NCBI RefSeq assembly: GCF_902705875.1
Contig: NZ_CACSIK010000001.1
Coordinates: forward strand, 1,752,615 to 1,816,614
From: Zhongshania aliphaticivorans
GTDB lineage: Bacteria; Pseudomonadota; Gammaproteobacteria; Pseudomonadales; Spongiibacteraceae
Direction: 5' to 3'
Length of the DNA: 64,000 nt
Shown: in pieces, positions 1 to 64,000 of the stretch
Layout of the letters: the number at the start of each line of letters is the position of its first letter
Position numbering within the stretch: position 1 is the stretch's first letter
Program-made: the position numbers and the translations under genes
Notes under the pieces: generated by a model
Database searches by the model: none
What the model saw: the letters and a program-made list of their open reading frames with translations, nothing else
Told to the model about the DNA's origin: nothing

Positions 1-1
1 A

Positions 2-958
2 CTCGATGCGATGCCTGAATTGCCGTTTAAGGTGATGATGAATGTCGGCAACCCCGATCGCGCCTTTGATTTCCAAGGTTACCCCAATGCGGGTGTTGGT
101 TTAGCACGCTTAGAATTCATTATTAACCGAATGATAGGTGTTCACCCTAAAGCCTTGATGAATTATGACACCATTCCTCGTGATGTTCAGGCAGCGGTGA
201 AGCGTCGTATTGCAGGCTACGAGAGTCCCATCGACTTTTACGTAGAGAAGTTGGTAGAAGGTATTTCAACCATTGCTAGCGCGTTTTACCCAAAACGGGT
301 GATCGTTCGCATGTCAGATTTCAAATCTAATGAGTATGCGCATCTCATCGGCGGCAGTCTTTACGAGCCATCTGAAGAAAACCCCATGCTGGGCTTCCGC
401 GGTGCTTCGCGCTATATCTCTGATTCTTTTAGAGAGTGCTTCGAACTTGAATGTCGGGCACTTAAGAAAGTTCGCAATGACATGGATTTGACCAATGTCG
501 AAATTATGGTGCCCTTTGTCCGCACAGTGGGCGAAGCTAAGCAGGTGATTGAGCTGCTAGAAGCCAATGGTTTAAAACGCGGTGAAAATGGTTTACGTGT
601 TGTGATGATGTGTGAATTGCCCGCGAATGCCTTGCTCGCAGAGCAATTCCTGCAATATTTCGACGGTTTCTCAATTGGCTCCAACGATTTAACCCAGCTA
701 ACCCTTGGCCTGGATCGGGACTCTGGCCTTATTGCGCATTTGTTTGACGAACGTAACGATGCGGTTAAAGCGTTATTGAAAATGGCAATTGATGCCTGTA
801 AAAAGCATGATAAATATATTGGTATTTGCGGCCAAGGCCCGTCAGATCACCCAGACTTTGCCCAGTGGTTAATGGAGCAGGGGATAGACAGCGTATCCCT
901 CAACCCAGATTCGGTACTGGAAACATGGCTTTTCTTAGCTGAAAAACTCAAGCCCTAG
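2..958 (+). CDS. ppsA: Phosphoenolpyruvate synthase, C-terminal part (5' truncated by window)
   Basis: This is the C-terminal ~318 residues of PEP synthase (pyruvate, water dikinase), which makes PEP, AMP and phosphate from pyruvate and ATP at the entry to gluconeogenesis. The frame is open to the left edge, so the true start is outside the window and the Met at 11 is internal. What is visible is the PEP-utilising TIM-barrel domain. It includes the conserved segments [10 protein letters not shown] and [16 protein letters not shown], and the catalytic-cysteine loop [10 protein letters not shown] near the end. The protein ends ...[13 protein letters not shown], as PpsA proteins do. A hairpin terminator follows. 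Gluconeogenic capacity fits a cell that lives on fatty acids or alkanes. Family assignment is secure. Confidence 0.95.
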
Positions 959-990
959 TATTGGGGAATAGCTTAACAATCAGACTAACA

Positions 991-1013
991 GGCCGCTTAT
1001 GCGGCCTTTTTTG
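991..1013 (+). terminator. Rho-independent terminator after ppsA
   Basis: A perfect 6-bp stem GGCCGC/GCGGCC with a TTAT loop is followed by six T's, 33 bp after the ppsA stop. On the minus strand the same hairpin lies just beyond the lpxD stop but has a poor T-tract, so it mainly serves ppsA. Confidence 0.85.
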
Positions 1014-1021
1014 TGGCTGTA

Positions 1022-2074
1022 TTATTTATCACTCGTTTCATTAGGCAATAACGATTTTAACTGCTTTTCGAGTTGGCGAATTTTGCTCGACATTTCATCA
1101 AGCTGTGTGTACCTAACTGAATTTCGCCGCCATTTTTTTACGTCCTGCATGGGCGGGGTAGAGGCAAAAACACCGGGCTCTGCATTGCCCTTGGTGACTA
1201 TTGTTCCACCATGGAAATGACTATTGTCGGCAATGGTAATGTGGCCATTAATGGCAACGGCTCCAGCAACTGTACAGCTGGCCCCGATTTTGGCACTTCC
1301 TGCAATCCCCACGCAGCCTGCAATGGCAGAACGCTTGCCAATACTGACGTTGTGAGCAATATGGACAAGATTATCGATGATAACATTGTCGTGGATGACG
1401 GTATCGCCAAGAGCGCCACGATCAATCGAGCAATTGGAACCAATTTCAACAGAATCGCCGATAAGCACTGTGCCGAGTTGATGAATTTTTTGCCAGCCGT
1501 CTTGCGTTGGCGCAAAGCCAAAGCCGTCAGAACCGACAACGGTGCCGCTGTGAATAACGCAATTTTTCCCGATACTTACGCCATGGTAAATCGTGACATT
1601 AGGATGGATAAGGGTGTTGTCACTAATACTCGCTCGGTCTCCAATAGAGACACCTGAATAGAGTTTTGCCCCTGCACCAATACGAGCCTTCGCACCAATC
1701 ACACAGTTAGGGCCAATGGCTGCACTTGGATCTATGTCAGCGCTGGCGGCAATGATGGCAGAAGGATGAATGCCAACTGGTAGCGTGGATAGCGTTTCAA
1801 AGAGGGCGGAAACCTTAGCGTAGGCAAGATAAGTGTTGGCAACAATCAGCTTATTGCCGCTGTATTTATCCGCAAAGTCGGAACAGAGAATAACGGCGCC
1901 AGTAGACGAGTCTGCAAGGTATTTTAAGTAGCTTTCTTGATTTACAAAAGAAAGATCAGATGCTGACGCGCTCTGTAAATCTGCGATACCAGTTATTTTG
2001 TGGTCGGGATGTCCTATTAGCTTTGCATCTAGAAAATCAGCCAGCTCCATTAAACTTCGTTGAGTCATACTCAT
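1022..2074 (-). CDS. lpxD: UDP-3-O-acylglucosamine N-acyltransferase (LpxD), solitary copy
   Basis: LpxD transfers a 3-hydroxyacyl chain from acyl-ACP to UDP-3-O-acyl-glucosamine in lipid A synthesis, in the cytoplasm. The 350-residue protein has the LpxD N-terminal domain (about 1-100, with the ADLQSASASDLSFV motif). A left-handed beta-helix of hexapeptide repeats (about 105-300) and a charged C-terminal helix follow. The catalytic histidine region reads LVHIAHN (His238/His241). The ATG at 2074 is preceded by GGAGA at good spacing. Oddly, it stands alone between ppsA and a TonB receptor rather than in the usual bamA-skp-lpxD-fabZ-lpxA-lpxB operon, so it may be a second lpxD or a relocated one. 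Family is clear; whether it is the only copy cannot be seen here. Confidence 0.93.
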   Translation of the reverse strand: MSMTQRSLMELADFLDAKLIGHPDHKITGIADLQSASASDLSFVNQESYLKYLADSSTGAVILCSDFADKYSGNKLIVANTYLAYAKVSALFETLSTLPVGIHPSAIIAASADIDPSAAIGPNCVIGAKARIGAGAKLYSGVSIGDRASISDNTLIHPNVTIYHGVSIGKNCVIHSGTVVGSDGFGFAPTQDGWQKIHQLGTVLIGDSVEIGSNCSIDRGALGDTVIHDNVIIDNLVHIAHNVSIGKRSAIAGCVGIAGSAKIGASCTVAGAVAINGHITIADNSHFHGGTIVTKGNAEPGVFASTPPMQDVKKWRRNSVRYTQLDEMSSKIRQLEKQLKSLLPNETSDK

Positions 2075-2518
2075 TGGGTTCTCTCCATTGCCACCCAGTT
2101 ACAGCACACACAATTATTACGAGGGGCACTTGGGGTCATGTTGTCAGTCATTTTAGCCGAGAATTATGTTCAGTTAAGCTCGTAACTAGAGGCATTTCAT
2201 GTACGGACGTTCTTGTTAACTATTCTACCGGTGTTTACATAAGGGTTTGATTTATTTTAGTAAAAAAGTTGGCACGAACACTGATTCAGTAGCATAAATT
2301 AGTGTTTTAGGTGGTTCTGCTGGGTATTTGATCAATATTTTCGTAAATAATAAGTAGAAAATTTTACGATAAAATCATAATCACAAGATTGTTAGCTATA
2401 TATGTCGGCATAGCATGTAATAACGGCATGAGTACTATCAGATTTGTACAAGCACATGTGAGTAGTAAAACAGGAAACATGGTATGCAGGACAAAGCGTT
2501 CAGGAGGGGGAGGTACTT
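2075..2518. other. Intergenic region between lpxD and the TonB-dependent receptor
   Basis: About 440 bp of AT-rich sequence. It must carry the lpxD promoter, reading left on the minus strand. I see no convincing gene, RNA or repeat in it; an open frame at 2389-2760 runs into the antisense of the receptor and has no recognisable protein features. Confidence 0.5.
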
Positions 2519-2558
2519 ATAAAAAGGCCGATTTTGAGCGTCCAAACTCAAAACCGGC
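2519..2558 (-). terminator. Rho-independent terminator after the TonB-dependent receptor
   Basis: Read on the minus strand, a 12-bp stem (GCCGGTTTTGAG paired with CTCAAAATCGGC, one G-U pair) with an 8-nt loop is followed by TTTTT. It lies about 20 bp beyond the receptor stop codon. Confidence 0.88.
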
Positions 2559-2577
2559 AAGCGAGACTAGATGGGGA

Positions 2578-5127
2578 TTACCAGCGATAAGAAGCTTGCA
2601 AAGCAACTGTTCTTGGCGGATTGGTGAAACCGTGGTGAGTAGTGGTACCTGCAATAACATTTTTTGCTACTGGCGTATCAATAGCGTAGAGCAAAATAAG
2701 TTCGTCAGTGAGGTTTTTACCAACCAGAGCAACTTCCCATTCACCGTCGTTGGCAGATAGGGAAATTCGACCGTTGTATTGAATAAACGCGTCTTGTTTT
2801 ACGCGATCATCAAGGTTTGGTGATGGGTGATATTCGTCACTGAAAATAGCATCCAAATTGGCGCGAAGAATGAGACTATCACCAATGTCGGTCTCGTAAC
2901 CAAGTAAGATATTGCCAGAATAATCAGCGGCATACTGGTTGGTTTTACCTGTGTAATCACAGTTTATGCCATTGGCGTTATCAGGCACCTGGTCTTGAAT
3001 ACAGGTACCAAATTCATGTTCTAGGAACTCAAAGTCCAAAAACGCGAGGCCAGCACCAAGAATAAGGTGTTCACTTAACGCGATACGGCCATCAAACTCC
3101 ATACCTTGGGTAACTGCGCCAGCAGCGTTACCAACGTTGAAACCTAATGTGCCATCATAAACACTGACTTGCAGGTTATCGAATTCGGTGTAGAACAATG
3201 CAGAGTTTAGTTCGGCGACGCCATCAAATAACGACGTTTTCAAACCAAGTTCATAAGACGTAGCGCGCTCTTCTTCAAACTCAAAACTACCAATTAATAC
3301 ACGTGTATTTGGAATCGTAGCATTGGGGTTGCTTGCAGTCGGTTCATCACTTGGTGACGAATTAGAGCGAGCATCATAACCGCCTGACTTAAAGCCTCTG
3401 CGTGCAGAGAAATAAGCCATCGCCACATCATTAATATCCCACTGCAAATTAAGCAGAGGAGAGAATTGTGACTCAGTCCGTTTACCTGCAAGGTCGTGAC
3501 GTTCTGCGGCAAAGGTGACGGCGGCTGCGGTGTCGGTTTCGCCGATGGGAATGACACTACCATCTGGCAGCGTAAATTCTAGTTTACGGCTACCACTTTT
3601 CTTTTCGTAGGTGTAGCGACCACCCAACGTGAGTCGCAAGGAATCACTCATTATCCATGTACCCTGCATGAAAGTGGACGCGATAATAGAGTCACTTTTA
3701 AAGTCTCGAGGTGAACGAAGGTCTATCAAAGAGTTACCCGCATCACCAATACCCAGTACTTCAAAAGCAGAGCTACCGTTAGCAAGTGGATCGATGTCAC
3801 CACGGCCACCACCCTCCAATAAATCCGCGGCGTTGATGAGTTGCGGAATCAGTGTTGACGGCAAAACAATAGAGTCGAAGAAATAGAGGTCGTTATATTG
3901 GAAGTAAGCTCCGGCAATAATGTCAAAGTTTTCACCTGGGGCAGACACCCAGCGGAACTCTTGGCTGAATTGTTCGTACTCTTCTTGCATAACAACTTGG
4001 AAAAGCGGTGCACCGGTGAAATCACAATCACACTCTTCATCATACTGATAAGCCATGTAACCAGTAATTGACGTTAAGGTATTTCCATCAGAATACCAGT
4101 TCATATTTAAAGTGATGTTTTGAGTGTCGTTATTACTAAAGTCACCATTTGAGTGACGTTTGCGATCTGCAGTAGTATCTAATACTGAATCATCTGCCTG
4201 CATGTTCAGGATCGAGCCGTTTTCCTGTAGCTGTAATAGATCACTGAGGCCAAGAGGGAGGGAGCCAAGGATATTACCAGCCCCACCTAGATCAGGAAAT
4301 ACGGTGTCATTTAAGATCTCACCATAAGTACGGCCCGTAAATAAGAAAATATCTGAATCAGAGGCATAGTCACTAATGATTTCTGACTGACGACCAACAA
4401 CATCAAAGCTGCCAACTTCAAGTTTAAGCATGGCGTCAAAATCGCCACCGGCGTCCCAACCAAATTTTAAGCGGTAGGTGGCTTCATTCCGCTCGGCTTC
4501 ATCGCGGTCCAATACTTGGTTTTCTACAAAGCCATCGGTATGACGCTGGCGCATGGCAAAGCGTGCATTAATATTGTCGCTAAGAGCACCAGATACAACA
4601 AAATCTAGAACCTGTTCATTAAGCTCTGGCTCGTAAGTACCCTGTACAAATAGCTCAGTTTCTTCAGTTGGGGATGCGGTACTAATATTAATCGCGCCAG
4701 CAATACTATTTTTACCCAACAGAATGTTTTGTGGTCCACGTAAAACCTCTACCCGCGCTAAATCGAGAAAAGGGGCGCGAGCAAGCTGAGCACGACCGTA
4801 ATAAATACCGTCTACATACATACCAACAGACTGCTCAAAGCCTTGGTTTTCCCCGGAGCCAATCCCCCGAATATAGATATCGGTACCGATACTAGATTCA
4901 GTCATGGTGAAATTGGGTACATAAGCTTGCAAGTCTTCAATTTTAGACAGGCCCGCTTCCATCATTTTGGAACCACTGATGGCACTAACTGACACGGGAA
5001 CATCTTGAAGGCTTTGTTCACGTATTTGCGCGGTGACGATAACCTCTTCCAGTTGCGCAGCTGAGAGAAGTGGACTTTGCAATGCGCAAACGGAGATAGC
5101 GCTGAGTATTGATGATTTTTTTATCAT
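2578..5127 (-). CDS. TonB-dependent outer-membrane receptor linked to alkane hydroxylase
   Basis: An 849-residue TonB-dependent receptor that would import a substrate through the outer membrane using TonB/ExbBD energy. Residues 1-23 form a signal peptide (cleavage near LLSAAQ), followed by a TonB-box-like EEVIVTA. The plug domain (about 35-160) has VEVLRGPQNILLGKNSIAGAINI, and a long 22-strand-type barrel ends in ...QASYRW with the usual terminal aromatic residue. GGAGGA precedes the ATG at 5127. It lies 74 bp downstream of alkB on the same strand and is followed by a strong terminator, so the two are probably co-transcribed. The position suggests uptake of a hydrocarbon, lipid or sterol-like compound rather than iron, but the substrate cannot be read from the sequence. 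Confidence 0.9.
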   Translation of the reverse strand: MIKKSSILSAISVCALQSPLLSAAQLEEVIVTAQIREQSLQDVPVSVSAISGSKMMEAGLSKIEDLQAYVPNFTMTESSIGTDIYIRGIGSGENQGFEQSVGMYVDGIYYGRAQLARAPFLDLARVEVLRGPQNILLGKNSIAGAINISTASPTEETELFVQGTYEPELNEQVLDFVVSGALSDNINARFAMRQRHTDGFVENQVLDRDEAERNEATYRLKFGWDAGGDFDAMLKLEVGSFDVVGRQSEIISDYASDSDIFLFTGRTYGEILNDTVFPDLGGAGNILGSLPLGLSDLLQLQENGSILNMQADDSVLDTTADRKRHSNGDFSNNDTQNITLNMNWYSDGNTLTSITGYMAYQYDEECDCDFTGAPLFQVVMQEEYEQFSQEFRWVSAPGENFDIIAGAYFQYNDLYFFDSIVLPSTLIPQLINAADLLEGGGRGDIDPLANGSSAFEVLGIGDAGNSLIDLRSPRDFKSDSIIASTFMQGTWIMSDSLRLTLGGRYTYEKKSGSRKLEFTLPDGSVIPIGETDTAAAVTFAAERHDLAGKRTESQFSPLLNLQWDINDVAMAYFSARRGFKSGGYDARSNSSPSDEPTASNPNATIPNTRVLIGSFEFEEERATSYELGLKTSLFDGVAELNSALFYTEFDNLQVSVYDGTLGFNVGNAAGAVTQGMEFDGRIALSEHLILGAGLAFLDFEFLEHEFGTCIQDQVPDNANGINCDYTGKTNQYAADYSGNILLGYETDIGDSLILRANLDAIFSDEYHPSPNLDDRVKQDAFIQYNGRISLSANDGEWEVALVGKNLTDELILLYAIDTPVAKNVIAGTTTHHGFTNPPRTVALQASYRW

Positions 5128-5201
5128 GTATCCTCCAATGCAAGCGCCATTTAATGACGCTGCTGGTTTAGTTTTTTATCTTGTTGATGGTTTTGATCGC
5201 G

Positions 5202-6368
5202 TTAAGCGCCGACACCTTGTTTAAATGTATTGAAATACATTCTTAATTTTTCTGTTTTACTCGGGTGTACATTGGCTTTATTAAAATCACCACGATGATG
5301 TGCAACAACCCGTGGATTCATGACTTTGAACCAAAGTGGTGGGAAGTAAGCAAGCATCATCATGGAGGCGTATCCCGACGGCAACTGTGGGCTGTCTTCA
5401 AAATGACGTAATGCTTGGAAGGCGCGAGTAGGGTGCGCGTGGTGGTCTGAATGCCGTTGAAGTTGATAAAGTACGAGGTTGGTTACAATGTGATTGCTGT
5501 TCCAAGAATGCTTGGGTAAGCAACGCTCATAGCGGCCTTGTTCATCTTTTTGGCGTAGCAAACCGTAGTGTTCAACATAGTTGATCACTTCTAATAGTGA
5601 AGCACCTAATAATGCTTGCACAACAAGGAAAGCAAGAGCCGGCCAACCAAAGGCTATGGTGCAAGCGCCAAATAAGACGAAGGTCATAGCCCAGGCTTGT
5701 AATACATCGTTGCGCCAAGTCCAAAAGCCGAAACCTTTGCGATCTAGTCGCTGCTGTTCGATTTCACATGCTGAGCGCAGGCTACCTATTACGGTACGAG
5801 GTAAGAAACGCCAAAAGCTTTCACCCATCTTTGAGCTGGCTGGATCTTCAGGGGTAGCCACACGGCGATGATGCCCAAAATTATGCTCAACATAAAAATG
5901 TCCATAGGCAACAGGCGCTAGCGTTACTTTGGCTAGAAACTGGCTTAAAGCATCACGCTTATGTCCTAGCTCATGACCAGTATTGATGCCTATGCCGTTA
6001 ACGTAAGCACAGCTAAACAATCCACCAATAATTCCAAGCGCGCTTAATTCGGTACACACAAACCATACGGTGATCAGCGTGCCGGCATACTGTAATGGAA
6101 TATAAGCATAGACGATATATTTGTAATATTTGTCTGCTTCTAACTGAGGAACCGCTGATTCAGGAGGATTTGACCTATCAGTTCCGACGATGAAATCCAA
6201 AAAGGGAATGATAAAATAAACAATGACGGGTGCCATCCACCAACCCCATATTTGGCCAGTCTGGAGATAGATGAACGCGCCTATTATTGGAAATAGAGGT
6301 ACCAATAGGCCCAAGGTCCAAAGGTAACGTTTGGGATCATGCCATTGAGTTTCACTGGTTGTATTCAT
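5202..6368 (-). CDS. alkB: Alkane 1-monooxygenase (AlkB-type, membrane di-iron)
   Basis: AlkB hydroxylates the terminal carbon of n-alkanes in the inner membrane, using O2 and electrons from rubredoxin. The 388-residue protein has several hydrophobic segments. It carries the full set of histidine boxes: HELGH (132-136), EHNFGHH (161-167), NYVEHYG (263-269) and QRHSDHH (304-310). Long stretches match the Pseudomonas putida AlkB as I remember it (HSWNSNHIV, HAHPTR). The residue aligned with Trp55 of that enzyme, which limits chain length, is Val50 here. AAAGG lies upstream of the ATG. It heads a unit with the downstream TonB receptor and faces a divergent TetR gene. No rubredoxin or rubredoxin reductase lies nearby. 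Confidence 0.95.
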   Translation of the reverse strand: MNTTSETQWHDPKRYLWTLGLLVPLFPIIGAFIYLQTGQIWGWWMAPVIVYFIIPFLDFIVGTDRSNPPESAVPQLEADKYYKYIVYAYIPLQYAGTLITVWFVCTELSALGIIGGLFSCAYVNGIGINTGHELGHKRDALSQFLAKVTLAPVAYGHFYVEHNFGHHRRVATPEDPASSKMGESFWRFLPRTVIGSLRSACEIEQQRLDRKGFGFWTWRNDVLQAWAMTFVLFGACTIAFGWPALAFLVVQALLGASLLEVINYVEHYGLLRQKDEQGRYERCLPKHSWNSNHIVTNLVLYQLQRHSDHHAHPTRAFQALRHFEDSPQLPSGYASMMMLAYFPPLWFKVMNPRVVAHHRGDFNKANVHPSKTEKLRMYFNTFKQGVGA

Positions 6369-6423
6369 TACTGGTTAACCTTTATTATGTTTACAAGTGT
6401 TAATTAAGCTGTAATTTAAATCA

Positions 6424-6445
6424 TAACTTAACATCCGTCAAGTTA
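6424..6445. promoter_or_regulatory. Candidate TetR operator between alkB and tetR
   Basis: A 22-bp imperfect palindrome, TAACTTAAC-ATCC-GTCAAGTTA, has 9-bp arms with one mismatch. It lies in the 199-bp divergent intergenic region, 56 bp from the alkB start. Position and symmetry suit a TetR-family operator; the assignment is inferred. Confidence 0.5.
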
Positions 6446-6567
6446 CGGGATTGCGTATTTCTGTGAACCGGCGCAGGTTATTGCTTAGATTTATTGCACT
6501 AACTCAAGAAAAATATGATGTGTGACATAGCTAGCGGAATAGCTCAGCTTCATAAAAAGAGGAAAGT

Positions 6568-7170
6568 ATGAGTAGTACAAAACCAAAACAAAGCCGAAAA
6601 GGAAACAGAGAAAAACTTATGAACGCGGCTTTGGATTTATTGGCAGAAGATCAAAGTGGTCTATCTGGTATCAGCTTACGTCGTATCACAAAGGCGTGTT
6701 CATTAAGTCCCCCTGCGTTTTATAGTCATTTCACATCAATGGAAGAGCTAGGTTTAGCGCTGGTAAGCGAAGCCGGTGGGGCTTTACTTGGTATATTGAA
6801 AGATGTCGGCAAAGTAGAAACTGAAGCGGCGGTGATTAACACGTCCGTTGAGGCTGTGTTTAGCTATATAAAAGGCAATGAATCATTATTTATTTTGATC
6901 GCCCGTGAGCGTGCCGGAAGCTCGGCGTTAATTCGAGCAGCGATTCGCAGCGAGGTAAGGCAGATTGTTGAGCAGATGGCACTGGACTTTGAAGGACGTG
7001 GAATGTTTGGTCGCTTTAGTTTGCCTGAAAAAGAGGCGGCTATAGCGGCTGTGGTTTCTTTGGGTTTAGCCCTAATTCCTGATTTTTTGGATGTTTCTAA
7101 TACATCTAAGGTGGATGGTGATGCCTTGCTGTCACAATTCGAGTATCAGGTTCAGATCATTTTATCTTAG
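6568..7170 (+). CDS. TetR-family transcriptional regulator, FabR-like
   Basis: A 200-residue TetR-type repressor. The N-terminal helix-turn-helix (about 15-60) contains ISLRRITKACSLSPPAFYSHFTSMEEL, close in style to the FabR/DesT group that senses acyl-CoA or fatty acids. The C-terminal half would bind ligand and dimerise. The ATG at 6568 follows AGAGGA at good spacing. It is transcribed away from alkB with a 22-bp palindrome between them, so it most likely controls alkB, the receptor gene and itself. The ligand is unknown; an acyl chain or alkane oxidation product is a reasonable guess. Confidence 0.85.
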   Translation: MSSTKPKQSRKGNREKLMNAALDLLAEDQSGLSGISLRRITKACSLSPPAFYSHFTSMEELGLALVSEAGGALLGILKDVGKVETEAAVINTSVEAVFSYIKGNESLFILIARERAGSSALIRAAIRSEVRQIVEQMALDFEGRGMFGRFSLPEKEAAIAAVVSLGLALIPDFLDVSNTSKVDGDALLSQFEYQVQIILS

Positions 7171-7307
7171 CCTCAGACTTAGAGTTGAGGCTCAATCTAT
7201 GGCCATGGGTATTAATTAATAAATTAAACGTAGCGGTAAATCCATTCTTAATGCATACCTATTCCATGTTCTTCCCCCATAGCTGGGCTATCACGTTGAC
7301 TAGTTTT

Positions 7308-7339
7308 GACTAAGAGTAATCTACTCTCTTAGTCATTTT
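7308..7339 (+). terminator. Possible terminator after the TetR gene
   Basis: An 11-bp inverted repeat (GACTAAGAGTA / TACTCTCTTAGTC, with a 2-nt bulge) is followed by ATTTT. It also abuts the end of the convergent lipoprotein gene. The T-tract is short, so the terminator call is moderate. Confidence 0.5.
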
Positions 7340-9359
7340 ACTGAGGGCCAGATTGTTCCTCTATATCTGTCCATAGGGCTGACCAAATATAATCGCCTGA
7401 CAGAAAATAGACCGCGTCTTCATGGATAACCGAGCGATGTTGACCGCCATGCCAATATTGATTGGGGGCTGGGCTAGCAATAATGTTACCGATGACATCA
7501 AGGCTGGCGGCTGCGGCATTTGACTTGCCGTTAACTTCCAGTAAATACAGCTTGTCCTCGCTGATATAGTTATTTTCATCATCCTGATAGGAAGACTGTA
7601 CAGGCACGGTTAGTCGATCACTGCCATCGTCGTATTGCAGATACGTAAAAGCATGCCGATCATATTGGGCTTCTGAATAATTCCAGCCGCCTTCCTTACC
7701 AAGTAGCAGCGATGTGAGCTCTGTGGGGTTATTAATATCGCTGACATTAAATAGGCTAAGTTTAATTAAGCCTTGGTTTTGCGCAGACTGGCCTAAGCCT
7801 AATAGCAAGTTATCATTAACCGGATGCAAAAAGTCGGAAAAGCCCGGTATTTCAAGCTCTCCTGCGATGTAGGGGTCGCTTGGGTCGCTGAGGTCAAGCA
7901 CATAAAGCGGGTCAATCTGTTCAAAACTAACGATGTATAAGCGGTCATCTAAAAATCGAACGCCATAAAGTGATTCATTGGGTTTACCAATTTCCGTAGT
8001 TCTTCTGTTATTCGGTAGCACCGCGACTTGATCTAACCTAAGGTCATCATCAGCCTCTTGCAATATCGACAGTTGATGGTCGAGTCGATCTTCATTGTCA
8101 CCGGTATAAATGGTAGTCACTACCCGCAGCAAGTCGTCTTTTTCTGACATTCTGAAATCAACTTGTCCACGGCTCCACAGGTAACCATCAACATCAGCAG
8201 AGCCTCGATAACTAGGGCGGCCATCGCCAAGTGCAAATTTGTGTATGCGAGTTTGTTCTTGGTTATTAAAATGTCGAAATTGACTTATATAAAGGGCGTT
8301 TGATGACATATACACACCCTCTGTGGCTTCATTGAAGCAGGTGGTCTGCGCGTTATTGGGGGCATCTAATAGAATCGCGGTGATACTGGTGATAACGGGG
8401 TAGGCGTACTCGTTGCTCGTGTCATTTCTAGTGAGCAAGCAGTCCTCGGCATTGAATAGGGGGCTGGTTTCGTTATTGATGGTGATATTTGGAATAATAG
8501 TTTCAGCATCTATATTGGAAAGGGTGTTTTTGTTGGCCTCAACTTCTTGGTTATTTGCTGGGTAATAATAAATATTGTCCCAGTAAGGGGTGTGACGACT
8601 GATGAGGTAAAGCGTGTTGTCGATACGGCGACTATCGACAAAACCGCCACTTATTTTAATATCTTGAGTTACTTCTATATCGTCAATAGAGCTAGTGTCG
8701 TAAACCTTAATTGAAATAGATTGCTGTCCCCAAGGTGCGATTTGCTGCCAAACATCACCGTAACCCCCATAGTATTGGCTTGTAGCTATGCTAATTAAGC
8801 GCTCATCTTGTATATACAACCCTTGAACGTATTCACCCTCTTCCAAAGGTATGGTAGTAATTTCTTGAGCTGTAGCATCAGTGATATTGGTGCTTAATAT
8901 GCGGATGCCATTAATTGATTCATTCTTTTGAGGAGCGGCTAAGTCTGCGCTAGCAAATTCAGTGGATGCCTGATTAATAAAACAACATGTTTGCTGGATG
9001 GTTGGTGCTATGTAGAGATAATCTCCGTCGTATTTTAGGACGTCAAACTCATCTACGTTACTGTCTAAAGTGTAAGTGCTTGAATAAGCTGACCCGATTC
9101 CACCACCTGACGCAGCACTTTCTGGCGTTTGTGAGTCCACATTTTGATCGCTGCGATTAGTTTGCGTGTAAGCTGCTTTAAAGCGGGTGATGAACTCTTC
9201 TTCGCTACTTACTGCACGCAATAAGCTATCTGATTGCGCGTCTTGTTTTGGATTGCCGTTAGAAGACCCACCGCCACAAGAAATGAGAAAGCCGGAAAGC
9301 AAGGTTATATACAGCACAGATCCCGTGTTTGTTCGATTAAATTGTATTGCTTGATCCAT
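7338..9359 (-). CDS. Secreted beta-propeller lipoprotein
   Basis: A 673-residue predicted lipoprotein resembling the bacterial beta-propeller-domain family (Pfam Beta_propel type). I start it at the ATG at 9359, preceded by GGAA; an upstream in-frame TTG would add 13 residues before the signal sequence. A lipobox (LISC, Cys28) is followed by GGGSSNG, as in exported lipoproteins. The rest is rich in repeating beta segments such as LYVLDLSDPSDPYIAGELEIPG, typical of propeller blades, plus several Cys (for example QTCCF). It is flanked by the tetR terminator and a divergent Rieske gene. Substrate or partner is unknown; such proteins may bind ligands or scaffold the envelope. Confidence 0.75.
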   Translation of the reverse strand: MDQAIQFNRTNTGSVLYITLLSGFLISCGGGSSNGNPKQDAQSDSLLRAVSSEEEFITRFKAAYTQTNRSDQNVDSQTPESAASGGGIGSAYSSTYTLDSNVDEFDVLKYDGDYLYIAPTIQQTCCFINQASTEFASADLAAPQKNESINGIRILSTNITDATAQEITTIPLEEGEYVQGLYIQDERLISIATSQYYGGYGDVWQQIAPWGQQSISIKVYDTSSIDDIEVTQDIKISGGFVDSRRIDNTLYLISRHTPYWDNIYYYPANNQEVEANKNTLSNIDAETIIPNITINNETSPLFNAEDCLLTRNDTSNEYAYPVITSITAILLDAPNNAQTTCFNEATEGVYMSSNALYISQFRHFNNQEQTRIHKFALGDGRPSYRGSADVDGYLWSRGQVDFRMSEKDDLLRVVTTIYTGDNEDRLDHQLSILQEADDDLRLDQVAVLPNNRRTTEIGKPNESLYGVRFLDDRLYIVSFEQIDPLYVLDLSDPSDPYIAGELEIPGFSDFLHPVNDNLLLGLGQSAQNQGLIKLSLFNVSDINNPTELTSLLLGKEGGWNYSEAQYDRHAFTYLQYDDGSDRLTVPVQSSYQDDENNYISEDKLYLLEVNGKSNAAAASLDVIGNIIASPAPNQYWHGGQHRSVIHEDAVYFLSGDYIWSALWTDIEEQSGPQ

Positions 9360-9548
9360 AGCGATTATTTCCGAGCGAAGATGGTGATTGCTTGCCAAAC
9401 TTTGTTCTACTTCTAACTAATTTTTTATCTTCATTTTAGTGTAGTCTCACAGACAGCAAAGTAAATGGTGGAAAATAGCTATGTTTTTTAAGCTGAGGTC
9501 AATTCGCTTTGCCTGACATTTTAAGATGGCCAAGGGTGCTCTTTATTT

Positions 9549-9866
9549 ATGCGTTACTACAGTTTAGAGAAGTACATTAATTTGTTTGATGGTTACCGTA
9601 AAGTATTCAAAATCGATAACCATAACCTGATGTTGCTTCAACTAGACGGCGTTAGGTATTTGATAGAAAGTAATTGCCCGCACCGAGAATACCCTCTAAG
9701 TAGCTCTGATGTTGAGGGTGCAGAGCTAGTGTGCCCTCAACATGGATATCGCTTTGATATCCAGACAGGGCAATTAACCCATTTCAGTGAAGAGCCATGC
9801 CGCAATCTACGTCGCTTTGAACTGGTGGATAGAGATAACGACATTGGCGTAATGTTGGAGGGATAA
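9549..9866 (+). CDS. Small Rieske [2Fe-2S] protein
   Basis: A 105-residue stand-alone Rieske ferredoxin. The cluster ligands are in SNCPHREYPL (Cys43, His45) and CPQHGYRFD (Cys62, His65), the classical CxH...CxxH arrangement that binds a [2Fe-2S] centre through two Cys and two His. There is no signal peptide, so it should act in the cytoplasm as an electron carrier for an oxygenase or reductase. No oxygenase large subunit or reductase is adjacent, so the partner cannot be named. It ends in a strong bidirectional terminator shared with fusA. Confidence 0.85.
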   Translation: MRYYSLEKYINLFDGYRKVFKIDNHNLMLLQLDGVRYLIESNCPHREYPLSSSDVEGAELVCPQHGYRFDIQTGQLTHFSEEPCRNLRRFELVDRDNDIGVMLEG

Positions 9867-9891
9867 TTGGAGGTGATTATTTATTCAGACC

Positions 9892-9931
9892 AAAAAAAAG
9901 CCCCAGTAACTTAACGTTGCTGGGGCTTTTT
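9892..9931. terminator. Bidirectional terminator between the Rieske gene and fusA
   Basis: The stem AGCCCCAG/CTGGGGCT is extended by AAC/GTT around one mismatch, with a TTAAC loop. Eight A's lie on the left and five T's on the right, so it can stop transcripts from both directions. Confidence 0.93.
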
Positions 9932-9953
9932 AGATTACTGCTTGCTAATGAGT

Positions 9954-12044
9954 TTACTTATTAGCCGCAGCCTTCTTTTCTTTTTCATTTGCTATGACAG
10001 TTTCAGCAACATTCATTGGGCAAGCCGAATAGTGAGAAAATTCCATAGAAAATTGTCCGCGACCTGATGTCATGGTACGTAGTGTACTGATATAACCGAA
10101 CATTTCTGAAAGCGGTACATCGGCTTTAATACGAACACCAGTTGCGTTTGGCTCTTGTCCTGAAATCATGCCGCGACGACGGTTTAAATCACCGATAACA
10201 TCACCAACGTGATCTTCTGGGCTATAAACGTCAACTTTCATCACGGGCTCAAGAAGCTGTGGACCGGCTTTAGGCATAGATTGACGGAAAGCGCCTTTTG
10301 CTGCAATTTCAAACGCAACGGCTGACGAGTCAACTGCGTGGAAGCCACCGTCGTAAAGCTCAATCTCAACATCAAGGACAGGGAATCCAGCCAGTGGACC
10401 CGTTCCCATCATGGATTTGAAACCTTTCTCAATAGCGGGGAAAAATTCCTTAGGAACGTTACCACCGACAACCGACGAGGTGAATGTGAAGCCAGTATTC
10501 GCTTCGCCTGGTTTGATACGGTAATCAATTTTACCGAACTGTCCAGAACCACCAGATTGCTTCTTGTGAGTGTAGCTATCTTCAATTGGCATTGAGATTG
10601 TTTCACGGTAAGCCACCTGTGGCTGACCGACGGTCAAATCAACACCGTAGGTGCGGCGAAGTATATCTACTTTGATATCAAGGTGTAATTCACCCATCCC
10701 TTTAAGAATGGTTTCACCTGAATCAATATCGGTTTCAACGCGGAAAGTAGGATCTTCTGCAACCATTTTACCAATGGCAATACCCATTTTTTCGGTAGAG
10801 CCTTTGTCTTTTGGTGTTACCGAGATTGAAATAACAGGCTCAGGGAAAACCATGGCTTCAAGCGTACATTCATTCTTTGGATCACAAAGCGTGTGGCCCG
10901 TTTGCACGTTTTTCATGCCTACGATAGCAATGATGTCACCGGCTTGAGCGCTGCTTAATTCGTTGCGTTCATCTGCCTGCATTTCAACCATACGACCTAC
11001 GCGTTCAGTTTTACCCGTGAACGAGTTAAGGATAGTGTCCCCTTTATTCAACTTACCAGAGTAAATCCGAATGAAGGTTAGAGCGCCAAAACGGTCATCC
11101 ATTATTTTGAAGGCTAGGGCACGGAAAGGCTCGTCAGCAGAAACGATAGCGTATTCGCCGTTAGCATTACCTTCTTCGTCTGTTAATGGCTGAGGGTTAA
11201 CCTCAGTTGGAGTAGGCAGGTAATCTACGACAGCATCAAGTAGTAGCTGCATCCCTTTGTTTTTAAAGGCAGAACCGCAGTACGTTGGGAAGAAGGCAAG
11301 TTCAAGAGTACCTTTACGGATACAACGTTTGATGTCTTCATCAGAAGGTTGCTCACCTTCCATGTAAGCCATCATGATGTCGTCGTCCATTTCAACTGCA
11401 TTTTCAATCAGTTGCTCACGGTACATTTCTACATCTTCAACCATATCGGCAGGAATGTCTTCGATGGAGAAATTTTCTGGCTGGCCAGAATCATCCCAGA
11501 TATAGGCTTTGCGGCTAAGCAGATCAACAACACCTTTAAAGGTATCTTCACGACCAATTGGCAAGGTCATGATTAAAGGTTTTGCACCAAGTACTTTTGT
11601 GACCTGATCGGTTACACGAATAAAGTCTGCGCCAATACGGTCTAGCTTATTAACGAAGATTAGGCGCGATACTTTCGAGTCATTCGCGTAGCGCCAGTTG
11701 GTTTCTGATTGAGGCTCAACGCCGCCAGAACCACAGAAAACACCCACGCCGCCATCAAGAACTTTAAGTGAGCGATAAACTTCTACTGTAAAGTCAACGT
11801 GACCCGGTGTGTCGATGACGTTAAAACGGTGTCCTTTCCAGAAACAGCTAACTGCGGCTGACTGTATGGTAATACCGCGCTCGGCTTCTTGTTCCATGAA
11901 GTCAGTGGTTGATTCACCTTCGTGAACTTCACCTAGCTTATGGATTTTACCCGTCAGCTTAAGGATACGCTCGGTAGTCGTGGTTTTACCGGCATCAACG
12001 TGGGCGAAAATACCAATATTTCTGTAAAGGGATAGATCAGTCAT
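9954..12044 (-). CDS. fusA: Elongation factor G, FusA2-type (orphan)
   Basis: A 696-residue EF-G, the GTPase that translocates tRNA and mRNA on the ribosome. G1 reads [12 protein letters not shown] (14-25), and G3 (DTPGH) and G4 (NKLD) are intact. Domains II to V follow, including GMGELHLDI. Sequence details ([38 protein letters not shown]) match the second EF-G type (FusA2) of marine Gammaproteobacteria rather than the str-operon copy. It stands alone with no rpsL/rpsG/tuf neighbours, which supports a second paralogue. Known FusA2-type proteins are thought to have specialised roles, for example in recycling or stress, but I cannot assign one here. Confidence 0.93.
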
Positions 12045-12255
12045 AGCGCTCTCTGGATAAGCTAGGTTGAAAATAGGCGGGTAATGTACAGCAAATTAGC
12101 TGATTTTGCTCGTAGAAAAATGAAGAACAACGTTTTTCAAGCACTTTTTTTTCATATAAATGCCCCCACACCCAAAAAAGAGGTCTTTACCACCATTTAA
12201 AATGCCGGTTATAGAGAGAATGTACTTTGTTTTCAGCAGTTTAATTGAGTGTAAA

Positions 12256-12679
12256 TTACGGTTGTCCAGGTCTATTAACGGCGCTCATCAGCACCATTTG
12301 CATTGCTTGATGAGGAATTCCAGCATCCATGAAGCGTTCGCCGTATGGAGTAAATCCAGCGGCTGCATAAAAACCTATCGCATGATCCTGCGCAGACAAA
12401 GTGACGAGGCGCCAATTCTGACTTTTTGCGTAAGCTATGGCGGCGTCAAGCAGTTTCCTTCCTATGCCTTGTTTACGATAGGGCCGTAACACTGCCATAC
12501 GCCCGATGACGCCCTTATTGCTCATGCGTACCACACCGACAGCTTCGCCGCGTATCGTCGCCATCCAGTGGTGGCAGCAGGGGTCGTGCTCATCGAGCTC
12601 TAGCTCAACAGGCACATGTTGCTCAAGCACGAACACTTTGTGGCGTATATCGCTAAGCGTTGATTTATCTATTTGCCAA

Positions 12680-12699
<20 letters not shown>
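12256..12699 (-). CDS. GNAT-family N-acetyltransferase
   Basis: A 147-residue GNAT acetyltransferase. The acetyl-CoA-binding motif A is visible as IGRMAVLRPYRKQGIGRKLL (R/Q-x-x-G-x-G/A type), followed by ALDAAI-like helices and the FYAAAGF motif near residue 115. The N-terminal region (RHKVFVLEQHVP) resembles the ElaA/YjcF group. It overlaps the 3' end of roxA by 20 bp and is the last gene of the minus-strand run starting at rluE. The acceptor molecule is unknown. Confidence 0.85.
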
Positions 12700-15191
<2,492 letters not shown>

Positions 15192-15237
15192 TTAAAATCG
15201 GGGCGAGCAGGGTGGAAAGCGCGCAATAATACACGAC

Positions 15238-15900
15238 TTAACGGCGAATTTCAGTTGCCAAAAGTTGTTTGGTTTCGGTGAAAATACGATTTCTCTGCAG
15301 GACAAGCTTCCAGCGACTGCCACCAGCCTGCTGCCAGAGATAACCCGCTCTGATTGCGGCAAGTAGCAAAGTGCGAATTCGGGCTGCATTATTCGTATTT
15401 TGTAACTCTTGGGCGCTTCCAGTTATCTGAATTCTAAAATTGTATTTTGAAATTGTGTCTTGATAAATAGATGAAAGAGAGCTTGATAACATATTGATAT
15501 CATTACCATTAAAATCTTTTTGCTTTTCTGTGTGTTGAAGCCTATTTCGTAATGATGCCGCCGTATCAGTGTCTTTTCTAAGTTTTTTATGAAGATGTAA
15601 TACGCCTAGGCAGTAACGCATAACACTCTTGCGCTCGCCATAATCATTACCACTAAGCAAATCTCGCAAACCGCGAATCCCAATCTCTAGATTCTCAATG
15701 CCTTCGTAGGCTTCTTCTGCGGATGTTGCAGAAAAAGCAAACAGGCTATTAATGCTGGCCTCAATAGCTTGAGGCTCACCCTGGCCAGTACGCGCGATTT
15801 GATCGACCAAGACTGCCGCTTGGACAATGGCTGCCAAGGCGAGTGTTTGTTGGCGGATTTGTATATTTTTTGCTTCCGGCGCGCTTATTTTATGAGTCAT
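15238..15900 (-). CDS. hflD: High-frequency lysogenization protein HflD homologue
   Basis: A 220-residue protein of the HflD (YcfC) family, helical, membrane-associated in E. coli, where it affects lambda CII stability. The N-terminal [22 protein letters not shown] segment and the [11 protein letters not shown] region are typical. Its ATG overlaps the mnmA stop (ATGA, 4 bp), and purB follows, which is the conserved mnmA-hflD-purB order; this context supports the call as much as sequence does. Its physiological role outside phage biology is unclear. Confidence 0.9.
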
Positions 15901-17003
15901 CCTGCTTGATACCCTGCATCTATAATGCCGCCACCCAGGCAGACATCATCCACATAAAAAACGACTGACTGCCCAGGTGTAATGGCACGCTGAGGCTCTT
16001 TAAAGCTCACCAAGTATCCGCTTTGTACAGGCTTTATTTCACATGCCTGATCCGCTTGGCGATAACGAGTTTTGGCTGAACATTTAAGCGGTAGGGCGGG
16101 TGCTTCACCGCTAATCCAATGTATTTCACCAACCTCTAAAGCTGTTTTAAACAAAGCTGGGTGCTGGCTTCCCTGAGCGACTAAAAGCACATTGCGAGTT
16201 AAATCTTTTTCAACCACATACCAGGGATCTTCCCCGCCACCCTTTACGCCGCCAATACCCAAGCCTTGGCGCTGGCCAATGGTGTGGTACATTAAACCGC
16301 TGTGCTCGCCCATATCAATACCGTTCAAAGTTTCGATGCGTCCAGGCTTGGCCGGAAGGTATTGCTGTAAGAAATCCTTAAAGCGGCGCTCACCAATAAA
16401 ACAAATGCCTGTACTATCTTTTTTGTTGTGAGTGACCAGATCATGCTTTTCAGCGAGCGCGCGTACTTCTGGTTTATTTATCTCCCCAACTGGGAATAAG
16501 GTTTTAGCGAGCTGTTCACTGCCCACGGCATGAAGGAAATAGCTTTGATCTTTATTTGCATCAAGGCCTTTAAGTAATTGTGTGCTTCCCCCCTCGGACC
16601 GAAGGCGGGTGTAATGTCCCGTTGCGATATAGTCGGCGCCCAACACGAGTGCATAATCAAGAAAGGCTTTAAATTTTATCTCTCTATTGCAAAGTATGTC
16701 TGGGTTGGGGGTTCGTCCTGCCTGATACTCTTCCAGAAAGTGCTCAAACACATTATCCCAATACTCGGCGGCAAAATTAGCGGTATGTAAATGTATGCCA
16801 AGCTTTTCGCAAACCGCACTGGCGTCCGCTAAGTCATCCTTGGCTGTACAGTATTCTGTGCCATCATCTTCATCCCAATTTTTCATGAAGAGCCCCTCCA
16901 CTTGATAACCTTGCTGTTGAAGGAGTAGCGCGGATACCGAGGAGTCTACGCCGCCAGACATACCGACGATGACTTTGGTTTTTTCAGGAGAGTGCTGGTT
17001 CAT
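15897..17003 (-). CDS. mnmA: tRNA-specific 2-thiouridylase MnmA
   Basis: MnmA activates U34 of tRNA Lys/Glu/Gln with ATP and adds sulfur delivered by the Tus relay. The PP-loop is [16 protein letters not shown] near the N-terminus. The catalytic cysteines are in [14 protein letters not shown] and in [12 protein letters not shown]; a beta-barrel C-terminus follows. I start it at the ATG at 17003 ([10 protein letters not shown]), 8-10 nt after CGGAA. A longer frame to 17090 would overlap nudJ and adds 29 residues with no family similarity. It lies 32 bp after nudJ and overlaps hflD by 4 bp. Confidence 0.95.
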
Positions 17004-17035
17004 TAAATTTTTCCGTTGAGCGGTGTGTCTATTGG

Positions 17036-17473
17036 CTAGTAATTTATTGAAAGTGGGTAACGATGTTGGCCCAAATATCGCTCTAAGCATTCCAGCACTA
17101 AAGGGCTGCGCAGCTGAGTGCGCCGTTCTCTTAGTTCCTCAGGCGTTAGCCAAACGGCTCTTTCTATATCGGCATCCAGTTTTTGCTCTGGACAAAAAGC
17201 AACAGGACGAGCGAAGAAGGTAGTACGATGATAGGTTACCCCATTGGCCGGCGCGACATATAAGCCAAAGCCGACCACGCCGAGGATTTCTACGCGCCAT
17301 TGCGTTTCTTCTAAGGTTTCCCTAAGCGCAGCCTCTATGAGACTTTCATCTTTTTCTAAATGCCCCGCCGGTTGATTTAACACCCGGCGGCCGTGCTTTA
17401 TTTCTTCAACAAACAAGAATTTTCCGTCGTTCTCAACCACGGTAGCAACGGTTACATGGGGGTGCCAATCCAT
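17036..17473 (-). CDS. nudJ: Phosphatase NudJ (Nudix hydrolase)
   Basis: A Nudix hydrolase that removes phosphate from (deoxy)nucleoside and thiamine-type phosphates in NudJ family members. The Nudix box is complete: [20 protein letters not shown] (GX5EX7REUXEE). I prefer the ATG at 17473 ([11 protein letters not shown]), which has GGA upstream and matches the E. coli NudJ length; an ATG at 17485 would add four residues. The neighbours rluE (upstream) and mnmA (downstream) are the same as in E. coli, which makes NudJ more likely than another Nudix type. Confidence 0.9.
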
Positions 17474-17518
17474 AGGGTGGTCCATTTCTAAATGGTTAAT
17501 TGTAACAGGGGCGACACT

Positions 17519-18157
17519 TTAAGAACTACGTTTGCGCCGAGTTGTGGTACGTGTATTGCGTTGAGATTGAGTTGGTTTTTGAGCATTGCGGGTGCGATAG
17601 CGCTTAAACTCTGGCCCTATCGTTAGCGCTTTAATCTCTCCAGGTGCCAAATTATCGATACTCCAATCACCAATTTTTGCTCGAATTAAGCGCAGGGTAG
17701 GGTAGCCAACTGCTGCGGTCATGCGACGAACCTGACGGTTACGCCCCTCGCTGATGGTTAGGCTAATCCAGCTGGTTGGTATTGCTGCACGAAACCGCAC
17801 TGGCGGCGTCCGCGGCCATAAATTGCTGGGCTCTATAATTCTGTGGACTGTTGCGGGACGGGTTGGCCCATCTTTTAGGGTCACGCCGGCTTTTAAGGCT
17901 GCTATCGCTTGGTCATCAATATCCCCATCCACTTGCACCCAATAGGTTTTATTAAGTTTGTGACGCGGGTGGCTTATTTGATGCTGTAATTCACCGTCTC
18001 CCGTTAAGATCATCAAGCCTTCTGAGTCATAATCTAACCTCCCGGCTGGATATATTGATGGGATCCTGATGTAATCAGAGAGGGTTGCTCGTCCATCCGA
18101 GTCTGTAAATTGACTCATTACGTGGAAGGGCTTATTAAATAAAAAAATATCACTCAC
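17519..18157 (-). CDS. rluE: 23S rRNA pseudouridine(2457) synthase RluE
   Basis: A 212-residue RsuA/RluB/E-type pseudouridine synthase. The catalytic aspartate motif is AGRLDYDSEGLMILT (Asp at ~43), and the RNA-binding GRNRQVRRM motif follows near residue 140. There is no S4 domain, as in RluE. The start is a GTG at 18157. The last ~25 residues are a very basic tail (RNTRTTTRRKRSS), which likely contacts rRNA. Gene order rluE-nudJ-mnmA supports RluE over RluF/RluB. It begins the minus-strand run facing away from icd. Confidence 0.9.
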   Translation of the reverse strand: MSDIFLFNKPFHVMSQFTDSDGRATLSDYIRIPSIYPAGRLDYDSEGLMILTGDGELQHQISHPRHKLNKTYWVQVDGDIDDQAIAALKAGVTLKDGPTRPATVHRIIEPSNLWPRTPPVRFRAAIPTSWISLTISEGRNRQVRRMTAAVGYPTLRLIRAKIGDWSIDNLAPGEIKALTIGPEFKRYRTRNAQKPTQSQRNTRTTTRRKRSS

Positions 18158-18307
18158 GCTAAATTAGGCTCATTCATAGAAGAAATCTGGGTATAAAGTG
18201 TTATAATGCCGCGCTTTTCGTAAAAGCTGCATTGTAACATTTGCAGTTATTTTCGTTTGTGAGCGAGCACGAGCACAGATACTAACTGATAAACCATGGA
18301 GTCAAAA

Positions 18308-19564
18308 ATGGGATACCAACATATCAAGGTACCTACTGCGGGCGAGAAAATCACCGTTAATGCGGATCTTTCCCTCAATGTACCCGATCGGCCAATTATT
18401 CCTTTTATCGAAGGTGATGGCATCGGGGTCGACATTACTCCGGTGATGATCAACGTAGTTGATGCAGCCGTTGAAAAAGCCTACTCAGGCGCCAAGAAAA
18501 TTAGCTGGATGGAAATTTATACCGGCGAAAAAGCAGCAGAGCTTTACGAGGGTGATTGGTTCCCCGCAGAAACTCTTGATGCGATCAAAGATTACGTAGT
18601 AGGCATTAAGGGGCCATTAACTACACCTGTTGGTGGTGGTTTCCGCTCTTTGAATGTTGCCCTTCGTCAAGAGTTAGACCTATATGTTTGTCAGCGTCCT
18701 GTACGTTGGTTTGAAGGTGTACCTTCACCGGTGAAGGAGCCTGGCAAAACAAACATGGTAATCTTCCGTGAAAACTCAGAAGATATTTATGCCGGTATTG
18801 AATGGAAAGCTGGTACGCCAGAAGCCGACAAAATTATTGATTTTTTCCAAGAAGAAATGGGTGTTACCAAAATCCGCTTCCCTCAAGAATGCGGGATTGG
18901 CGTAAAACCTGTATCCAAAGAAGGTACTCAACGCTTAGTTCGTAAAGCGATTCAGTACACTATTGACCAAGATTTGCCGTCACTGACTATCGTGCATAAA
19001 GGCAATATCATGAAGTTCACCGAAGGTGCTTTCAAAACTTGGGCTTACGAGCTAGCGATGGAAGAGTTTGGTGGTGAGCTACTTGATGGCGGCCCATGGG
19101 TTAGCATTAAAAACCCTAACACTGGCAAAGACATCGTTATTAAAGATGTGATTGCTGACGCGATGCTTCAGCAGGTGCTGTTACGCCCTGATGAGTACAG
19201 CGTAATTGCTACGCTTAACCTGAACGGCGACTACCTATCTGACGCACTAGCTGCTCAAGTTGGTGGTATCGGTATTGCCCCAGGTGCAAACTTAAGCGAT
19301 AACATTGCACTATTTGAAGCTACACATGGCACAGCACCGAAGTACACCGGCCAAGACAAAGTTAACCCGGGTTCTTTGATCTTGTCAGCTGAAATGATGC
19401 TGCGTCACATGGGCTGGAATGAAGCTGCAGACCTGATTATTGATGGAATGAACGGCGCAATCCAAGCTAAAACGGTAACCTATGATTTTGAACGCTTGAT
19501 GGAAGGTGCAACCTTGCTGAAATGTTCAGAATTCGGTGATGCTATCGTTAAGCACATGGCGTAA
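18308..19564 (+). CDS. icd: NADP-dependent isocitrate dehydrogenase
   Basis: Icd converts isocitrate to 2-oxoglutarate in the TCA cycle. The 418-residue protein matches E. coli/Pseudomonas Icd throughout, with [14 protein letters not shown], the substrate loop [14 protein letters not shown] (its Ser is the site AceK phosphorylates in E. coli), and NADP-binding [10 protein letters not shown] choose the ATG at 18308 (MGYQHIKVP), with GGAG six bases upstream. An ATG 12 bp earlier lacks a ribosome site. It is divergent from rluE and convergent with cspD. Icd competes with the glyoxylate bypass during growth on fatty acids or alkanes. Confidence 0.97.
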
Positions 19565-19571
19565 AGCCTCT

Positions 19572-19600
19572 GCACCACCGGTATTAACCGGTGGTGCTTA
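19572..19600 (+). terminator. Hairpin between icd and cspD
   Basis: A perfect 11-bp stem GCACCACCGGT / ACCGGTGGTGC with an ATTA loop lies eight bases after the icd stop codon. The T-tract after it is weak (TTACTCTC), so it may act as a rho-aided or RNA-stabilising hairpin. Confidence 0.6.
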
Positions 19601-19627
19601 CTCTCTCAAAGTCACATTTCTACTCGA

Positions 19628-19840
19628 TTATCTTTCGTCAGATGCCTGAATATCAGTGGCGTGAAGCCCTTTAGGGCCTGGCTCCGCACTGAATTTCACA
19701 TTTTGCCCTGCCTTTAGTGTTTTATAACCTTCCATTGTAATGGCGGAGTAGTGCGCAAAAACTTCATCCTCGCTATTCTCCGAAACAATAAATCCGTAGC
19801 CCTTGGCGTTATTGAACCACTTTACAACACCTTGCTGCAT
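19628..19840 (-). CDS. cspD: Cold-shock-domain protein, CspD-like
   Basis: A 70-residue cold-shock protein that binds single-stranded nucleic acid through RNP1 (KGYGFI) and RNP2 (VFAHYSAI). Its location next to clpS-clpA, on the opposite strand, is the conserved position of cspD, whose E. coli product inhibits replication in stationary phase. The name rests mainly on this context; other CspA-family roles are possible. Confidence 0.88.
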   Translation of the reverse strand: MQQGVVKWFNNAKGYGFIVSENSEDEVFAHYSAITMEGYKTLKAGQNVKFSAEPGPKGLHATDIQASDER

Positions 19841-20027
19841 AGCTTTTTATCCTTAATTGTCGTTATAGTTATTGTCATATTTACGCAAACAACCTTGTTT
19901 TTTGCGACTTAGCCCCCATTTTTAAAACAGTACGGCCTTGTCGTCAAGTGAAGATGGTGTAAGTAGCTAAGTTGGTGAATTTCCCTATTGCGCGAGGTTA
20001 AAGTGGTGATAAGCTCAGGTAAAGCTA

Positions 20028-20381
20028 GTGAAAATGGATATTAATATACAGTGCTCAGATGACAATTCAGATGAAGACCACGGTAATGGCTTAGCAATTC
20101 AGGAGTCAAAACCGGAACTGAAGAAGCCGCGTATGTATGCGGTGGTCCTGTTAAACGATGATTACACTCCCATGGAGTTTGTTGTTGAGATACTAGAGGA
20201 CTTCTTCTATTTGGATCGTCAAAGAGCGACTCAAGTAATGCTTGCAGTACACACAAAGGGAAAGGGCGTGTGTGGCGTATTTACCAAGGATATTGCTGAA
20301 ACAAAAGCAGCACAGGTAAATCAATATGCGAGAGATAATGGGCACCCGCTACTTGCTGAGATAGAAGAAAGCGATGCTTGA
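20028..20381 (+). CDS. clpS: ATP-dependent Clp protease adaptor ClpS
   Basis: ClpS binds N-degron substrates and delivers them to ClpA-ClpP. The 117-residue protein has the family core [20 protein letters not shown], which forms part of the N-degron pocket, and [19 protein letters not shown]. An acidic N-terminal tail (residues 1-35) is typical. Start choice: a GTG at 20028 has AGGT upstream at better spacing, and an ATG two codons later is also possible. It is followed by clpA after 31 bp. With bpt and aat 3 kb away it completes an N-degron route. Confidence 0.95.
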
Positions 20382-20412
20382 ACTCTGTAATGTCAAAGGG
20401 CGGAAGTAGTCT

Positions 20413-22692
20413 ATGTTGAGCAAAGATCTCGAAACAACATTGAGCCAGGCATTTAAATCGGCTCGTAGTCGTCGTCATGAATTTATGACGGTAGAACATC
20501 TCTTGTTAGCCCTGGCTGACAATGAGGCGGCCATGAAAGTGCTACTTGCCTGTGGTGCGGACCTACCCCAGCTTAAGGGCGAGTTAAAAGAGTTTGTGGA
20601 TGCAACAACGCCGCGCATCCCAGAAGATGACGCGGAGCGCGACACTCAGCCCACACTCGGTTTCCAGCGCGTACTCCAGCGTGCAGTATTTCATGTCCAA
20701 TCATCTGGTAAACAAGAGGTGACTGGCGCCAATGTTCTGGTGGCTATTTTTAGTGAACAAGAAAGCCAAGCTGTTTACTTTTTGAAATCACAAAATGTGA
20801 ACCGGCTTGATGTTGTAAATTACATTACCCACGGGATATCTAAAGTTTCAGGTGCCGAGGGCTTAGATCATGAACAGCAAAATGATCAAGAAGCTGATAA
20901 TGCAGACCCAGAGCAGCGACCTCTGGAAAATTTTGCAACGAATTTGAATGAAGAAGCCAAGGCTGGACGTATAGACCCGCTTATCGGTCGCGCAGATGAA
21001 GTCGAGCGTGTTGCACAAATTCTAACTCGCCGAAGAAAGAATAATCCGCTATTGGTCGGTGAATCAGGTGTGGGTAAAACTGCAATTGCTGAGGGTTTGG
21101 CCAAGCGTATTGTCGATGGTGACGTACCCAGTGTATTAATTGATAGCGTGGTGTATTCCCTTGATATGGGCGCATTACTTGCGGGAACTAAATACCGTGG
21201 TGACTTTGAAAAACGCCTGAAAGGTTTACTTGCCGATCTTAAAAAACGAGAGGGCGCCATTCTCTTTATAGATGAAATCCACACCATTATCGGTGCAGGT
21301 GCGGCATCGGGCGGGGTAATGGATGCCTCCAATCTATTAAAGCCTTTGCTAAGCTCTGGGCAAATGCGGTGTATTGGTTCGACAACCTTCCAAGAGTACC
21401 GCGGTATATTTGACAAAGATCGCGCTCTGAGTCGACGCTTTCAAAAGGTTGATGTCAACGAGCCTTCCGTCGAAGATACTTTCCTTATTCTTAAGGGCTT
21501 AAGGTCTCGGTTTGAATCGCATCACGAGTTATCTTATAGCGATGGCGCACTGCGTACTGCAGCTGAGCTTTCAGCCCGCTATATCAACGACCGTTTTTTA
21601 CCTGACAAGGCGATAGACGTCATTGATGAGGCGGGTGCCTATCAGCGCCTTCAAACTCCTGAAAATCGTGTAGAAAAAATCGATATTGCTGAGATTGAAG
21701 CAATCGTAGCCAAAATAGCCCGCATACCACCGAAAAGTGTTTCCTCTGACGACCGTGCGTCGCTGGCCAAACTGGAAGACAATCTCAAGATGGTGGTCTT
21801 TGGTCAAGACCAGGCTGTTGCTGAGCTTAGTGCATCTATAAAGCTTGCTAGAGCTGGGTTGAAATCTGCCGAGAAACCGATTGGTAGTTTTCTGCTGGCA
21901 GGACCAACTGGTGTTGGTAAAACCGAAATTTGTCGTCAGCTTGCCAAACTTTTAGGTTTGGAGCTAATTCGATTTGATATGTCTGAATATATGGAGCGCC
22001 ACACGGTGTCACGCTTAATTGGTGCGCCCCCTGGCTATGTTGGCTTTGATCAAGGTGGTTTATTAACCGACTCTGTCACCAAGCACCCGCATTCGGTGGT
22101 GCTACTTGATGAAATTGAAAAAGCGCACCCGGATTTATTCAACCTTCTGCTACAGGTAATGGACCATGGTTCACTTACCGACAACAACGGTCGCAAAGCA
22201 GATTTCCGTAATGTGATTTTTGTCATGACGACCAATGCTGGCGCTGAAAGCATGAGCCGCCGCTCTATCGGCTTTACAGAGCAAGACAATCAAACCGACT
22301 CTACTGAAGCGATAAATCGTTTGTTTACACCAGAGTTTCGCAACCGACTCGATAGCGTTATTTCGTTTGCGCCTTTAGAGTCCGATGTTGTATTGACGGT
22401 TGTTGATAAATTCTTGGTTGAGCTACAAGCACAGCTAGACGACAAAAAAGTTGTACTCAATGTGGATGATGCTGCACGGCATTGGCTAGTTGAGAATGGC
22501 TATGATAAAACCATGGGGGCTCGGCCAATGGCACGGGTTATACAGCAGCATATCAAAAAGCCGCTTGCAGAAATGGTGCTATTTGGAAGCCTAGAAAAAC
22601 AGGGTGGATCCGTGAATATCACCGTAGATGGTGAAGGTCTAGCTCTAACCGCAGATGCGGTCAATGAGGAGGAGAGCCAGACCTGCGACTAA
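20413..22692 (+). CDS. clpA: ATP-dependent Clp protease ATP-binding subunit ClpA
   Basis: ClpA unfolds substrates for ClpP. The 759-residue protein has the N-terminal Clp repeat domain (about 1-145). AAA1 has Walker A GESGVGKT and Walker B ILFIDEIHT, and AAA2 has GPTGVGKT and VVLLDEIEKAHP. A C-terminal D2-small domain follows, and the ClpP-binding loop RRSIGF is present. GGAAG precedes the ATG. It ends 7 bp from the convergent infA. No clpP is in this window. Confidence 0.97.
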   Translation: MLSKDLETTLSQAFKSARSRRHEFMTVEHLLLALADNEAAMKVLLACGADLPQLKGELKEFVDATTPRIPEDDAERDTQPTLGFQRVLQRAVFHVQSSGKQEVTGANVLVAIFSEQESQAVYFLKSQNVNRLDVVNYITHGISKVSGAEGLDHEQQNDQEADNADPEQRPLENFATNLNEEAKAGRIDPLIGRADEVERVAQILTRRRKNNPLLVGESGVGKTAIAEGLAKRIVDGDVPSVLIDSVVYSLDMGALLAGTKYRGDFEKRLKGLLADLKKREGAILFIDEIHTIIGAGAASGGVMDASNLLKPLLSSGQMRCIGSTTFQEYRGIFDKDRALSRRFQKVDVNEPSVEDTFLILKGLRSRFESHHELSYSDGALRTAAELSARYINDRFLPDKAIDVIDEAGAYQRLQTPENRVEKIDIAEIEAIVAKIARIPPKSVSSDDRASLAKLEDNLKMVVFGQDQAVAELSASIKLARAGLKSAEKPIGSFLLAGPTGVGKTEICRQLAKLLGLELIRFDMSEYMERHTVSRLIGAPPGYVGFDQGGLLTDSVTKHPHSVVLLDEIEKAHPDLFNLLLQVMDHGSLTDNNGRKADFRNVIFVMTTNAGAESMSRRSIGFTEQDNQTDSTEAINRLFTPEFRNRLDSVISFAPLESDVVLTVVDKFLVELQAQLDDKKVVLNVDDAARHWLVENGYDKTMGARPMARVIQQHIKKPLAEMVLFGSLEKQGGSVNITVDGEGLALTADAVNEEESQTCD

Positions 22693-22699
22693 TCGTAGA

Positions 22700-22918
22700 T
22701 TAACGTCCGCGGAAAGTGATGCGGCCTTTGGTGAGGTCATAGGGGGTTAATTCAACCTTGACCTTATCTCCGGTTAGGATTCTGATGTAATGCTTACGCA
22801 TTTTACCTGAGATATGAGCGGTAACAACGTGTCCGTTTTCTAGGCGTACGCGGAAAGTGGTATTAGGCAAGGTATCAATGACTTCGCCTTCCATTTCTAT
22901 TTGGTCTTCTTTCGCCAT
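22700..22918 (-). CDS. infA: Translation initiation factor IF-1
   Basis: A 72-residue S1/OB-fold protein that blocks the ribosomal A site during initiation. The sequence [22 protein letters not shown] and the tail [15 protein letters not shown] are diagnostic. GAGGA lies upstream of the ATG. It is placed between clpA and the aat/bpt pair, as in E. coli. Confidence 0.98.
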
Positions 22919-23065
22919 TCGGCAACTATCCTCGAAAGTCTTTAAGAATTAATGATTGAGAAGCGCTGAAGCCACGAAGGGCTGTCAAAACTGCGCGCAT
23001 TTTGCCTGAATTTATGGACTTTGGCAATTTACTGCAAAGATTGTCTGTGATGACAAGCTGAGTGA

Positions 23066-23770
23066 TTAGTTGAGCAGTACCCAGCGATTGTTCATGAGTA
23101 ACTCTATGGGGCGATAATCCGTTTTATAACGCATCTTTTGGCAGTCTTTAATCCAGTATCCAAGATAGACATAAGGTAAGTTTAAAGATTTAGCATAATT
23201 AATTTGCCAAAGAATACCGAAAACCCCCAAGCTTCTGCGGGTCTGTTCAGGATCATAAAATGTATAAATTGCTGACAAGCCATCGTCTAAAACATCGGTG
23301 ACAGCAACGGCAATCAATACATCGTCATCATAAAAATGAATATATTCGGTGCTTGCATTCGATTTGCTTAAAAAATTATCGAACTGTTCCTGCGACGGGG
23401 GGTACATATCACCATCTTGGTGGCGGATATTAATATAGCGCTCATAAAGTGGATAGGCTTGCTCAGATAATACAGCGGAAATTTTTACGACCACATCGTT
23501 GTTGCGATTTAAAACGCGGCGTTGTTGGCGGTTAGGTGTAAACAGGCCCACAGGAACGCGGCTAGCAATACAATCTTGGCAACTTGAACAATCAGGGCGA
23601 TAAATATGATTACCACTGCGTCTAAAACCACGCCGAGACAGTGCACTGTATATCGCGGGTGATGGAGCCAGCTCTGGATCAATGAAAATAGTTCTTGCCT
23701 CCCGCTCCGAGAAATAACTACACGGATGTGGGTGGGTAGCGTAAAGCTTTATATCCTTGGGTTCTGTCAT
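23066..23770 (-). CDS. bpt: Aspartate/glutamate leucyltransferase (Bpt)
   Basis: Bpt transfers leucine from Leu-tRNA to N-terminal Asp or Glu, making those proteins N-degron substrates for ClpS/ClpAP. The 234-residue protein has the family motifs HPCSYFSEREARTIFIDP, RRGFRRSGNHIYRPDCSSC (a Cys-rich N-terminal cluster, CSSCQDC) and YLGYWIKDCQKMRYK. I start it at the ATG at 23770, which overlaps the aat stop codon by 4 bp (ATGA). An upstream in-frame start would add 16 non-conserved residues. Confidence 0.92.
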   Translation of the reverse strand: MTEPKDIKLYATHPHPCSYFSEREARTIFIDPELAPSPAIYSALSRRGFRRSGNHIYRPDCSSCQDCIASRVPVGLFTPNRQQRRVLNRNNDVVVKISAVLSEQAYPLYERYINIRHQDGDMYPPSQEQFDNFLSKSNASTEYIHFYDDDVLIAVAVTDVLDDGLSAIYTFYDPEQTRRSLGVFGILWQINYAKSLNLPYVYLGYWIKDCQKMRYKTDYRPIELLMNNRWVLLN

Positions 23771-24498
23771 GTTTGGCCTACCGAACCGGAACTGGAGTAG
23801 CGCCAATGCATTTCCCACATGCCTACAGCTTGTCCAATGCGGTTAGTATATTCGTTTAGATGCTGCTTAAATAACGATCTGTCTATCTCTTCTGCCCCCA
23901 TGCTTTGGAGGTAATCATTTCCTACTTGGCAGTCAATAATAGGGTAACCCCACTCTTGAAGCTGGCCGCATAGGTGGATTAATGCAAATTTTGAGGCATT
24001 GGGCTCACGGCTAAACATCGACTCGCCAAAAAACATCTGCCCTATGCCAATGCCGTAAAGTCCGCCAATTAACTCGCTGCCACGCCATACTTCAACGGAA
24101 TGAGCCCAACCAAGTTGGTGTAGAGCTAAATAAGCCCCCCGCATATCATCGGTAATCCACGTTCCCGGTCTCTTAGGGTTGATTTCAGCACAGCCATTCA
24201 AAACCTTGTCAAATGCAGAATCAAAACTCACGGTGAAATCCGCGTGTCGGAGTGCTTTGCGCAAACTACGATTAATGTATATTTTTTCGGGATAGAGGAC
24301 AGCGCGTGGTTGCGGTGACCACCAAAGAATGGGTTGCGATTCATCATACCAAGGAAAAATGCCTTGGCGATAAGCCCTTAAAATTCGCGCTGTACTCAGG
24401 TCACCCCCAACAGCCAATAGGCCGTTGGGGTCTTCAGAGGCACATTCTATACTGGGAAAATCGAGCTTATTAATGTCGAGCCAAGGTATAGCGGGCAT
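23767..24498 (-). CDS. aat: Leucyl/phenylalanyl-tRNA-protein transferase
   Basis: Aat attaches Leu or Phe to N-terminal Lys or Arg, creating N-degrons for ClpS. The 243-residue protein has WWSPQPRAVLYPE, GGLYGIGIGQMFFGESMFS and NASKFALIHL, all family hallmarks. It is translationally coupled to bpt and follows trxB by 15 bp, so trxB-aat-bpt may form one transcript. Confidence 0.96.
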   Translation of the reverse strand: MPAIPWLDINKLDFPSIECASEDPNGLLAVGGDLSTARILRAYRQGIFPWYDESQPILWWSPQPRAVLYPEKIYINRSLRKALRHADFTVSFDSAFDKVLNGCAEINPKRPGTWITDDMRGAYLALHQLGWAHSVEVWRGSELIGGLYGIGIGQMFFGESMFSREPNASKFALIHLCGQLQEWGYPIIDCQVGNDYLQSMGAEEIDRSLFKQHLNEYTNRIGQAVGMWEMHWRYSSSGSVGQT

Positions 24499-24513
24499 TA
24501 GATAAGCGTCGAC

Positions 24514-25485
<972 letters not shown>

Positions 25486-25734
25486 TCAGGGGGAGTGAAC
25501 TTGCGTCACTCCAAAATGACTGAGATAAGGCATGTATCATAGGGGAAATTGTTGACCGCATCAAAATGTCTTCGCGGCGACAAATGCCCTGACATAGTGC
25601 TAATATTGGGCCCGATTTGATATTTTCAATAGCGCCTACGGCAACCATATATCAATATATCTTTTTTTCTGATCGGTCTGGCACTTAGTGTATATGGCCG
25701 TGTTAGCAAGACGTGACTAGGAAGCGATTTTCTT

Positions 25735-28056
25735 TTGCCTAAATCGACCAAAAAACCAGCGGCTAATAACCGCGAAATTTTACATTTGCGGCTACGTGAA
25801 GGCTTGCTTATCGGCTTTGTTGCCGTTTGTATTTACATTTTTGTCTCACTAATAAGCTATAGCGGCTCTGATCCCGGTTGGTCAAGAACGGGAAGTGGTG
25901 ACGGAGTCGTCAATGCGGGTGGTCCGGTAGGGGCTTGGTTAGCTGATGTGTTTTTTGCCTTATTTGGATATATGGCGTATTTATTTCCAAGCATGCTGGC
26001 ATTCAGAGCTTGGCGCTTGTTTAAATCCCGTTATCGCCCAGTGGGATTTGATTCCTTAGTTTTTTCACTTCGGGTTATTGGGTTAATTCTCGTGATGATA
26101 TCGAGCACGGGACTGGCAACCAATGGTGATTATGGAAATAGTGGCTTACCCTTTGGCGCCGGCGGGGTATTAGGGGATGCAATTGGTCACGCTACCTTGG
26201 CGTCTTTCAATGAGTTTGGTAGCCGCCTGATACTCATAGCAATATTACTATTTGGGCTAACCGTTTTTACGGACTTATCGTGGATAAAATTAATGGACTC
26301 AGTTGGTGCTATCACGCTGAGCCTTTATGAACGTGCAGGTGAGGCTTGGTACCATTATCGCCAAGCGAGGGCCGAACGCCGAAAAGCAGCACTGGCTGCA
26401 AAAGAGCGTCATGAAGCGTTTACCACTAAAACTGAAATCCAAAAGACGCGAGTGCCGCCGCAAATCGCGCCGCCGCCAAAACCAATTGCAAAATCGTCGC
26501 GACCTGAAAAAGAGCGTCAAACATCGCTATTTGATGGCCCCGTCACCGGTACATTGCCATCGTTAAGCTTGCTAGATAAAGCCGTACACAACCCAGAGCG
26601 CGGATTTTCTCCTGAAACACTGGAGGCCATGTCTCGATTACTCGAAATTAAACTACTCGATTTTGGTGTGTCAGCAAAAGTTGTCGCTGTCTTTCCCGGC
26701 CCGGTCATTACTCGTTTCGAGCTTGAACCAGATGCGGGCGTCAAAGTAAGCAAAATTTCTAATTTAGTAAAAGATCTGGCGCGGTCCCTGGCCGTAGTCA
26801 GTGTGCGGGTTGTCGAAGTTATTCCCGGTAAACCCTATGTGGGCATTGAAATCCCAAATGAAGACAGGGAGATTGTGAACTTCCATGATGTTTTATCTTC
26901 AGAAGTTTTTGACTCCAGCAAATCGCCATTAACGCTGGCGCTGGGTCACGACATTTCCGGCGAGCCGGTGTGTGCTGACCTTGGTAAAATGCCACACTTG
27001 TTAGTTGCCGGTACCACGGGTTCGGGTAAATCGGTTGGCGTGAACGCCATGCTTATCAGCTTATTATATAAATCGACACCTGAAGAGGTTCGGTTAATGC
27101 TGGTTGATCCAAAAATGCTTGAATTGTCGGTATATGACGGTATTCCGCATTTATTAACGCCTGTTATCACCGACATGAAAGATGCGGCCAATGGTTTGAG
27201 GTGGTGTGTTGCAGAGATGGAGCGGCGCTACCAATTAATGTCAAAAATGGGGGTTAGGAATCTCGCCGGCTTCAATCGTAAAGTTAAAGACGCAATTCAA
27301 GCTGGCGAGCCCTTAAAAGATCCACTTTGGAAGCCGGAAGAACATTATCAAGCAGGCTTGGAAGAAGCTCAGCCACCTGACTTAGAAGTACTTCCTTCAA
27401 TTGTTGTGGTCATTGATGAATTTGCCGACATGATGATGATCGTCGGGAAAAAGGTAGAGGAACTCATTGCCCGTATTGCCCAAAAAGCACGTGCTGCCGG
27501 CATTCATTTATTGCTCGCGACGCAACGGCCTTCAGTGGATGTCATCACTGGGTTGATAAAAGCTAACGTGCCCACCCGTATCGGCTTTCAGGTTTCCTCA
27601 AAAATAGATTCACGAACCATTCTTGATCAAGGTGGCGCGGAACAACTGCTAGGCCACGGCGATATGCTTTACCTGCCTCCTGGAGCAGGAATACCCATAC
27701 GGGTTCATGGTGCATTTGTGTCTGACGAAGAAGTGCACAGAGTGGTAGCCGATTGGAAGCGTCGCGGAGACCCGCAATATATCGACGGTCTGCTAGAAGA
27801 GGGCAGCACGACTGATGCGATGCCAGGCATGGCCCCAGAAGGTGGGGATAATGGTGAGGGAGACGCCTTGTATGACGAGGCAGTACAATATGTGACGGAA
27901 AGTCGACGCGCCTCTATCTCATCAGTTCAACGAAAATTGCGGATAGGCTATAATCGCGCAGCACGATTAATTGAAACAATGGAAGCAGCTGGTGTCGTAA
28001 CTGAAATGGCCAGTAATGGAAGTAGAGAAGTACTGGCGCCACCGCCACGTGATTAG
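25735..28056 (+). CDS. ftsK: DNA translocase FtsK (short-linker type)
   Basis: FtsK pumps chromosomes away from the closing septum and activates XerCD at dif. The 773-residue protein has four or five N-terminal membrane segments (about 22-180) and a fairly short linker. The RecA-like motor has Walker [12 protein letters not shown] and Walker [13 protein letters not shown], and a winged-helix gamma domain ([22 protein letters not shown]) recognises KOPS. The start is a TTG at 25735 with AGGAAG ten bases upstream. It begins the ftsK-lolA-rarA-crcB-serS-cysG run. Confidence 0.96.
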
Positions 28057-28067
28057 AAGTGAAAACT

Positions 28068-28673
28068 ATGCGTCAATTGTTTGTTTTTTTGTGCTTATCA
28101 TTGCTCCAGCTCCCTGTTTTTGCAGAGGGTGATGTTGCGCAACTACACCTTCATCTCTCAGGTGCTCAAAGTCTCAGTGCTAATTTTGTTCAACAGGTCC
28201 GTGATACTGATGGTAACCTTTTGCAGGAAAGCAAAGGCACAATTGCCTTAAAGCGCCCCAACAATATTCGCTGGGAAAGTCTCGAACCATTTCGCTATTT
28301 GCTGGTAAGTAATGGACAAACGGTGTGGCGCTACGACGCTGATCTAGAACAGTTGAATACCGAAGAATTTAACTCTCTTATGTCGCAGACACCGGCAATG
28401 ATTATTGGCGCGTCAATAGATGAGCTTGCCGCTGACTACTCCGTTACCGTGGTTAAATCTGATAATAGCCGAGAATTTATTTTAATACCCAAGCAACAAG
28501 GCGCTTTTTTGGAGATGCGGCTTTTATTCAGCATGGGCAAATTTACGGGCATGCGCTTAGTAGATACCTTAGAACAAACCACTCAAATTGATTTTATTAA
28601 ACCAAAATACAATATCGAATTTGATGAGAAAACCTTTGAATTTAACCAAGAAAACGAGGCGGCAGCGCGTTGA
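28068..28673 (+). CDS. lolA: Outer-membrane lipoprotein carrier protein LolA
   Basis: LolA carries lipoproteins across the periplasm from LolCDE to LolB. The signal peptide is MRQLFVFLCLSLLQLPVFA, followed by a LolA core with LSANFVQQVRDTDGN, IRWESLEPFRYLLVSNGQTVW and YDADLEQL. I choose the ATG at 28068; a GTG 9 bp earlier would lengthen the signal peptide only slightly. It starts 11 bp after the ftsK stop and overlaps rarA. Confidence 0.95.
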   Translation: MRQLFVFLCLSLLQLPVFAEGDVAQLHLHLSGAQSLSANFVQQVRDTDGNLLQESKGTIALKRPNNIRWESLEPFRYLLVSNGQTVWRYDADLEQLNTEEFNSLMSQTPAMIIGASIDELAADYSVTVVKSDNSREFILIPKQQGAFLEMRLLFSMGKFTGMRLVDTLEQTTQIDFIKPKYNIEFDEKTFEFNQENEAAAR

Positions 28674-29962
28674 GTGATTCTGTCTCTGCAGTGCCCTTGG
28701 CCGCGAGAATGCGGCCACAAGCCCTAGAGCATTACCTTGGCCAAGATCATTTATTGGGGAAAGACCAGCCTTTGCGTAGAGCTTTAGACTCTGGTCAGCT
28801 CCATTCAATGATTTTTTGGGGACCACCAGGAGTGGGTAAAACAACCCTAGCGCAATTAATAGCCCAACTTTGTGACGCTCATTTTATCAATATTTCGGCG
28901 GTACTTGCCGGTGTAAAAGATATTCGATCTGCAGTAGAAGAAGCTAAAAAACAGCAGTTTTTCCAGCGGAGAACAATACTATTTATCGATGAGGTGCATC
29001 GTTTTAATAAGGCCCAACAGGACGCGTTTTTGCCTTACGTGGAAGACGGTACGGTTATCTTTGTGGGTGCAACCACTGAAAACCCATCCTTTGAAATCAA
29101 TAATGCCTTATTGTCTCGTGCTCGGGTTTACCAATTAAACGCTCTCACCGATGAATCGCTATTTCATATTATTCAGCATGCATCTGATCGTCAGGGCTGG
29201 ATAATTTCTCCTGAGCAAATCAAACGTATTGCCGCACACGCGGATGGAGATGCTCGGCGTGCACTGAACCTCATTGAGCTTGCCGGTGATATGGTTGACG
29301 AGCAATCTGAGTTGACGGCAGGGATCATAAACTTAGTTCTAAACGGCCAACCACGGCGATTTGATAAGGGTGGCGATCTGTTTTACGAGCAGATTTCAGC
29401 ATTACATAAATCTGTCCGTGGTAGCTCTGCAGATGGTGCCTTGTACTGGTTTTGCCGCATGTTAGACGGTGGTTGTGAGCCGCTCTACATAGCAAGGCGT
29501 CTTGTCCGCATGGCGAGTGAAGATATCGGTAATGCCGATCCTAGAGCGCTGCGGCTTTGCCTAGATGCTTGGGAAACCCAAGAGCGATTAGGTAGCCCAG
29601 AGGGTGAACTGGCGATGGCACAAGCCGTGTGTTATCTGGCAGCGGCACCTAAAAGCAATGCGGTATACACAGCGTATAATGCCATTCGACGTGATATTGC
29701 CTCGTCACCTAGCTATGACGTTCCAATGCATTTACGAAATGCACCCACTGGAATGATGAAGGAACAAGGTTTTGGCGAGGGCTACCGTTATGCCCACGAT
29801 GAAGTAGATGCTTACGCTGCTGGAGAAAATTATCTACCCGAAGAACTTAAAGATAAGGTCTACTACCAACCGGTAGAGCGTGGTTTAGAGAAAAAAATTG
29901 CTGAAAAGCTTAGGTACCTACGGCAGAGAGACATTGAAGCACCGTTTATACGCTATCGTTAA
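28670..29962 (+). CDS. rarA: Replication-associated recombination protein RarA (MgsA)
   Basis: A 430-residue clamp-loader-like AAA+ ATPase that acts at stalled replication forks. Walker A is GPPGVGKTTLA, Walker B LFIDEVHRFNKAQQDAF, and the sensor GATTENPSFEINNALLSRARV is intact. A C-terminal tetramerisation region has MHLRNAPTGMMK. The start is a TTG that overlaps the lolA stop, with GAGG about ten bases upstream. The lolA-rarA-crcB-serS order is conserved. Confidence 0.95.
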   Translation: MSDSVSAVPLAARMRPQALEHYLGQDHLLGKDQPLRRALDSGQLHSMIFWGPPGVGKTTLAQLIAQLCDAHFINISAVLAGVKDIRSAVEEAKKQQFFQRRTILFIDEVHRFNKAQQDAFLPYVEDGTVIFVGATTENPSFEINNALLSRARVYQLNALTDESLFHIIQHASDRQGWIISPEQIKRIAAHADGDARRALNLIELAGDMVDEQSELTAGIINLVLNGQPRRFDKGGDLFYEQISALHKSVRGSSADGALYWFCRMLDGGCEPLYIARRLVRMASEDIGNADPRALRLCLDAWETQERLGSPEGELAMAQAVCYLAAAPKSNAVYTAYNAIRRDIASSPSYDVPMHLRNAPTGMMKEQGFGEGYRYAHDEVDAYAAGENYLPEELKDKVYYQPVERGLEKKIAEKLRYLRQRDIEAPFIRYR

Positions 29963-30007
29963 TTCAAATGCGTTAGAATAGCAGTATCTTAAATCGGAGG
30001 TAGCCAC

Positions 30008-31722
<1,715 letters not shown>

Positions 31723-31726
31723 TCTA

Positions 31727-33130
31727 ATGGATTTCCTGCCACTCTTTACTGACATCCGTAATAAGCCCTGCTTGTTAATTGGCGGTGGAGCAGTTGCTCT
31801 GCGTAAAGCTCGGTTACTCTCTAAAGCCGGCGCTCAATTGCGAATTGTGGCTCACGACATCATGCCAGAGTTGTCCACACTGTGTTTAAACGCAGGAGGG
31901 GAGTGCATAAGCGGTGATTACGGTGATCATCTCTTAGATGACGCTTTTCTAGTCATTGCGGCAACCGATGATCTCGCTCTTAACCGTCGAGTTTCCGACA
32001 CCTGTCATAAACGTCACATTCCGGTGAATGTGGTAGATAACCCGGAACTGTGTAGTGTTATCCTGCCGGCGATAATAGATCGCTCACCACTTGTTGTGGC
32101 GGTGAGTAGTGGCGGAAAAAGCCCTGTTTTAGCCCGCATGATGCGATCCCGTTTAGAGGCGACAATTCCCGCGTCATATGGTCGCTTGGCCCATTTGGTT
32201 GGCCAGTTTCGTGACAAAGTAAAAGCCCGTTTTTCCGATATAGAAGATAGACGCCATTTTTGGGAAAACGCCTTGCAGGGGCCCGTTGCTGAAATGGTGT
32301 TTGCGGGTAATGACAAAGCAGCAGCCAAAATGCTGGAAGATGTCATTAAAAAAGGCGCGATCGATAACAAGGGCGAGGTATACCTAATAGGGGCAGGGCC
32401 TGGCGACCCAGACCTTATGACCTTTAAAGCACTGCGCTTACTACAACGTGCCGACGTAGTCTTGTATGACCGTTTAGTGGCACCGGCCATTGTCGATTTA
32501 TGTCGAAAAGATGCTGATCGAGTCTATGTTGGTAAAGCGAGGGCGGAGCACGCTGTTCCACAGCAAGACATAAATATGTTGTTGGTTAAATACGCCCAAG
32601 AAGGAAAAAAAGTGGCGCGTTTAAAGGGCGGAGATCCCTTTATATTTGGCCGCGGCGGTGAAGAAATAGAAAAACTAGCGGAACACAGAATTCCTTTTCA
32701 GGTGGTTCCCGGTATCACTGCTGCCGCTGGTTGCGCTAGTTATGCAGGTATTCCTCTCACTCATCGAGATCACGCACAATCTGTCAGGTTTGTGACGGGG
32801 CACCTCAAAGATCACAGTATTAATCTACCTTGGCAAGAGCTCGTAAGGCCAGCCCAAACCGTGGTTTTTTATATGGGCTTAGTTGGACTACCCAGTATCT
32901 GTGAAAAACTGATTGAATTTGGTCGCTCTCCTGAAACCCCTATTGCGGTAATTCAACAGGGGACAACACCCGATCAAAAAGTGGTTGTTGCAACCTTGTC
33001 TACCATGGTTGAAAAATTACAACACGAACCCGTTCGTGCCCCCACTCTGATTATTGTTGGGGAAGTGGTTACTTTGCGAGAAAAGCTCGCCTGGTACGAA
33101 AAATATGATTTAGCCTCAGCTAATCTATAA
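31727..33130 (+). CDS. cysG: Siroheme synthase CysG
   Basis: A trifunctional enzyme making siroheme from uroporphyrinogen III. The N-terminal module (about 1-113) is the precorrin-2 dehydrogenase/ferrochelatase with NAD motif [15 protein letters not shown] dimerisation segment follows, and the C-terminal module (about 215-460) is the uroporphyrinogen-III methyltransferase with [18 protein letters not shown] and [16 protein letters not shown]. Siroheme is needed for nitrite and sulfite reductases. It follows serS by 4 bp, with GGAG ahead of the ATG. Confidence 0.96.
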
Positions 33131-33167
33131 ATACGAAACTGAGGATAAGGAACAAAAGGGTGAAGCA

Positions 33168-34520
33168 GTGAGCGAAACAATCTACGATCTATTTGTTATT
33201 GGCGCGGGTTCCGGTGGCGTGCGTGCGGCAAGAATGTCAGCAGGGTTTGGTGCTAAGGTCGCCATTGCTGAGTCCCGTTATTTAGGCGGTACCTGTGTGA
33301 ACGTTGGCTGCGTGCCAAAGAAATTGTTTAGTTACGCAGCACACTATGGTGAAGATTTCAGTGATGCAAAAGGTTTTGGCTGGGATAGCAGCGTATCAGC
33401 ACTGGATTGGCCACGCCTTCGTGACAATAAAACTAAGGAAATTGAACGCTTAAACGGTATCTACGGCAGATTACTAACTAACGCTGGGGTAGACCTGATT
33501 AACGGTCACGCGAGTATTGTTGATGCTACGACGGTGGCTATCGATGGCGTTCATTATAAGGCCAAGCGTATTCTTATTGCCGTAGGAGGCTGGCCCTTCA
33601 TTCCAAATATACCCGGTCGCGAACTTGCCATAAGCTCCAACGAATTATTCTACCTAGACACACTGCCCAAACATGCCGTGGTGGTTGGCGGCGGTTATAT
33701 AGCGACCGAGTTTGCAGGAATACTTCATGGTCTGGGTGTAAATGTTGAGCAGATCTACCGTAAAGACCTGTTTCTACGAGGCTTTGATACCGAAATAAGA
33801 GCGCAATTAGCCGACGAAATGACAGCAAAAGGCGTAAAACTTCGTTTTAATGAGAATGTCACCGCCATTGCAGAACAAGATGGTCAGTTCTTGGTAAGCC
33901 TTGAAAGTGGTGAAACACTTCTTACCGATAAAGTGTTGTATGCAACTGGTCGTAAACCATTGCTTGAAGGGCTTGGCCTAGAGAACACCGAGGTGCAATT
34001 AAATGACAAAGGTTACATTGCAGTAGATCAAGGGTTTCAAACTAGCGAACCCTCAATTTACGCAGTGGGTGACGTTATTGGTGGTATGGAATTAACACCT
34101 GTGGCACTAGCCGAAGGTATGAATCTCGCCCGAAGATTGTTCAAAGACGATCAACGTATTCTTGATTACAACTATATACCAACAGCTATTTTTTCATCGC
34201 CCAATCTCGCTACGGTAGGTCTAAGTGAAGAAGAGGCCCGTGAGCGCTACGATAATATTTCCGTGTTTACATCTCGGTTTTCTCACCTAAAACATACTCT
34301 CAGCGGCAATCAAACCAAGACGTTTCTAAAGCTAATTGTGGATAACGAAACGGATAAAGTCATTGGCGCCCATATGATGGGAGATGACTCCGGCGAAATT
34401 ATTCAAGGTCTAGCTGTCGCGATTAAAGCTGGCGCGACTAAAGCCGATTTTGATTCAACCATTGGGATACACCCAACGGTTGCGGAAGAATTTGTCACCA
34501 TGCGGGAGGCGAGTCGTTAA
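33168..34520 (+). CDS. gor: Glutathione-disulfide reductase
   Basis: A 450-residue flavoprotein reducing glutathione disulfide with NADPH. The redox disulfide is in GGTCVNVGCVPKKLF, the NADPH fold GGGYIATEFAGIL is followed by IYRKDLFLRGFD, whose two arginines favour NADPH, and the C-terminal interface has GIHPTVAEEFVTMR, whose His is catalytic. The start is a GTG with AAGGG upstream. It follows cysG by 37 bp. Confidence 0.95.
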   Translation: MSETIYDLFVIGAGSGGVRAARMSAGFGAKVAIAESRYLGGTCVNVGCVPKKLFSYAAHYGEDFSDAKGFGWDSSVSALDWPRLRDNKTKEIERLNGIYGRLLTNAGVDLINGHASIVDATTVAIDGVHYKAKRILIAVGGWPFIPNIPGRELAISSNELFYLDTLPKHAVVVGGGYIATEFAGILHGLGVNVEQIYRKDLFLRGFDTEIRAQLADEMTAKGVKLRFNENVTAIAEQDGQFLVSLESGETLLTDKVLYATGRKPLLEGLGLENTEVQLNDKGYIAVDQGFQTSEPSIYAVGDVIGGMELTPVALAEGMNLARRLFKDDQRILDYNYIPTAIFSSPNLATVGLSEEEARERYDNISVFTSRFSHLKHTLSGNQTKTFLKLIVDNETDKVIGAHMMGDDSGEIIQGLAVAIKAGATKADFDSTIGIHPTVAEEFVTMREASR

Positions 34521-34558
34521 GAGCGACCTTGTCGCGTCTTAACGAAAGCACTTGAGTA

Positions 34559-36715
34559 CTAGGGACGTCTAGCAAAACGCTCCGGCGAGAAATAAGGTAG
34601 GGCATCAACTAAGATATGACTCGCCTCTATGAGAAGTGGGTCGGTGTCTTTCTCTTCGTCCTTTTCCTCATCATCACTTTTAGCGTCGGTATCCACGCTG
34701 TCGTCATTCATTGCAATATCATCGTCTGAATCTTCCTCGAGCGCTTCTAGAGGCTCTTCGCCTTTAGCGACTCGGCGACGATTTTCCATTGCTAGCTGGT
34801 GTACCTTCTGTGCGTCACGCTCTTTTTTCCTGAGGTCTATATTGAGCGATAAATGTGTTTTATCTCGCATCTCCTCAATGACGGATATCTGTTCCTGCAA
34901 AAATTGGAACTCTGGGTCTTTTGCAATTCGTTTACTGTGCTTTCGCTGTAATGTGTCGATACCCGATTTTAAGTCGAAATAATAGCGATGATTCACTCTG
35001 GGAATACGATCCCAATGCAGAGCATTATCTAAAACACTTTCACCGATATCATCTAGGTTATAGAGAGGCGGGAAAGCGATGTCGGGAATGACGCCACGAT
35101 TTTGCGTACTGTCACCAGAGACCCTATAAAATTTTGACTCGGTAAGTTTCAATTGGCCATGGCCTAAGGCATTTACAGACTGCACTGTGCCTTTTCCAAA
35201 CGACTGGGTACCTATGACTAAACCGCGCTGATAATCTTGTATGGCACCGGCAAAAATTTCAGAGGCAGAGGCGCTCATTCGGTTTATTAATACGGCAAGC
35301 GGACCAGTATAATAGGGCGAGCTCCGACGTTTTCCCTCTCGGATTACCCTAGCATTTGACTGCCTAATTTGAACGGTCGGGCCAGATTCAATAAACAAAC
35401 CCACCATCCCATTTGCCTCGGCTAATGAGCCGCCACCATTGTCGCGCAAATCTATGATGATGCCTTCCGCACCTTCACTAAGCAGTTCGCCCATAATACG
35501 GTGAACATCACGCGTGGTGCTACGAAATTCGGTATCGCCGTTGCGGTAGGCTTCAAAGTCGAGATAGAAAGTAGGTACATCAATAATGCCAACTTGGTGT
35601 GCCTCGCCGTCGCTGTCCGTAAGCTCAATGATTTCGCCCTTAGCACTTTGATCTTCCAGCTTGACCTCATTGCGTTCGATCATAATTTCACGACGGGTTT
35701 CATCACTTTTGGCAGTAGCAGGAATCACTTCCAAGCGGACAAATGAGCCAGCAGGCCCGCGAATTAAATCCACAACATCATCCAAGCGCCAACCTACAAC
35801 ATCTTGCATCTCGCCTTTTTTGTCTTGCCCTACGCCTATAATCTTATCGGCGGGTTGTAATTGCCCCTGCTTATCAGCAGGGCCAGCTGCTACCAAGCGA
35901 ACAACCTTTGTGTAGTCGTCTTCCATTTGTAAGACAGCGCCAATACCTTCTAACTTGAGGCTCATATTAATTTGGAAGTTTTCAGAAATACGGGGTGAAA
36001 AATAATCCGTATGGGGGTCATATAGTGATGCAAATGCATTGGCATAGATTTGAAACGCATCTTCTGCTTCTAACTGGGTACTACGCTTTATTTGGTTTTT
36101 AAATCGTTTAGTGAGTAATTCAACAATAGCGTCATCATCCTTACCCGCAAGCCTTAGTCCTAAAACACGATTCTTTATCTGTTTACGCCAAATTTCATCG
36201 GCTTCGGACTTACTTGCAGGCCAATCTGCCTCTGTGCGATCTAGCTCAATATCTTCTTTAACAGTAAAATCCATTGCGCTAACACGCTGTGCAAGGGTGT
36301 CCAAGGTGTTTTGCATTCGAGCTACCATACGTTCGCGATAGCGATTGAAAACCAGAAACCCCGTGCTCACATCAGACTTTTTCAGCTCGTCGTCTAATTG
36401 CGTGCGATATTTTTGAAACTCGGCAATATCACTTTTAAGTAAGAACAGACGATTTGGATCCAAGTCATCAAGGAAAGCATCCAATAACTTTGCCGATAAT
36501 TCATCATTTAACGAAAGCTTGACATAGTGGCGACTGTTAAGCTGGTCTACCATGTCGTGAATTGCCGTTTTATGGGTTTTCTCAGGCACTAAAGCCTTGA
36601 ATTCTGCGCTGGCAAAGGCATTAAGATTGAATACTGACAATACCAGTGCGAAAAGAAGTACTCTGGTAATTTTGCCGTAGTAAAGCGGAGTTATCATTAA
36701 CATTGGATAAAACAT
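34559..36715 (-). CDS. prc: Carboxy-terminal (tail-specific) protease Prc
   Basis: A 718-residue periplasmic protease that trims or degrades proteins from their C-termini, including PBP3 and ssrA-tagged proteins in E. coli. A signal peptide (ITRVLLFALVLSVFNLNAFA) comes first, then an N-terminal helical domain and a PDZ domain (about 240-330, GIGAVLQMEDDYTKVV). The catalytic domain has NRMSASASEIFAG (Ser) and TQSFGKGTVQS (Lys). The C-terminal part has an acidic stretch (EDSDDDIAMNDD...EEKDEEKD). The start is uncertain among three nearby ATGs (36715, 36703, 36697), none with a strong ribosome site. Convergent with gor. Confidence 0.95.
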   Translation of the reverse strand: MFYPMLMITPLYYGKITRVLLFALVLSVFNLNAFASAEFKALVPEKTHKTAIHDMVDQLNSRHYVKLSLNDELSAKLLDAFLDDLDPNRLFLLKSDIAEFQKYRTQLDDELKKSDVSTGFLVFNRYRERMVARMQNTLDTLAQRVSAMDFTVKEDIELDRTEADWPASKSEADEIWRKQIKNRVLGLRLAGKDDDAIVELLTKRFKNQIKRSTQLEAEDAFQIYANAFASLYDPHTDYFSPRISENFQINMSLKLEGIGAVLQMEDDYTKVVRLVAAGPADKQGQLQPADKIIGVGQDKKGEMQDVVGWRLDDVVDLIRGPAGSFVRLEVIPATAKSDETRREIMIERNEVKLEDQSAKGEIIELTDSDGEAHQVGIIDVPTFYLDFEAYRNGDTEFRSTTRDVHRIMGELLSEGAEGIIIDLRDNGGGSLAEANGMVGLFIESGPTVQIRQSNARVIREGKRRSSPYYTGPLAVLINRMSASASEIFAGAIQDYQRGLVIGTQSFGKGTVQSVNALGHGQLKLTESKFYRVSGDSTQNRGVIPDIAFPPLYNLDDIGESVLDNALHWDRIPRVNHRYYFDLKSGIDTLQRKHSKRIAKDPEFQFLQEQISVIEEMRDKTHLSLNIDLRKKERDAQKVHQLAMENRRRVAKGEEPLEALEEDSDDDIAMNDDSVDTDAKSDDEEKDEEKDTDPLLIEASHILVDALPYFSPERFARRP

Positions 36716-36933
36716 CTCAAGGTCTAGGTGAACGTTACTATGTTACACCGCCAAGGCATCGAATGCAGGCTTGGCGAAAGCGTGATTAAAGTCTAGTTGG
36801 CTATTAGCCTTATGGCTCTTGTTAAATTAACACTAATGAGGCGTATTTTTTTCAATTTGAACATATTCCTAACCAATTTCCCGCGCTACACTCAATATAT
36901 ACGCTAATTTATAAGTGAGATGGAGCAATATAC

Positions 36934-37305
36934 GTGAGTAAAAACCCGAAACTTGCCGCAGTAGAGCAATATATCAAAGCATTAACAACGCACGATATGG
37001 TGGCTATTGCTAACTTGTATGCTGATGATGCAACCATAGAAGATCCCGTAGGCTCGGACATCATTAACGGCAAGGACGCTATTATACGATTCTACGAAGT
37101 CGCATTTAGTTCCGGGATTTCTGCCAGGCTTGATGGCGCAGTAAGAATTTGCGCAAATCACGCGGTATTTCCATTTATTGTAGAATTAAACCCCGGCAAT
37201 GGTGAAATGCGGATAGAAGTCATTGATCAGTTCACATTTAATGATGACCACAAAGTGGTTTCTATGAAAGCATTTTGGGGCGAACAAAATATAACAACGC
37301 CTTAA
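36934..37305 (+). CDS. Ketosteroid-isomerase-like protein (NTF2 fold)
   Basis: A 123-residue NTF2-like protein closest in pattern to bacterial steroid delta-5-3-ketosteroid isomerase. The catalytic residues of that enzyme are all present at matching positions: Tyr13 (EQYIKAL), Asp37 (ATIEDPVG) and Asp98 (VIDQFTF). The C-terminal KVVSMKAFWGEQNI also matches. The start is a GTG at 36934 with GGAG eight bases upstream. It is followed after 254 bp by an acyl-CoA synthetase and a thioesterase, which would suit degradation of a steroid or terpenoid acid. Substrate is inferred from active-site residues only. Confidence 0.78.
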   Translation: MSKNPKLAAVEQYIKALTTHDMVAIANLYADDATIEDPVGSDIINGKDAIIRFYEVAFSSGISARLDGAVRICANHAVFPFIVELNPGNGEMRIEVIDQFTFNDDHKVVSMKAFWGEQNITTP

Positions 37306-37559
37306 ATGATAGCGCACTCGCTACTTATACTTGAATTGTTAAAAACAACAGACTTGCTTAACACTACGTGATTTTTCAGACACTCATTCTCAAAATAAAC
37401 AGAAAGTGTCACAGTGCGCATTAATAGGATCAAACTACGGTTTTTATTGCGTACTACAGCGGCATTCCCATAATATTAAGCCAAATGTAATCTCTGCTCA
37501 CATCTCCGTTGCAGAAATACACACCAAATAATTCTAGTAATGGTAAAAGGTAGCCAATA

Positions 37560-39185
37560 ATGATCCCGATGATGAACTCCCAGCTAACAATCACCTCGTT
37601 AATGAAGCACGCAGAACAAATCAATGGCGCTGTAGAGGTTGTGTCTGTTACAGCAGACAATCCGCGACACAGATATACCTATCGCGATGCCTTTGCTCGA
37701 GTGCGTCAGCTAGCAAATGCCTTATCTGCAATAGGTTTAGAACAGGGTGATACCGTTGCTACTTTTGCATGGAATGACTACCGACATTTGGAAATATACT
37801 ATGCGGTATCCTGCAGTGGTATGGTTTGTCACACAATCAATCCACGCTTATTCCCAGAGCAAATTGAATACATTGTTAATCATGGTCGCGATAAGTGGAT
37901 ATTCGTTGATTTGACCATGGTGCCGCTTCTAGAGTCATTGCACCACGTTATGCCTGAAGTAAAAGGCTTTGTGGTAATGACTGATCAAGCACACATGCCC
38001 GATACTAGCTTGCCCAATGCTCATTGCTATGAGGCTTTAATTGCGGAACACACTGCTGAGTTTGAATGGCCTGACCTAGATGAAAACACGCCATCAGCTC
38101 TATGCTATACCTCTGGAACAACCGGCAACCCAAAAGGGGTGATGTACACCCATCGTTCAACCTTACTCCACTGTTATGCAAGCATAGCACCTGATGTGTT
38201 TGGTCTGTCAGTCACTGATGTTGCACTTCCTATTGTTCCTATGTTTCACGTAAATGGCTGGGGCTTAGTCTATTCAGCACCGATGACAGGCGCGAAACTG
38301 GTTATGCCTGGTCCCAAAATGGGATGTGGTGAAACACTTTGTACACTCATTAATGAAGAAAAAATCACTGTCTCGGCTGGCGTGCCAACGGTCTGGCTGG
38401 CATTGTTGGATTACCTGAAAAAATCTGGCAGCACCATAGAGTCTCTCAACCGCTTAACCGTGGGCGGAGCAGCTTGCCCCTTTGTTATTTACGATGATTT
38501 CCGTACAAAATACGGTGTAGATGTACAGCAAGGTTGGGGAATGACAGAAATGAACCCCCTAGGCACGTTTAACGGTAATGCTCCGGAAACGGTTAGCGCA
38601 TTACCTGCCGACCAATACGACAAAATGCGCCTAAAACAAGGTCGACCTGTTTTCGGCGTAGAAATGAAAATAGTTGATGCTGATAACAAAGCCTTACCTT
38701 GGGATGGTATTAGTGCCGGCGCGGTCAAAGTGCGTGGTCCATGGATCATTAATGAATACTATAATTATGATGGCCAAACCCTTGACGATGATGGTTGGTT
38801 TGAAACTGGCGATGTAGCTTGTATTGATGAATACGGCTATATGCAGATTACCGATAGGGTTAAAGACGTCATAAAATCAGGCGGTGAATGGATTAGCTCT
38901 ATCGAGCTAGAGAACTGCGCCGTTAACCATCCTAAAGTAGCTGAAGCTGCAGTAGTCGGTATGCCACACCCTACTTGGAGTGAAAGACCATTACTCCTAG
39001 TTATCTTACAGGAAGGCGAGAGCCTGACCCGTGAAGAAATGTTGGGGTGGTTCGAAGGCAAGGTTGCTAAATGGTGGATACCTGAAGAATGCTTATTTGT
39101 AGACACCTTACCCCACACCGCAACCGGTAAATTGAGCAAGAAAGACATTCGAGCTCAGTATGCTGACTTCAGCTGGCCCAGCTGA
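37560..39185 (+). CDS. Acyl-CoA synthetase (AMP-forming, fatty-acid--CoA ligase)
   Basis: A 541-residue ANL-superfamily ligase that activates a carboxylic acid to its CoA thioester via an acyl-AMP. The AMP-binding motif YTSGTTGNPKGVMYTH, the later QGWGMTEMNPLGT, the GDVACIDEYGYMQITDR hinge region and the catalytic-lysine segment ATGKLSKKDIR are intact. AAGG precedes the ATG. The neighbours, a ketosteroid-isomerase-like protein and a thioesterase, suggest an aliphatic or steroid-derived acid, but chain-length preference cannot be read. An ATG at 37569 or 37572 could also be used. Confidence 0.9.
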   Translation: MIPMMNSQLTITSLMKHAEQINGAVEVVSVTADNPRHRYTYRDAFARVRQLANALSAIGLEQGDTVATFAWNDYRHLEIYYAVSCSGMVCHTINPRLFPEQIEYIVNHGRDKWIFVDLTMVPLLESLHHVMPEVKGFVVMTDQAHMPDTSLPNAHCYEALIAEHTAEFEWPDLDENTPSALCYTSGTTGNPKGVMYTHRSTLLHCYASIAPDVFGLSVTDVALPIVPMFHVNGWGLVYSAPMTGAKLVMPGPKMGCGETLCTLINEEKITVSAGVPTVWLALLDYLKKSGSTIESLNRLTVGGAACPFVIYDDFRTKYGVDVQQGWGMTEMNPLGTFNGNAPETVSALPADQYDKMRLKQGRPVFGVEMKIVDADNKALPWDGISAGAVKVRGPWIINEYYNYDGQTLDDDGWFETGDVACIDEYGYMQITDRVKDVIKSGGEWISSIELENCAVNHPKVAEAAVVGMPHPTWSERPLLLVILQEGESLTREEMLGWFEGKVAKWWIPEECLFVDTLPHTATGKLSKKDIRAQYADFSWPS

Positions 39186-39236
39186 TCTTGGCAGAGTATT
39201 TGACGATATAAATTTGTATAAATGAGATAGCAATAA

Positions 39237-40043
39237 ATGATGGACTTTAAAGCGCTGCTTGGCAGCGTTACCCCGTCGGGACGTGATAATGAATATACGG
39301 CTCAATTAGACGAATCATGGCTTCAAGGACGGACGGCGTTTGGCGGTTTAAGCGCCGCCCTAATTGTAAAAGCCATGTTATTCCAAGTCCCCGCGGATAG
39401 ACGCTTACGTTCACTGTCAGTGATGTTTGTAGGCCCAGTCCCTGCAGGTGAGCACCGCATAGTGATTCGAGAATTACGAGTAGGGGGCTCAGTAACCCAT
39501 ATTCAAGGTGAAATTCTTTGTAATAACGAAGTGGGGGCTACTGTCAGTGCTGCATTTGGTAAGGATCGCCCATCAGCGGTGTCTCTAGCTGGGCCGACAA
39601 TGCCGACGGGAATTACTCCTCCAGATGACTGTTTTGTCTTCCCCTATATACAGGGGATCACACCAGAATTCACACGACATTTTGACATGCGATTAATCAG
39701 TGGCAAGCTACCTTTTAGCCAAGCTGAGTCTGCTGATTTTTCCATGTGGTTAGCATTCAAAGAAAGCGGGGAAATTGATATTCCAGTGTTAATTGCCTTA
39801 GCTGATGTACCACCGATGCCCGGTTTAAACATGATAAAACCACCTGGCATGGGGAGTTCATTAAGTTGGTATTTGGAATTCCCATCCGCGTTACCAAAAG
39901 CCGACATGTCCGATTGGTTCTTTTATGATTACCGCAGTGATGCCGCGGGAGTTGGCTATTTTCATAATTATGCAACGATGTGGGCAGCCAATGGCAAACC
40001 GCTAATATTTAGCCGCCAAGTTGCCACCGTATTTGAGAAGTAA
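39237..40043 (+). CDS. Acyl-CoA thioesterase, double-hotdog (TesB-like)
   Basis: A 268-residue protein of the TesB/acyl-CoA thioesterase family (two hotdog domains). The N-terminal WLQGRTAFGGLSAALIVKAM carries the conserved Gly-Gly motif, and LRSLSVMFVGPVPAG matches family members. The second half (about 140-265) is the second hotdog, with FHNYATMWAANG near the end. It probably hydrolyses acyl-CoA made in the pathway started by the upstream synthetase, 51 bp before it. Substrate is unknown. Confidence 0.82.
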   Translation: MMDFKALLGSVTPSGRDNEYTAQLDESWLQGRTAFGGLSAALIVKAMLFQVPADRRLRSLSVMFVGPVPAGEHRIVIRELRVGGSVTHIQGEILCNNEVGATVSAAFGKDRPSAVSLAGPTMPTGITPPDDCFVFPYIQGITPEFTRHFDMRLISGKLPFSQAESADFSMWLAFKESGEIDIPVLIALADVPPMPGLNMIKPPGMGSSLSWYLEFPSALPKADMSDWFFYDYRSDAAGVGYFHNYATMWAANGKPLIFSRQVATVFEK

Positions 40044-40114
40044 TTTCTGGTGTTGAAGGTATTTATCATGCTCTCAAGAAATAGCTCTGATCTTTTGGGC
40101 CTAGTGAAATAGCT

Positions 40115-41545
40115 GTGGCTATCGACTTAAGTCCATTCATCGATAACACCGCTCGCTTACCCTCTATTCCAAAGGTAGTTGGCAAGATCGTTGATCTTGC
40201 TCGATGCGGTGATGTTGATATTCCCAACTTGGCATCACTCATTTCCAGTGATCCTGCACTCGCAGCCAAAACACTTCAGTTTGCAAATTCACCCATGTAT
40301 GGCAGCGAGCATAAAATTGAGAACCTGCGGCGAGCGGTTGTGTTGTTAGGTTTGGATACCACGGTCAACCTCGCTCTTAGCTTTTCATTGTCATCGTCAC
40401 TCAAAGAGCAAACCCAGTCTGGATTACATTACCCTTTGTTTTGGCGGCGATCATTTTTAGCCGCAGCGGCAGCAAAAAAATTAGGTCAAATAATAGGCGA
40501 GCGCGGATTAGAAGAATTATTTATAGCTGGGCTACTTCAAGATATTGGCATGATTGCCATAGACCGAATAAAGCCCGATTTTTATACTGAGCTACGCAGT
40601 GACCAAGTATTTCATCAACGTGTTAGAGAGTACGAAATTGAGCGACTTGGTGGTGATCATGCAGAATCTGGGGCGTGGCTTTGCAAGCACTGGGAGCTTG
40701 CAGACAGAACAACCCAGGCCATTGCGAACAGTCACCGCCCAGGTAGATTATCACAAACCGTTGGGGACCAATTTATCCGTTGTGTATGTGTTTCAGGGGT
40801 GGCGGCAGACTATATAATTTTAGGTGAGTCAGCGGATGCACGTAAACAATTGTATCTACAAGCGCAGAGAATCCTGAGCCTTAGTGCTGATAAAGTAGAT
40901 GGTTTAATCGTCTATTTGCGTGACAAAATCCCCGAAATGGAAGCCTTATTCGATGTGAAACTAACAGAAAGTAGCAGCCAATCTGAGCTATTAGAAAAAG
41001 CCAATGAAACCCTGGCAGAATTAAACCTACAAAAACTTACTCGCAACCGAAACAAAGATGGTGAAAGCAATAAGGTCGACAATGAATCCCGATTTGATCC
41101 AGAGTCAGGAGCTTTTTCCCGAGAGTTTATCAAACATTACCTGCCCGACGCATTTGCATTAGCAAACCGTTCTGGGCGTGTTTTAAGCCTCATATTTGTT
41201 GATATACGTAATATGGCGATGATCCATAAGCGCCTAGGCAAGGACGTCGTTAGTTACCTTACTGAAGTGTCCAAACTCCTAAAAGGGATGCTACGCGCTG
41301 GCGATATGGTGTTTAGATACAGTGATAATCAGTTTTTAATTTTGCTTCACGATGCGATGCCCGTCGATGCGAACACCGTTTCGCAACGACTCTCAAAGGC
41401 CGTTGTGGAGTTCGAGGTACACCATAAAAAAGGCACAATAATAGCCGATGTTGCCTGTGGTGTGGCTACTCACGACCACTCATCAGCATTAACGACGTCA
41501 GACGAGTGGCTCAATGAAGCGTATTCAAATTTAGCTGACAACTAA
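40115..41545 (+). CDS. HDOD-domain protein with a degenerate GGDEF domain
   Basis: A 476-residue cytoplasmic signalling protein. Residues about 10-200 form an HDOD domain (LPSIPKVVGKIVDLA, ISSDPALAAKTLQFANSPMYG). A coiled-coil-like linker (about 280-320) precedes a C-terminal GGDEF-like domain (about 330-470). There the signature position reads FRYSDNQFLILL instead of RYGGDEF, so it is not expected to make cyclic-di-GMP and may bind a nucleotide or a partner. The start is a GTG at 40115; an in-frame stop lies 24 bp upstream, so the start cannot be much longer. The protein could link a metabolic or surface signal to motility or biofilm control; that is inference. Confidence 0.8.
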   Translation: MAIDLSPFIDNTARLPSIPKVVGKIVDLARCGDVDIPNLASLISSDPALAAKTLQFANSPMYGSEHKIENLRRAVVLLGLDTTVNLALSFSLSSSLKEQTQSGLHYPLFWRRSFLAAAAAKKLGQIIGERGLEELFIAGLLQDIGMIAIDRIKPDFYTELRSDQVFHQRVREYEIERLGGDHAESGAWLCKHWELADRTTQAIANSHRPGRLSQTVGDQFIRCVCVSGVAADYIILGESADARKQLYLQAQRILSLSADKVDGLIVYLRDKIPEMEALFDVKLTESSSQSELLEKANETLAELNLQKLTRNRNKDGESNKVDNESRFDPESGAFSREFIKHYLPDAFALANRSGRVLSLIFVDIRNMAMIHKRLGKDVVSYLTEVSKLLKGMLRAGDMVFRYSDNQFLILLHDAMPVDANTVSQRLSKAVVEFEVHHKKGTIIADVACGVATHDHSSALTTSDEWLNEAYSNLADN

Positions 41546-41570
41546 GTTTTCTTGCTAAAATAAGTCGCTA

Positions 41571-42281
41571 TCAGTACCAACACGTAATGCCAAATACCCA
41601 ACTTAGCGCCTCATTTTTTAAACCGTCGTTCTGTCGATACTCGGCGGTTTTACCTATTTTCTTGTCATAATTAACGCCAATATAGGGAGCAAATTCTCGT
41701 CGTATTTCATAACGTAATCTGAGGCCGGCTTCTAGGTTTGATAAACCGCTTCCTGTTCGGCTTTCGCTATCATTACGGCCATATAGGTTTAGCTCTAATG
41801 ATGGCGATAGTATTAGCTTTTGAGTGATAAGTAAGTCGTACTCTGTATCCACTCGAAAAGCTGTCTCGCCATCTTTGCCAATATAAAACGTTAACGAGGT
41901 GTCAAAAAAATACGGCGCTAAACCCTGTAGTCCAACCGCAAACCAATGACGATTTTTAGTAGGTTTATCATCGCTTCGCCAACCAGCATGGATATCCCAA
42001 AATGGGCTTACAGCGCGACTGAGCGTGAGCTGAAACTCACTATTTTCAATATTGCCACGATGTAACTCACCCTCCGTTTTAAACCACAACTTGTGTAAAT
42101 CTTTACCAACCCATGCAGATGCCTTCCAGTTAGTACTATTATTTTCATCCTCATTTTGTCGCTCCAGCTGATCTAGTGTTAGTAAGCTAACAAGTGGATC
42201 TGCATCAGGATGGCTGAAGACCGTGTGTGAAGCTGAAATTAGCCCAATAAAACCAATATACTGTGTTAGTTTTGTCTTCAT
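41571..42281 (-). CDS. copB: Copper resistance protein B (CopB/PcoB), outer membrane
   Basis: A 236-residue outer-membrane beta-barrel of the CopB/PcoB family, which works with CopA oxidase in periplasmic copper tolerance. The signal peptide runs to about residue 23. FDIHAGW-type strands are followed by LEAGLRLRYEIRREFAPYIGVNYDKKIGKT, the best-conserved part, and the protein ends in an aromatic residue (CWY). The Met/His-rich N-terminal region found in some CopB proteins is missing or very short. Its ATG overlaps the CopA stop by 4 bp. Confidence 0.9.
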   Translation of the reverse strand: MKTKLTQYIGFIGLISASHTVFSHPDADPLVSLLTLDQLERQNEDENNSTNWKASAWVGKDLHKLWFKTEGELHRGNIENSEFQLTLSRAVSPFWDIHAGWRSDDKPTKNRHWFAVGLQGLAPYFFDTSLTFYIGKDGETAFRVDTEYDLLITQKLILSPSLELNLYGRNDSESRTGSGLSNLEAGLRLRYEIRREFAPYIGVNYDKKIGKTAEYRQNDGLKNEALSWVFGITCWY

Positions 42282-44140
42282 GAGGATAACCCACCATCTA
42301 TGATGTGAACTTCTCGCATCATGCTGGGCATATGGTAGAGAAGGTGGCAGTGATAGGCCCAGCGTCCTAGCGCATCAGCGGTAACTAAATAACTAATTTT
42401 TGAACCTGGTTGAACGAGAATTGTATGTTTTTTGGGAATAAATAAAGGATCACCAGTTTCAAGCTCACTCCATACCCCATGAAGATGAATCGGGTGCGTC
42501 ATCATTGAATCATTCACCAACACGACTCGAATGCGTTCGCCATATTTAAATATGAGTGGTTCTGCATCGGCAAAGGATTGGCCATTAATTGACCACATAT
42601 AGCGTGCCATATTCCCAGTTAGATGAAGTTGAATTTCACGCTCTGGGTCACGAAGGTCAGTTGTTTTGTATAAATTTTTTAAATCAGAATATCGCAATAC
42701 TCGACGCCCATAGCGCGACATATGTTTACGCAAACCTATGCCCGGATCATGAATGCCATCTGCAGGAGATACTGCGCGCATATCGACATGAGGCCCTCGC
42801 TCAGTATTGCTATGAATAATTTCATCGCGGCTACCCATACCTGCAGGGGCGATTAAGCTTCCTCCAAGATGATTTTCATGATGTTGATGCTTGGTATGAG
42901 TGCGGTTCATGGCCGGCATATCATGGCCGCTGTGGTCGATATTTTCTAAAGCTGATGAAGCATTTGACGAAGAGGGTAGATGGTTTGCCATGCCCATATC
43001 TCGGTGGCTTAGTAGCGGGGCAGGGTCCATCTTTGGAATTTCAGCTTGCCATTCAGGGTTGGGGCTCAATGTACCTTGGCAAAAGCCACCACGATCTATA
43101 CTTTGAGCAAAAACACAGTAGGCACTGTCATCACTCGGTGTCACGATGACATCATAGGTTTCAGCTACACCAATGCGAAATTCATCAACACTAATGGGTT
43201 CAATATTTTGGCCATCAGCCGCGACGACTATCATCGTCAAACCCGGAATTCGCACGTCAAAAATAGTCATCGCAGCACTATTTATGAATCTTAGGCGTAT
43301 TTTTTCACCACGCTTAAATACACCATTCCAACCTTGCTCCGGTGTATTACCATTCATTAAATAGGTATAAGCATAAGCGGTTACATCAGAGATATCGGAT
43401 TGACTCATACGCATGTTGTTCCACATCCGCCGTTCAGCCCAACTGTTAGCAACACCTTTCTCTTTAATATCTCGCCATATATCACTTGCCGTGCGCTGAT
43501 TAAAATTATAATAATCGCTACGTTTTTTTAACGTTTTGAATATTTTCTCTGGACTTTTATCTGACCAGTCCGAAAGTTGTATTACATAGTCGCGGTCATA
43601 ACTCACTGGATCAGGATTTGCCGGCTCAATAATAATTGCGCCATATACACCAGTTTGTTCTTGAAACCCTGAATGGCTGTGATACCAATAGCTGCCATTT
43701 TGCTTTACTAGAAATGTATAATCGAAATACTCACCGGGTTTAATACCATCAAAACTTAAACCTGGTACACCATCCATCCCGCTAGGTAAAATTAGCCCGT
43801 GCCAATGTATAGAGCTATCATGATGTAGGTGGTTATATACCCGCACAGAAACAGTTTCGCCTTCTTTCCAGCGCAAAATAGGGCCAGGTACACTGCCATT
43901 AACGGTGGTCGCAATAGCTTGTTGTCCCGTAAAGTTTACAGATGCGTAGCCAATAGTTAACTCAAAATGATTGCCGCTAAGAACCTCTGGTTGTTTTGAA
44001 GCTGCTGATTTTGTTTGAGCAAAACTAAGCGGGCTGCCACCTATTGTTAAAAATGCACCCGCACTAACTGCACCTTGCACAAAATGACGGCGCGTTATTT
44101 TATCGTCAAAGACGGTGGCTAAATTTGATTTGATTTTCAT
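42278..44140 (-). CDS. copA: CopA/PcoA-type multicopper oxidase (copper resistance)
   Basis: A 620-residue periplasmic multicopper oxidase that probably oxidises Cu(I). It is a predicted Tat substrate (ITRRHFVQGAVSAGAFLTIGG). All four copper-ligand motifs are present: IHWHG, WYHSHS, HPIHLHG and HCHLLYHM. A His/Met-rich insert (SGHDMPAMNRTHTKHQHHENH) probably binds extra copper. I start at the ATG at 44140, which follows GGATG; the TTG at 44152 is less likely. It is 122 bp from the small Cys/His protein and overlaps copB. Confidence 0.92.
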   Translation of the reverse strand: MKIKSNLATVFDDKITRRHFVQGAVSAGAFLTIGGSPLSFAQTKSAASKQPEVLSGNHFELTIGYASVNFTGQQAIATTVNGSVPGPILRWKEGETVSVRVYNHLHHDSSIHWHGLILPSGMDGVPGLSFDGIKPGEYFDYTFLVKQNGSYWYHSHSGFQEQTGVYGAIIIEPANPDPVSYDRDYVIQLSDWSDKSPEKIFKTLKKRSDYYNFNQRTASDIWRDIKEKGVANSWAERRMWNNMRMSQSDISDVTAYAYTYLMNGNTPEQGWNGVFKRGEKIRLRFINSAAMTIFDVRIPGLTMIVVAADGQNIEPISVDEFRIGVAETYDVIVTPSDDSAYCVFAQSIDRGGFCQGTLSPNPEWQAEIPKMDPAPLLSHRDMGMANHLPSSSNASSALENIDHSGHDMPAMNRTHTKHQHHENHLGGSLIAPAGMGSRDEIIHSNTERGPHVDMRAVSPADGIHDPGIGLRKHMSRYGRRVLRYSDLKNLYKTTDLRDPEREIQLHLTGNMARYMWSINGQSFADAEPLIFKYGERIRVVLVNDSMMTHPIHLHGVWSELETGDPLFIPKKHTILVQPGSKISYLVTADALGRWAYHCHLLYHMPSMMREVHIIDGGLSS

Positions 44141-44262
44141 ATAAACATCCAAATAACTTTACTAAGCTAATTAGCATAGTTATTAACGAAAAGTTGAATT
44201 GCGATTGAGTTACCACGAAAAACATGGTGATACATCAAAATACTAGACGGATTTATCCCGTG

Positions 44263-44640
44263 TTAGCTCAAAATAGGAGGGCGGAATGGAGTTGCTATAA
44301 GACTTAATATAAACGGGGTACTACCTTGGGGCAGAAGTTGAATTTGGGTATATATTACGGCAGAGGACGATGCCAATAATAAGCCCACTCCCATGCAATG
44401 ACTTTGACAGCAATCCTTGCTATCGCAGAACGTCATTGTGGAGTCTCCATTAAGATGACGGTCATTAGCCTGACAATTATTCTTCAAATTAGCTGAATGT
44501 TTATCAATATGATGTTGTTCAAGTACATCGTGTGGTGGCGAATCACGCTTGGGCAAGAAATCAATCTCCGCAAAAGCGAAATTACTGATAAGAGCCAGTA
44601 AAACGCAATATACGATTGATTTAATCAGTTTGTGTGTCAT
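44263..44640 (-). CDS. Small secreted Cys/His-rich protein in copper operon
   Basis: A 125-residue protein that I do not recognise as a named family with certainty. It has a signal peptide (cleavage near NFAFA-EID). A His-rich stretch (PPHDVLEQHHIDKH) comes next, then a Cys/His cluster (Cys72, Cys77, Cys78, His81, Cys82), a hydrophobic segment and a tail ending FRPPILS. This layout recalls the CopL-type and other small periplasmic copper proteins. Its ATG overlaps the cueR stop by 4 bp, so it is coupled to cueR. A copper-binding or sensing role is inferred from residues and location. Confidence 0.65.
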   Translation of the reverse strand: MTHKLIKSIVYCVLLALISNFAFAEIDFLPKRDSPPHDVLEQHHIDKHSANLKNNCQANDRHLNGDSTMTFCDSKDCCQSHCMGVGLLLASSSAVIYTQIQLLPQGSTPFILSLIATPFRPPILS

Positions 44641-45053
44641 TTTGACGCTAATTCTTTGCGGCCGGTATTATTCTCTAAACCGGTTAAAATAGGGCAGTCT
44701 GCACGATTATCACCATGGCAGCTTGATGCTAACTCCGAGAGTAAATCACGCATAGCGGTGAGTTCATGTATTTTAGCATTTAGCTCCTCAATATGTGTCA
44801 AAGCCAATGCTTTAACATCTGCACTTGCACGGTCTCGGTCACCCCACAATGAGAGTAGCTGCTCAATTTGAGCCAGTGAAAAACCGAGGGATCGTGCACT
44901 TTTTATAAAACAAAGGCTGTGAATATCGTTTTCCGAGAATTGACGATAGCCCGCTTCTGTACGGACGGCCGCTTTGATTAGGCCCAATGACTCGTAGTGA
45001 CGAATCATCTTTACAGATATGCCACTCGCTTTTGCCGCTTCACCAATATTCAT
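44637..45053 (-). CDS. cueR: CueR-type MerR regulator (copper)
   Basis: A 138-residue MerR-family activator of copper efflux. The DNA-binding helix-turn-helix is at the N-terminus (MNIGEAAKASGISVKMIRHYES). The metal site matches E. coli CueR: Cys112 and Cys120 (SCHGDNRADCPIL) and Ser77, which favours Cu(I), Ag(I) or Au(I). I start at the ATG at 45053, with GGAGG just upstream; an ATG 27 bp earlier is less likely. It lies inside the operon downstream of the CopA ATPase, 69 bp from it, so it may be autoregulated. Confidence 0.93.
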   Translation of the reverse strand: MNIGEAAKASGISVKMIRHYESLGLIKAAVRTEAGYRQFSENDIHSLCFIKSARSLGFSLAQIEQLLSLWGDRDRASADVKALALTHIEELNAKIHELTAMRDLLSELASSCHGDNRADCPILTGLENNTGRKELASK

Positions 45054-45122
45054 ATTACCTCCAAATTTATAACAACTCATTCATAGCGACTGTTATTTTC
45101 TGTAGCTAGAACAGCGTAAGCA

Positions 45123-47555
45123 TTATTCTTTGGGCTTCCAGCGTCGTAAAAGTAATGCGTTGCAGATAACACTTACACTGCTCAATGCCATAGCGGCACC
45201 GGCAATAATTGGATTCAAATAACCGAATACTGCTAGTGGAATACCTACAATATTGTAAATAAAAGCCCAAAATAGATTCTGTCGAATTTTATTGAATGTC
45301 CGTTTTGAAATATCGATTGAATTGGCAACAAGCGTAGGATCACCACGCATCAACGTAATGCCTGCAGTATTCATTGCTATATCACTGCCTGATGCCATTG
45401 CAATACTGACGTCTGCGGCAGCAAGAGCTGGTGCATCATTAATACCATCGCCAACCATGGCAATTGTCACATTTTGCCCCCGCAAAGCATTAATTTGTTC
45501 GGTTTTATCCATGGGTAAACTATTGGCGATATAGTGATCAATACCTAAGGCATTGGCTACAGAATAAGCACTACCGTCATTGTCACCGGTGATCATCACA
45601 ATTTCTATACCGGCATTTTTTAGTCTCTGAATGGCATTTCCCGCCGTTTTTTTAATTTCATCATCAAAGGCGAGTAAACCAATTAACCTTGCATTAGGTG
45701 CAGACTCAGCCAGCCAAGACACCGTTTTACCTAACTTTTCTAGGCTGATCGCATTTTGTTCCAGCTCACTAATAGAAATACCACAGTCCTGCATGAGTCG
45801 ACTATTACCGAGCAGTAGCTGACGTTCTTCAACCGTTGCAGATACACCGCGACCTGCTAAATTTTTTGAGTTATGTGCTGATTTAAGTACAATTTCTTGC
45901 TGCCCCGCCTCATTAATAACAGCAGTTGCTAGCGGATGGTTACTCCCCTGCTGCAGGGTAGCTGCCAACTTGAGCAGCGCTTTGTTATTGCCATCACAGG
46001 CAATGTAATCATAAAGGTGTGGTTTACCCGTGGTAAGCGTACCGGTTTTATCAAATACGACCGTGGTGATGCCATGCGCTGCTTCTAAGGCATGAGCATC
46101 TTTTATCAAAATGCCGTGCTTTGCCGCTACACCCGTCCCCGTCATAATAGCAGTAGGGGTGGCTAAACCTAAGGCACAGGGGCAGGCGATTACCATCACG
46201 GCAACAGCATTGATAATTGCACCTTGTAGATCGCCATTGTATAAAAACCAGCTCATCGAGGTGGCAATAGCAATGGTTACAACCAAGGGTACAAAAACCA
46301 TACTGACTTTATCTACTAAACGCTGTATCGGCGCTTTCGCAGCTTGCGCGTTTTCAACCAATCTAATGATTTTGGCAAGCGTGGTTTCGATTCCAACAGC
46401 ACTTGTTTTGATGAGTAAAAGGGCATCGATGTTAATAACGCCACCAACAACCTTATCGCCTATGTGTTTAAGCACAGGCATATTCTCACCGGTAATCATA
46501 GATTCATCTATATATCCTTCACCATCAACAACAATACCGTCCACGGGAATTTTTTCACCCGGTTTAACAACAACAATGTCAGCAATTTTTATATCACTAA
46601 TATCAACGACGCGATCATTATTTTGAATGCGGATTCTTGCGGAATTTGGCCTCAGGGCTTGCAGTGCATGTATTGCCGCGGCGGTCTGATGTTTGGCCCG
46701 CTCCTCTAACCACTTGCCCAATAATACCAAAGTAATTACCAAGGCTGACGTTTCAAAATAATAGTGCACCATCTCGGCATTATGACCAAGGAGCAACTGC
46801 GTAACCAAGTTGTAAACACTTAGGCCATAGCTAGCACTAGTTCCGATGCTAACCAGCAAGTCCATATTCCCCGCTCTAGCTTTAAGTGCCAGCCAGGCCG
46901 AACGATAAAAACGCGCGCCAATATAAAACTGAACTGGCGTTGCCAGCAAAAATTGAAGCCATGGAGGCGGCATAATATCGATACCAAATGCGCTCAATAT
47001 CATGCCAAACAATAGGGGTGCTGATAATAAGGTGGAGGCAATAAGAAGATAGGTTTGCCTGCTTAAAATTTGTGAATTATCACTAGCTCCCGCGGCGGAT
47101 TGGTTATTGGACGTCTTTTCCTCGATAGGTACCGCTTTATAACCAGCAATGCTTATCGCTTCTATCATCGCGGCCATGGGTACAAGATTTTTAACAACAT
47201 GAATATTCGCTAAGCCAGTAGCTAAATTAACATCCGTTTTTAAAACGCCCGAAATAGCGTTTAGTGCATTTTCTATACGTCCCACGCAAGAGCCACAGCT
47301 AATACCGCTAATTGAGAGGGTAATAACTTCTGTCTCCACGGTGTACCCAGAATGTTCCACCGCATCACATAGCGAATTAATATTGACATTCTCATAGTGA
47401 CTAATAAATACCGTATTAGTAGCAAGGTTAACTTGAGCCATACTTACAGCACTCAAGCTATTTAATGATTTTTCTATACGACCAGCACACGAAGCGCAGT
47501 TCATTCCACCTATGTGCAGCGTAATACTGTGGTGAGGTGATGTCTGTGTGGGCAT
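45123..47555 (-). CDS. copA: Copper-translocating P-type ATPase CopA
   Basis: An 810-residue P1B-ATPase that exports Cu(I) to the periplasm. Two N-terminal heavy-metal domains carry GGMNCASCAG and GISCGSCVG. The transmembrane metal site is CPCALGLATP, and the phosphorylation loop DKTGTLTTG, the HP motif SNHPLATAV, TGDND and GDGINDAPAL are present. I place the start at the ATG at 47555, with GGAAG four bases upstream. The CueR-type promoter at about 47591-47621 would put the transcript start near 47584, so a longer frame to 47606 cannot be translated from it. Confidence 0.96.
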   Translation of the reverse strand: MPTQTSPHHSITLHIGGMNCASCAGRIEKSLNSLSAVSMAQVNLATNTVFISHYENVNINSLCDAVEHSGYTVETEVITLSISGISCGSCVGRIENALNAISGVLKTDVNLATGLANIHVVKNLVPMAAMIEAISIAGYKAVPIEEKTSNNQSAAGASDNSQILSRQTYLLIASTLLSAPLLFGMILSAFGIDIMPPPWLQFLLATPVQFYIGARFYRSAWLALKARAGNMDLLVSIGTSASYGLSVYNLVTQLLLGHNAEMVHYYFETSALVITLVLLGKWLEERAKHQTAAAIHALQALRPNSARIRIQNNDRVVDISDIKIADIVVVKPGEKIPVDGIVVDGEGYIDESMITGENMPVLKHIGDKVVGGVINIDALLLIKTSAVGIETTLAKIIRLVENAQAAKAPIQRLVDKVSMVFVPLVVTIAIATSMSWFLYNGDLQGAIINAVAVMVIACPCALGLATPTAIMTGTGVAAKHGILIKDAHALEAAHGITTVVFDKTGTLTTGKPHLYDYIACDGNNKALLKLAATLQQGSNHPLATAVINEAGQQEIVLKSAHNSKNLAGRGVSATVEERQLLLGNSRLMQDCGISISELEQNAISLEKLGKTVSWLAESAPNARLIGLLAFDDEIKKTAGNAIQRLKNAGIEIVMITGDNDGSAYSVANALGIDHYIANSLPMDKTEQINALRGQNVTIAMVGDGINDAPALAAADVSIAMASGSDIAMNTAGITLMRGDPTLVANSIDISKRTFNKIRQNLFWAFIYNIVGIPLAVFGYLNPIIAGAAMALSSVSVICNALLLRRWKPKE

Positions 47556-47590
47556 AAGGCTTCCAAAGCAACCATAGTAATGATGTTTAA

Positions 47591-47621
47591 AGACTAAAGC
47601 CTCCAATCATAGGAAGGTCAA
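47591..47621 (-). promoter_or_regulatory. CueR-type promoter of the CopA ATPase operon
   Basis: On the minus strand the -35 box TTGACC and the -10 box TAGTCT are separated by 19 bp. The spacer contains the dyad CCTTCC...GGAGG. This overlong spacer with an inverted repeat is the hallmark of MerR-family activated promoters and closely resembles the E. coli copA promoter. The cueR gene is in the operon. Confidence 0.85.
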
Positions 47622-47721
47622 GTTCTTACGCTTTATGTCTTTAGCTACTATTGCTACAGTGCTTGCAGATACTTCTTAAAAATAACAGTCCCAAACACCT
47701 TACAGACTACGGAAAAAATTC

Positions 47722-48621
47722 ATGCTTCACGCTCTTTTGCTTTGCATAACGCTGGTTTCTGCATCGGCATACGCAGTTACCTCTGAACCCACTACGGCGG
47801 AGCCTATAGCCACAGGGCTTAGGTTTAGTATATTAAAAACCGCAGAGGCGGACGTATTGGAAGGTATGACCTATGCCGGTGGGAGTTTTTTTAAGAAAAC
47901 AACCTTAAATCATATAGCGGTAATAATTGAGCACCCGCAGGGTAGTCTCTTGTTTGATACCGGCCTTGGGCGTCAGATAGACACCCAATACCGGTCGGAT
48001 ATGCCTTTTTGGGCAAAACCATTCTTGACGTATAACAATGTAAACCCAGCAATCGATCAGCTTCAGAAAGAGGGCGTAACACCGCCTGAACGAATAATTT
48101 TATCGCACTCACATTGGGATCATGCCAGTGGTGTGGTGGATTTCCCCAATGCAGAAATCTGGCTGCCCCAAGCAGAACAGCAATTTATTGCCAATTCGAC
48201 AGCTCCCGCTGTACTCCATTCACAACTTAGTCCAGACACCATTCAATGGCACCCAATAGAGTTTGACTCAGAAGCCTATGAGAATTTTGATAGTAGTTTG
48301 GACTTATTCGGCGATAAAAGCGCAGTGCTTGTGCCACTACCAGGCCATTCTCCGGGTTCAGTTGGCTTATTTCTGACCACCCGAACTGGAGGGCGCTACT
48401 TTTTTATTGGCGATTTAATTTGGAATGCTAATGCACTTGCCACACAGGCGCCCAAGTTTTGGGCCGCCCGTATGATTGTAGACCATGATGCACAACGTGC
48501 TGCCGAGTCCCTTGCCCAAGTTGTTGGCAGTCAAAGTCAACTGCCGAGACTTGTCATTGTTCCAGCCCATGACCAATCGGTTCACGATAGCCTTGAGTAT
48601 TTCCCGAACTGGGTGAACTAA
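47722..48621 (+). CDS. Secreted metallo-beta-lactamase-fold hydrolase
   Basis: A 299-residue MBL-fold hydrolase with a signal peptide (cleavage near SAYA-VT). Zinc ligands are in HSHWDH (His129, His131, Asp133, His134), PLPGHSPGS and IGDLIW. The fold is seen in lactonases such as AHL lactonases and in other hydrolases, and substrate cannot be fixed from sequence. It is exported, and the same strand carries an alpha/beta hydrolase and a penicillin-acylase-type enzyme, so this could be a group of extracytoplasmic hydrolases for acylated compounds. Confidence 0.82.
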   Translation: MLHALLLCITLVSASAYAVTSEPTTAEPIATGLRFSILKTAEADVLEGMTYAGGSFFKKTTLNHIAVIIEHPQGSLLFDTGLGRQIDTQYRSDMPFWAKPFLTYNNVNPAIDQLQKEGVTPPERIILSHSHWDHASGVVDFPNAEIWLPQAEQQFIANSTAPAVLHSQLSPDTIQWHPIEFDSEAYENFDSSLDLFGDKSAVLVPLPGHSPGSVGLFLTTRTGGRYFFIGDLIWNANALATQAPKFWAARMIVDHDAQRAAESLAQVVGSQSQLPRLVIVPAHDQSVHDSLEYFPNWVN

Positions 48622-48695
48622 AGGATGGTTAAGCCAGACTAAATTACGCTGCAAAACACCAAGCACCAAATAATTCCATCATATTGAGGTAAATA

Positions 48696-49706
48696 ATGAA
48701 ATACGCACTGAAAATAGGGTCGTATTTACTGCTACTCATTACGGCATTAATAATACCCGCCCAGAGTATTGCTAATGACGTCATCAAATATGACAAAGAG
48801 TTAAATGGTTTCAGCTACCCCTTCGAGGTTGAGACACTAACATTCAATTCGCAGAATCAAGTTTTAAATATGCGCTATATGGATGTTGGGCACGAAAATG
48901 CCGATAAAGTTATCGTGTTATTACACGGTAAAAACTTCGCTGGGTTCTACTGGAAAACCTTGGCGCTTGATCTGATCAAACAAAACTATCGCGTTATTAT
49001 TCCCGACCAAATCGGATTTGGAAAATCCTCTAAGCCAAGCTCATACCAATATAGTTTTAGCCAGCTTGCATTAAACACTAAGCGTTTATTAGAGCATTTA
49101 AATATTTCTAATGCGGATATTGTAGGGCATTCAATGGGTGGTATGCTCGCCGTCACTTTTGCCGCTAATTACAGTAACATTGTCAATAAACTTATTTTAA
49201 TAAACCCGATAGGCCTTGAAGATTACAGCGAGTATGTCGAGTTTAAAGACACCAATTTCTTTTACCAAAGAGAGTTAGCAACAACCTTAGACAAAGCAAT
49301 TAACTATCAAAAGAGTAATTACTATGATGGCAAATGGTCTAGCAAGTATGAGGAATTATTAATCCCATTAAAGGGCATGCTCGCCGGTGATGATTGGAAT
49401 ATTGTTGCCTGGAATAACGCCTTAACCTATGGCCCCATTTTTTCTGAAAACATTGTTGGTCGGTTTTCTCAAATAAAAAGTCCAACCTTTCTCATTATTG
49501 GTACGCGAGATAAAACAGGACCAGGCCGAGCATGGCTAAAGAAAGGGGTGGAAAGATCACTTGGTAATTACGAACAACTGGGTAAAAATGCTCGAAACCT
49601 AATAAAAGGTGCCAAACTTATTGAATTAGAGGGCCTTGGACACATGCCACATTTTGAAGATTACGACGTATTTATGAAGGCTTTCCAACAAGGGATAGAC
49701 AAATAA
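48696..49706 (+). CDS. Secreted alpha/beta hydrolase
   Basis: A 336-residue alpha/beta-hydrolase with an N-terminal signal peptide (cleavage near QSIA-ND). The nucleophile elbow is GHSMGGM, the acid is in IGTRDKTGPG, and the catalytic His in LGHMPHFED. The oxyanion region LLHGKNFAGFYW matches the family. The ATG at 48696 has GAGG upstream. It follows the MBL-fold gene by 74 bp on the same strand. Esterase or epoxide-hydrolase-like activity is possible; the substrate is not known. Confidence 0.85.
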   Translation: MKYALKIGSYLLLLITALIIPAQSIANDVIKYDKELNGFSYPFEVETLTFNSQNQVLNMRYMDVGHENADKVIVLLHGKNFAGFYWKTLALDLIKQNYRVIIPDQIGFGKSSKPSSYQYSFSQLALNTKRLLEHLNISNADIVGHSMGGMLAVTFAANYSNIVNKLILINPIGLEDYSEYVEFKDTNFFYQRELATTLDKAINYQKSNYYDGKWSSKYEELLIPLKGMLAGDDWNIVAWNNALTYGPIFSENIVGRFSQIKSPTFLIIGTRDKTGPGRAWLKKGVERSLGNYEQLGKNARNLIKGAKLIELEGLGHMPHFEDYDVFMKAFQQGIDK

Positions 49707-49820
49707 ACCTTCCGTCGTACCATATACGGCAGTAGATCACATTTCGACTAGGACTTACTTTATCGATAGACATGCTCTGGTAGAGTAAAGGGATTCATAC
49801 TGAAACATAGGATATTTTGA

Positions 49821-52085
49821 ATGCCTCGGATCACTGCTGTACCAGGTATTATTGCGTTACTGGGGCGAATCATCGTTGGTCATATACTTACGCCTCGTAA
49901 CAGTTTCTCAGTTCAACAGCGAATTGATGCGCTGCCATTGCGGGACGCCCCCTTAAAAGCTGAAATCACCATAAACTGGAACGACAATTTAATTCCATTT
50001 ATTCAAGCTAATAATGAAAAAGACCTTGCAGTGGGATTAGGCATTAGCCATGCACATCTAAGATTAGGCCAGATCGAATTTCTTAAATACGTTAGTCAAG
50101 GCCGTGTATCTGAACTATTAGGTCCTATAGCTAATGATATTGATCACACCTTGCGGGTGCTTGATCTTGGCAAGGTGAGTAAAGAAAATTTCTCCGCAAT
50201 GCCAGAGCAAACGCAACAATGGATGGAAGCTTACACAGCGGGAATCAACTATGTTATTGCCAATATGGCAGATGATAAATCACTGTGGCCAGCCGAATTC
50301 CAAATACTCAATGTTTGTCCTACACCGTGGTCAGTTGAAGACATCATGACACTGGCACGGTTAAATTGTGCTGATTTTACCTGGGGCTTATGGCCCAAGC
50401 TTTTACCTTTGCGCAAGCGCAATGATTGGCTGACATTATGGCGGCACCTAATGAAATTCGGCGGTGGGCCACCACCACTAACAACTAATGAGAAGATCAC
50501 TGAGAACGACCCACTAGAATGGTTAAGTGGTCTTTTTGGTAAGCCGGGTGGTTCCAATGCGGTAGCCATAAACAGTGCTAAATCCTCACATGGCCACGCT
50601 TTACTCAGTGGCGACCCGCATCTTCCTATGGTGTTGCCCAATTTCTGGATACTGGGCGGCTTACATTGCCCTACATTAAAAACGGTTGGGTATATGTTGC
50701 CTGGTTTACCGGCTGTTATGGTTGGCCGTAGCCCTGAAATTGCTTGGGGCGGTACGTCTATGCACGCAGCATCTAGCGATCTCTTTGATGTTTCTACTCA
50801 AGCACCAGAAAACTTTAAACGCCGGACGGAAATCATTAAAACTCGGTGGGGTAAAAACAAAACCGTGGTTTTGCATGATTCGGAATTCGGTCCGCTCTTA
50901 ACTGACGCGCCGATGTTTAGCAATAATGATTCACAAGCAGCTTCACCTGCACTTGCATTCAGATGGGTAGGGCATCAAGTCAGTGATGAAATAACAGCCA
51001 TGCTTGGTGTGGCAAGATCTCATAATTTTAGCGACTTTCAATTAGCATTAAAGGACTTTGCCGTTGCAGGGCAGAATATGGTTTATGCTGATAAAGCAGG
51101 TAACATTGCCCAAGTTATGGCGGCACGATTACCCAGCCGCCCAATAGAGCGTCCTATTGATGTTGTTCTTAATATTGAAGAGCACGCATCTTGGTCACAG
51201 ATGCTTGATACTCAGAACTTACCTACGCGATACAATCCAGCAGAGGGCTTTGTTGCGTCTGCAAATAATAAACCCGAGGAAGCTGGAGAAGTATTAATAA
51301 GCTGCTTTTTCTCACCCAATGATAGGGTAGAGCGCTTAAAAACACGCTTAAGTGAAGCCCCATCTGTAGATGAGAGTTTTCTTAAAGCTCTGATGACCGA
51401 TGTTCAAAGCGATACCGGAATAAAGCTGCGAGACAAGCTATTACCATTAATAGAGGAAAAAGATAGCGTCACCTATCAAACCTTATCCGGGTGGGATGGT
51501 AAGTATACAATTGAAAGTGCTGGCGCCTTGGTATTTGAAGTATTGCTTTATCATTTTGCCCTAGCTTTGCATGGCAAAAACGATATCGACGTTTTAACCG
51601 TAAACTGGGATCCTCGAAGCTTGCTCATGGCAGACTTACAATACGTTCCAGCCACACGATTAACGCTGGCTCTTTCCGCAGCACTACCCAAATGTGATTC
51701 AGCATTAAACAAGTATCAATGCTGGGGTAATATGCATCGATTACGGATACAACACCCCTTGGCGGCGCTACCCATTATTGGCAAACGCTGGCGTTTTAGT
51801 GAAACTGCCATTGCCGGTGCAAATGAAACCTTAATGAAATCTGCCCATGGTTTCGCAATTAAAAAACATTATGTTGGTATGAGTTCAACCGCACGGTACT
51901 TTTTTGATCTAGGAGATCAAGATGCAAATTGGTTTGCCATGCTTGGTGGGCAAGATGGTGCGCTTGGGTCAGCCGCCTATACTGATCAAATAGAGATTTG
52001 GAATAACAATGAGATGATTCAAATTCCCTTGGATGTAAGCGAAGTGAAAAGCAGCTATCAATACTCCACCATTATTTCACCCTAG
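49821..52085 (+). CDS. Penicillin-acylase-family Ntn-hydrolase
   Basis: A 754-residue protein of the penicillin amidase/acylase family, which matures by self-cleavage into alpha and beta chains and hydrolyses amides of acyl chains. The nucleophile is Ser245 in KPGGSNAVAI, with downstream ALLSGDPHLP and the HASSDLFDV region matching the family. The N-terminus is hydrophobic and may act as a signal anchor. Relatives include acyl-homoserine-lactone acylases (PvdQ, QuiP types), but family membership alone does not prove that substrate. AGGA precedes the ATG. Confidence 0.88.
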   Translation: MPRITAVPGIIALLGRIIVGHILTPRNSFSVQQRIDALPLRDAPLKAEITINWNDNLIPFIQANNEKDLAVGLGISHAHLRLGQIEFLKYVSQGRVSELLGPIANDIDHTLRVLDLGKVSKENFSAMPEQTQQWMEAYTAGINYVIANMADDKSLWPAEFQILNVCPTPWSVEDIMTLARLNCADFTWGLWPKLLPLRKRNDWLTLWRHLMKFGGGPPPLTTNEKITENDPLEWLSGLFGKPGGSNAVAINSAKSSHGHALLSGDPHLPMVLPNFWILGGLHCPTLKTVGYMLPGLPAVMVGRSPEIAWGGTSMHAASSDLFDVSTQAPENFKRRTEIIKTRWGKNKTVVLHDSEFGPLLTDAPMFSNNDSQAASPALAFRWVGHQVSDEITAMLGVARSHNFSDFQLALKDFAVAGQNMVYADKAGNIAQVMAARLPSRPIERPIDVVLNIEEHASWSQMLDTQNLPTRYNPAEGFVASANNKPEEAGEVLISCFFSPNDRVERLKTRLSEAPSVDESFLKALMTDVQSDTGIKLRDKLLPLIEEKDSVTYQTLSGWDGKYTIESAGALVFEVLLYHFALALHGKNDIDVLTVNWDPRSLLMADLQYVPATRLTLALSAALPKCDSALNKYQCWGNMHRLRIQHPLAALPIIGKRWRFSETAIAGANETLMKSAHGFAIKKHYVGMSSTARYFFDLGDQDANWFAMLGGQDGALGSAAYTDQIEIWNNNEMIQIPLDVSEVKSSYQYSTIISP

Positions 52086-52130
52086 GTAAATCGCGTTAAA
52101 AGACATGAAGTGGGGCAGCGAAAAATTGTT

Positions 52131-52886
52131 ATGAATCAGTTGTGGAAAATTTCACTGTGCATATATGCCTTGTTGTTTACTGGTCAGCTTGCAGCCGCGC
52201 CATTAACCATAGCCGTTGCATCAAATTTTACTGCAGCAATGACGGAGCTTACTCGTGAGTTTGAAAATATATCTGGCCACCAACTAAACGTATCCTACGG
52301 TTCATCAGGAAAATTCGTTGCCCAAATTCGTCACGGTGCACCCTTTGATGTTTTTCTTTCCGCTGATCAAGATAAACCCACGGTACTTATTGACAGTGGT
52401 TTAGCGCTTCCAGAAAGTCGCTTAACCTATGCTATTGGTGCCTTAGCTCTTTGGTCAAAAGATGAAACACTTCTCAATACAGGCAATGAGATATTGCTAT
52501 CCAGAACGTTTAACAAGCTCGCTATTGCCAACCCTAGATTAGCGCCGTATGGTCTGGCGGCTGTGGATGTATTACGTCATTTCAACTTAGAAGACAGCAC
52601 CCGATCATCATGGGTAATGGGAGAAAATATCGCCCAAACTTACCAATATGTCAGCACCGGAAATGCCGACATAGGATTTATTGCCTTATCACAAATAATG
52701 ACCAACGGTCAGCTAGAAAGTGGGTCGGCGTGGCTAGTTCCTCCGGAACTCCATCGAACAATAAAACAAGATGCCATTTTGCTAAAAAGAGCCGGAAAAA
52801 ATAAGGCCGCAATTGAATTTATGACTTTTTTGAGCTCAGTTAAGGCAAAGAAAATAATTAGTTCATATTCTTATAGGGTTAACTAA
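52131..52886 (+). CDS. modA: Molybdate ABC transporter substrate-binding protein ModA (orphan)
   Basis: A ~251-residue periplasmic binding protein of the ModA family that captures molybdate or tungstate. A signal peptide (ALLFTGQLAAA) precedes PLTIAVASNFTAAMTELT, and YGSSGKFVAQI and the anion-binding region GAPFDVFLSADQDKP are typical. I start at the ATG at 52131; a GTG 21 bp upstream is possible. The modB and modC genes are absent from this window. The gene is convergent with the PPTase gene. Confidence 0.9.
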   Translation: MNQLWKISLCIYALLFTGQLAAAPLTIAVASNFTAAMTELTREFENISGHQLNVSYGSSGKFVAQIRHGAPFDVFLSADQDKPTVLIDSGLALPESRLTYAIGALALWSKDETLLNTGNEILLSRTFNKLAIANPRLAPYGLAAVDVLRHFNLEDSTRSSWVMGENIAQTYQYVSTGNADIGFIALSQIMTNGQLESGSAWLVPPELHRTIKQDAILLKRAGKNKAAIEFMTFLSSVKAKKIISSYSYRVN

Positions 52887-52906
52887 TAATCTAAGATTGG
52901 TAACTG

Positions 52907-53674
52907 TTAACTCGGACCAACCCAGCTAAGCACCGTCTGCGCTGATAGCTGCCAATGGACCGTTATAATGTGACCTTTTAAAAATTGTGGCGAAAGATCA
53001 CGCAGCAAGCGAAGGCTAAGCGCATTATGATTTATATCGATAGCGCAAACATCAACATCTAAAAAATCAAAATACCTGGCAACCGCTGGGTAGAGCACTT
53101 TAAATACAGACTCTTTGGCCGAAAAGATAACGGTTAATGCCAATGCTTCCTTGTCAAAATTAAGCGCGACTAAATCTAATTCAGCTGGGCGAGCAATACT
53201 TGCCGATAGTGAATGTACATCTGCAGCATCAATAATAGATTCAGCGTCAATACCAATTCCCGCACTGCCATAGGCTGCTGCAGGTCGGTGCATTAACAAA
53301 CAATAGGCGCTGCCTTTATGGTGACTTATTGATCCAAACACCGTGTTAGGCCAGACAGGACTGCGGTGATTTCCAACAGGGACGGGTGCTTTGGGTAAGC
53401 CCAAGGCGTGAAATGCATGCTGGGCGGTTATTCGCCCAGCCAAAAAATCCGCTTTACGAACGTCAGTTGCTCTTTGTAATAAGGGTGGAAAATCAATGTT
53501 ATAAGCGTCAAAAAGTGAATCACTATATTGCTTGGTATCAAAATCACAGTGACTACAAATACCGTCAAATTGCGGAAGGTGAATTAAAGAACTCTTCGCA
53601 ATAAAACCAGACTCATACTGCAATAGGGCAGACACTTTTCTGGCTCTATGCTGCTGCAGTTGAGGGCGAATCAT
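52907..53674 (-). CDS. 4'-Phosphopantetheinyl transferase (EntD/Sfp-type)
   Basis: A 255-residue PPTase that adds the phosphopantetheine arm to the carrier-protein serine, turning apo-PCP into holo-PCP. Motifs for Mg-CoA binding and catalysis are present: GSISHHKG, GIGIDAESI and VIFSAKESVFKVLYP. The N-terminal HLPQFDGIC and R-x-F-L-A-G-R segments are EntD-like. Its start lies inside the glycosyltransferase gene (29-bp overlap), so it is translationally coupled to it. In this operon the expected client is the PCP of the adjacent NRPS. Confidence 0.92.
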   Translation of the reverse strand: MIRPQLQQHRARKVSALLQYESGFIAKSSLIHLPQFDGICSHCDFDTKQYSDSLFDAYNIDFPPLLQRATDVRKADFLAGRITAQHAFHALGLPKAPVPVGNHRSPVWPNTVFGSISHHKGSAYCLLMHRPAAAYGSAGIGIDAESIIDAADVHSLSASIARPAELDLVALNFDKEALALTVIFSAKESVFKVLYPAVARYFDFLDVDVCAIDINHNALSLRLLRDLSPQFLKGHIITVHWQLSAQTVLSWVGPS

Positions 53675-54935
53675 GTTTGAGTAGACCCCATTGCTCTAAC
53701 AGGGAAATCGCCGTATCCACGCCATTTTCTTCAGCCACTTTTTGTGCAAGTTTATCGGCATTGATACGCATGCTTTCTTGGCTTGCATCTTCAATGGCTT
53801 TGGCTAATTGAGGTGCTGTTAATTCCGCTCGTTTTAACATTTTTGGTGCTACACCATTTTTTTGAAGACGCCATGCCCAAAAAGGTTGATCGCCAAAGAA
53901 GGGGACAACCACAGATGGAATTCCCGCTTTAATAGTGGCAGCCGTTGTTCCTGCGCCGCCGTGATGAACTGCTAAAGCAACTCTTGGGAATAACCAGTCA
54001 TGTGGCGCGGCATCAATAACTAAAACATTTGGATTGTTGTTTGCCTGTGATGTCAGCCCACCCCAACCGGTAGCGATGATAGCGCGGCGACCAGAGAGTG
54101 CTAGCGCATCGTAAATTATGGCACTTAAATTGTCTGTATCATCACTCAGCATACTGCCAAAACCGATATAGATAGGCTTCTCACCGTTAGCAAGAAATTG
54201 AACTAACTCATCGGAAGGACACCATTGTGATTCCCCTTCTAAATACCAATTCCCACAAACTTGTACACCAATAGGCCAAGTCAATGAAGGCGGTAATAAA
54301 GCAGGGCTATACCCGTACAGAATACGACGGTCTTGTTTTTTTTGTCGGTAATAAGGTCCATACCAAGGCAATGTGCTTAGTTTTAATTCAGACCTTACTG
54401 GACTGTAGGCAGCACTCAACATGCGCCAAGTCACTGCTCTTAATAGGTGATAGAGCATTTCATTGATAAAACCATTTCTAGGCTTTTCAGGCGGGGTTAA
54501 CATCATGGGCGGTATATCAGGGCAGGGCGTCACCGGTTGTAAATGTGTTTCTACAGCGGGAATATTGAGCGCTTCGCCCAAAGAGTTCGCTAAAACAGCC
54601 ATCATGCCATTGCCTAATAAAAGGTCTGCGCCCTCTGCAGCTGCTAGACCTTCTGTCGCCCAATGTTGAGACATGTCTTTAAGGTGGCGACGCGCCGTTG
54701 TCATTAACGCCAATGGATTAAGACCACGTTGAATAGCTCGCGGGTCCTTTGCCATGACTTCAAGAAAGTCGGCGGTGAGAGGCGCATAGCTAAGCCCCTG
54801 ACTTTTAACTAATGTCTCGCATGTTTTACCGCTAGCAATACAAACCTTATGGCCCTTCGCTTGTAAACCAAGCCCTAAGGCGATAAATGGACGAACATCA
54901 CCCTGGGTGCCAATACTAAAAATAGTAATATTCAT
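53646..54935 (-). CDS. GT1-family glycosyltransferase (UGT/MGT-like)
   Basis: A 429-residue GT-B glycosyltransferase of family GT1. The N-terminal FSIGTQGDVRPFIALGLGL is typical of the acceptor domain. The C-terminal nucleotide-sugar site has PHDWLFPRVALAVHHGGAGTTAATIKAGIPSVVVPFFGDQPFWAWRL, the signature of sterol and lipid or macrolide UDP-glycosyltransferases. It is 50 bp downstream of the NRPS gene and overlaps the PPTase. Together they suggest glycosylation of an NRPS-made lipid-like product. The exact sugar and acceptor are inferred. Confidence 0.9.
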   Translation of the reverse strand: MNITIFSIGTQGDVRPFIALGLGLQAKGHKVCIASGKTCETLVKSQGLSYAPLTADFLEVMAKDPRAIQRGLNPLALMTTARRHLKDMSQHWATEGLAAAEGADLLLGNGMMAVLANSLGEALNIPAVETHLQPVTPCPDIPPMMLTPPEKPRNGFINEMLYHLLRAVTWRMLSAAYSPVRSELKLSTLPWYGPYYRQKKQDRRILYGYSPALLPPSLTWPIGVQVCGNWYLEGESQWCPSDELVQFLANGEKPIYIGFGSMLSDDTDNLSAIIYDALALSGRRAIIATGWGGLTSQANNNPNVLVIDAAPHDWLFPRVALAVHHGGAGTTAATIKAGIPSVVVPFFGDQPFWAWRLQKNGVAPKMLKRAELTAPQLAKAIEDASQESMRINADKLAQKVAEENGVDTAISLLEQWGLLKHDSPSTAAA

Positions 54936-54985
54936 TTAAGCCTGTATTCACTCGTTGAGCAGACAATCTTGTTTAAGACGCTTTT

Positions 54986-57900
54986 TTAACCTTTTAGAGA
55001 CTCAGCAATTAAAGGACCAATAAGCTCCAATGGTTCAGCATCAAACATTTGTTGATGATGGCAACTAACCTGATGCACCGTTAACTCTCCTACATGGTTT
55101 TGCCAAACTTTGGCATTGTTATGTAGTAAATCACCTAGCTCTGTTTCAGCCGTTTGCGATGCGCCAATGAACAACATGTCTGCATTGACTTTACCCGGCG
55201 TAAAGCTGCGTGAAATAGCTAGGTTGTTCTCAATTATTTGCCGAACGCCCTCAATAATATTGCTGTTACTTTCCTGCATTTCCTTAACAAAAGGCAAGTT
55301 GTAAATATCGTATTCACGACACAGAAGTTCAGTGAGATCTTTCATTGTTTCTGAACCGACAGGGAGTGCATCACTCGGAAGTCCCATAAATAATAGGGCG
55401 CTTTTAACTAAGTGGCTTTCTTCATCACAATTCTGATCTTTTTGAACATAGGGGTAGGCATCTAAAATAGCGAGATAATTAATCGTTTCGCCATCTGCCT
55501 CTAGCCTTCTTGTGATTTCATGGGCCAACAATCCACCCATAGACCAGCCCAGCAAATGATATGGCCCTGCAGGTTGTACTCGCCGAATGTGGTCAATATA
55601 TTCTTTCGCCATTTCACCAATACTTTGCGGTAAAACAGTGGCGCTAGTCTCTAAGAACTCTGTGGCAAGCCCACGAGCTTGTATTCCATATAGGTTCTGA
55701 TCACTACTTAAATGGCGAGCCAAACCTGAGTAAGCCCAACTTAAACCGATAACAGGGTGAATACAAAAAAGTGGGGCAGATGTGCCTGTAGACTTTAATG
55801 GTAATATCATACCGAGAGGGTCAACAGCTTCTTGCTTTTCAATTTGCTCACTAAGTTCTGCAATGGTACTTGCTTCAAAAACTGCAGCTAGAGGTATATC
55901 GCGCTTCAATAATTCTCTCAACTTGGCAACCATTCTTGCTGCTGTAAGAGAATCACCACCCAAGTCAAAAAAGCTATCGTTAATGCCGACTTGCTCAACT
56001 TCAAATACTTCACACCACAATGCAGCTAACTGAGTTTCTAACGGCGTTCTTGGCGCCACATACGCGTGGGCATTCTGCCATATTGGCTCGGGGAGCGCTT
56101 TGCGATCTAACTTACCATTAACATTCGTCGGGAATTCACTCACATAAATAAACATGGAGGGAATCATATAATCAGGCAAGGTTTGTTCTAGATGTTTTTT
56201 AAGTAGTGCGGTATCAATTGCCTGTAACTCGCCATTTTCTAGTGCTAAAGGTAATACATAAGCAACCAATTTATTATTGCCGCAAGGAGCTGCCTGCAAA
56301 GTGACTACCGCTTGTCTTACACCATCACAGCGTTGAATATTTGCTTCTACCTCTTCGGCTTCAACCCGAAAGCCGCGTATTTTGATTTGAAAATCATTAC
56401 GGCCTAAGTATTCAAGTACGCCGTCATTACGCCAGCGAGCAAGATCACCCGTTTTATAAAGTCTTCCCTTACCAAATGGATTAGCTACAAAACGCTCCGC
56501 CGTGAGTTCAGGTCTATGTAAATACCCTTTTGCAACACCTTCACCACCAATATATAACTCACCAATAGCAGAAAGAGGGACTGGCTGCATTGCTTTATCA
56601 AGCACATAAACTGTCGTATTTTGAATAGGGCGACCGATTGGTGGTGAATCTAAATCATCGCCCTCTAAGCGCATGATGGTGGACCAGATAGTTGTTTCAG
56701 TTGGGCCATATAAATTGACAATAGGGTGGCCAAGTTTTCTCATTTTACGAGCCAATTGCGCAGGCAAAGCTTCGCCACCCACCAAGGGCCTAACATTGCG
56801 TAAGGCTTCATCCTCATCTGCGAGCAAGGCTTGCCAATGTGATGGTGTTGCTTGCATAACGCTTACATTTTGGTCTTGAATAAGCTTAACCAGCGCAGCA
56901 GGATCTTTCGCTACAACTCTGTCAGCGATAACCACTCGTGCCCCCAATATCAATGGAAGGTATAACTCTAGTACGGCAATGTCGAAAGCAACTGTTGTCA
57001 GGGCAAGTAATGTATCGTCGGTACTAATCTGTAATTCGGCCTGCATCGCCAATAAAAAATTGAGTAAACCTGAGTGGCTAATTTCTACGCCTTTAGGACG
57101 CCCCGTAGAGCCGGATGTGTAAATAACATAGGCGCTACTATCTCCTGTGACACAGTTAGAAACTGGCAAGGTATCTTTAACTTCTGGAAAAGTGATGGTA
57201 TCTAAATTAATTACATGATTACTGTCTGAAAATTGAGTATTGCTAATACTAGATGTGGACAAGGTAAGAGTAGGTTTACCCTCCTCAATAATCATTGCTA
57301 AACGTTCAGCGGGAGCGCAGGGATCTAGGGGTAAATATGCGGCGCCTGACTTCATAATTGCCAATAACGCTGCTGGCATAGACTCATCTCGGGGTAACGC
57401 TACAGCAACAATATCACCAGTGCCAATATTACGATCAATCAACAACTGAGTTATTTGATCAACTTGATATTGTAGAGCCTGATAACTGATAGCTTTATCG
57501 CCGCTAGTGACCGCAATCGCATCAGGTGTACGCGCTGCTTGTTCAGTAAATAGTAGAGGTAGGGATGTATTAGGTAGAGGTACCGCAGTGTTATTCCAAT
57601 CTACCAATAGCTGCTGCTTCTCAAGATCAGAAAGCAGGTTAATTTGACTGATTGGCGTCACAGGATCAGCCACAACTGCATTAATTAAGCGAACAAAACG
57701 ATCACGATGGGTATCCAAGTCTGGCTGAGTATAAAGCGCTGGGTTGGCATCAAAATCGACTCTCAGGCCGTCATGCTCACCTCGGTCATAAATAAAAACC
57801 GTTAAGTCTTCGACAGTGCCATTAGAAATGTTGTGGGCAAGACATTGATGACCGCCAAATCGTAAATCATAATCAAAAGGCTCAATATTTACGCCAACCC

Positions 57901-59059
57901 AAGATATTTGCTGGCCTTGACCAAGCAAGCCCAGTTCGCGACGAATATCTTCGTAGCGGAACTGTTGATGACGAAGAGACTGACGCACTGTTTTAGATAC
58001 TTGTGTGGCTAAACCGGCCAAATTTAATTGATCTGTCATTGCAAGGCGGATAGAAACAGCATTCGCCATCATCGACGGCGTGCTACGCATATCTCTGTTT
58101 GCGCGTGCGGTTACCGGCATACCAAACACCAAATCATCAGCGCCTGTCATACGATAAATATAAGCTGCAAATAAGCTAATTAATACTTGGGGTACGCTAG
58201 CTCCAACATCCTTACTCAGGATACGAAGCTCAGCACTTGCAGCAGTAGAAAGCCGTGCCGTACTTCTGCGCAAGCCACCGGCGCGTACCGCATTATGTCG
58301 TGTTAGCGAAACGGGGTCAGGTAAAGACTTTAATTGCTCTAGCCAATAAGCACGATCACGTTCATAACGAGGCGAGCTTTTATAGTGCGCTTCTTGCTGA
58401 TGTTGCGCATTTAAAGATAAAAAGGGATTGGGTCCTGCATCACGATTATCAACTAAGGCGTTATATATTTCGGCACAGCGCTTAGAAAGAATGCCAGCAC
58501 CAAAACCATCTAACACAACATGATGACTACGCTGATACCAAAAATAGCAGTTTTCATTAATTTTGAACAAGGCGCAAAACCACAGCGGGTCACAAGCGAG
58601 GTCGAGCGGTTGGCTAAGATCGTCCATCATCCATGCCTCAGCATCAGCACGGGGATCTTTAGCAGCACTCATATCAACAAAGGGAAATTCACCCTTATAT
58701 TTATCGAGTATTATCTGCTGAGGGCCATCTTCTGTATCATGAATTTCAACACGCGTTGTTTCAGCTTCTTGAGTGATTTGTTTTAGAGCGGCAATGAAAT
58801 TGCCTACATCAATATCGCCAAGAATTTCACAGTATTCCGCAATATTATAGACAGCATCTTTTGGGCCAATTTTTTCCCCAAACCATAAGCCACGCTGGGC
58901 CTGAGCTAAGGGTAAGAACTTTGTTTCCGGCGAAACCAGCGTACGCTGACTTGAACGCTCAATCTTTAATTCTTTAAATGCTTGCACAGATTGAGCCGCT
59001 TTATCAGCGGGATGAGCTAGTGCCGTAAGGCCCGATTTTGCGGCAATGCTTTCAGTCAT
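54986..59059 (-). CDS. One-module NRPS, C-A(Gly)-PCP-TE
   Basis: A 1357-residue EntF-like NRPS starting at the ATG at 59059; the TTG at 59113 would add 18 unrelated residues. The C domain spans about 45-475, with an intact catalytic HHVVLDG (His179, His180, Asp184). The A domain spans about 505-985; A3 is YTSGSTGRPKG, and the ten specificity residues read DILQLGLIWK, which I recognise as the glycine code. The PCP has LGGDSLTA (Ser1037), and the thioesterase has GWSMGG (Ser1173), Asp1200 and His1334/1335. It leads the operon NRPS-GT-PPTase. The expected product is an N-acyl-glycine type compound, released by the TE and glycosylated by the next gene. The upstream donor is not in the window. Not a siderophore synthetase by code (EntF uses Ser). 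Confidence 0.93.
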   Translation of the reverse strand: MTESIAAKSGLTALAHPADKAAQSVQAFKELKIERSSQRTLVSPETKFLPLAQAQRGLWFGEKIGPKDAVYNIAEYCEILGDIDVGNFIAALKQITQEAETTRVEIHDTEDGPQQIILDKYKGEFPFVDMSAAKDPRADAEAWMMDDLSQPLDLACDPLWFCALFKINENCYFWYQRSHHVVLDGFGAGILSKRCAEIYNALVDNRDAGPNPFLSLNAQHQQEAHYKSSPRYERDRAYWLEQLKSLPDPVSLTRHNAVRAGGLRRSTARLSTAASAELRILSKDVGASVPQVLISLFAAYIYRMTGADDLVFGMPVTARANRDMRSTPSMMANAVSIRLAMTDQLNLAGLATQVSKTVRQSLRHQQFRYEDIRRELGLLGQGQQISWVGVNIEPFDYDLRFGGHQCLAHNISNGTVEDLTVFIYDRGEHDGLRVDFDANPALYTQPDLDTHRDRFVRLINAVVADPVTPISQINLLSDLEKQQLLVDWNNTAVPLPNTSLPLLFTEQAARTPDAIAVTSGDKAISYQALQYQVDQITQLLIDRNIGTGDIVAVALPRDESMPAALLAIMKSGAAYLPLDPCAPAERLAMIIEEGKPTLTLSTSSISNTQFSDSNHVINLDTITFPEVKDTLPVSNCVTGDSSAYVIYTSGSTGRPKGVEISHSGLLNFLLAMQAELQISTDDTLLALTTVAFDIAVLELYLPLILGARVVIADRVVAKDPAALVKLIQDQNVSVMQATPSHWQALLADEDEALRNVRPLVGGEALPAQLARKMRKLGHPIVNLYGPTETTIWSTIMRLEGDDLDSPPIGRPIQNTTVYVLDKAMQPVPLSAIGELYIGGEGVAKGYLHRPELTAERFVANPFGKGRLYKTGDLARWRNDGVLEYLGRNDFQIKIRGFRVEAEEVEANIQRCDGVRQAVVTLQAAPCGNNKLVAYVLPLALENGELQAIDTALLKKHLEQTLPDYMIPSMFIYVSEFPTNVNGKLDRKALPEPIWQNAHAYVAPRTPLETQLAALWCEVFEVEQVGINDSFFDLGGDSLTAARMVAKLRELLKRDIPLAAVFEASTIAELSEQIEKQEAVDPLGMILPLKSTGTSAPLFCIHPVIGLSWAYSGLARHLSSDQNLYGIQARGLATEFLETSATVLPQSIGEMAKEYIDHIRRVQPAGPYHLLGWSMGGLLAHEITRRLEADGETINYLAILDAYPYVQKDQNCDEESHLVKSALLFMGLPSDALPVGSETMKDLTELLCREYDIYNLPFVKEMQESNSNIIEGVRQIIENNLAISRSFTPGKVNADMLFIGASQTAETELGDLLHNNAKVWQNHVGELTVHQVSCHHQQMFDAEPLELIGPLIAESLKG

Positions 59060-59582
59060 GGAGCTGCTCTCAAAAGTAGTAATACGTTTACTTAAGCAGA
59101 CGTAAACTAACAAATAGTTTTGTCTGGAATCACAGCGTCTTACAGGATACGGAAGAGCATATTGTCTAATTCAAAACATGCTTGGATGAACTCAATATTG
59201 ATGTCGACTTGTAAATTCATGACAAAAATATAGATAACAGCACTAGCACGTCCCGCTAAATTCCCCGTTCTCCTGCTGTCGGCTGCAGATACATAATACG
59301 TATTTATACCTACACTATAGTGTGACATAGTCCTCAGGAATGACTTTTGATTACATATAATTAACCTAAGAAATCACCGTAATACACAATATCCACGATG
59401 TGTGCAGTGCTCATATTCTATATATGTGTAATAGTGTTTGTGTGTCATAGTGCTTTTTATCGCGCAAACAAGCAGTTAGTGTTCTAAAAACACCTAAACG
59501 TTACCGTCGGTTAATAAAACAATTAAGCTTAAGAAGGCGGCATTTCCGCTGAATAACGGCTAGCAACCGAGGGTCTTATGGG
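59060..59582. other. 523-bp intergenic region upstream of the NRPS operon
   Basis: It contains the likely promoter of the NRPS-GT-PPTase operon, reading left. It includes a perfect 12-bp palindrome at 59312-59323 and a 10-bp one at 59295-59304. An open frame of 62 residues (59140-59328, minus strand) has no recognisable features, and I do not call it a gene. No RNA gene is recognised. Confidence 0.5.
59312..59323. promoter_or_regulatory. 12-bp palindrome upstream of the NRPS operon
   Basis: ACACTATAGTGT is a perfect palindrome about 250 bp upstream of the NRPS start. It is a possible operator; the regulator is unknown, and the significance is modest. Confidence 0.3.
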
Positions 59583-60584
59583 TTATTTCAACGCGTGTTT
59601 TACGAGATTATTTAACTTGTCACTGTAATTACGCAAAACAGGGTTCACATTTTTTCTTTGTTTTACTTCAATGGAATCTAATTGACCTATAAGGGGTAAA
59701 TCTAAAAGGCCTTCGAGGGAACGTATAGACTGAGCAGGGTCAGAAATAAGCGATTCGTAATCAATTTCAATTGCACGATCAGGCGGCATCGTTGACACCT
59801 CTTTTTTATAAACAGCCACTTGTCTCGCGACCTCTTTCGCCAATAAACCACGCGCTAAGCGCGCGCACATCTGGCGTCCAAGCACTTTGCGAAATGCTTT
59901 AAGACACACCCACACAGCATAGCCCTTACGATAGGAACGTCGACCATTGCCATCATCAAGTAAGATTTCCAAATAATCTTGTGGCCCCTCTAAATAAGAC
60001 AATAAGGCATTCAACATACTATTTAGAACAGAAATAGGTTCACGCGATATATAAATAAAACGCGCATCGGGGTAAAAGCTCAATATTTCCTCAGCATTGC
60101 CGGTATCCCAAGGATTTTTTAATAAAACCGCTTGTTTACCAGGGTTTACTGCTAATAATTTTCTACATATTGTCGAAAATAACGGCACATTATCAGCATT
60201 TAATTTAAAAGAACCTGATTTTTTCCTAAGCAGAAAACCATATTCTTCTACGGCATCAGCATCTACATGTGTCCCATCAATATTGCGATCTTTAACACCA
60301 AGAGCAGTAAAGTAGCTATTAAGTCGCTCCTTATCGCTTATGTCCGCGCCACTTTCCTCATTGTTAAGTAAGCGATCAAAATATAAAAGGTGGTACAGAC
60401 TTAAATGAGCAACTGGAAAGCACTTAGCAACACAATCGTATAAGAAAGTCGTTCCCGAACGGTGCAAGCCCATAATAAATACCGGACGAAGAGGGAAGTG
60501 CTTAATACTTTCCAATTTATCGGCATCTTCATTACACGTCGGAAAATTCGGGTCTATCATTGCATTCATGGTGTAATTCAGCAT
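59583..60584 (-). CDS. Sulfotransferase-family protein
   Basis: A 333-residue sulfotransferase-fold protein with the PAPS-binding P-loop-like FIMGLHRSGTTFLYD and the 3'-phosphate motif ISREPISVLNSML. Such enzymes move sulfate from PAPS to carbohydrate, lipid or steroid hydroxyls. It is upstream of the NRPS operon on the same strand, 523 bp away, so it may have its own promoter. The start is uncertain: ATGs at 60584, 60569 and 60560 all lack a clear ribosome site. Whether it sulfates the NRPS product is a guess. Confidence 0.85.
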   Translation of the reverse strand: MLNYTMNAMIDPNFPTCNEDADKLESIKHFPLRPVFIMGLHRSGTTFLYDCVAKCFPVAHLSLYHLLYFDRLLNNEESGADISDKERLNSYFTALGVKDRNIDGTHVDADAVEEYGFLLRKKSGSFKLNADNVPLFSTICRKLLAVNPGKQAVLLKNPWDTGNAEEILSFYPDARFIYISREPISVLNSMLNALLSYLEGPQDYLEILLDDGNGRRSYRKGYAVWVCLKAFRKVLGRQMCARLARGLLAKEVARQVAVYKKEVSTMPPDRAIEIDYESLISDPAQSIRSLEGLLDLPLIGQLDSIEVKQRKNVNPVLRNYSDKLNNLVKHALK

Positions 60585-60884
60585 TCTATTAAGGCGAGTA
60601 AAGGAACAGGCTATGTCTCAAACAATGTGAAGTGTACGCAAAATATAACCCAAAAAACCTGACCTTGTTAACAATAGTAAAGTTACTGCACTTAAGTACT
60701 ACTTTTTAAAGGTGATCAAATTTGGAAAGAAACCGCAGTTTAAGAGACAGTGATCAGGATTTGTGCTTGTTCCCTCTATAAATTGCACTAACAAATTGAC
60801 CTAAATTAGAAAGGACAAAAAAACATACATTAAGTAAGGCTTGGATAAACAAAATAACACGCTCCTGCAAAATTCCTTTACATA
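60585..60884. other. 300-bp region between sulfotransferase and recombinase
   Basis: AT-rich sequence with no recognisable gene. It should contain either the sulfotransferase promoter or the left end of the Tn3-like element, but I see no GGGG-type terminal inverted repeat here. Confidence 0.4.
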
Positions 60885-61934
60885 TCAAACGTTTCTATCC
60901 TTACCGCTAGAAGCACGCTTTTTATCATCAGTCTGTACATACACTGTATCAGTCGTAGACATACTCGCATGGCCAAGGTCTTCAGAAACATCTTTAAGTG
61001 CACGACCTCGTTCAATCTCTAAACTCGCACCGGTATGCCGAAGCCAATGTGAGGTTGCTTCTTTAAAATTGCTGGCATTGTCTTCACCGTAACGCAATTT
61101 CATCTGTTCGTAGGCTTGATCAAACACCTCTTGAACTAGCCGAGAAAGTTGCCTTGCCGTCATCCCGCCACGACCGCGAATTTTTTCGATAATAGGGTGG
61201 TTTTCACCAGTAACTGGCAGCTTATTTAGCCCGCGGTGGAGCCGATATCGGGTTAAGTAGCTTAGAAAACTAGCTGGTACCGTGATGTCTCGAACTTTTC
61301 GGCCTTTTCCATAGATTTTAAGCCACCAATTATTGTCATTATCCCTCCAGAAATGGCTCATTATAGGAGACCATTCTTTGCGATCTGAGTACTCGGATAT
61401 ACGCAAAAACAAGGTTTTTAGGGATGCGATAAGAAATAAGCTTCGTTCGTACCTAGAATCGTCATCAGCCATGGAAGTTGCGACGTCCAAGAGGAAGTTC
61501 CATTGGTCTTCAGTTAGCCGTTTTACATCTTTTACCTGGGTATCCTTAATGAAATATCGGCAGTCTTTTTTTGCTATTTGCACGGGGTTCCCATAGCAGT
61601 ATTCTTCATCGGTAAGATGCTTATAGAAGGCATTTATGGCGGTAAAGGTAGATTGTAAAGTTTCTTGTGATGGACGATATTTTTTCTTGTCAGGTTTTGA
61701 CTCGTCACCTTTGGCGACCATTAATTTGAAAGGAGTCCATTCGGTATTACTGGTGTAAAAACCACCTTTGATTATAAATTTGTCCACATTGGAATAACTG
61801 ATCCACGTTAATGGCGGCTTCCAACAAAAGTCGGCAAACTCAAGAATGTCAGCTTTTCGGTATTCATCAAGAGGTTTGTCTTTAATAAGAAACGCCCAAA
61901 GCAGAAATTTTTCAACTTCAGACCGGAATCGCAA
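60885..61934 (-). CDS. Tyrosine recombinase (integrase), N-terminus probably frameshifted
   Basis: A tyrosine site-specific recombinase. From the TTG at 61934 it has 349 residues, and the catalytic set is Arg178, Lys210, His297 and Arg300 (SHWLRHTG), His322 (DLGHASM) and Tyr332. It follows the Tn3-type transposase on the same strand, 32 bp after its stop if the frame at 62041 is used, so it may be the element's resolution enzyme, as with TnpI in Tn4430. The start at 61934 is only the first available codon: the preceding sequence in the same frame reads VAYIGRNKSEHTY, continuing the protein, and then hits a stop. A different frame upstream supplies a plausible N-terminus. Confidence 0.85.
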   Translation of the reverse strand: MRFRSEVEKFLLWAFLIKDKPLDEYRKADILEFADFCWKPPLTWISYSNVDKFIIKGGFYTSNTEWTPFKLMVAKGDESKPDKKKYRPSQETLQSTFTAINAFYKHLTDEEYCYGNPVQIAKKDCRYFIKDTQVKDVKRLTEDQWNFLLDVATSMADDDSRYERSLFLIASLKTLFLRISEYSDRKEWSPIMSHFWRDNDNNWWLKIYGKGRKVRDITVPASFLSYLTRYRLHRGLNKLPVTGENHPIIEKIRGRGGMTARQLSRLVQEVFDQAYEQMKLRYGEDNASNFKEATSHWLRHTGASLEIERGRALKDVSEDLGHASMSTTDTVYVQTDDKKRASSGKDRNV

Positions 61935-62041
61935 GTACGTGTGCTCTGATTTGTTCCGACCAATATAGGCAACTTAACAATATCGACCAAAATGTTGCGT
62001 GTTAATGAGGTCCGGCCGGCAAAAGTGTTGGATTTAGCCAC
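61935..62041 (-). pseudogene. N-terminal part of the tyrosine recombinase in a shifted frame
   Basis: From a GTG at 62041 the frame reads MAKSNTFAGRTSLTRNILVD and on to IVKLP. It then leaves the frame of the recombinase body near 61966-61978. In the body frame, VAYIGRNKSEHTYLRFRSEVE continues from just after a stop. Together they look like one N-terminus split by a single-base insertion or deletion (or an assembly error). Confidence 0.55.
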
Positions 62042-62073
62042 TTCGATCGTAAATCACTGATTATATTGAATAT

Positions 62074-64000
62074 TTAGTCAGGTTGAAGTTTGTAGCCAAT
62101 TGGCACCACTGCTTTAGTCAGATCAAGCTCAAAGCTCCCCAGTCTTCCAAGGTGCGCTGTATGATACGGTGAGAACTTGGCCATATGCTCACGTTTAATA
62201 TCATAGCCTTCTTCTCGTAATTCATTAAAAGCTTTGGTCATGGCATTGACGTTATACAGGATAGCGACGTTGGCAAGCAGATGATTGTATTTTACGATCT
62301 TGTTTTGCTCATGCTTTAAATTGGCAGCGATTTTCCCGCCATTTGCAAAGAATAACCATCTCGCAAACTCATTAAACTCCTCACTCTTACATGTTGCTGC
62401 TTGGATTGTTTTACGTAAGTCGACATCGGTAATGTACTCCAATAAAAACATTGTACGAACCACCCTTCCAAGTTCTCGGAAGGCAAAATACAGCTTGTTT
62501 TTACGGTTCTTGGTGCCGAAGCGTCGCAATATGGTTGATGCCGTGATTTTTCCAGCCTTCACCGACATAGCTGTTCGGAGCATATCTGGGTAATGCTTCT
62601 CGATACGATCCCATCGTATTGGCTCATGAAATAACGACTGTATATGCTGGAGAACCATTTCCCTGTCTGGCTTGTAAAATGTTAGATCCTTAATATTTCT
62701 AATGCGGGGCATCAACTTGATTCCAAGCAGATACGCCAGTGCAAATACGGGTGTGGATTGAGCTTGGGTATCGCCATGTACTGTATCGGGTTTAAAATCG
62801 GATTCGTCGTTAAGGAGTCCATCCAAGATATAGATCGCTTCATACACGCCACAGGGTATAAAGTGGCTAAACAAGGCAATATAGGTATCTGATACGTGAT
62901 AGTAAGCAATACCGCCGAAACTACCGTATCTCAGGTGATATTCTGATAATAAATTATCTTCATAAAGATCCCATAGTTTACCATCGGCTGAAACACTATT
63001 ACCCGAACCCCAGCACTCAATAAGACCAAATTTTTTGTACGCGTTATTCACTTTAACGATGGCTTTATCCAGCCTTTCTGGTGTCGTTCGTTTAAGATTG
63101 AGCCATGCAACTTGCTTACGGCTAATTCCTCGAACTGATCGTTCGGTTTCAGTCGGCCCAATGTTGGTGCCATAACAAAACAGAGAAAGGACAAATCGCA
63201 ATAACGGGTCATCGATACGCGATTCAAATCCAGACAGTGGCCCGAATAGTTCATTTAAAGAAAGCCATTTTTCTACGTTAATAATGACCTCAAGTAGATT
63301 GATTTTTTCAAGCCGTTCCGCGAGTAGCGGTGCAATCGCTTCAACTTCTGCTGAGGATTCGTTAGATTTTGGCTTGCCGATAATTAACTTGCCTTGTTCT
63401 ATTCGGACGTATTCGTCATCTGGGAACACACTATCAGCCAAGACGCAGGCTTCTTTCATTTGCACCTTCAAGGCTTCGGTGAAAGCCGTGTCACCGGCGA
63501 CCAACCCCAGCTCACTACAATAACCAGGCAATTCTTCTTCATACTGTTCCCACGAAATCATTTGTTCGCGGTAGTCGTCGAAGGTTTCACTGTGAGGAAT
63601 AAACAAGTCGCCCGTACTCAACTCTTCTGCAATACGATCAAATACACACAGTTCAAAATTGTGTTTGTTGACGTGTGTAACGTGAGCTGTTTTTGATGCC
63701 TTACCCGTAACCAGCTTCCACCACTTGTCCCGCACCCATCGAATATTAATAATATTTTTGCTATCTGGGTCTTCAGGGTTTTCTTTTATTTGGAGTAGTT
63801 CCGTTCGTCGATTTTTACACTCTCGGATAAATTCAAACGCCTTCAAAACGTCTTTGTCTTCAGTGGCTGATTCTAAGTTCAGTATTTCTATGGCTCGAAA
63901 TAATGCCGACCGCTGTTTCTTGTAGAGCGGTACCATGAAGGGTAAGTAATTGTTTCCCGCGTAGGCCATGTATTGATCGCACATCTCCAGTATTGTCTTC
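62074..64000 (-). CDS. tnpA: Tn3-family transposase, C-terminal part (cut by window edge)
   Basis: The C-terminal ~641 residues of a Tn3-family TnpA; full proteins are about 1000 residues, and the frame is open to the right edge. The C-terminal half carries DDE-type acidic residues: Asp in SADGKLWDLYED, Asp in VHGDTQAQS (the GDT-type motif) and Glu in LKHEQNKIVKYNHLLANV, all in the Tn3 order. The LLGIKLMPRIRNIKDLTFY segment is also typical. The element is a replicative transposon that forms cointegrates. The tyrosine recombinase follows downstream. Confidence 0.9.
   Translation of the reverse strand, partial: KTILEMCDQYMAYAGNNYLPFMVPLYKKQRSALFRAIEILNLESATEDKDVLKAFEFIRECKNRRTELLQIKENPEDPDSKNIINIRWVRDKWWKLVTGKASKTAHVTHVNKHNFELCVFDRIAEELSTGDLFIPHSETFDDYREQMISWEQYEEELPGYCSELGLVAGDTAFTEALKVQMKEACVLADSVFPDDEYVRIEQGKLIIGKPKSNESSAEVEAIAPLLAERLEKINLLEVIINVEKWLSLNELFGPLSGFESRIDDPLLRFVLSLFCYGTNIGPTETERSVRGISRKQVAWLNLKRTTPERLDKAIVKVNNAYKKFGLIECWGSGNSVSADGKLWDLYEDNLLSEYHLRYGSFGGIAYYHVSDTYIALFSHFIPCGVYEAIYILDGLLNDESDFKPDTVHGDTQAQSTPVFALAYLLGIKLMPRIRNIKDLTFYKPDREMVLQHIQSLFHEPIRWDRIEKHYPDMLRTAMSVKAGKITASTILRRFGTKNRKNKLYFAFRELGRVVRTMFLLEYITDVDLRKTIQAATCKSEEFNEFARWLFFANGGKIAANLKHEQNKIVKYNHLLANVAILYNVNAMTKAFNELREEGYDIKREHMAKFSPYHTAHLGRLGSFELDLTKAVVPIGYKLQPD

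Follow-up and report, generated by a model that had tools for sequence, protein, structure and literature searches.

A four-gene NRPS, glycosyltransferase, phosphopantetheinyl transferase and sulfotransferase locus in Zhongshania aliphaticivorans predicted to join a fatty acid to glycine and to add a sugar and perhaps sulfate

Genes and domains of the locus

The window analyzed here is the whole 64,000-nucleotide stretch of Zhongshania aliphaticivorans DNA from contig NZ_CACSIK010000001.1. An NRPS, a glycosyltransferase (GT) and a phosphopantetheinyl transferase (PPTase) span positions 52907-59059 on its minus strand, and a sulfotransferase (SULT) gene lies beside the NRPS. The features were located as follows.

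52907..53674, minus strand: Sfp/EntD-type PPTase, overlapping the GT by 29 bp (Pfam, EntD match)
53646..54935, minus strand: GT1-type glycosyltransferase, closest to the UDP-Glc:sterol glucosyltransferase Ugt51 (Pfam, solved-structure matches)
54986..59059, minus strand: single-module NRPS, C-A-PCP-TE (ORFs, Pfam, motifs)
55043..55774, minus strand: thioesterase (TE) domain, nucleophile motif GWSMGG (Pfam, motif)
55844..56032, minus strand: PCP domain, phosphopantetheine site LGGDSL (Pfam, motif)
56111..57550, minus strand: A domain, code DILQLGLIWK, read as glycine (ten code residues, solved A-domain match)
57605..58921, minus strand: C domain, fatty-acyl starter-like, HHVVLDG intact (solved C-domain matches)
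59583..60584, minus strand: sulfotransferase, Sulfotransfer_3 / PAPS-dependent fold (Pfam, motifs, AF2 model, gene neighborhood)
5202-6368: AlkB (match of 541 bits with an alkane 1-monooxygenase of solved structure)

The NRPS start was taken as the ATG at 59059, although in the ORF list the gene begins with a TTG (59113). A gap of 50 bp separates the NRPS from the GT. Scans for promoters (11 found, 18.8 expected) and terminators (9 found, 7.9 expected) were also performed.

Pfam assigned Condensation, AMP-binding, PP-binding and Thioesterase domains to the NRPS, in which the HHxxxDG motif of the C domain, the PCP serine and the TE serine are all intact. The code DILQLGLIWK is one that we take to specify glycine, and the nearest solved A domain (573 bits) is the second one of LgrA, presumably glycine-specific as well. 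Either this code or DILQLGLVWK was found in 94 of 132 aligned NRPS rows, an alignment in which P0001 and P0004 are one protein and the L072 row is a wrong ORF. The C domain scored 300 bits against RzmA Cs, 207 against CDA-C1, 180 against ObiF1 and 166 against EntF, and C domains of the RzmA Cs/CDA-C1 type are treated as fatty-acyl starters in the cited part of PMC7804268; the domain is therefore classed as starter-like, by similarity to solved domains rather than by a C-domain tree. No match to MbtH was obtained in the genome. The GT carries the Pfam families UDPGT / EryCIII-like and matches Ugt51 at 301 bits, compared with 27-42 bits for solved chains named rhamnosyltransferase, and the PPTase carries 4PPT_N and ACPS and matches EntD (7bcz) at 84 bits.

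The original prediction had described three tightly coupled minus-strand ORFs here, encoding a C-A-PCP-TE NRPS with glycine specificity residues, a lipid-type GT1 enzyme and a PPTase, and the coordinates, domains, code residues and solved relatives agreed with it throughout. It missed the fourth gene, the sulfotransferase at 59583-60584, which is conserved beside the NRPS. It had also pointed to AlkB in the same window; the gene is real, but it lies about 47 kb from the cluster, so the linkage means little and was not used as evidence.

The sulfotransferase and conservation of the gene set

SULT matched no NCBIfam family, and its match to solved structures by sequence alone was weak (E 0.02). 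Its conserved motifs include the loop GLHRSGTTF, and residues G39, H41-T46, R181 and S189 were invariant among 34 aligned sequences; we take G39 and H41-T46 to be the 5'-phosphosulfate loop and R181/S189 to be the arginine and serine that bind the 3'-phosphate. The AF2 model (pLDDT 93) had mycobacterial Stf9/Stf1 as its nearest folds, and the fold matches listed comprised sulfotransferases together with retinol dehydratase, a relative that binds PAP. Model and motifs together point to a sulfotransferase fold with PAPS cofactor motifs, from which we infer sulfation of the glycolipid; at 16% identity, the substrate of Stf9/Stf1 is not transferable to SULT. An APS kinase, which would supply PAPS, is encoded in the genome, but this lends sulfation little support because 11 of 14 control genomes encode one as well. 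In the order sample, SULT-like proteins of 40-45% identity were found in four genomes of another family. None of these four has an NRPS match that reaches the 1e-230 cut-off (G404 has five weaker ones), and in three of the four no ORF of NRPS size was located near the SULT-like gene (11-20 kb around the gene).

The search of relatives for the three-gene order, proposed with the original prediction, covered 17 NRPS-GT loci: 13 have the PPTase next to the GT, and 16 have SULT adjoining the NRPS. The NRPS, GT and SULT co-occur in 15 of 18 genomes of the genus (own genome included) and are all absent from the same three, a count in which shared ancestry was not factored in. Distances for the NRPS and for SULT were correlated with r = 0.937 (16 loci, kinship ignored, this gene pair alone), a value reached in 0 of 2000 permutations. 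Spacing between the NRPS and the GT ranges from -142 to +94 bp (16 loci; ORFs from first start codon). Family f5, by eye a cation-efflux protein, follows the PPTase on its downstream side in seven of the 21 loci, two of them with other ORFs in between; no f5 lies beside the PPTase of the window, and the family was rejected as a cluster member.

Relation to described gene clusters

The original prediction considered the pathway possibly undescribed in this lineage. The core is not new, since both its architecture and, for a Xanthomonas member, the predicted product type are already in print in the cited part of Royer et al. 2013 (PMC3849588). That work describes an NRPS-GT-PPTase set in Alcanivorax borkumensis, ABO_1784-1783-1782, whose function it calls unknown, and NRPS-GT pairs in Xanthomonas with a predicted product of glycine, a beta-hydroxy acid and a sugar. 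By its published description, the A. borkumensis set resembles the locus in having a one-module C-A-PCP-TE NRPS followed by a GT and a contiguous PPTase, but a SULT stands beside the NRPS in Zhongshania and Spongiibacter and the cited sections mention none for A. borkumensis. The Xanthomonas pairs XALc_0364/0365 and XALc_1145/1144 share the NRPS architecture, with a GT that overlaps the NRPS, a glycine signature in XALc_0364 and C domains that the authors class as starter-type in both; they differ in that there are two loci, one with a non-glycine signature, and in that the same sections describe no contiguous PPTase and mention no sulfotransferase. The locus in the window carries all of the Royer 2013 cluster features compared (single-module C-A-PCP-TE, near-contiguous GT, contiguous PPTase, glycine code, starter-type C domain), and, as far as that source goes, SULT is the new part. 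By analogy, ABO_1784-1783-1782 is likely the glycine-glucolipid locus of A. borkumensis.

The A. borkumensis proteins ABO_1782-1784 were not seen by name among the matches listed (120 of 530; 120 of 6916), most of which are unnamed. Protein P0014, labeled 'unclassified Alcanivorax' (71% identity), was discarded as evidence for A. borkumensis because it nests inside Zhongshania in the tree and looks misassigned, and the genomes G272, G554 and G631 (one family) were rejected as carriers of the A. borkumensis cluster, since their candidate proteins have a serine code and HHxxxDA, and a GT match is absent from the neighborhood.

In rhamnolipid synthesis, RhlA/RhlB place the sugar on a 3-hydroxy-fatty acyl acceptor, as is proposed here; unlike the present locus, that system has no NRPS and no amino acid, and the GT of the window is far closer to Ugt51. 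Similarity of ABO_1783 to RhlB is cited in the part of PMC10710537 consulted. The A. borkumensis biosurfactant was reported in 1992 (according to the cited part of PMC10684412), and its complete glycine-glucolipid route was described in 2023 as not elucidated (PMC10710537, in the same part as above). The authors of MS data on A. borkumensis speculated that the coupling of glycine with a 3-hydroxy acid comes first and the attachment of glucose last. Among the papers listed by an open-access literature search, none was seen to deal with the Zhongshania cluster, and none with a sulfated form.

Predicted product and alternative readings

The proposed route is built on what the sequence shows: which genes are present, how the domains are ordered, the intact motifs, the residues of the code, the classes of fold and the conservation given above. 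The PPTase would arm the PCP, the A domain would load glycine, the starter-like C domain would transfer a CoA- or ACP-bound (3-hydroxy)fatty acyl group to the glycine, and the TE would release the N-acyl-glycine in free-acid form. The 3-hydroxyl of the acyl chain would receive a hexose, most probably glucose, from the GT. With PAPS as donor, SULT would sulfate a hydroxyl on either the sugar or the acyl chain, and the product would be a relative of the Alcanivorax glycine-glucolipid with two negative charges. Predicted features of this route are the substrates, the step order, the chain length, the sugar, whether and where sulfate is added, any additional 3-hydroxy acids attached through ester bonds, and a role at the cell surface or as a surfactant; the locus holds no gene that would link several 3-hydroxy acids together.

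We favor, with moderate confidence, the reading that the locus makes an N-(3-hydroxyacyl)glycine lipid which carries a sugar and probably sulfate and is a variant of the Alcanivorax compound. The acyl-glycine glycolipid originally proposed thus stands as the best-supported idea (Alcanivorax-like gene set, glycine code, starter-like C domain, lipid-type GT), but only in altered form, since the conserved SULT points to a modified product. Our judgment is evenly divided on the wider proposal that a sulfated glycine-glycolipid is produced by Zhongshania, Spongiibacter and marine bacteria related to them. Such a lipid, a surfactant or surface lipid with two negative charges, is not known from Alcanivorax; it would be assembled by the NRPS, the sterol-glucosyltransferase-like GT and the PAPS sulfotransferase, which are encoded together. 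This small set of genes recurs in several marine genera and offers a genetic handle on the unsolved glycine-glucolipid route in many strains; SULT predicts a new, checkable product with a mass shift of +79.957 per sulfate, and such a sulfated lipid class may find use as a marine surfactant.

The product may instead be the unsulfated A. borkumensis glycine-glucolipid, with the neighboring SULT serving another pathway, which we consider unlikely. The core of three genes agrees with the Alcanivorax set in print (cited part of PMC3849588), and one NRPS-GT copy (locus L064) has neither SULT nor PPTase nearby. Across loci, SULT and the NRPS are 193-656 bp apart, and in the Gynuella-type locus SULT is divergent; the gene may therefore be transcribed separately, and its enzyme could act on something else. 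The place of SULT beside the NRPS in nearly every NRPS-GT locus and the identical presence and absence of NRPS, GT and SULT in all 18 genus genomes searched argue against this.

Less probable still is a short N-acyl-glycine glycoside or other glycosylated acyl-amino acid with a signaling, antibiotic or membrane-lipid role in place of a biosurfactant one. The sequence carries no sign of surfactant function, and among the matches listed, related one-module NRPSs occur in Dyella, Lysobacter, Rhizobiaceae and Zavarzinia, none of them oil degraders to our knowledge, while some related one-module NRPSs have changed codes such as DVLQLALVYK and DILWLGLVLK. Against it, the gene set coincides with the known cell-bound glycine-glucolipid of A. 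borkumensis, for which the link from genes to product is putative in the part of the literature cited.

An EntF-like siderophore synthetase is scarcely credible and was rejected for the locus: whole-protein NCBIfam matches reach 722 of the 2400 bits needed for EntF and 768 of 2300 for MxcG, but the code is glycine rather than serine, the C domain resembles fatty-acyl starters more than EntF, and no DHB-AMP ligase over cut-off was found in the genome (33 matches, best 200.5 of 723.55 bits). The serine codes DVWHFSLVDK/DVWHMSLVDK belong to other, EntF-like proteins, some of them beside EntB-like genes. A crude Fur-box scan of 11 intergenic cluster regions produced no convincing hit: the highest score, 13 of 19 bases in L072, was equaled by 23 of 200 shuffles. 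The region upstream of the Marinomonas-type ABC genes in L076 gave 14 of 19 (10 of 200 shuffles), but the EntF-type regions chosen as positive controls did not stand out, and the scan carries no weight either way. In two Marinomonas-type genomes, a glycine-code homologue adjoins an iron ABC importer (by eye) with no GT beside it, which counts in favor of the siderophore reading and leaves some probability to other products.

Gene layout and conservation of the locus

The original prediction placed a one-module NRPS, a GT1-type glycosyltransferase (GT) and a PPTase in one coupled operon, and all three ORFs were found at the predicted positions on the minus strand. A PAPS-type sulfotransferase (SULT) gene lies upstream of them.

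52907-53674 (-), PPTase, 4PPT_N and ACPS matches
53646-54935 (-), GT, UDPGT/EryCIII-like family matches
54986-59059 (-), NRPS, C, A, PCP and TE domains over the Pfam cut-offs
59583-60584 (-), SULT, upstream of the NRPS, 523 bp from the NRPS ATG and 469 bp from the TTG-opened NRPS ORF

The genome contains one Condensation match in total. With every ORF counted from its first start codon, NRPS-GT spacing was -142 to +94 bp (n=16 loci) and GT-PPTase spacing was -91 to +51 bp (n=13 loci), the tight layout of a transcription unit.

The three-gene order was recovered in relatives, with GT adjoining NRPS in 17 of 21 NRPS loci (window counted) and PPTase adjoining GT in 13 of those 17; SULT was also present in 16 of the 17. 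No adjoining PPTase was found in loci L068, L071 and L077, the last of which carries a divergent SULT, and both GT and SULT were absent nearby in L075 and L076; L078 and L079 are EntF-like loci with a Ser code. Genome G375 carries two NRPS-GT copies, L064 with neither SULT nor PPTase nearby and L065 adjoined by both, and this pair offers a natural test of the role of SULT.

A FastTree phylogeny of 131 NRPS sequences, rooted on two EntF-like loci, grouped the window NRPS with Zhongshania, with Spongiibacter and Microbulbifer adjacent and with Zavarzinia, Xanthomonadales, Rhizobiaceae and a Gynuella-Marinomonas group farther out. The Gynuella-type SULT-bearing locus thus stands apart from the other SULT-bearing loci in this tree.

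Predicted glycine specificity and route

The ten code positions of the A domain read DILQLGLIWK, which is a glycine code. Its closest solved relatives were the second A domain of LgrA (573 bits) and 5u89 (493 bits), both of them glycine modules. Codes were compared across 132 aligned rows, comprising 112 proteins of <1500 aa (query included; 9 of 120 listed matches were excluded by length) and 20 loci; the L072 row is a wrong ORF, and P0001 and P0004 are one protein. DILQLGLIWK occurred in 70 rows and DILQLGLVWK in 24. Deviating codes included DILWLGLVLK (7 rows) and DVLQLALVYK (3 rows), and Lysobacter- and Dyella-named rows were among the deviants; the account of Royer et al. 2013 (PMC3849588) gives one Xanthomonas copy with an unknown signature.

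Against solved structures, the C domain alone scored 300 bits to RzmA Cs, 207 to CDA synthetase C1, 180 to ObiF1 and 166 to EntF. The structural account in PMC7804268 presents 7C1H and related entries as the RzmA starter C domain, also solved with octanoyl-CoA, and handles CdaPS1 C1 likewise as a starter domain. No carrier-protein gene was seen preceding the C domain at the window's locus, so the donor is likely a CoA- or ACP-bound acyl group.

Judged by family membership and residues, the PPTase would prime the PCP, the A domain would load glycine, and the starter-like C domain would acylate it with a 3-hydroxyacyl group before the TE frees the acid; GT would then glucosylate the 3-hydroxyl and SULT would sulfate the product. 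No gene at the locus was assigned to building a chain of several 3-hydroxy acids, if such a chain exists here.

The associated sulfotransferase

The SULT model (pLDDT 93) matched solved sulfotransferases, Stf9 and Stf1 best; by sequence only, the best solved-structure match had an E value of 0.02, and no NCBIfam family was matched. When the query was aligned with 33 of 120 listed matches, all 34 sequences shared G39, H41-T46, R181 and S189. APS kinase is present in the genome, as it is in 11 of 14 control genomes.

Within the genus, 18 genomes were compared, with the window's own among them; NRPS, SULT and GT occurred together in the same 15 and were all absent from G369, G370 and G378. Among 20 other relatives searched, GT had no match, SULT was found in one (G404, 45%) and weaker NRPS matches (29-42% identity) were found in five. 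At 1e-40, SULT was detected in 19 of 390 order-sample genomes, 15 of them with the NRPS-GT pair; the remaining four belong to another family (40-45% identity), and in three of these no NRPS-sized ORF was found near SULT in the stretches fetched. The NRPS-SULT distance correlation was 0.937 (16 loci), similar to NRPS-GT (0.948, 16 loci) and NRPS-PPTase (0.902, 13 loci), all being raw values that retain shared ancestry and carry no unrelated-gene baseline.

Upstream of SULT, 60885-63984 (-) holds a tyrosine recombinase along with a match to a Tn3-family transposase; a related integrase lies close to the cluster in three further loci (L060, L062, L063).

Published systems and neighbouring genes

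For Xanthomonas and A. borkumensis, Royer et al. 2013 (PMC3849588) described NRPSs with a single C-A-PCP-TE module and an overlapping GT. Their discussion of these sets terms the function unknown and predicts for XALc_0364, one of the Xanthomonas short NRPSs, a product of glycine, a beta-hydroxy-carboxylic acid and a glycosyl residue. According to the pathway discussion in PMC10710537, the route to the glycine-glucolipid is yet to be worked out in full, and ABO_1783 and ABO_2215 are candidates following the genome paper; MS-based speculation in PMC10684412 has glycine and 3-hydroxy acid joined first and glucose last. No paper on the cluster in the Zhongshania lineage or on SULT was found among the open-access papers listed. 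The original observation of a candidate glycine-glycolipid cluster was sound and its reading broadly right, but the core is less novel than claimed; core and product type are already published, and what the window adds is the lineage and one further gene, SULT.

The AlkB noted in the same window was borne out as an AlkB-type alkane monooxygenase (5202-6368, -; 541 bits to solved 8f6t), whose gene is divergent from a TetR-type regulator gene (6568-7170). Copper-resistance genes (CopB, multicopper oxidase, MerR-type regulator, heavy-metal P-type ATPase) occupy 41571-47606 (-). A penicillin-amidase family N-acyl amide hydrolase with a weak PvdQ match is encoded at 49821-52085 (+). Beside it, 47722-48621 encodes an AHL-lactonase-like metallo-hydrolase and 48696-49706 an alpha/beta hydrolase; the amidase gene was found again downstream of the cluster in L002/L062.

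Marinomonas-type loci L075 (8788-17755) and L076 (3216-12166) hold a Gly-code one-module NRPS without an adjacent GT, beside what by eye are an iron-type ABC importer and a cupredoxin-like ORF; possibly the same NRPS is put to different use there. Of these Marinomonas-type genomes, G505 encodes its GT elsewhere, and none was found in G713 at 1e-20. Ser-code EntF-like proteins with HHxxxDA rather than HHxxxDG in the C domain are encoded in L097 (9709-14570), L098 (9636-14572) and L099 (6871-11819), each gene overlapped by an ORF of ~310 aa; those of L097 and L098 resemble, by eye, the ORF after the EntF-like gene of L078. In L100, a Gly-code protein of C-A-PCP-TE size (9777-14583) is preceded by two very large ORFs and followed by a short ORF that by eye is a different sulfotransferase-like protein.
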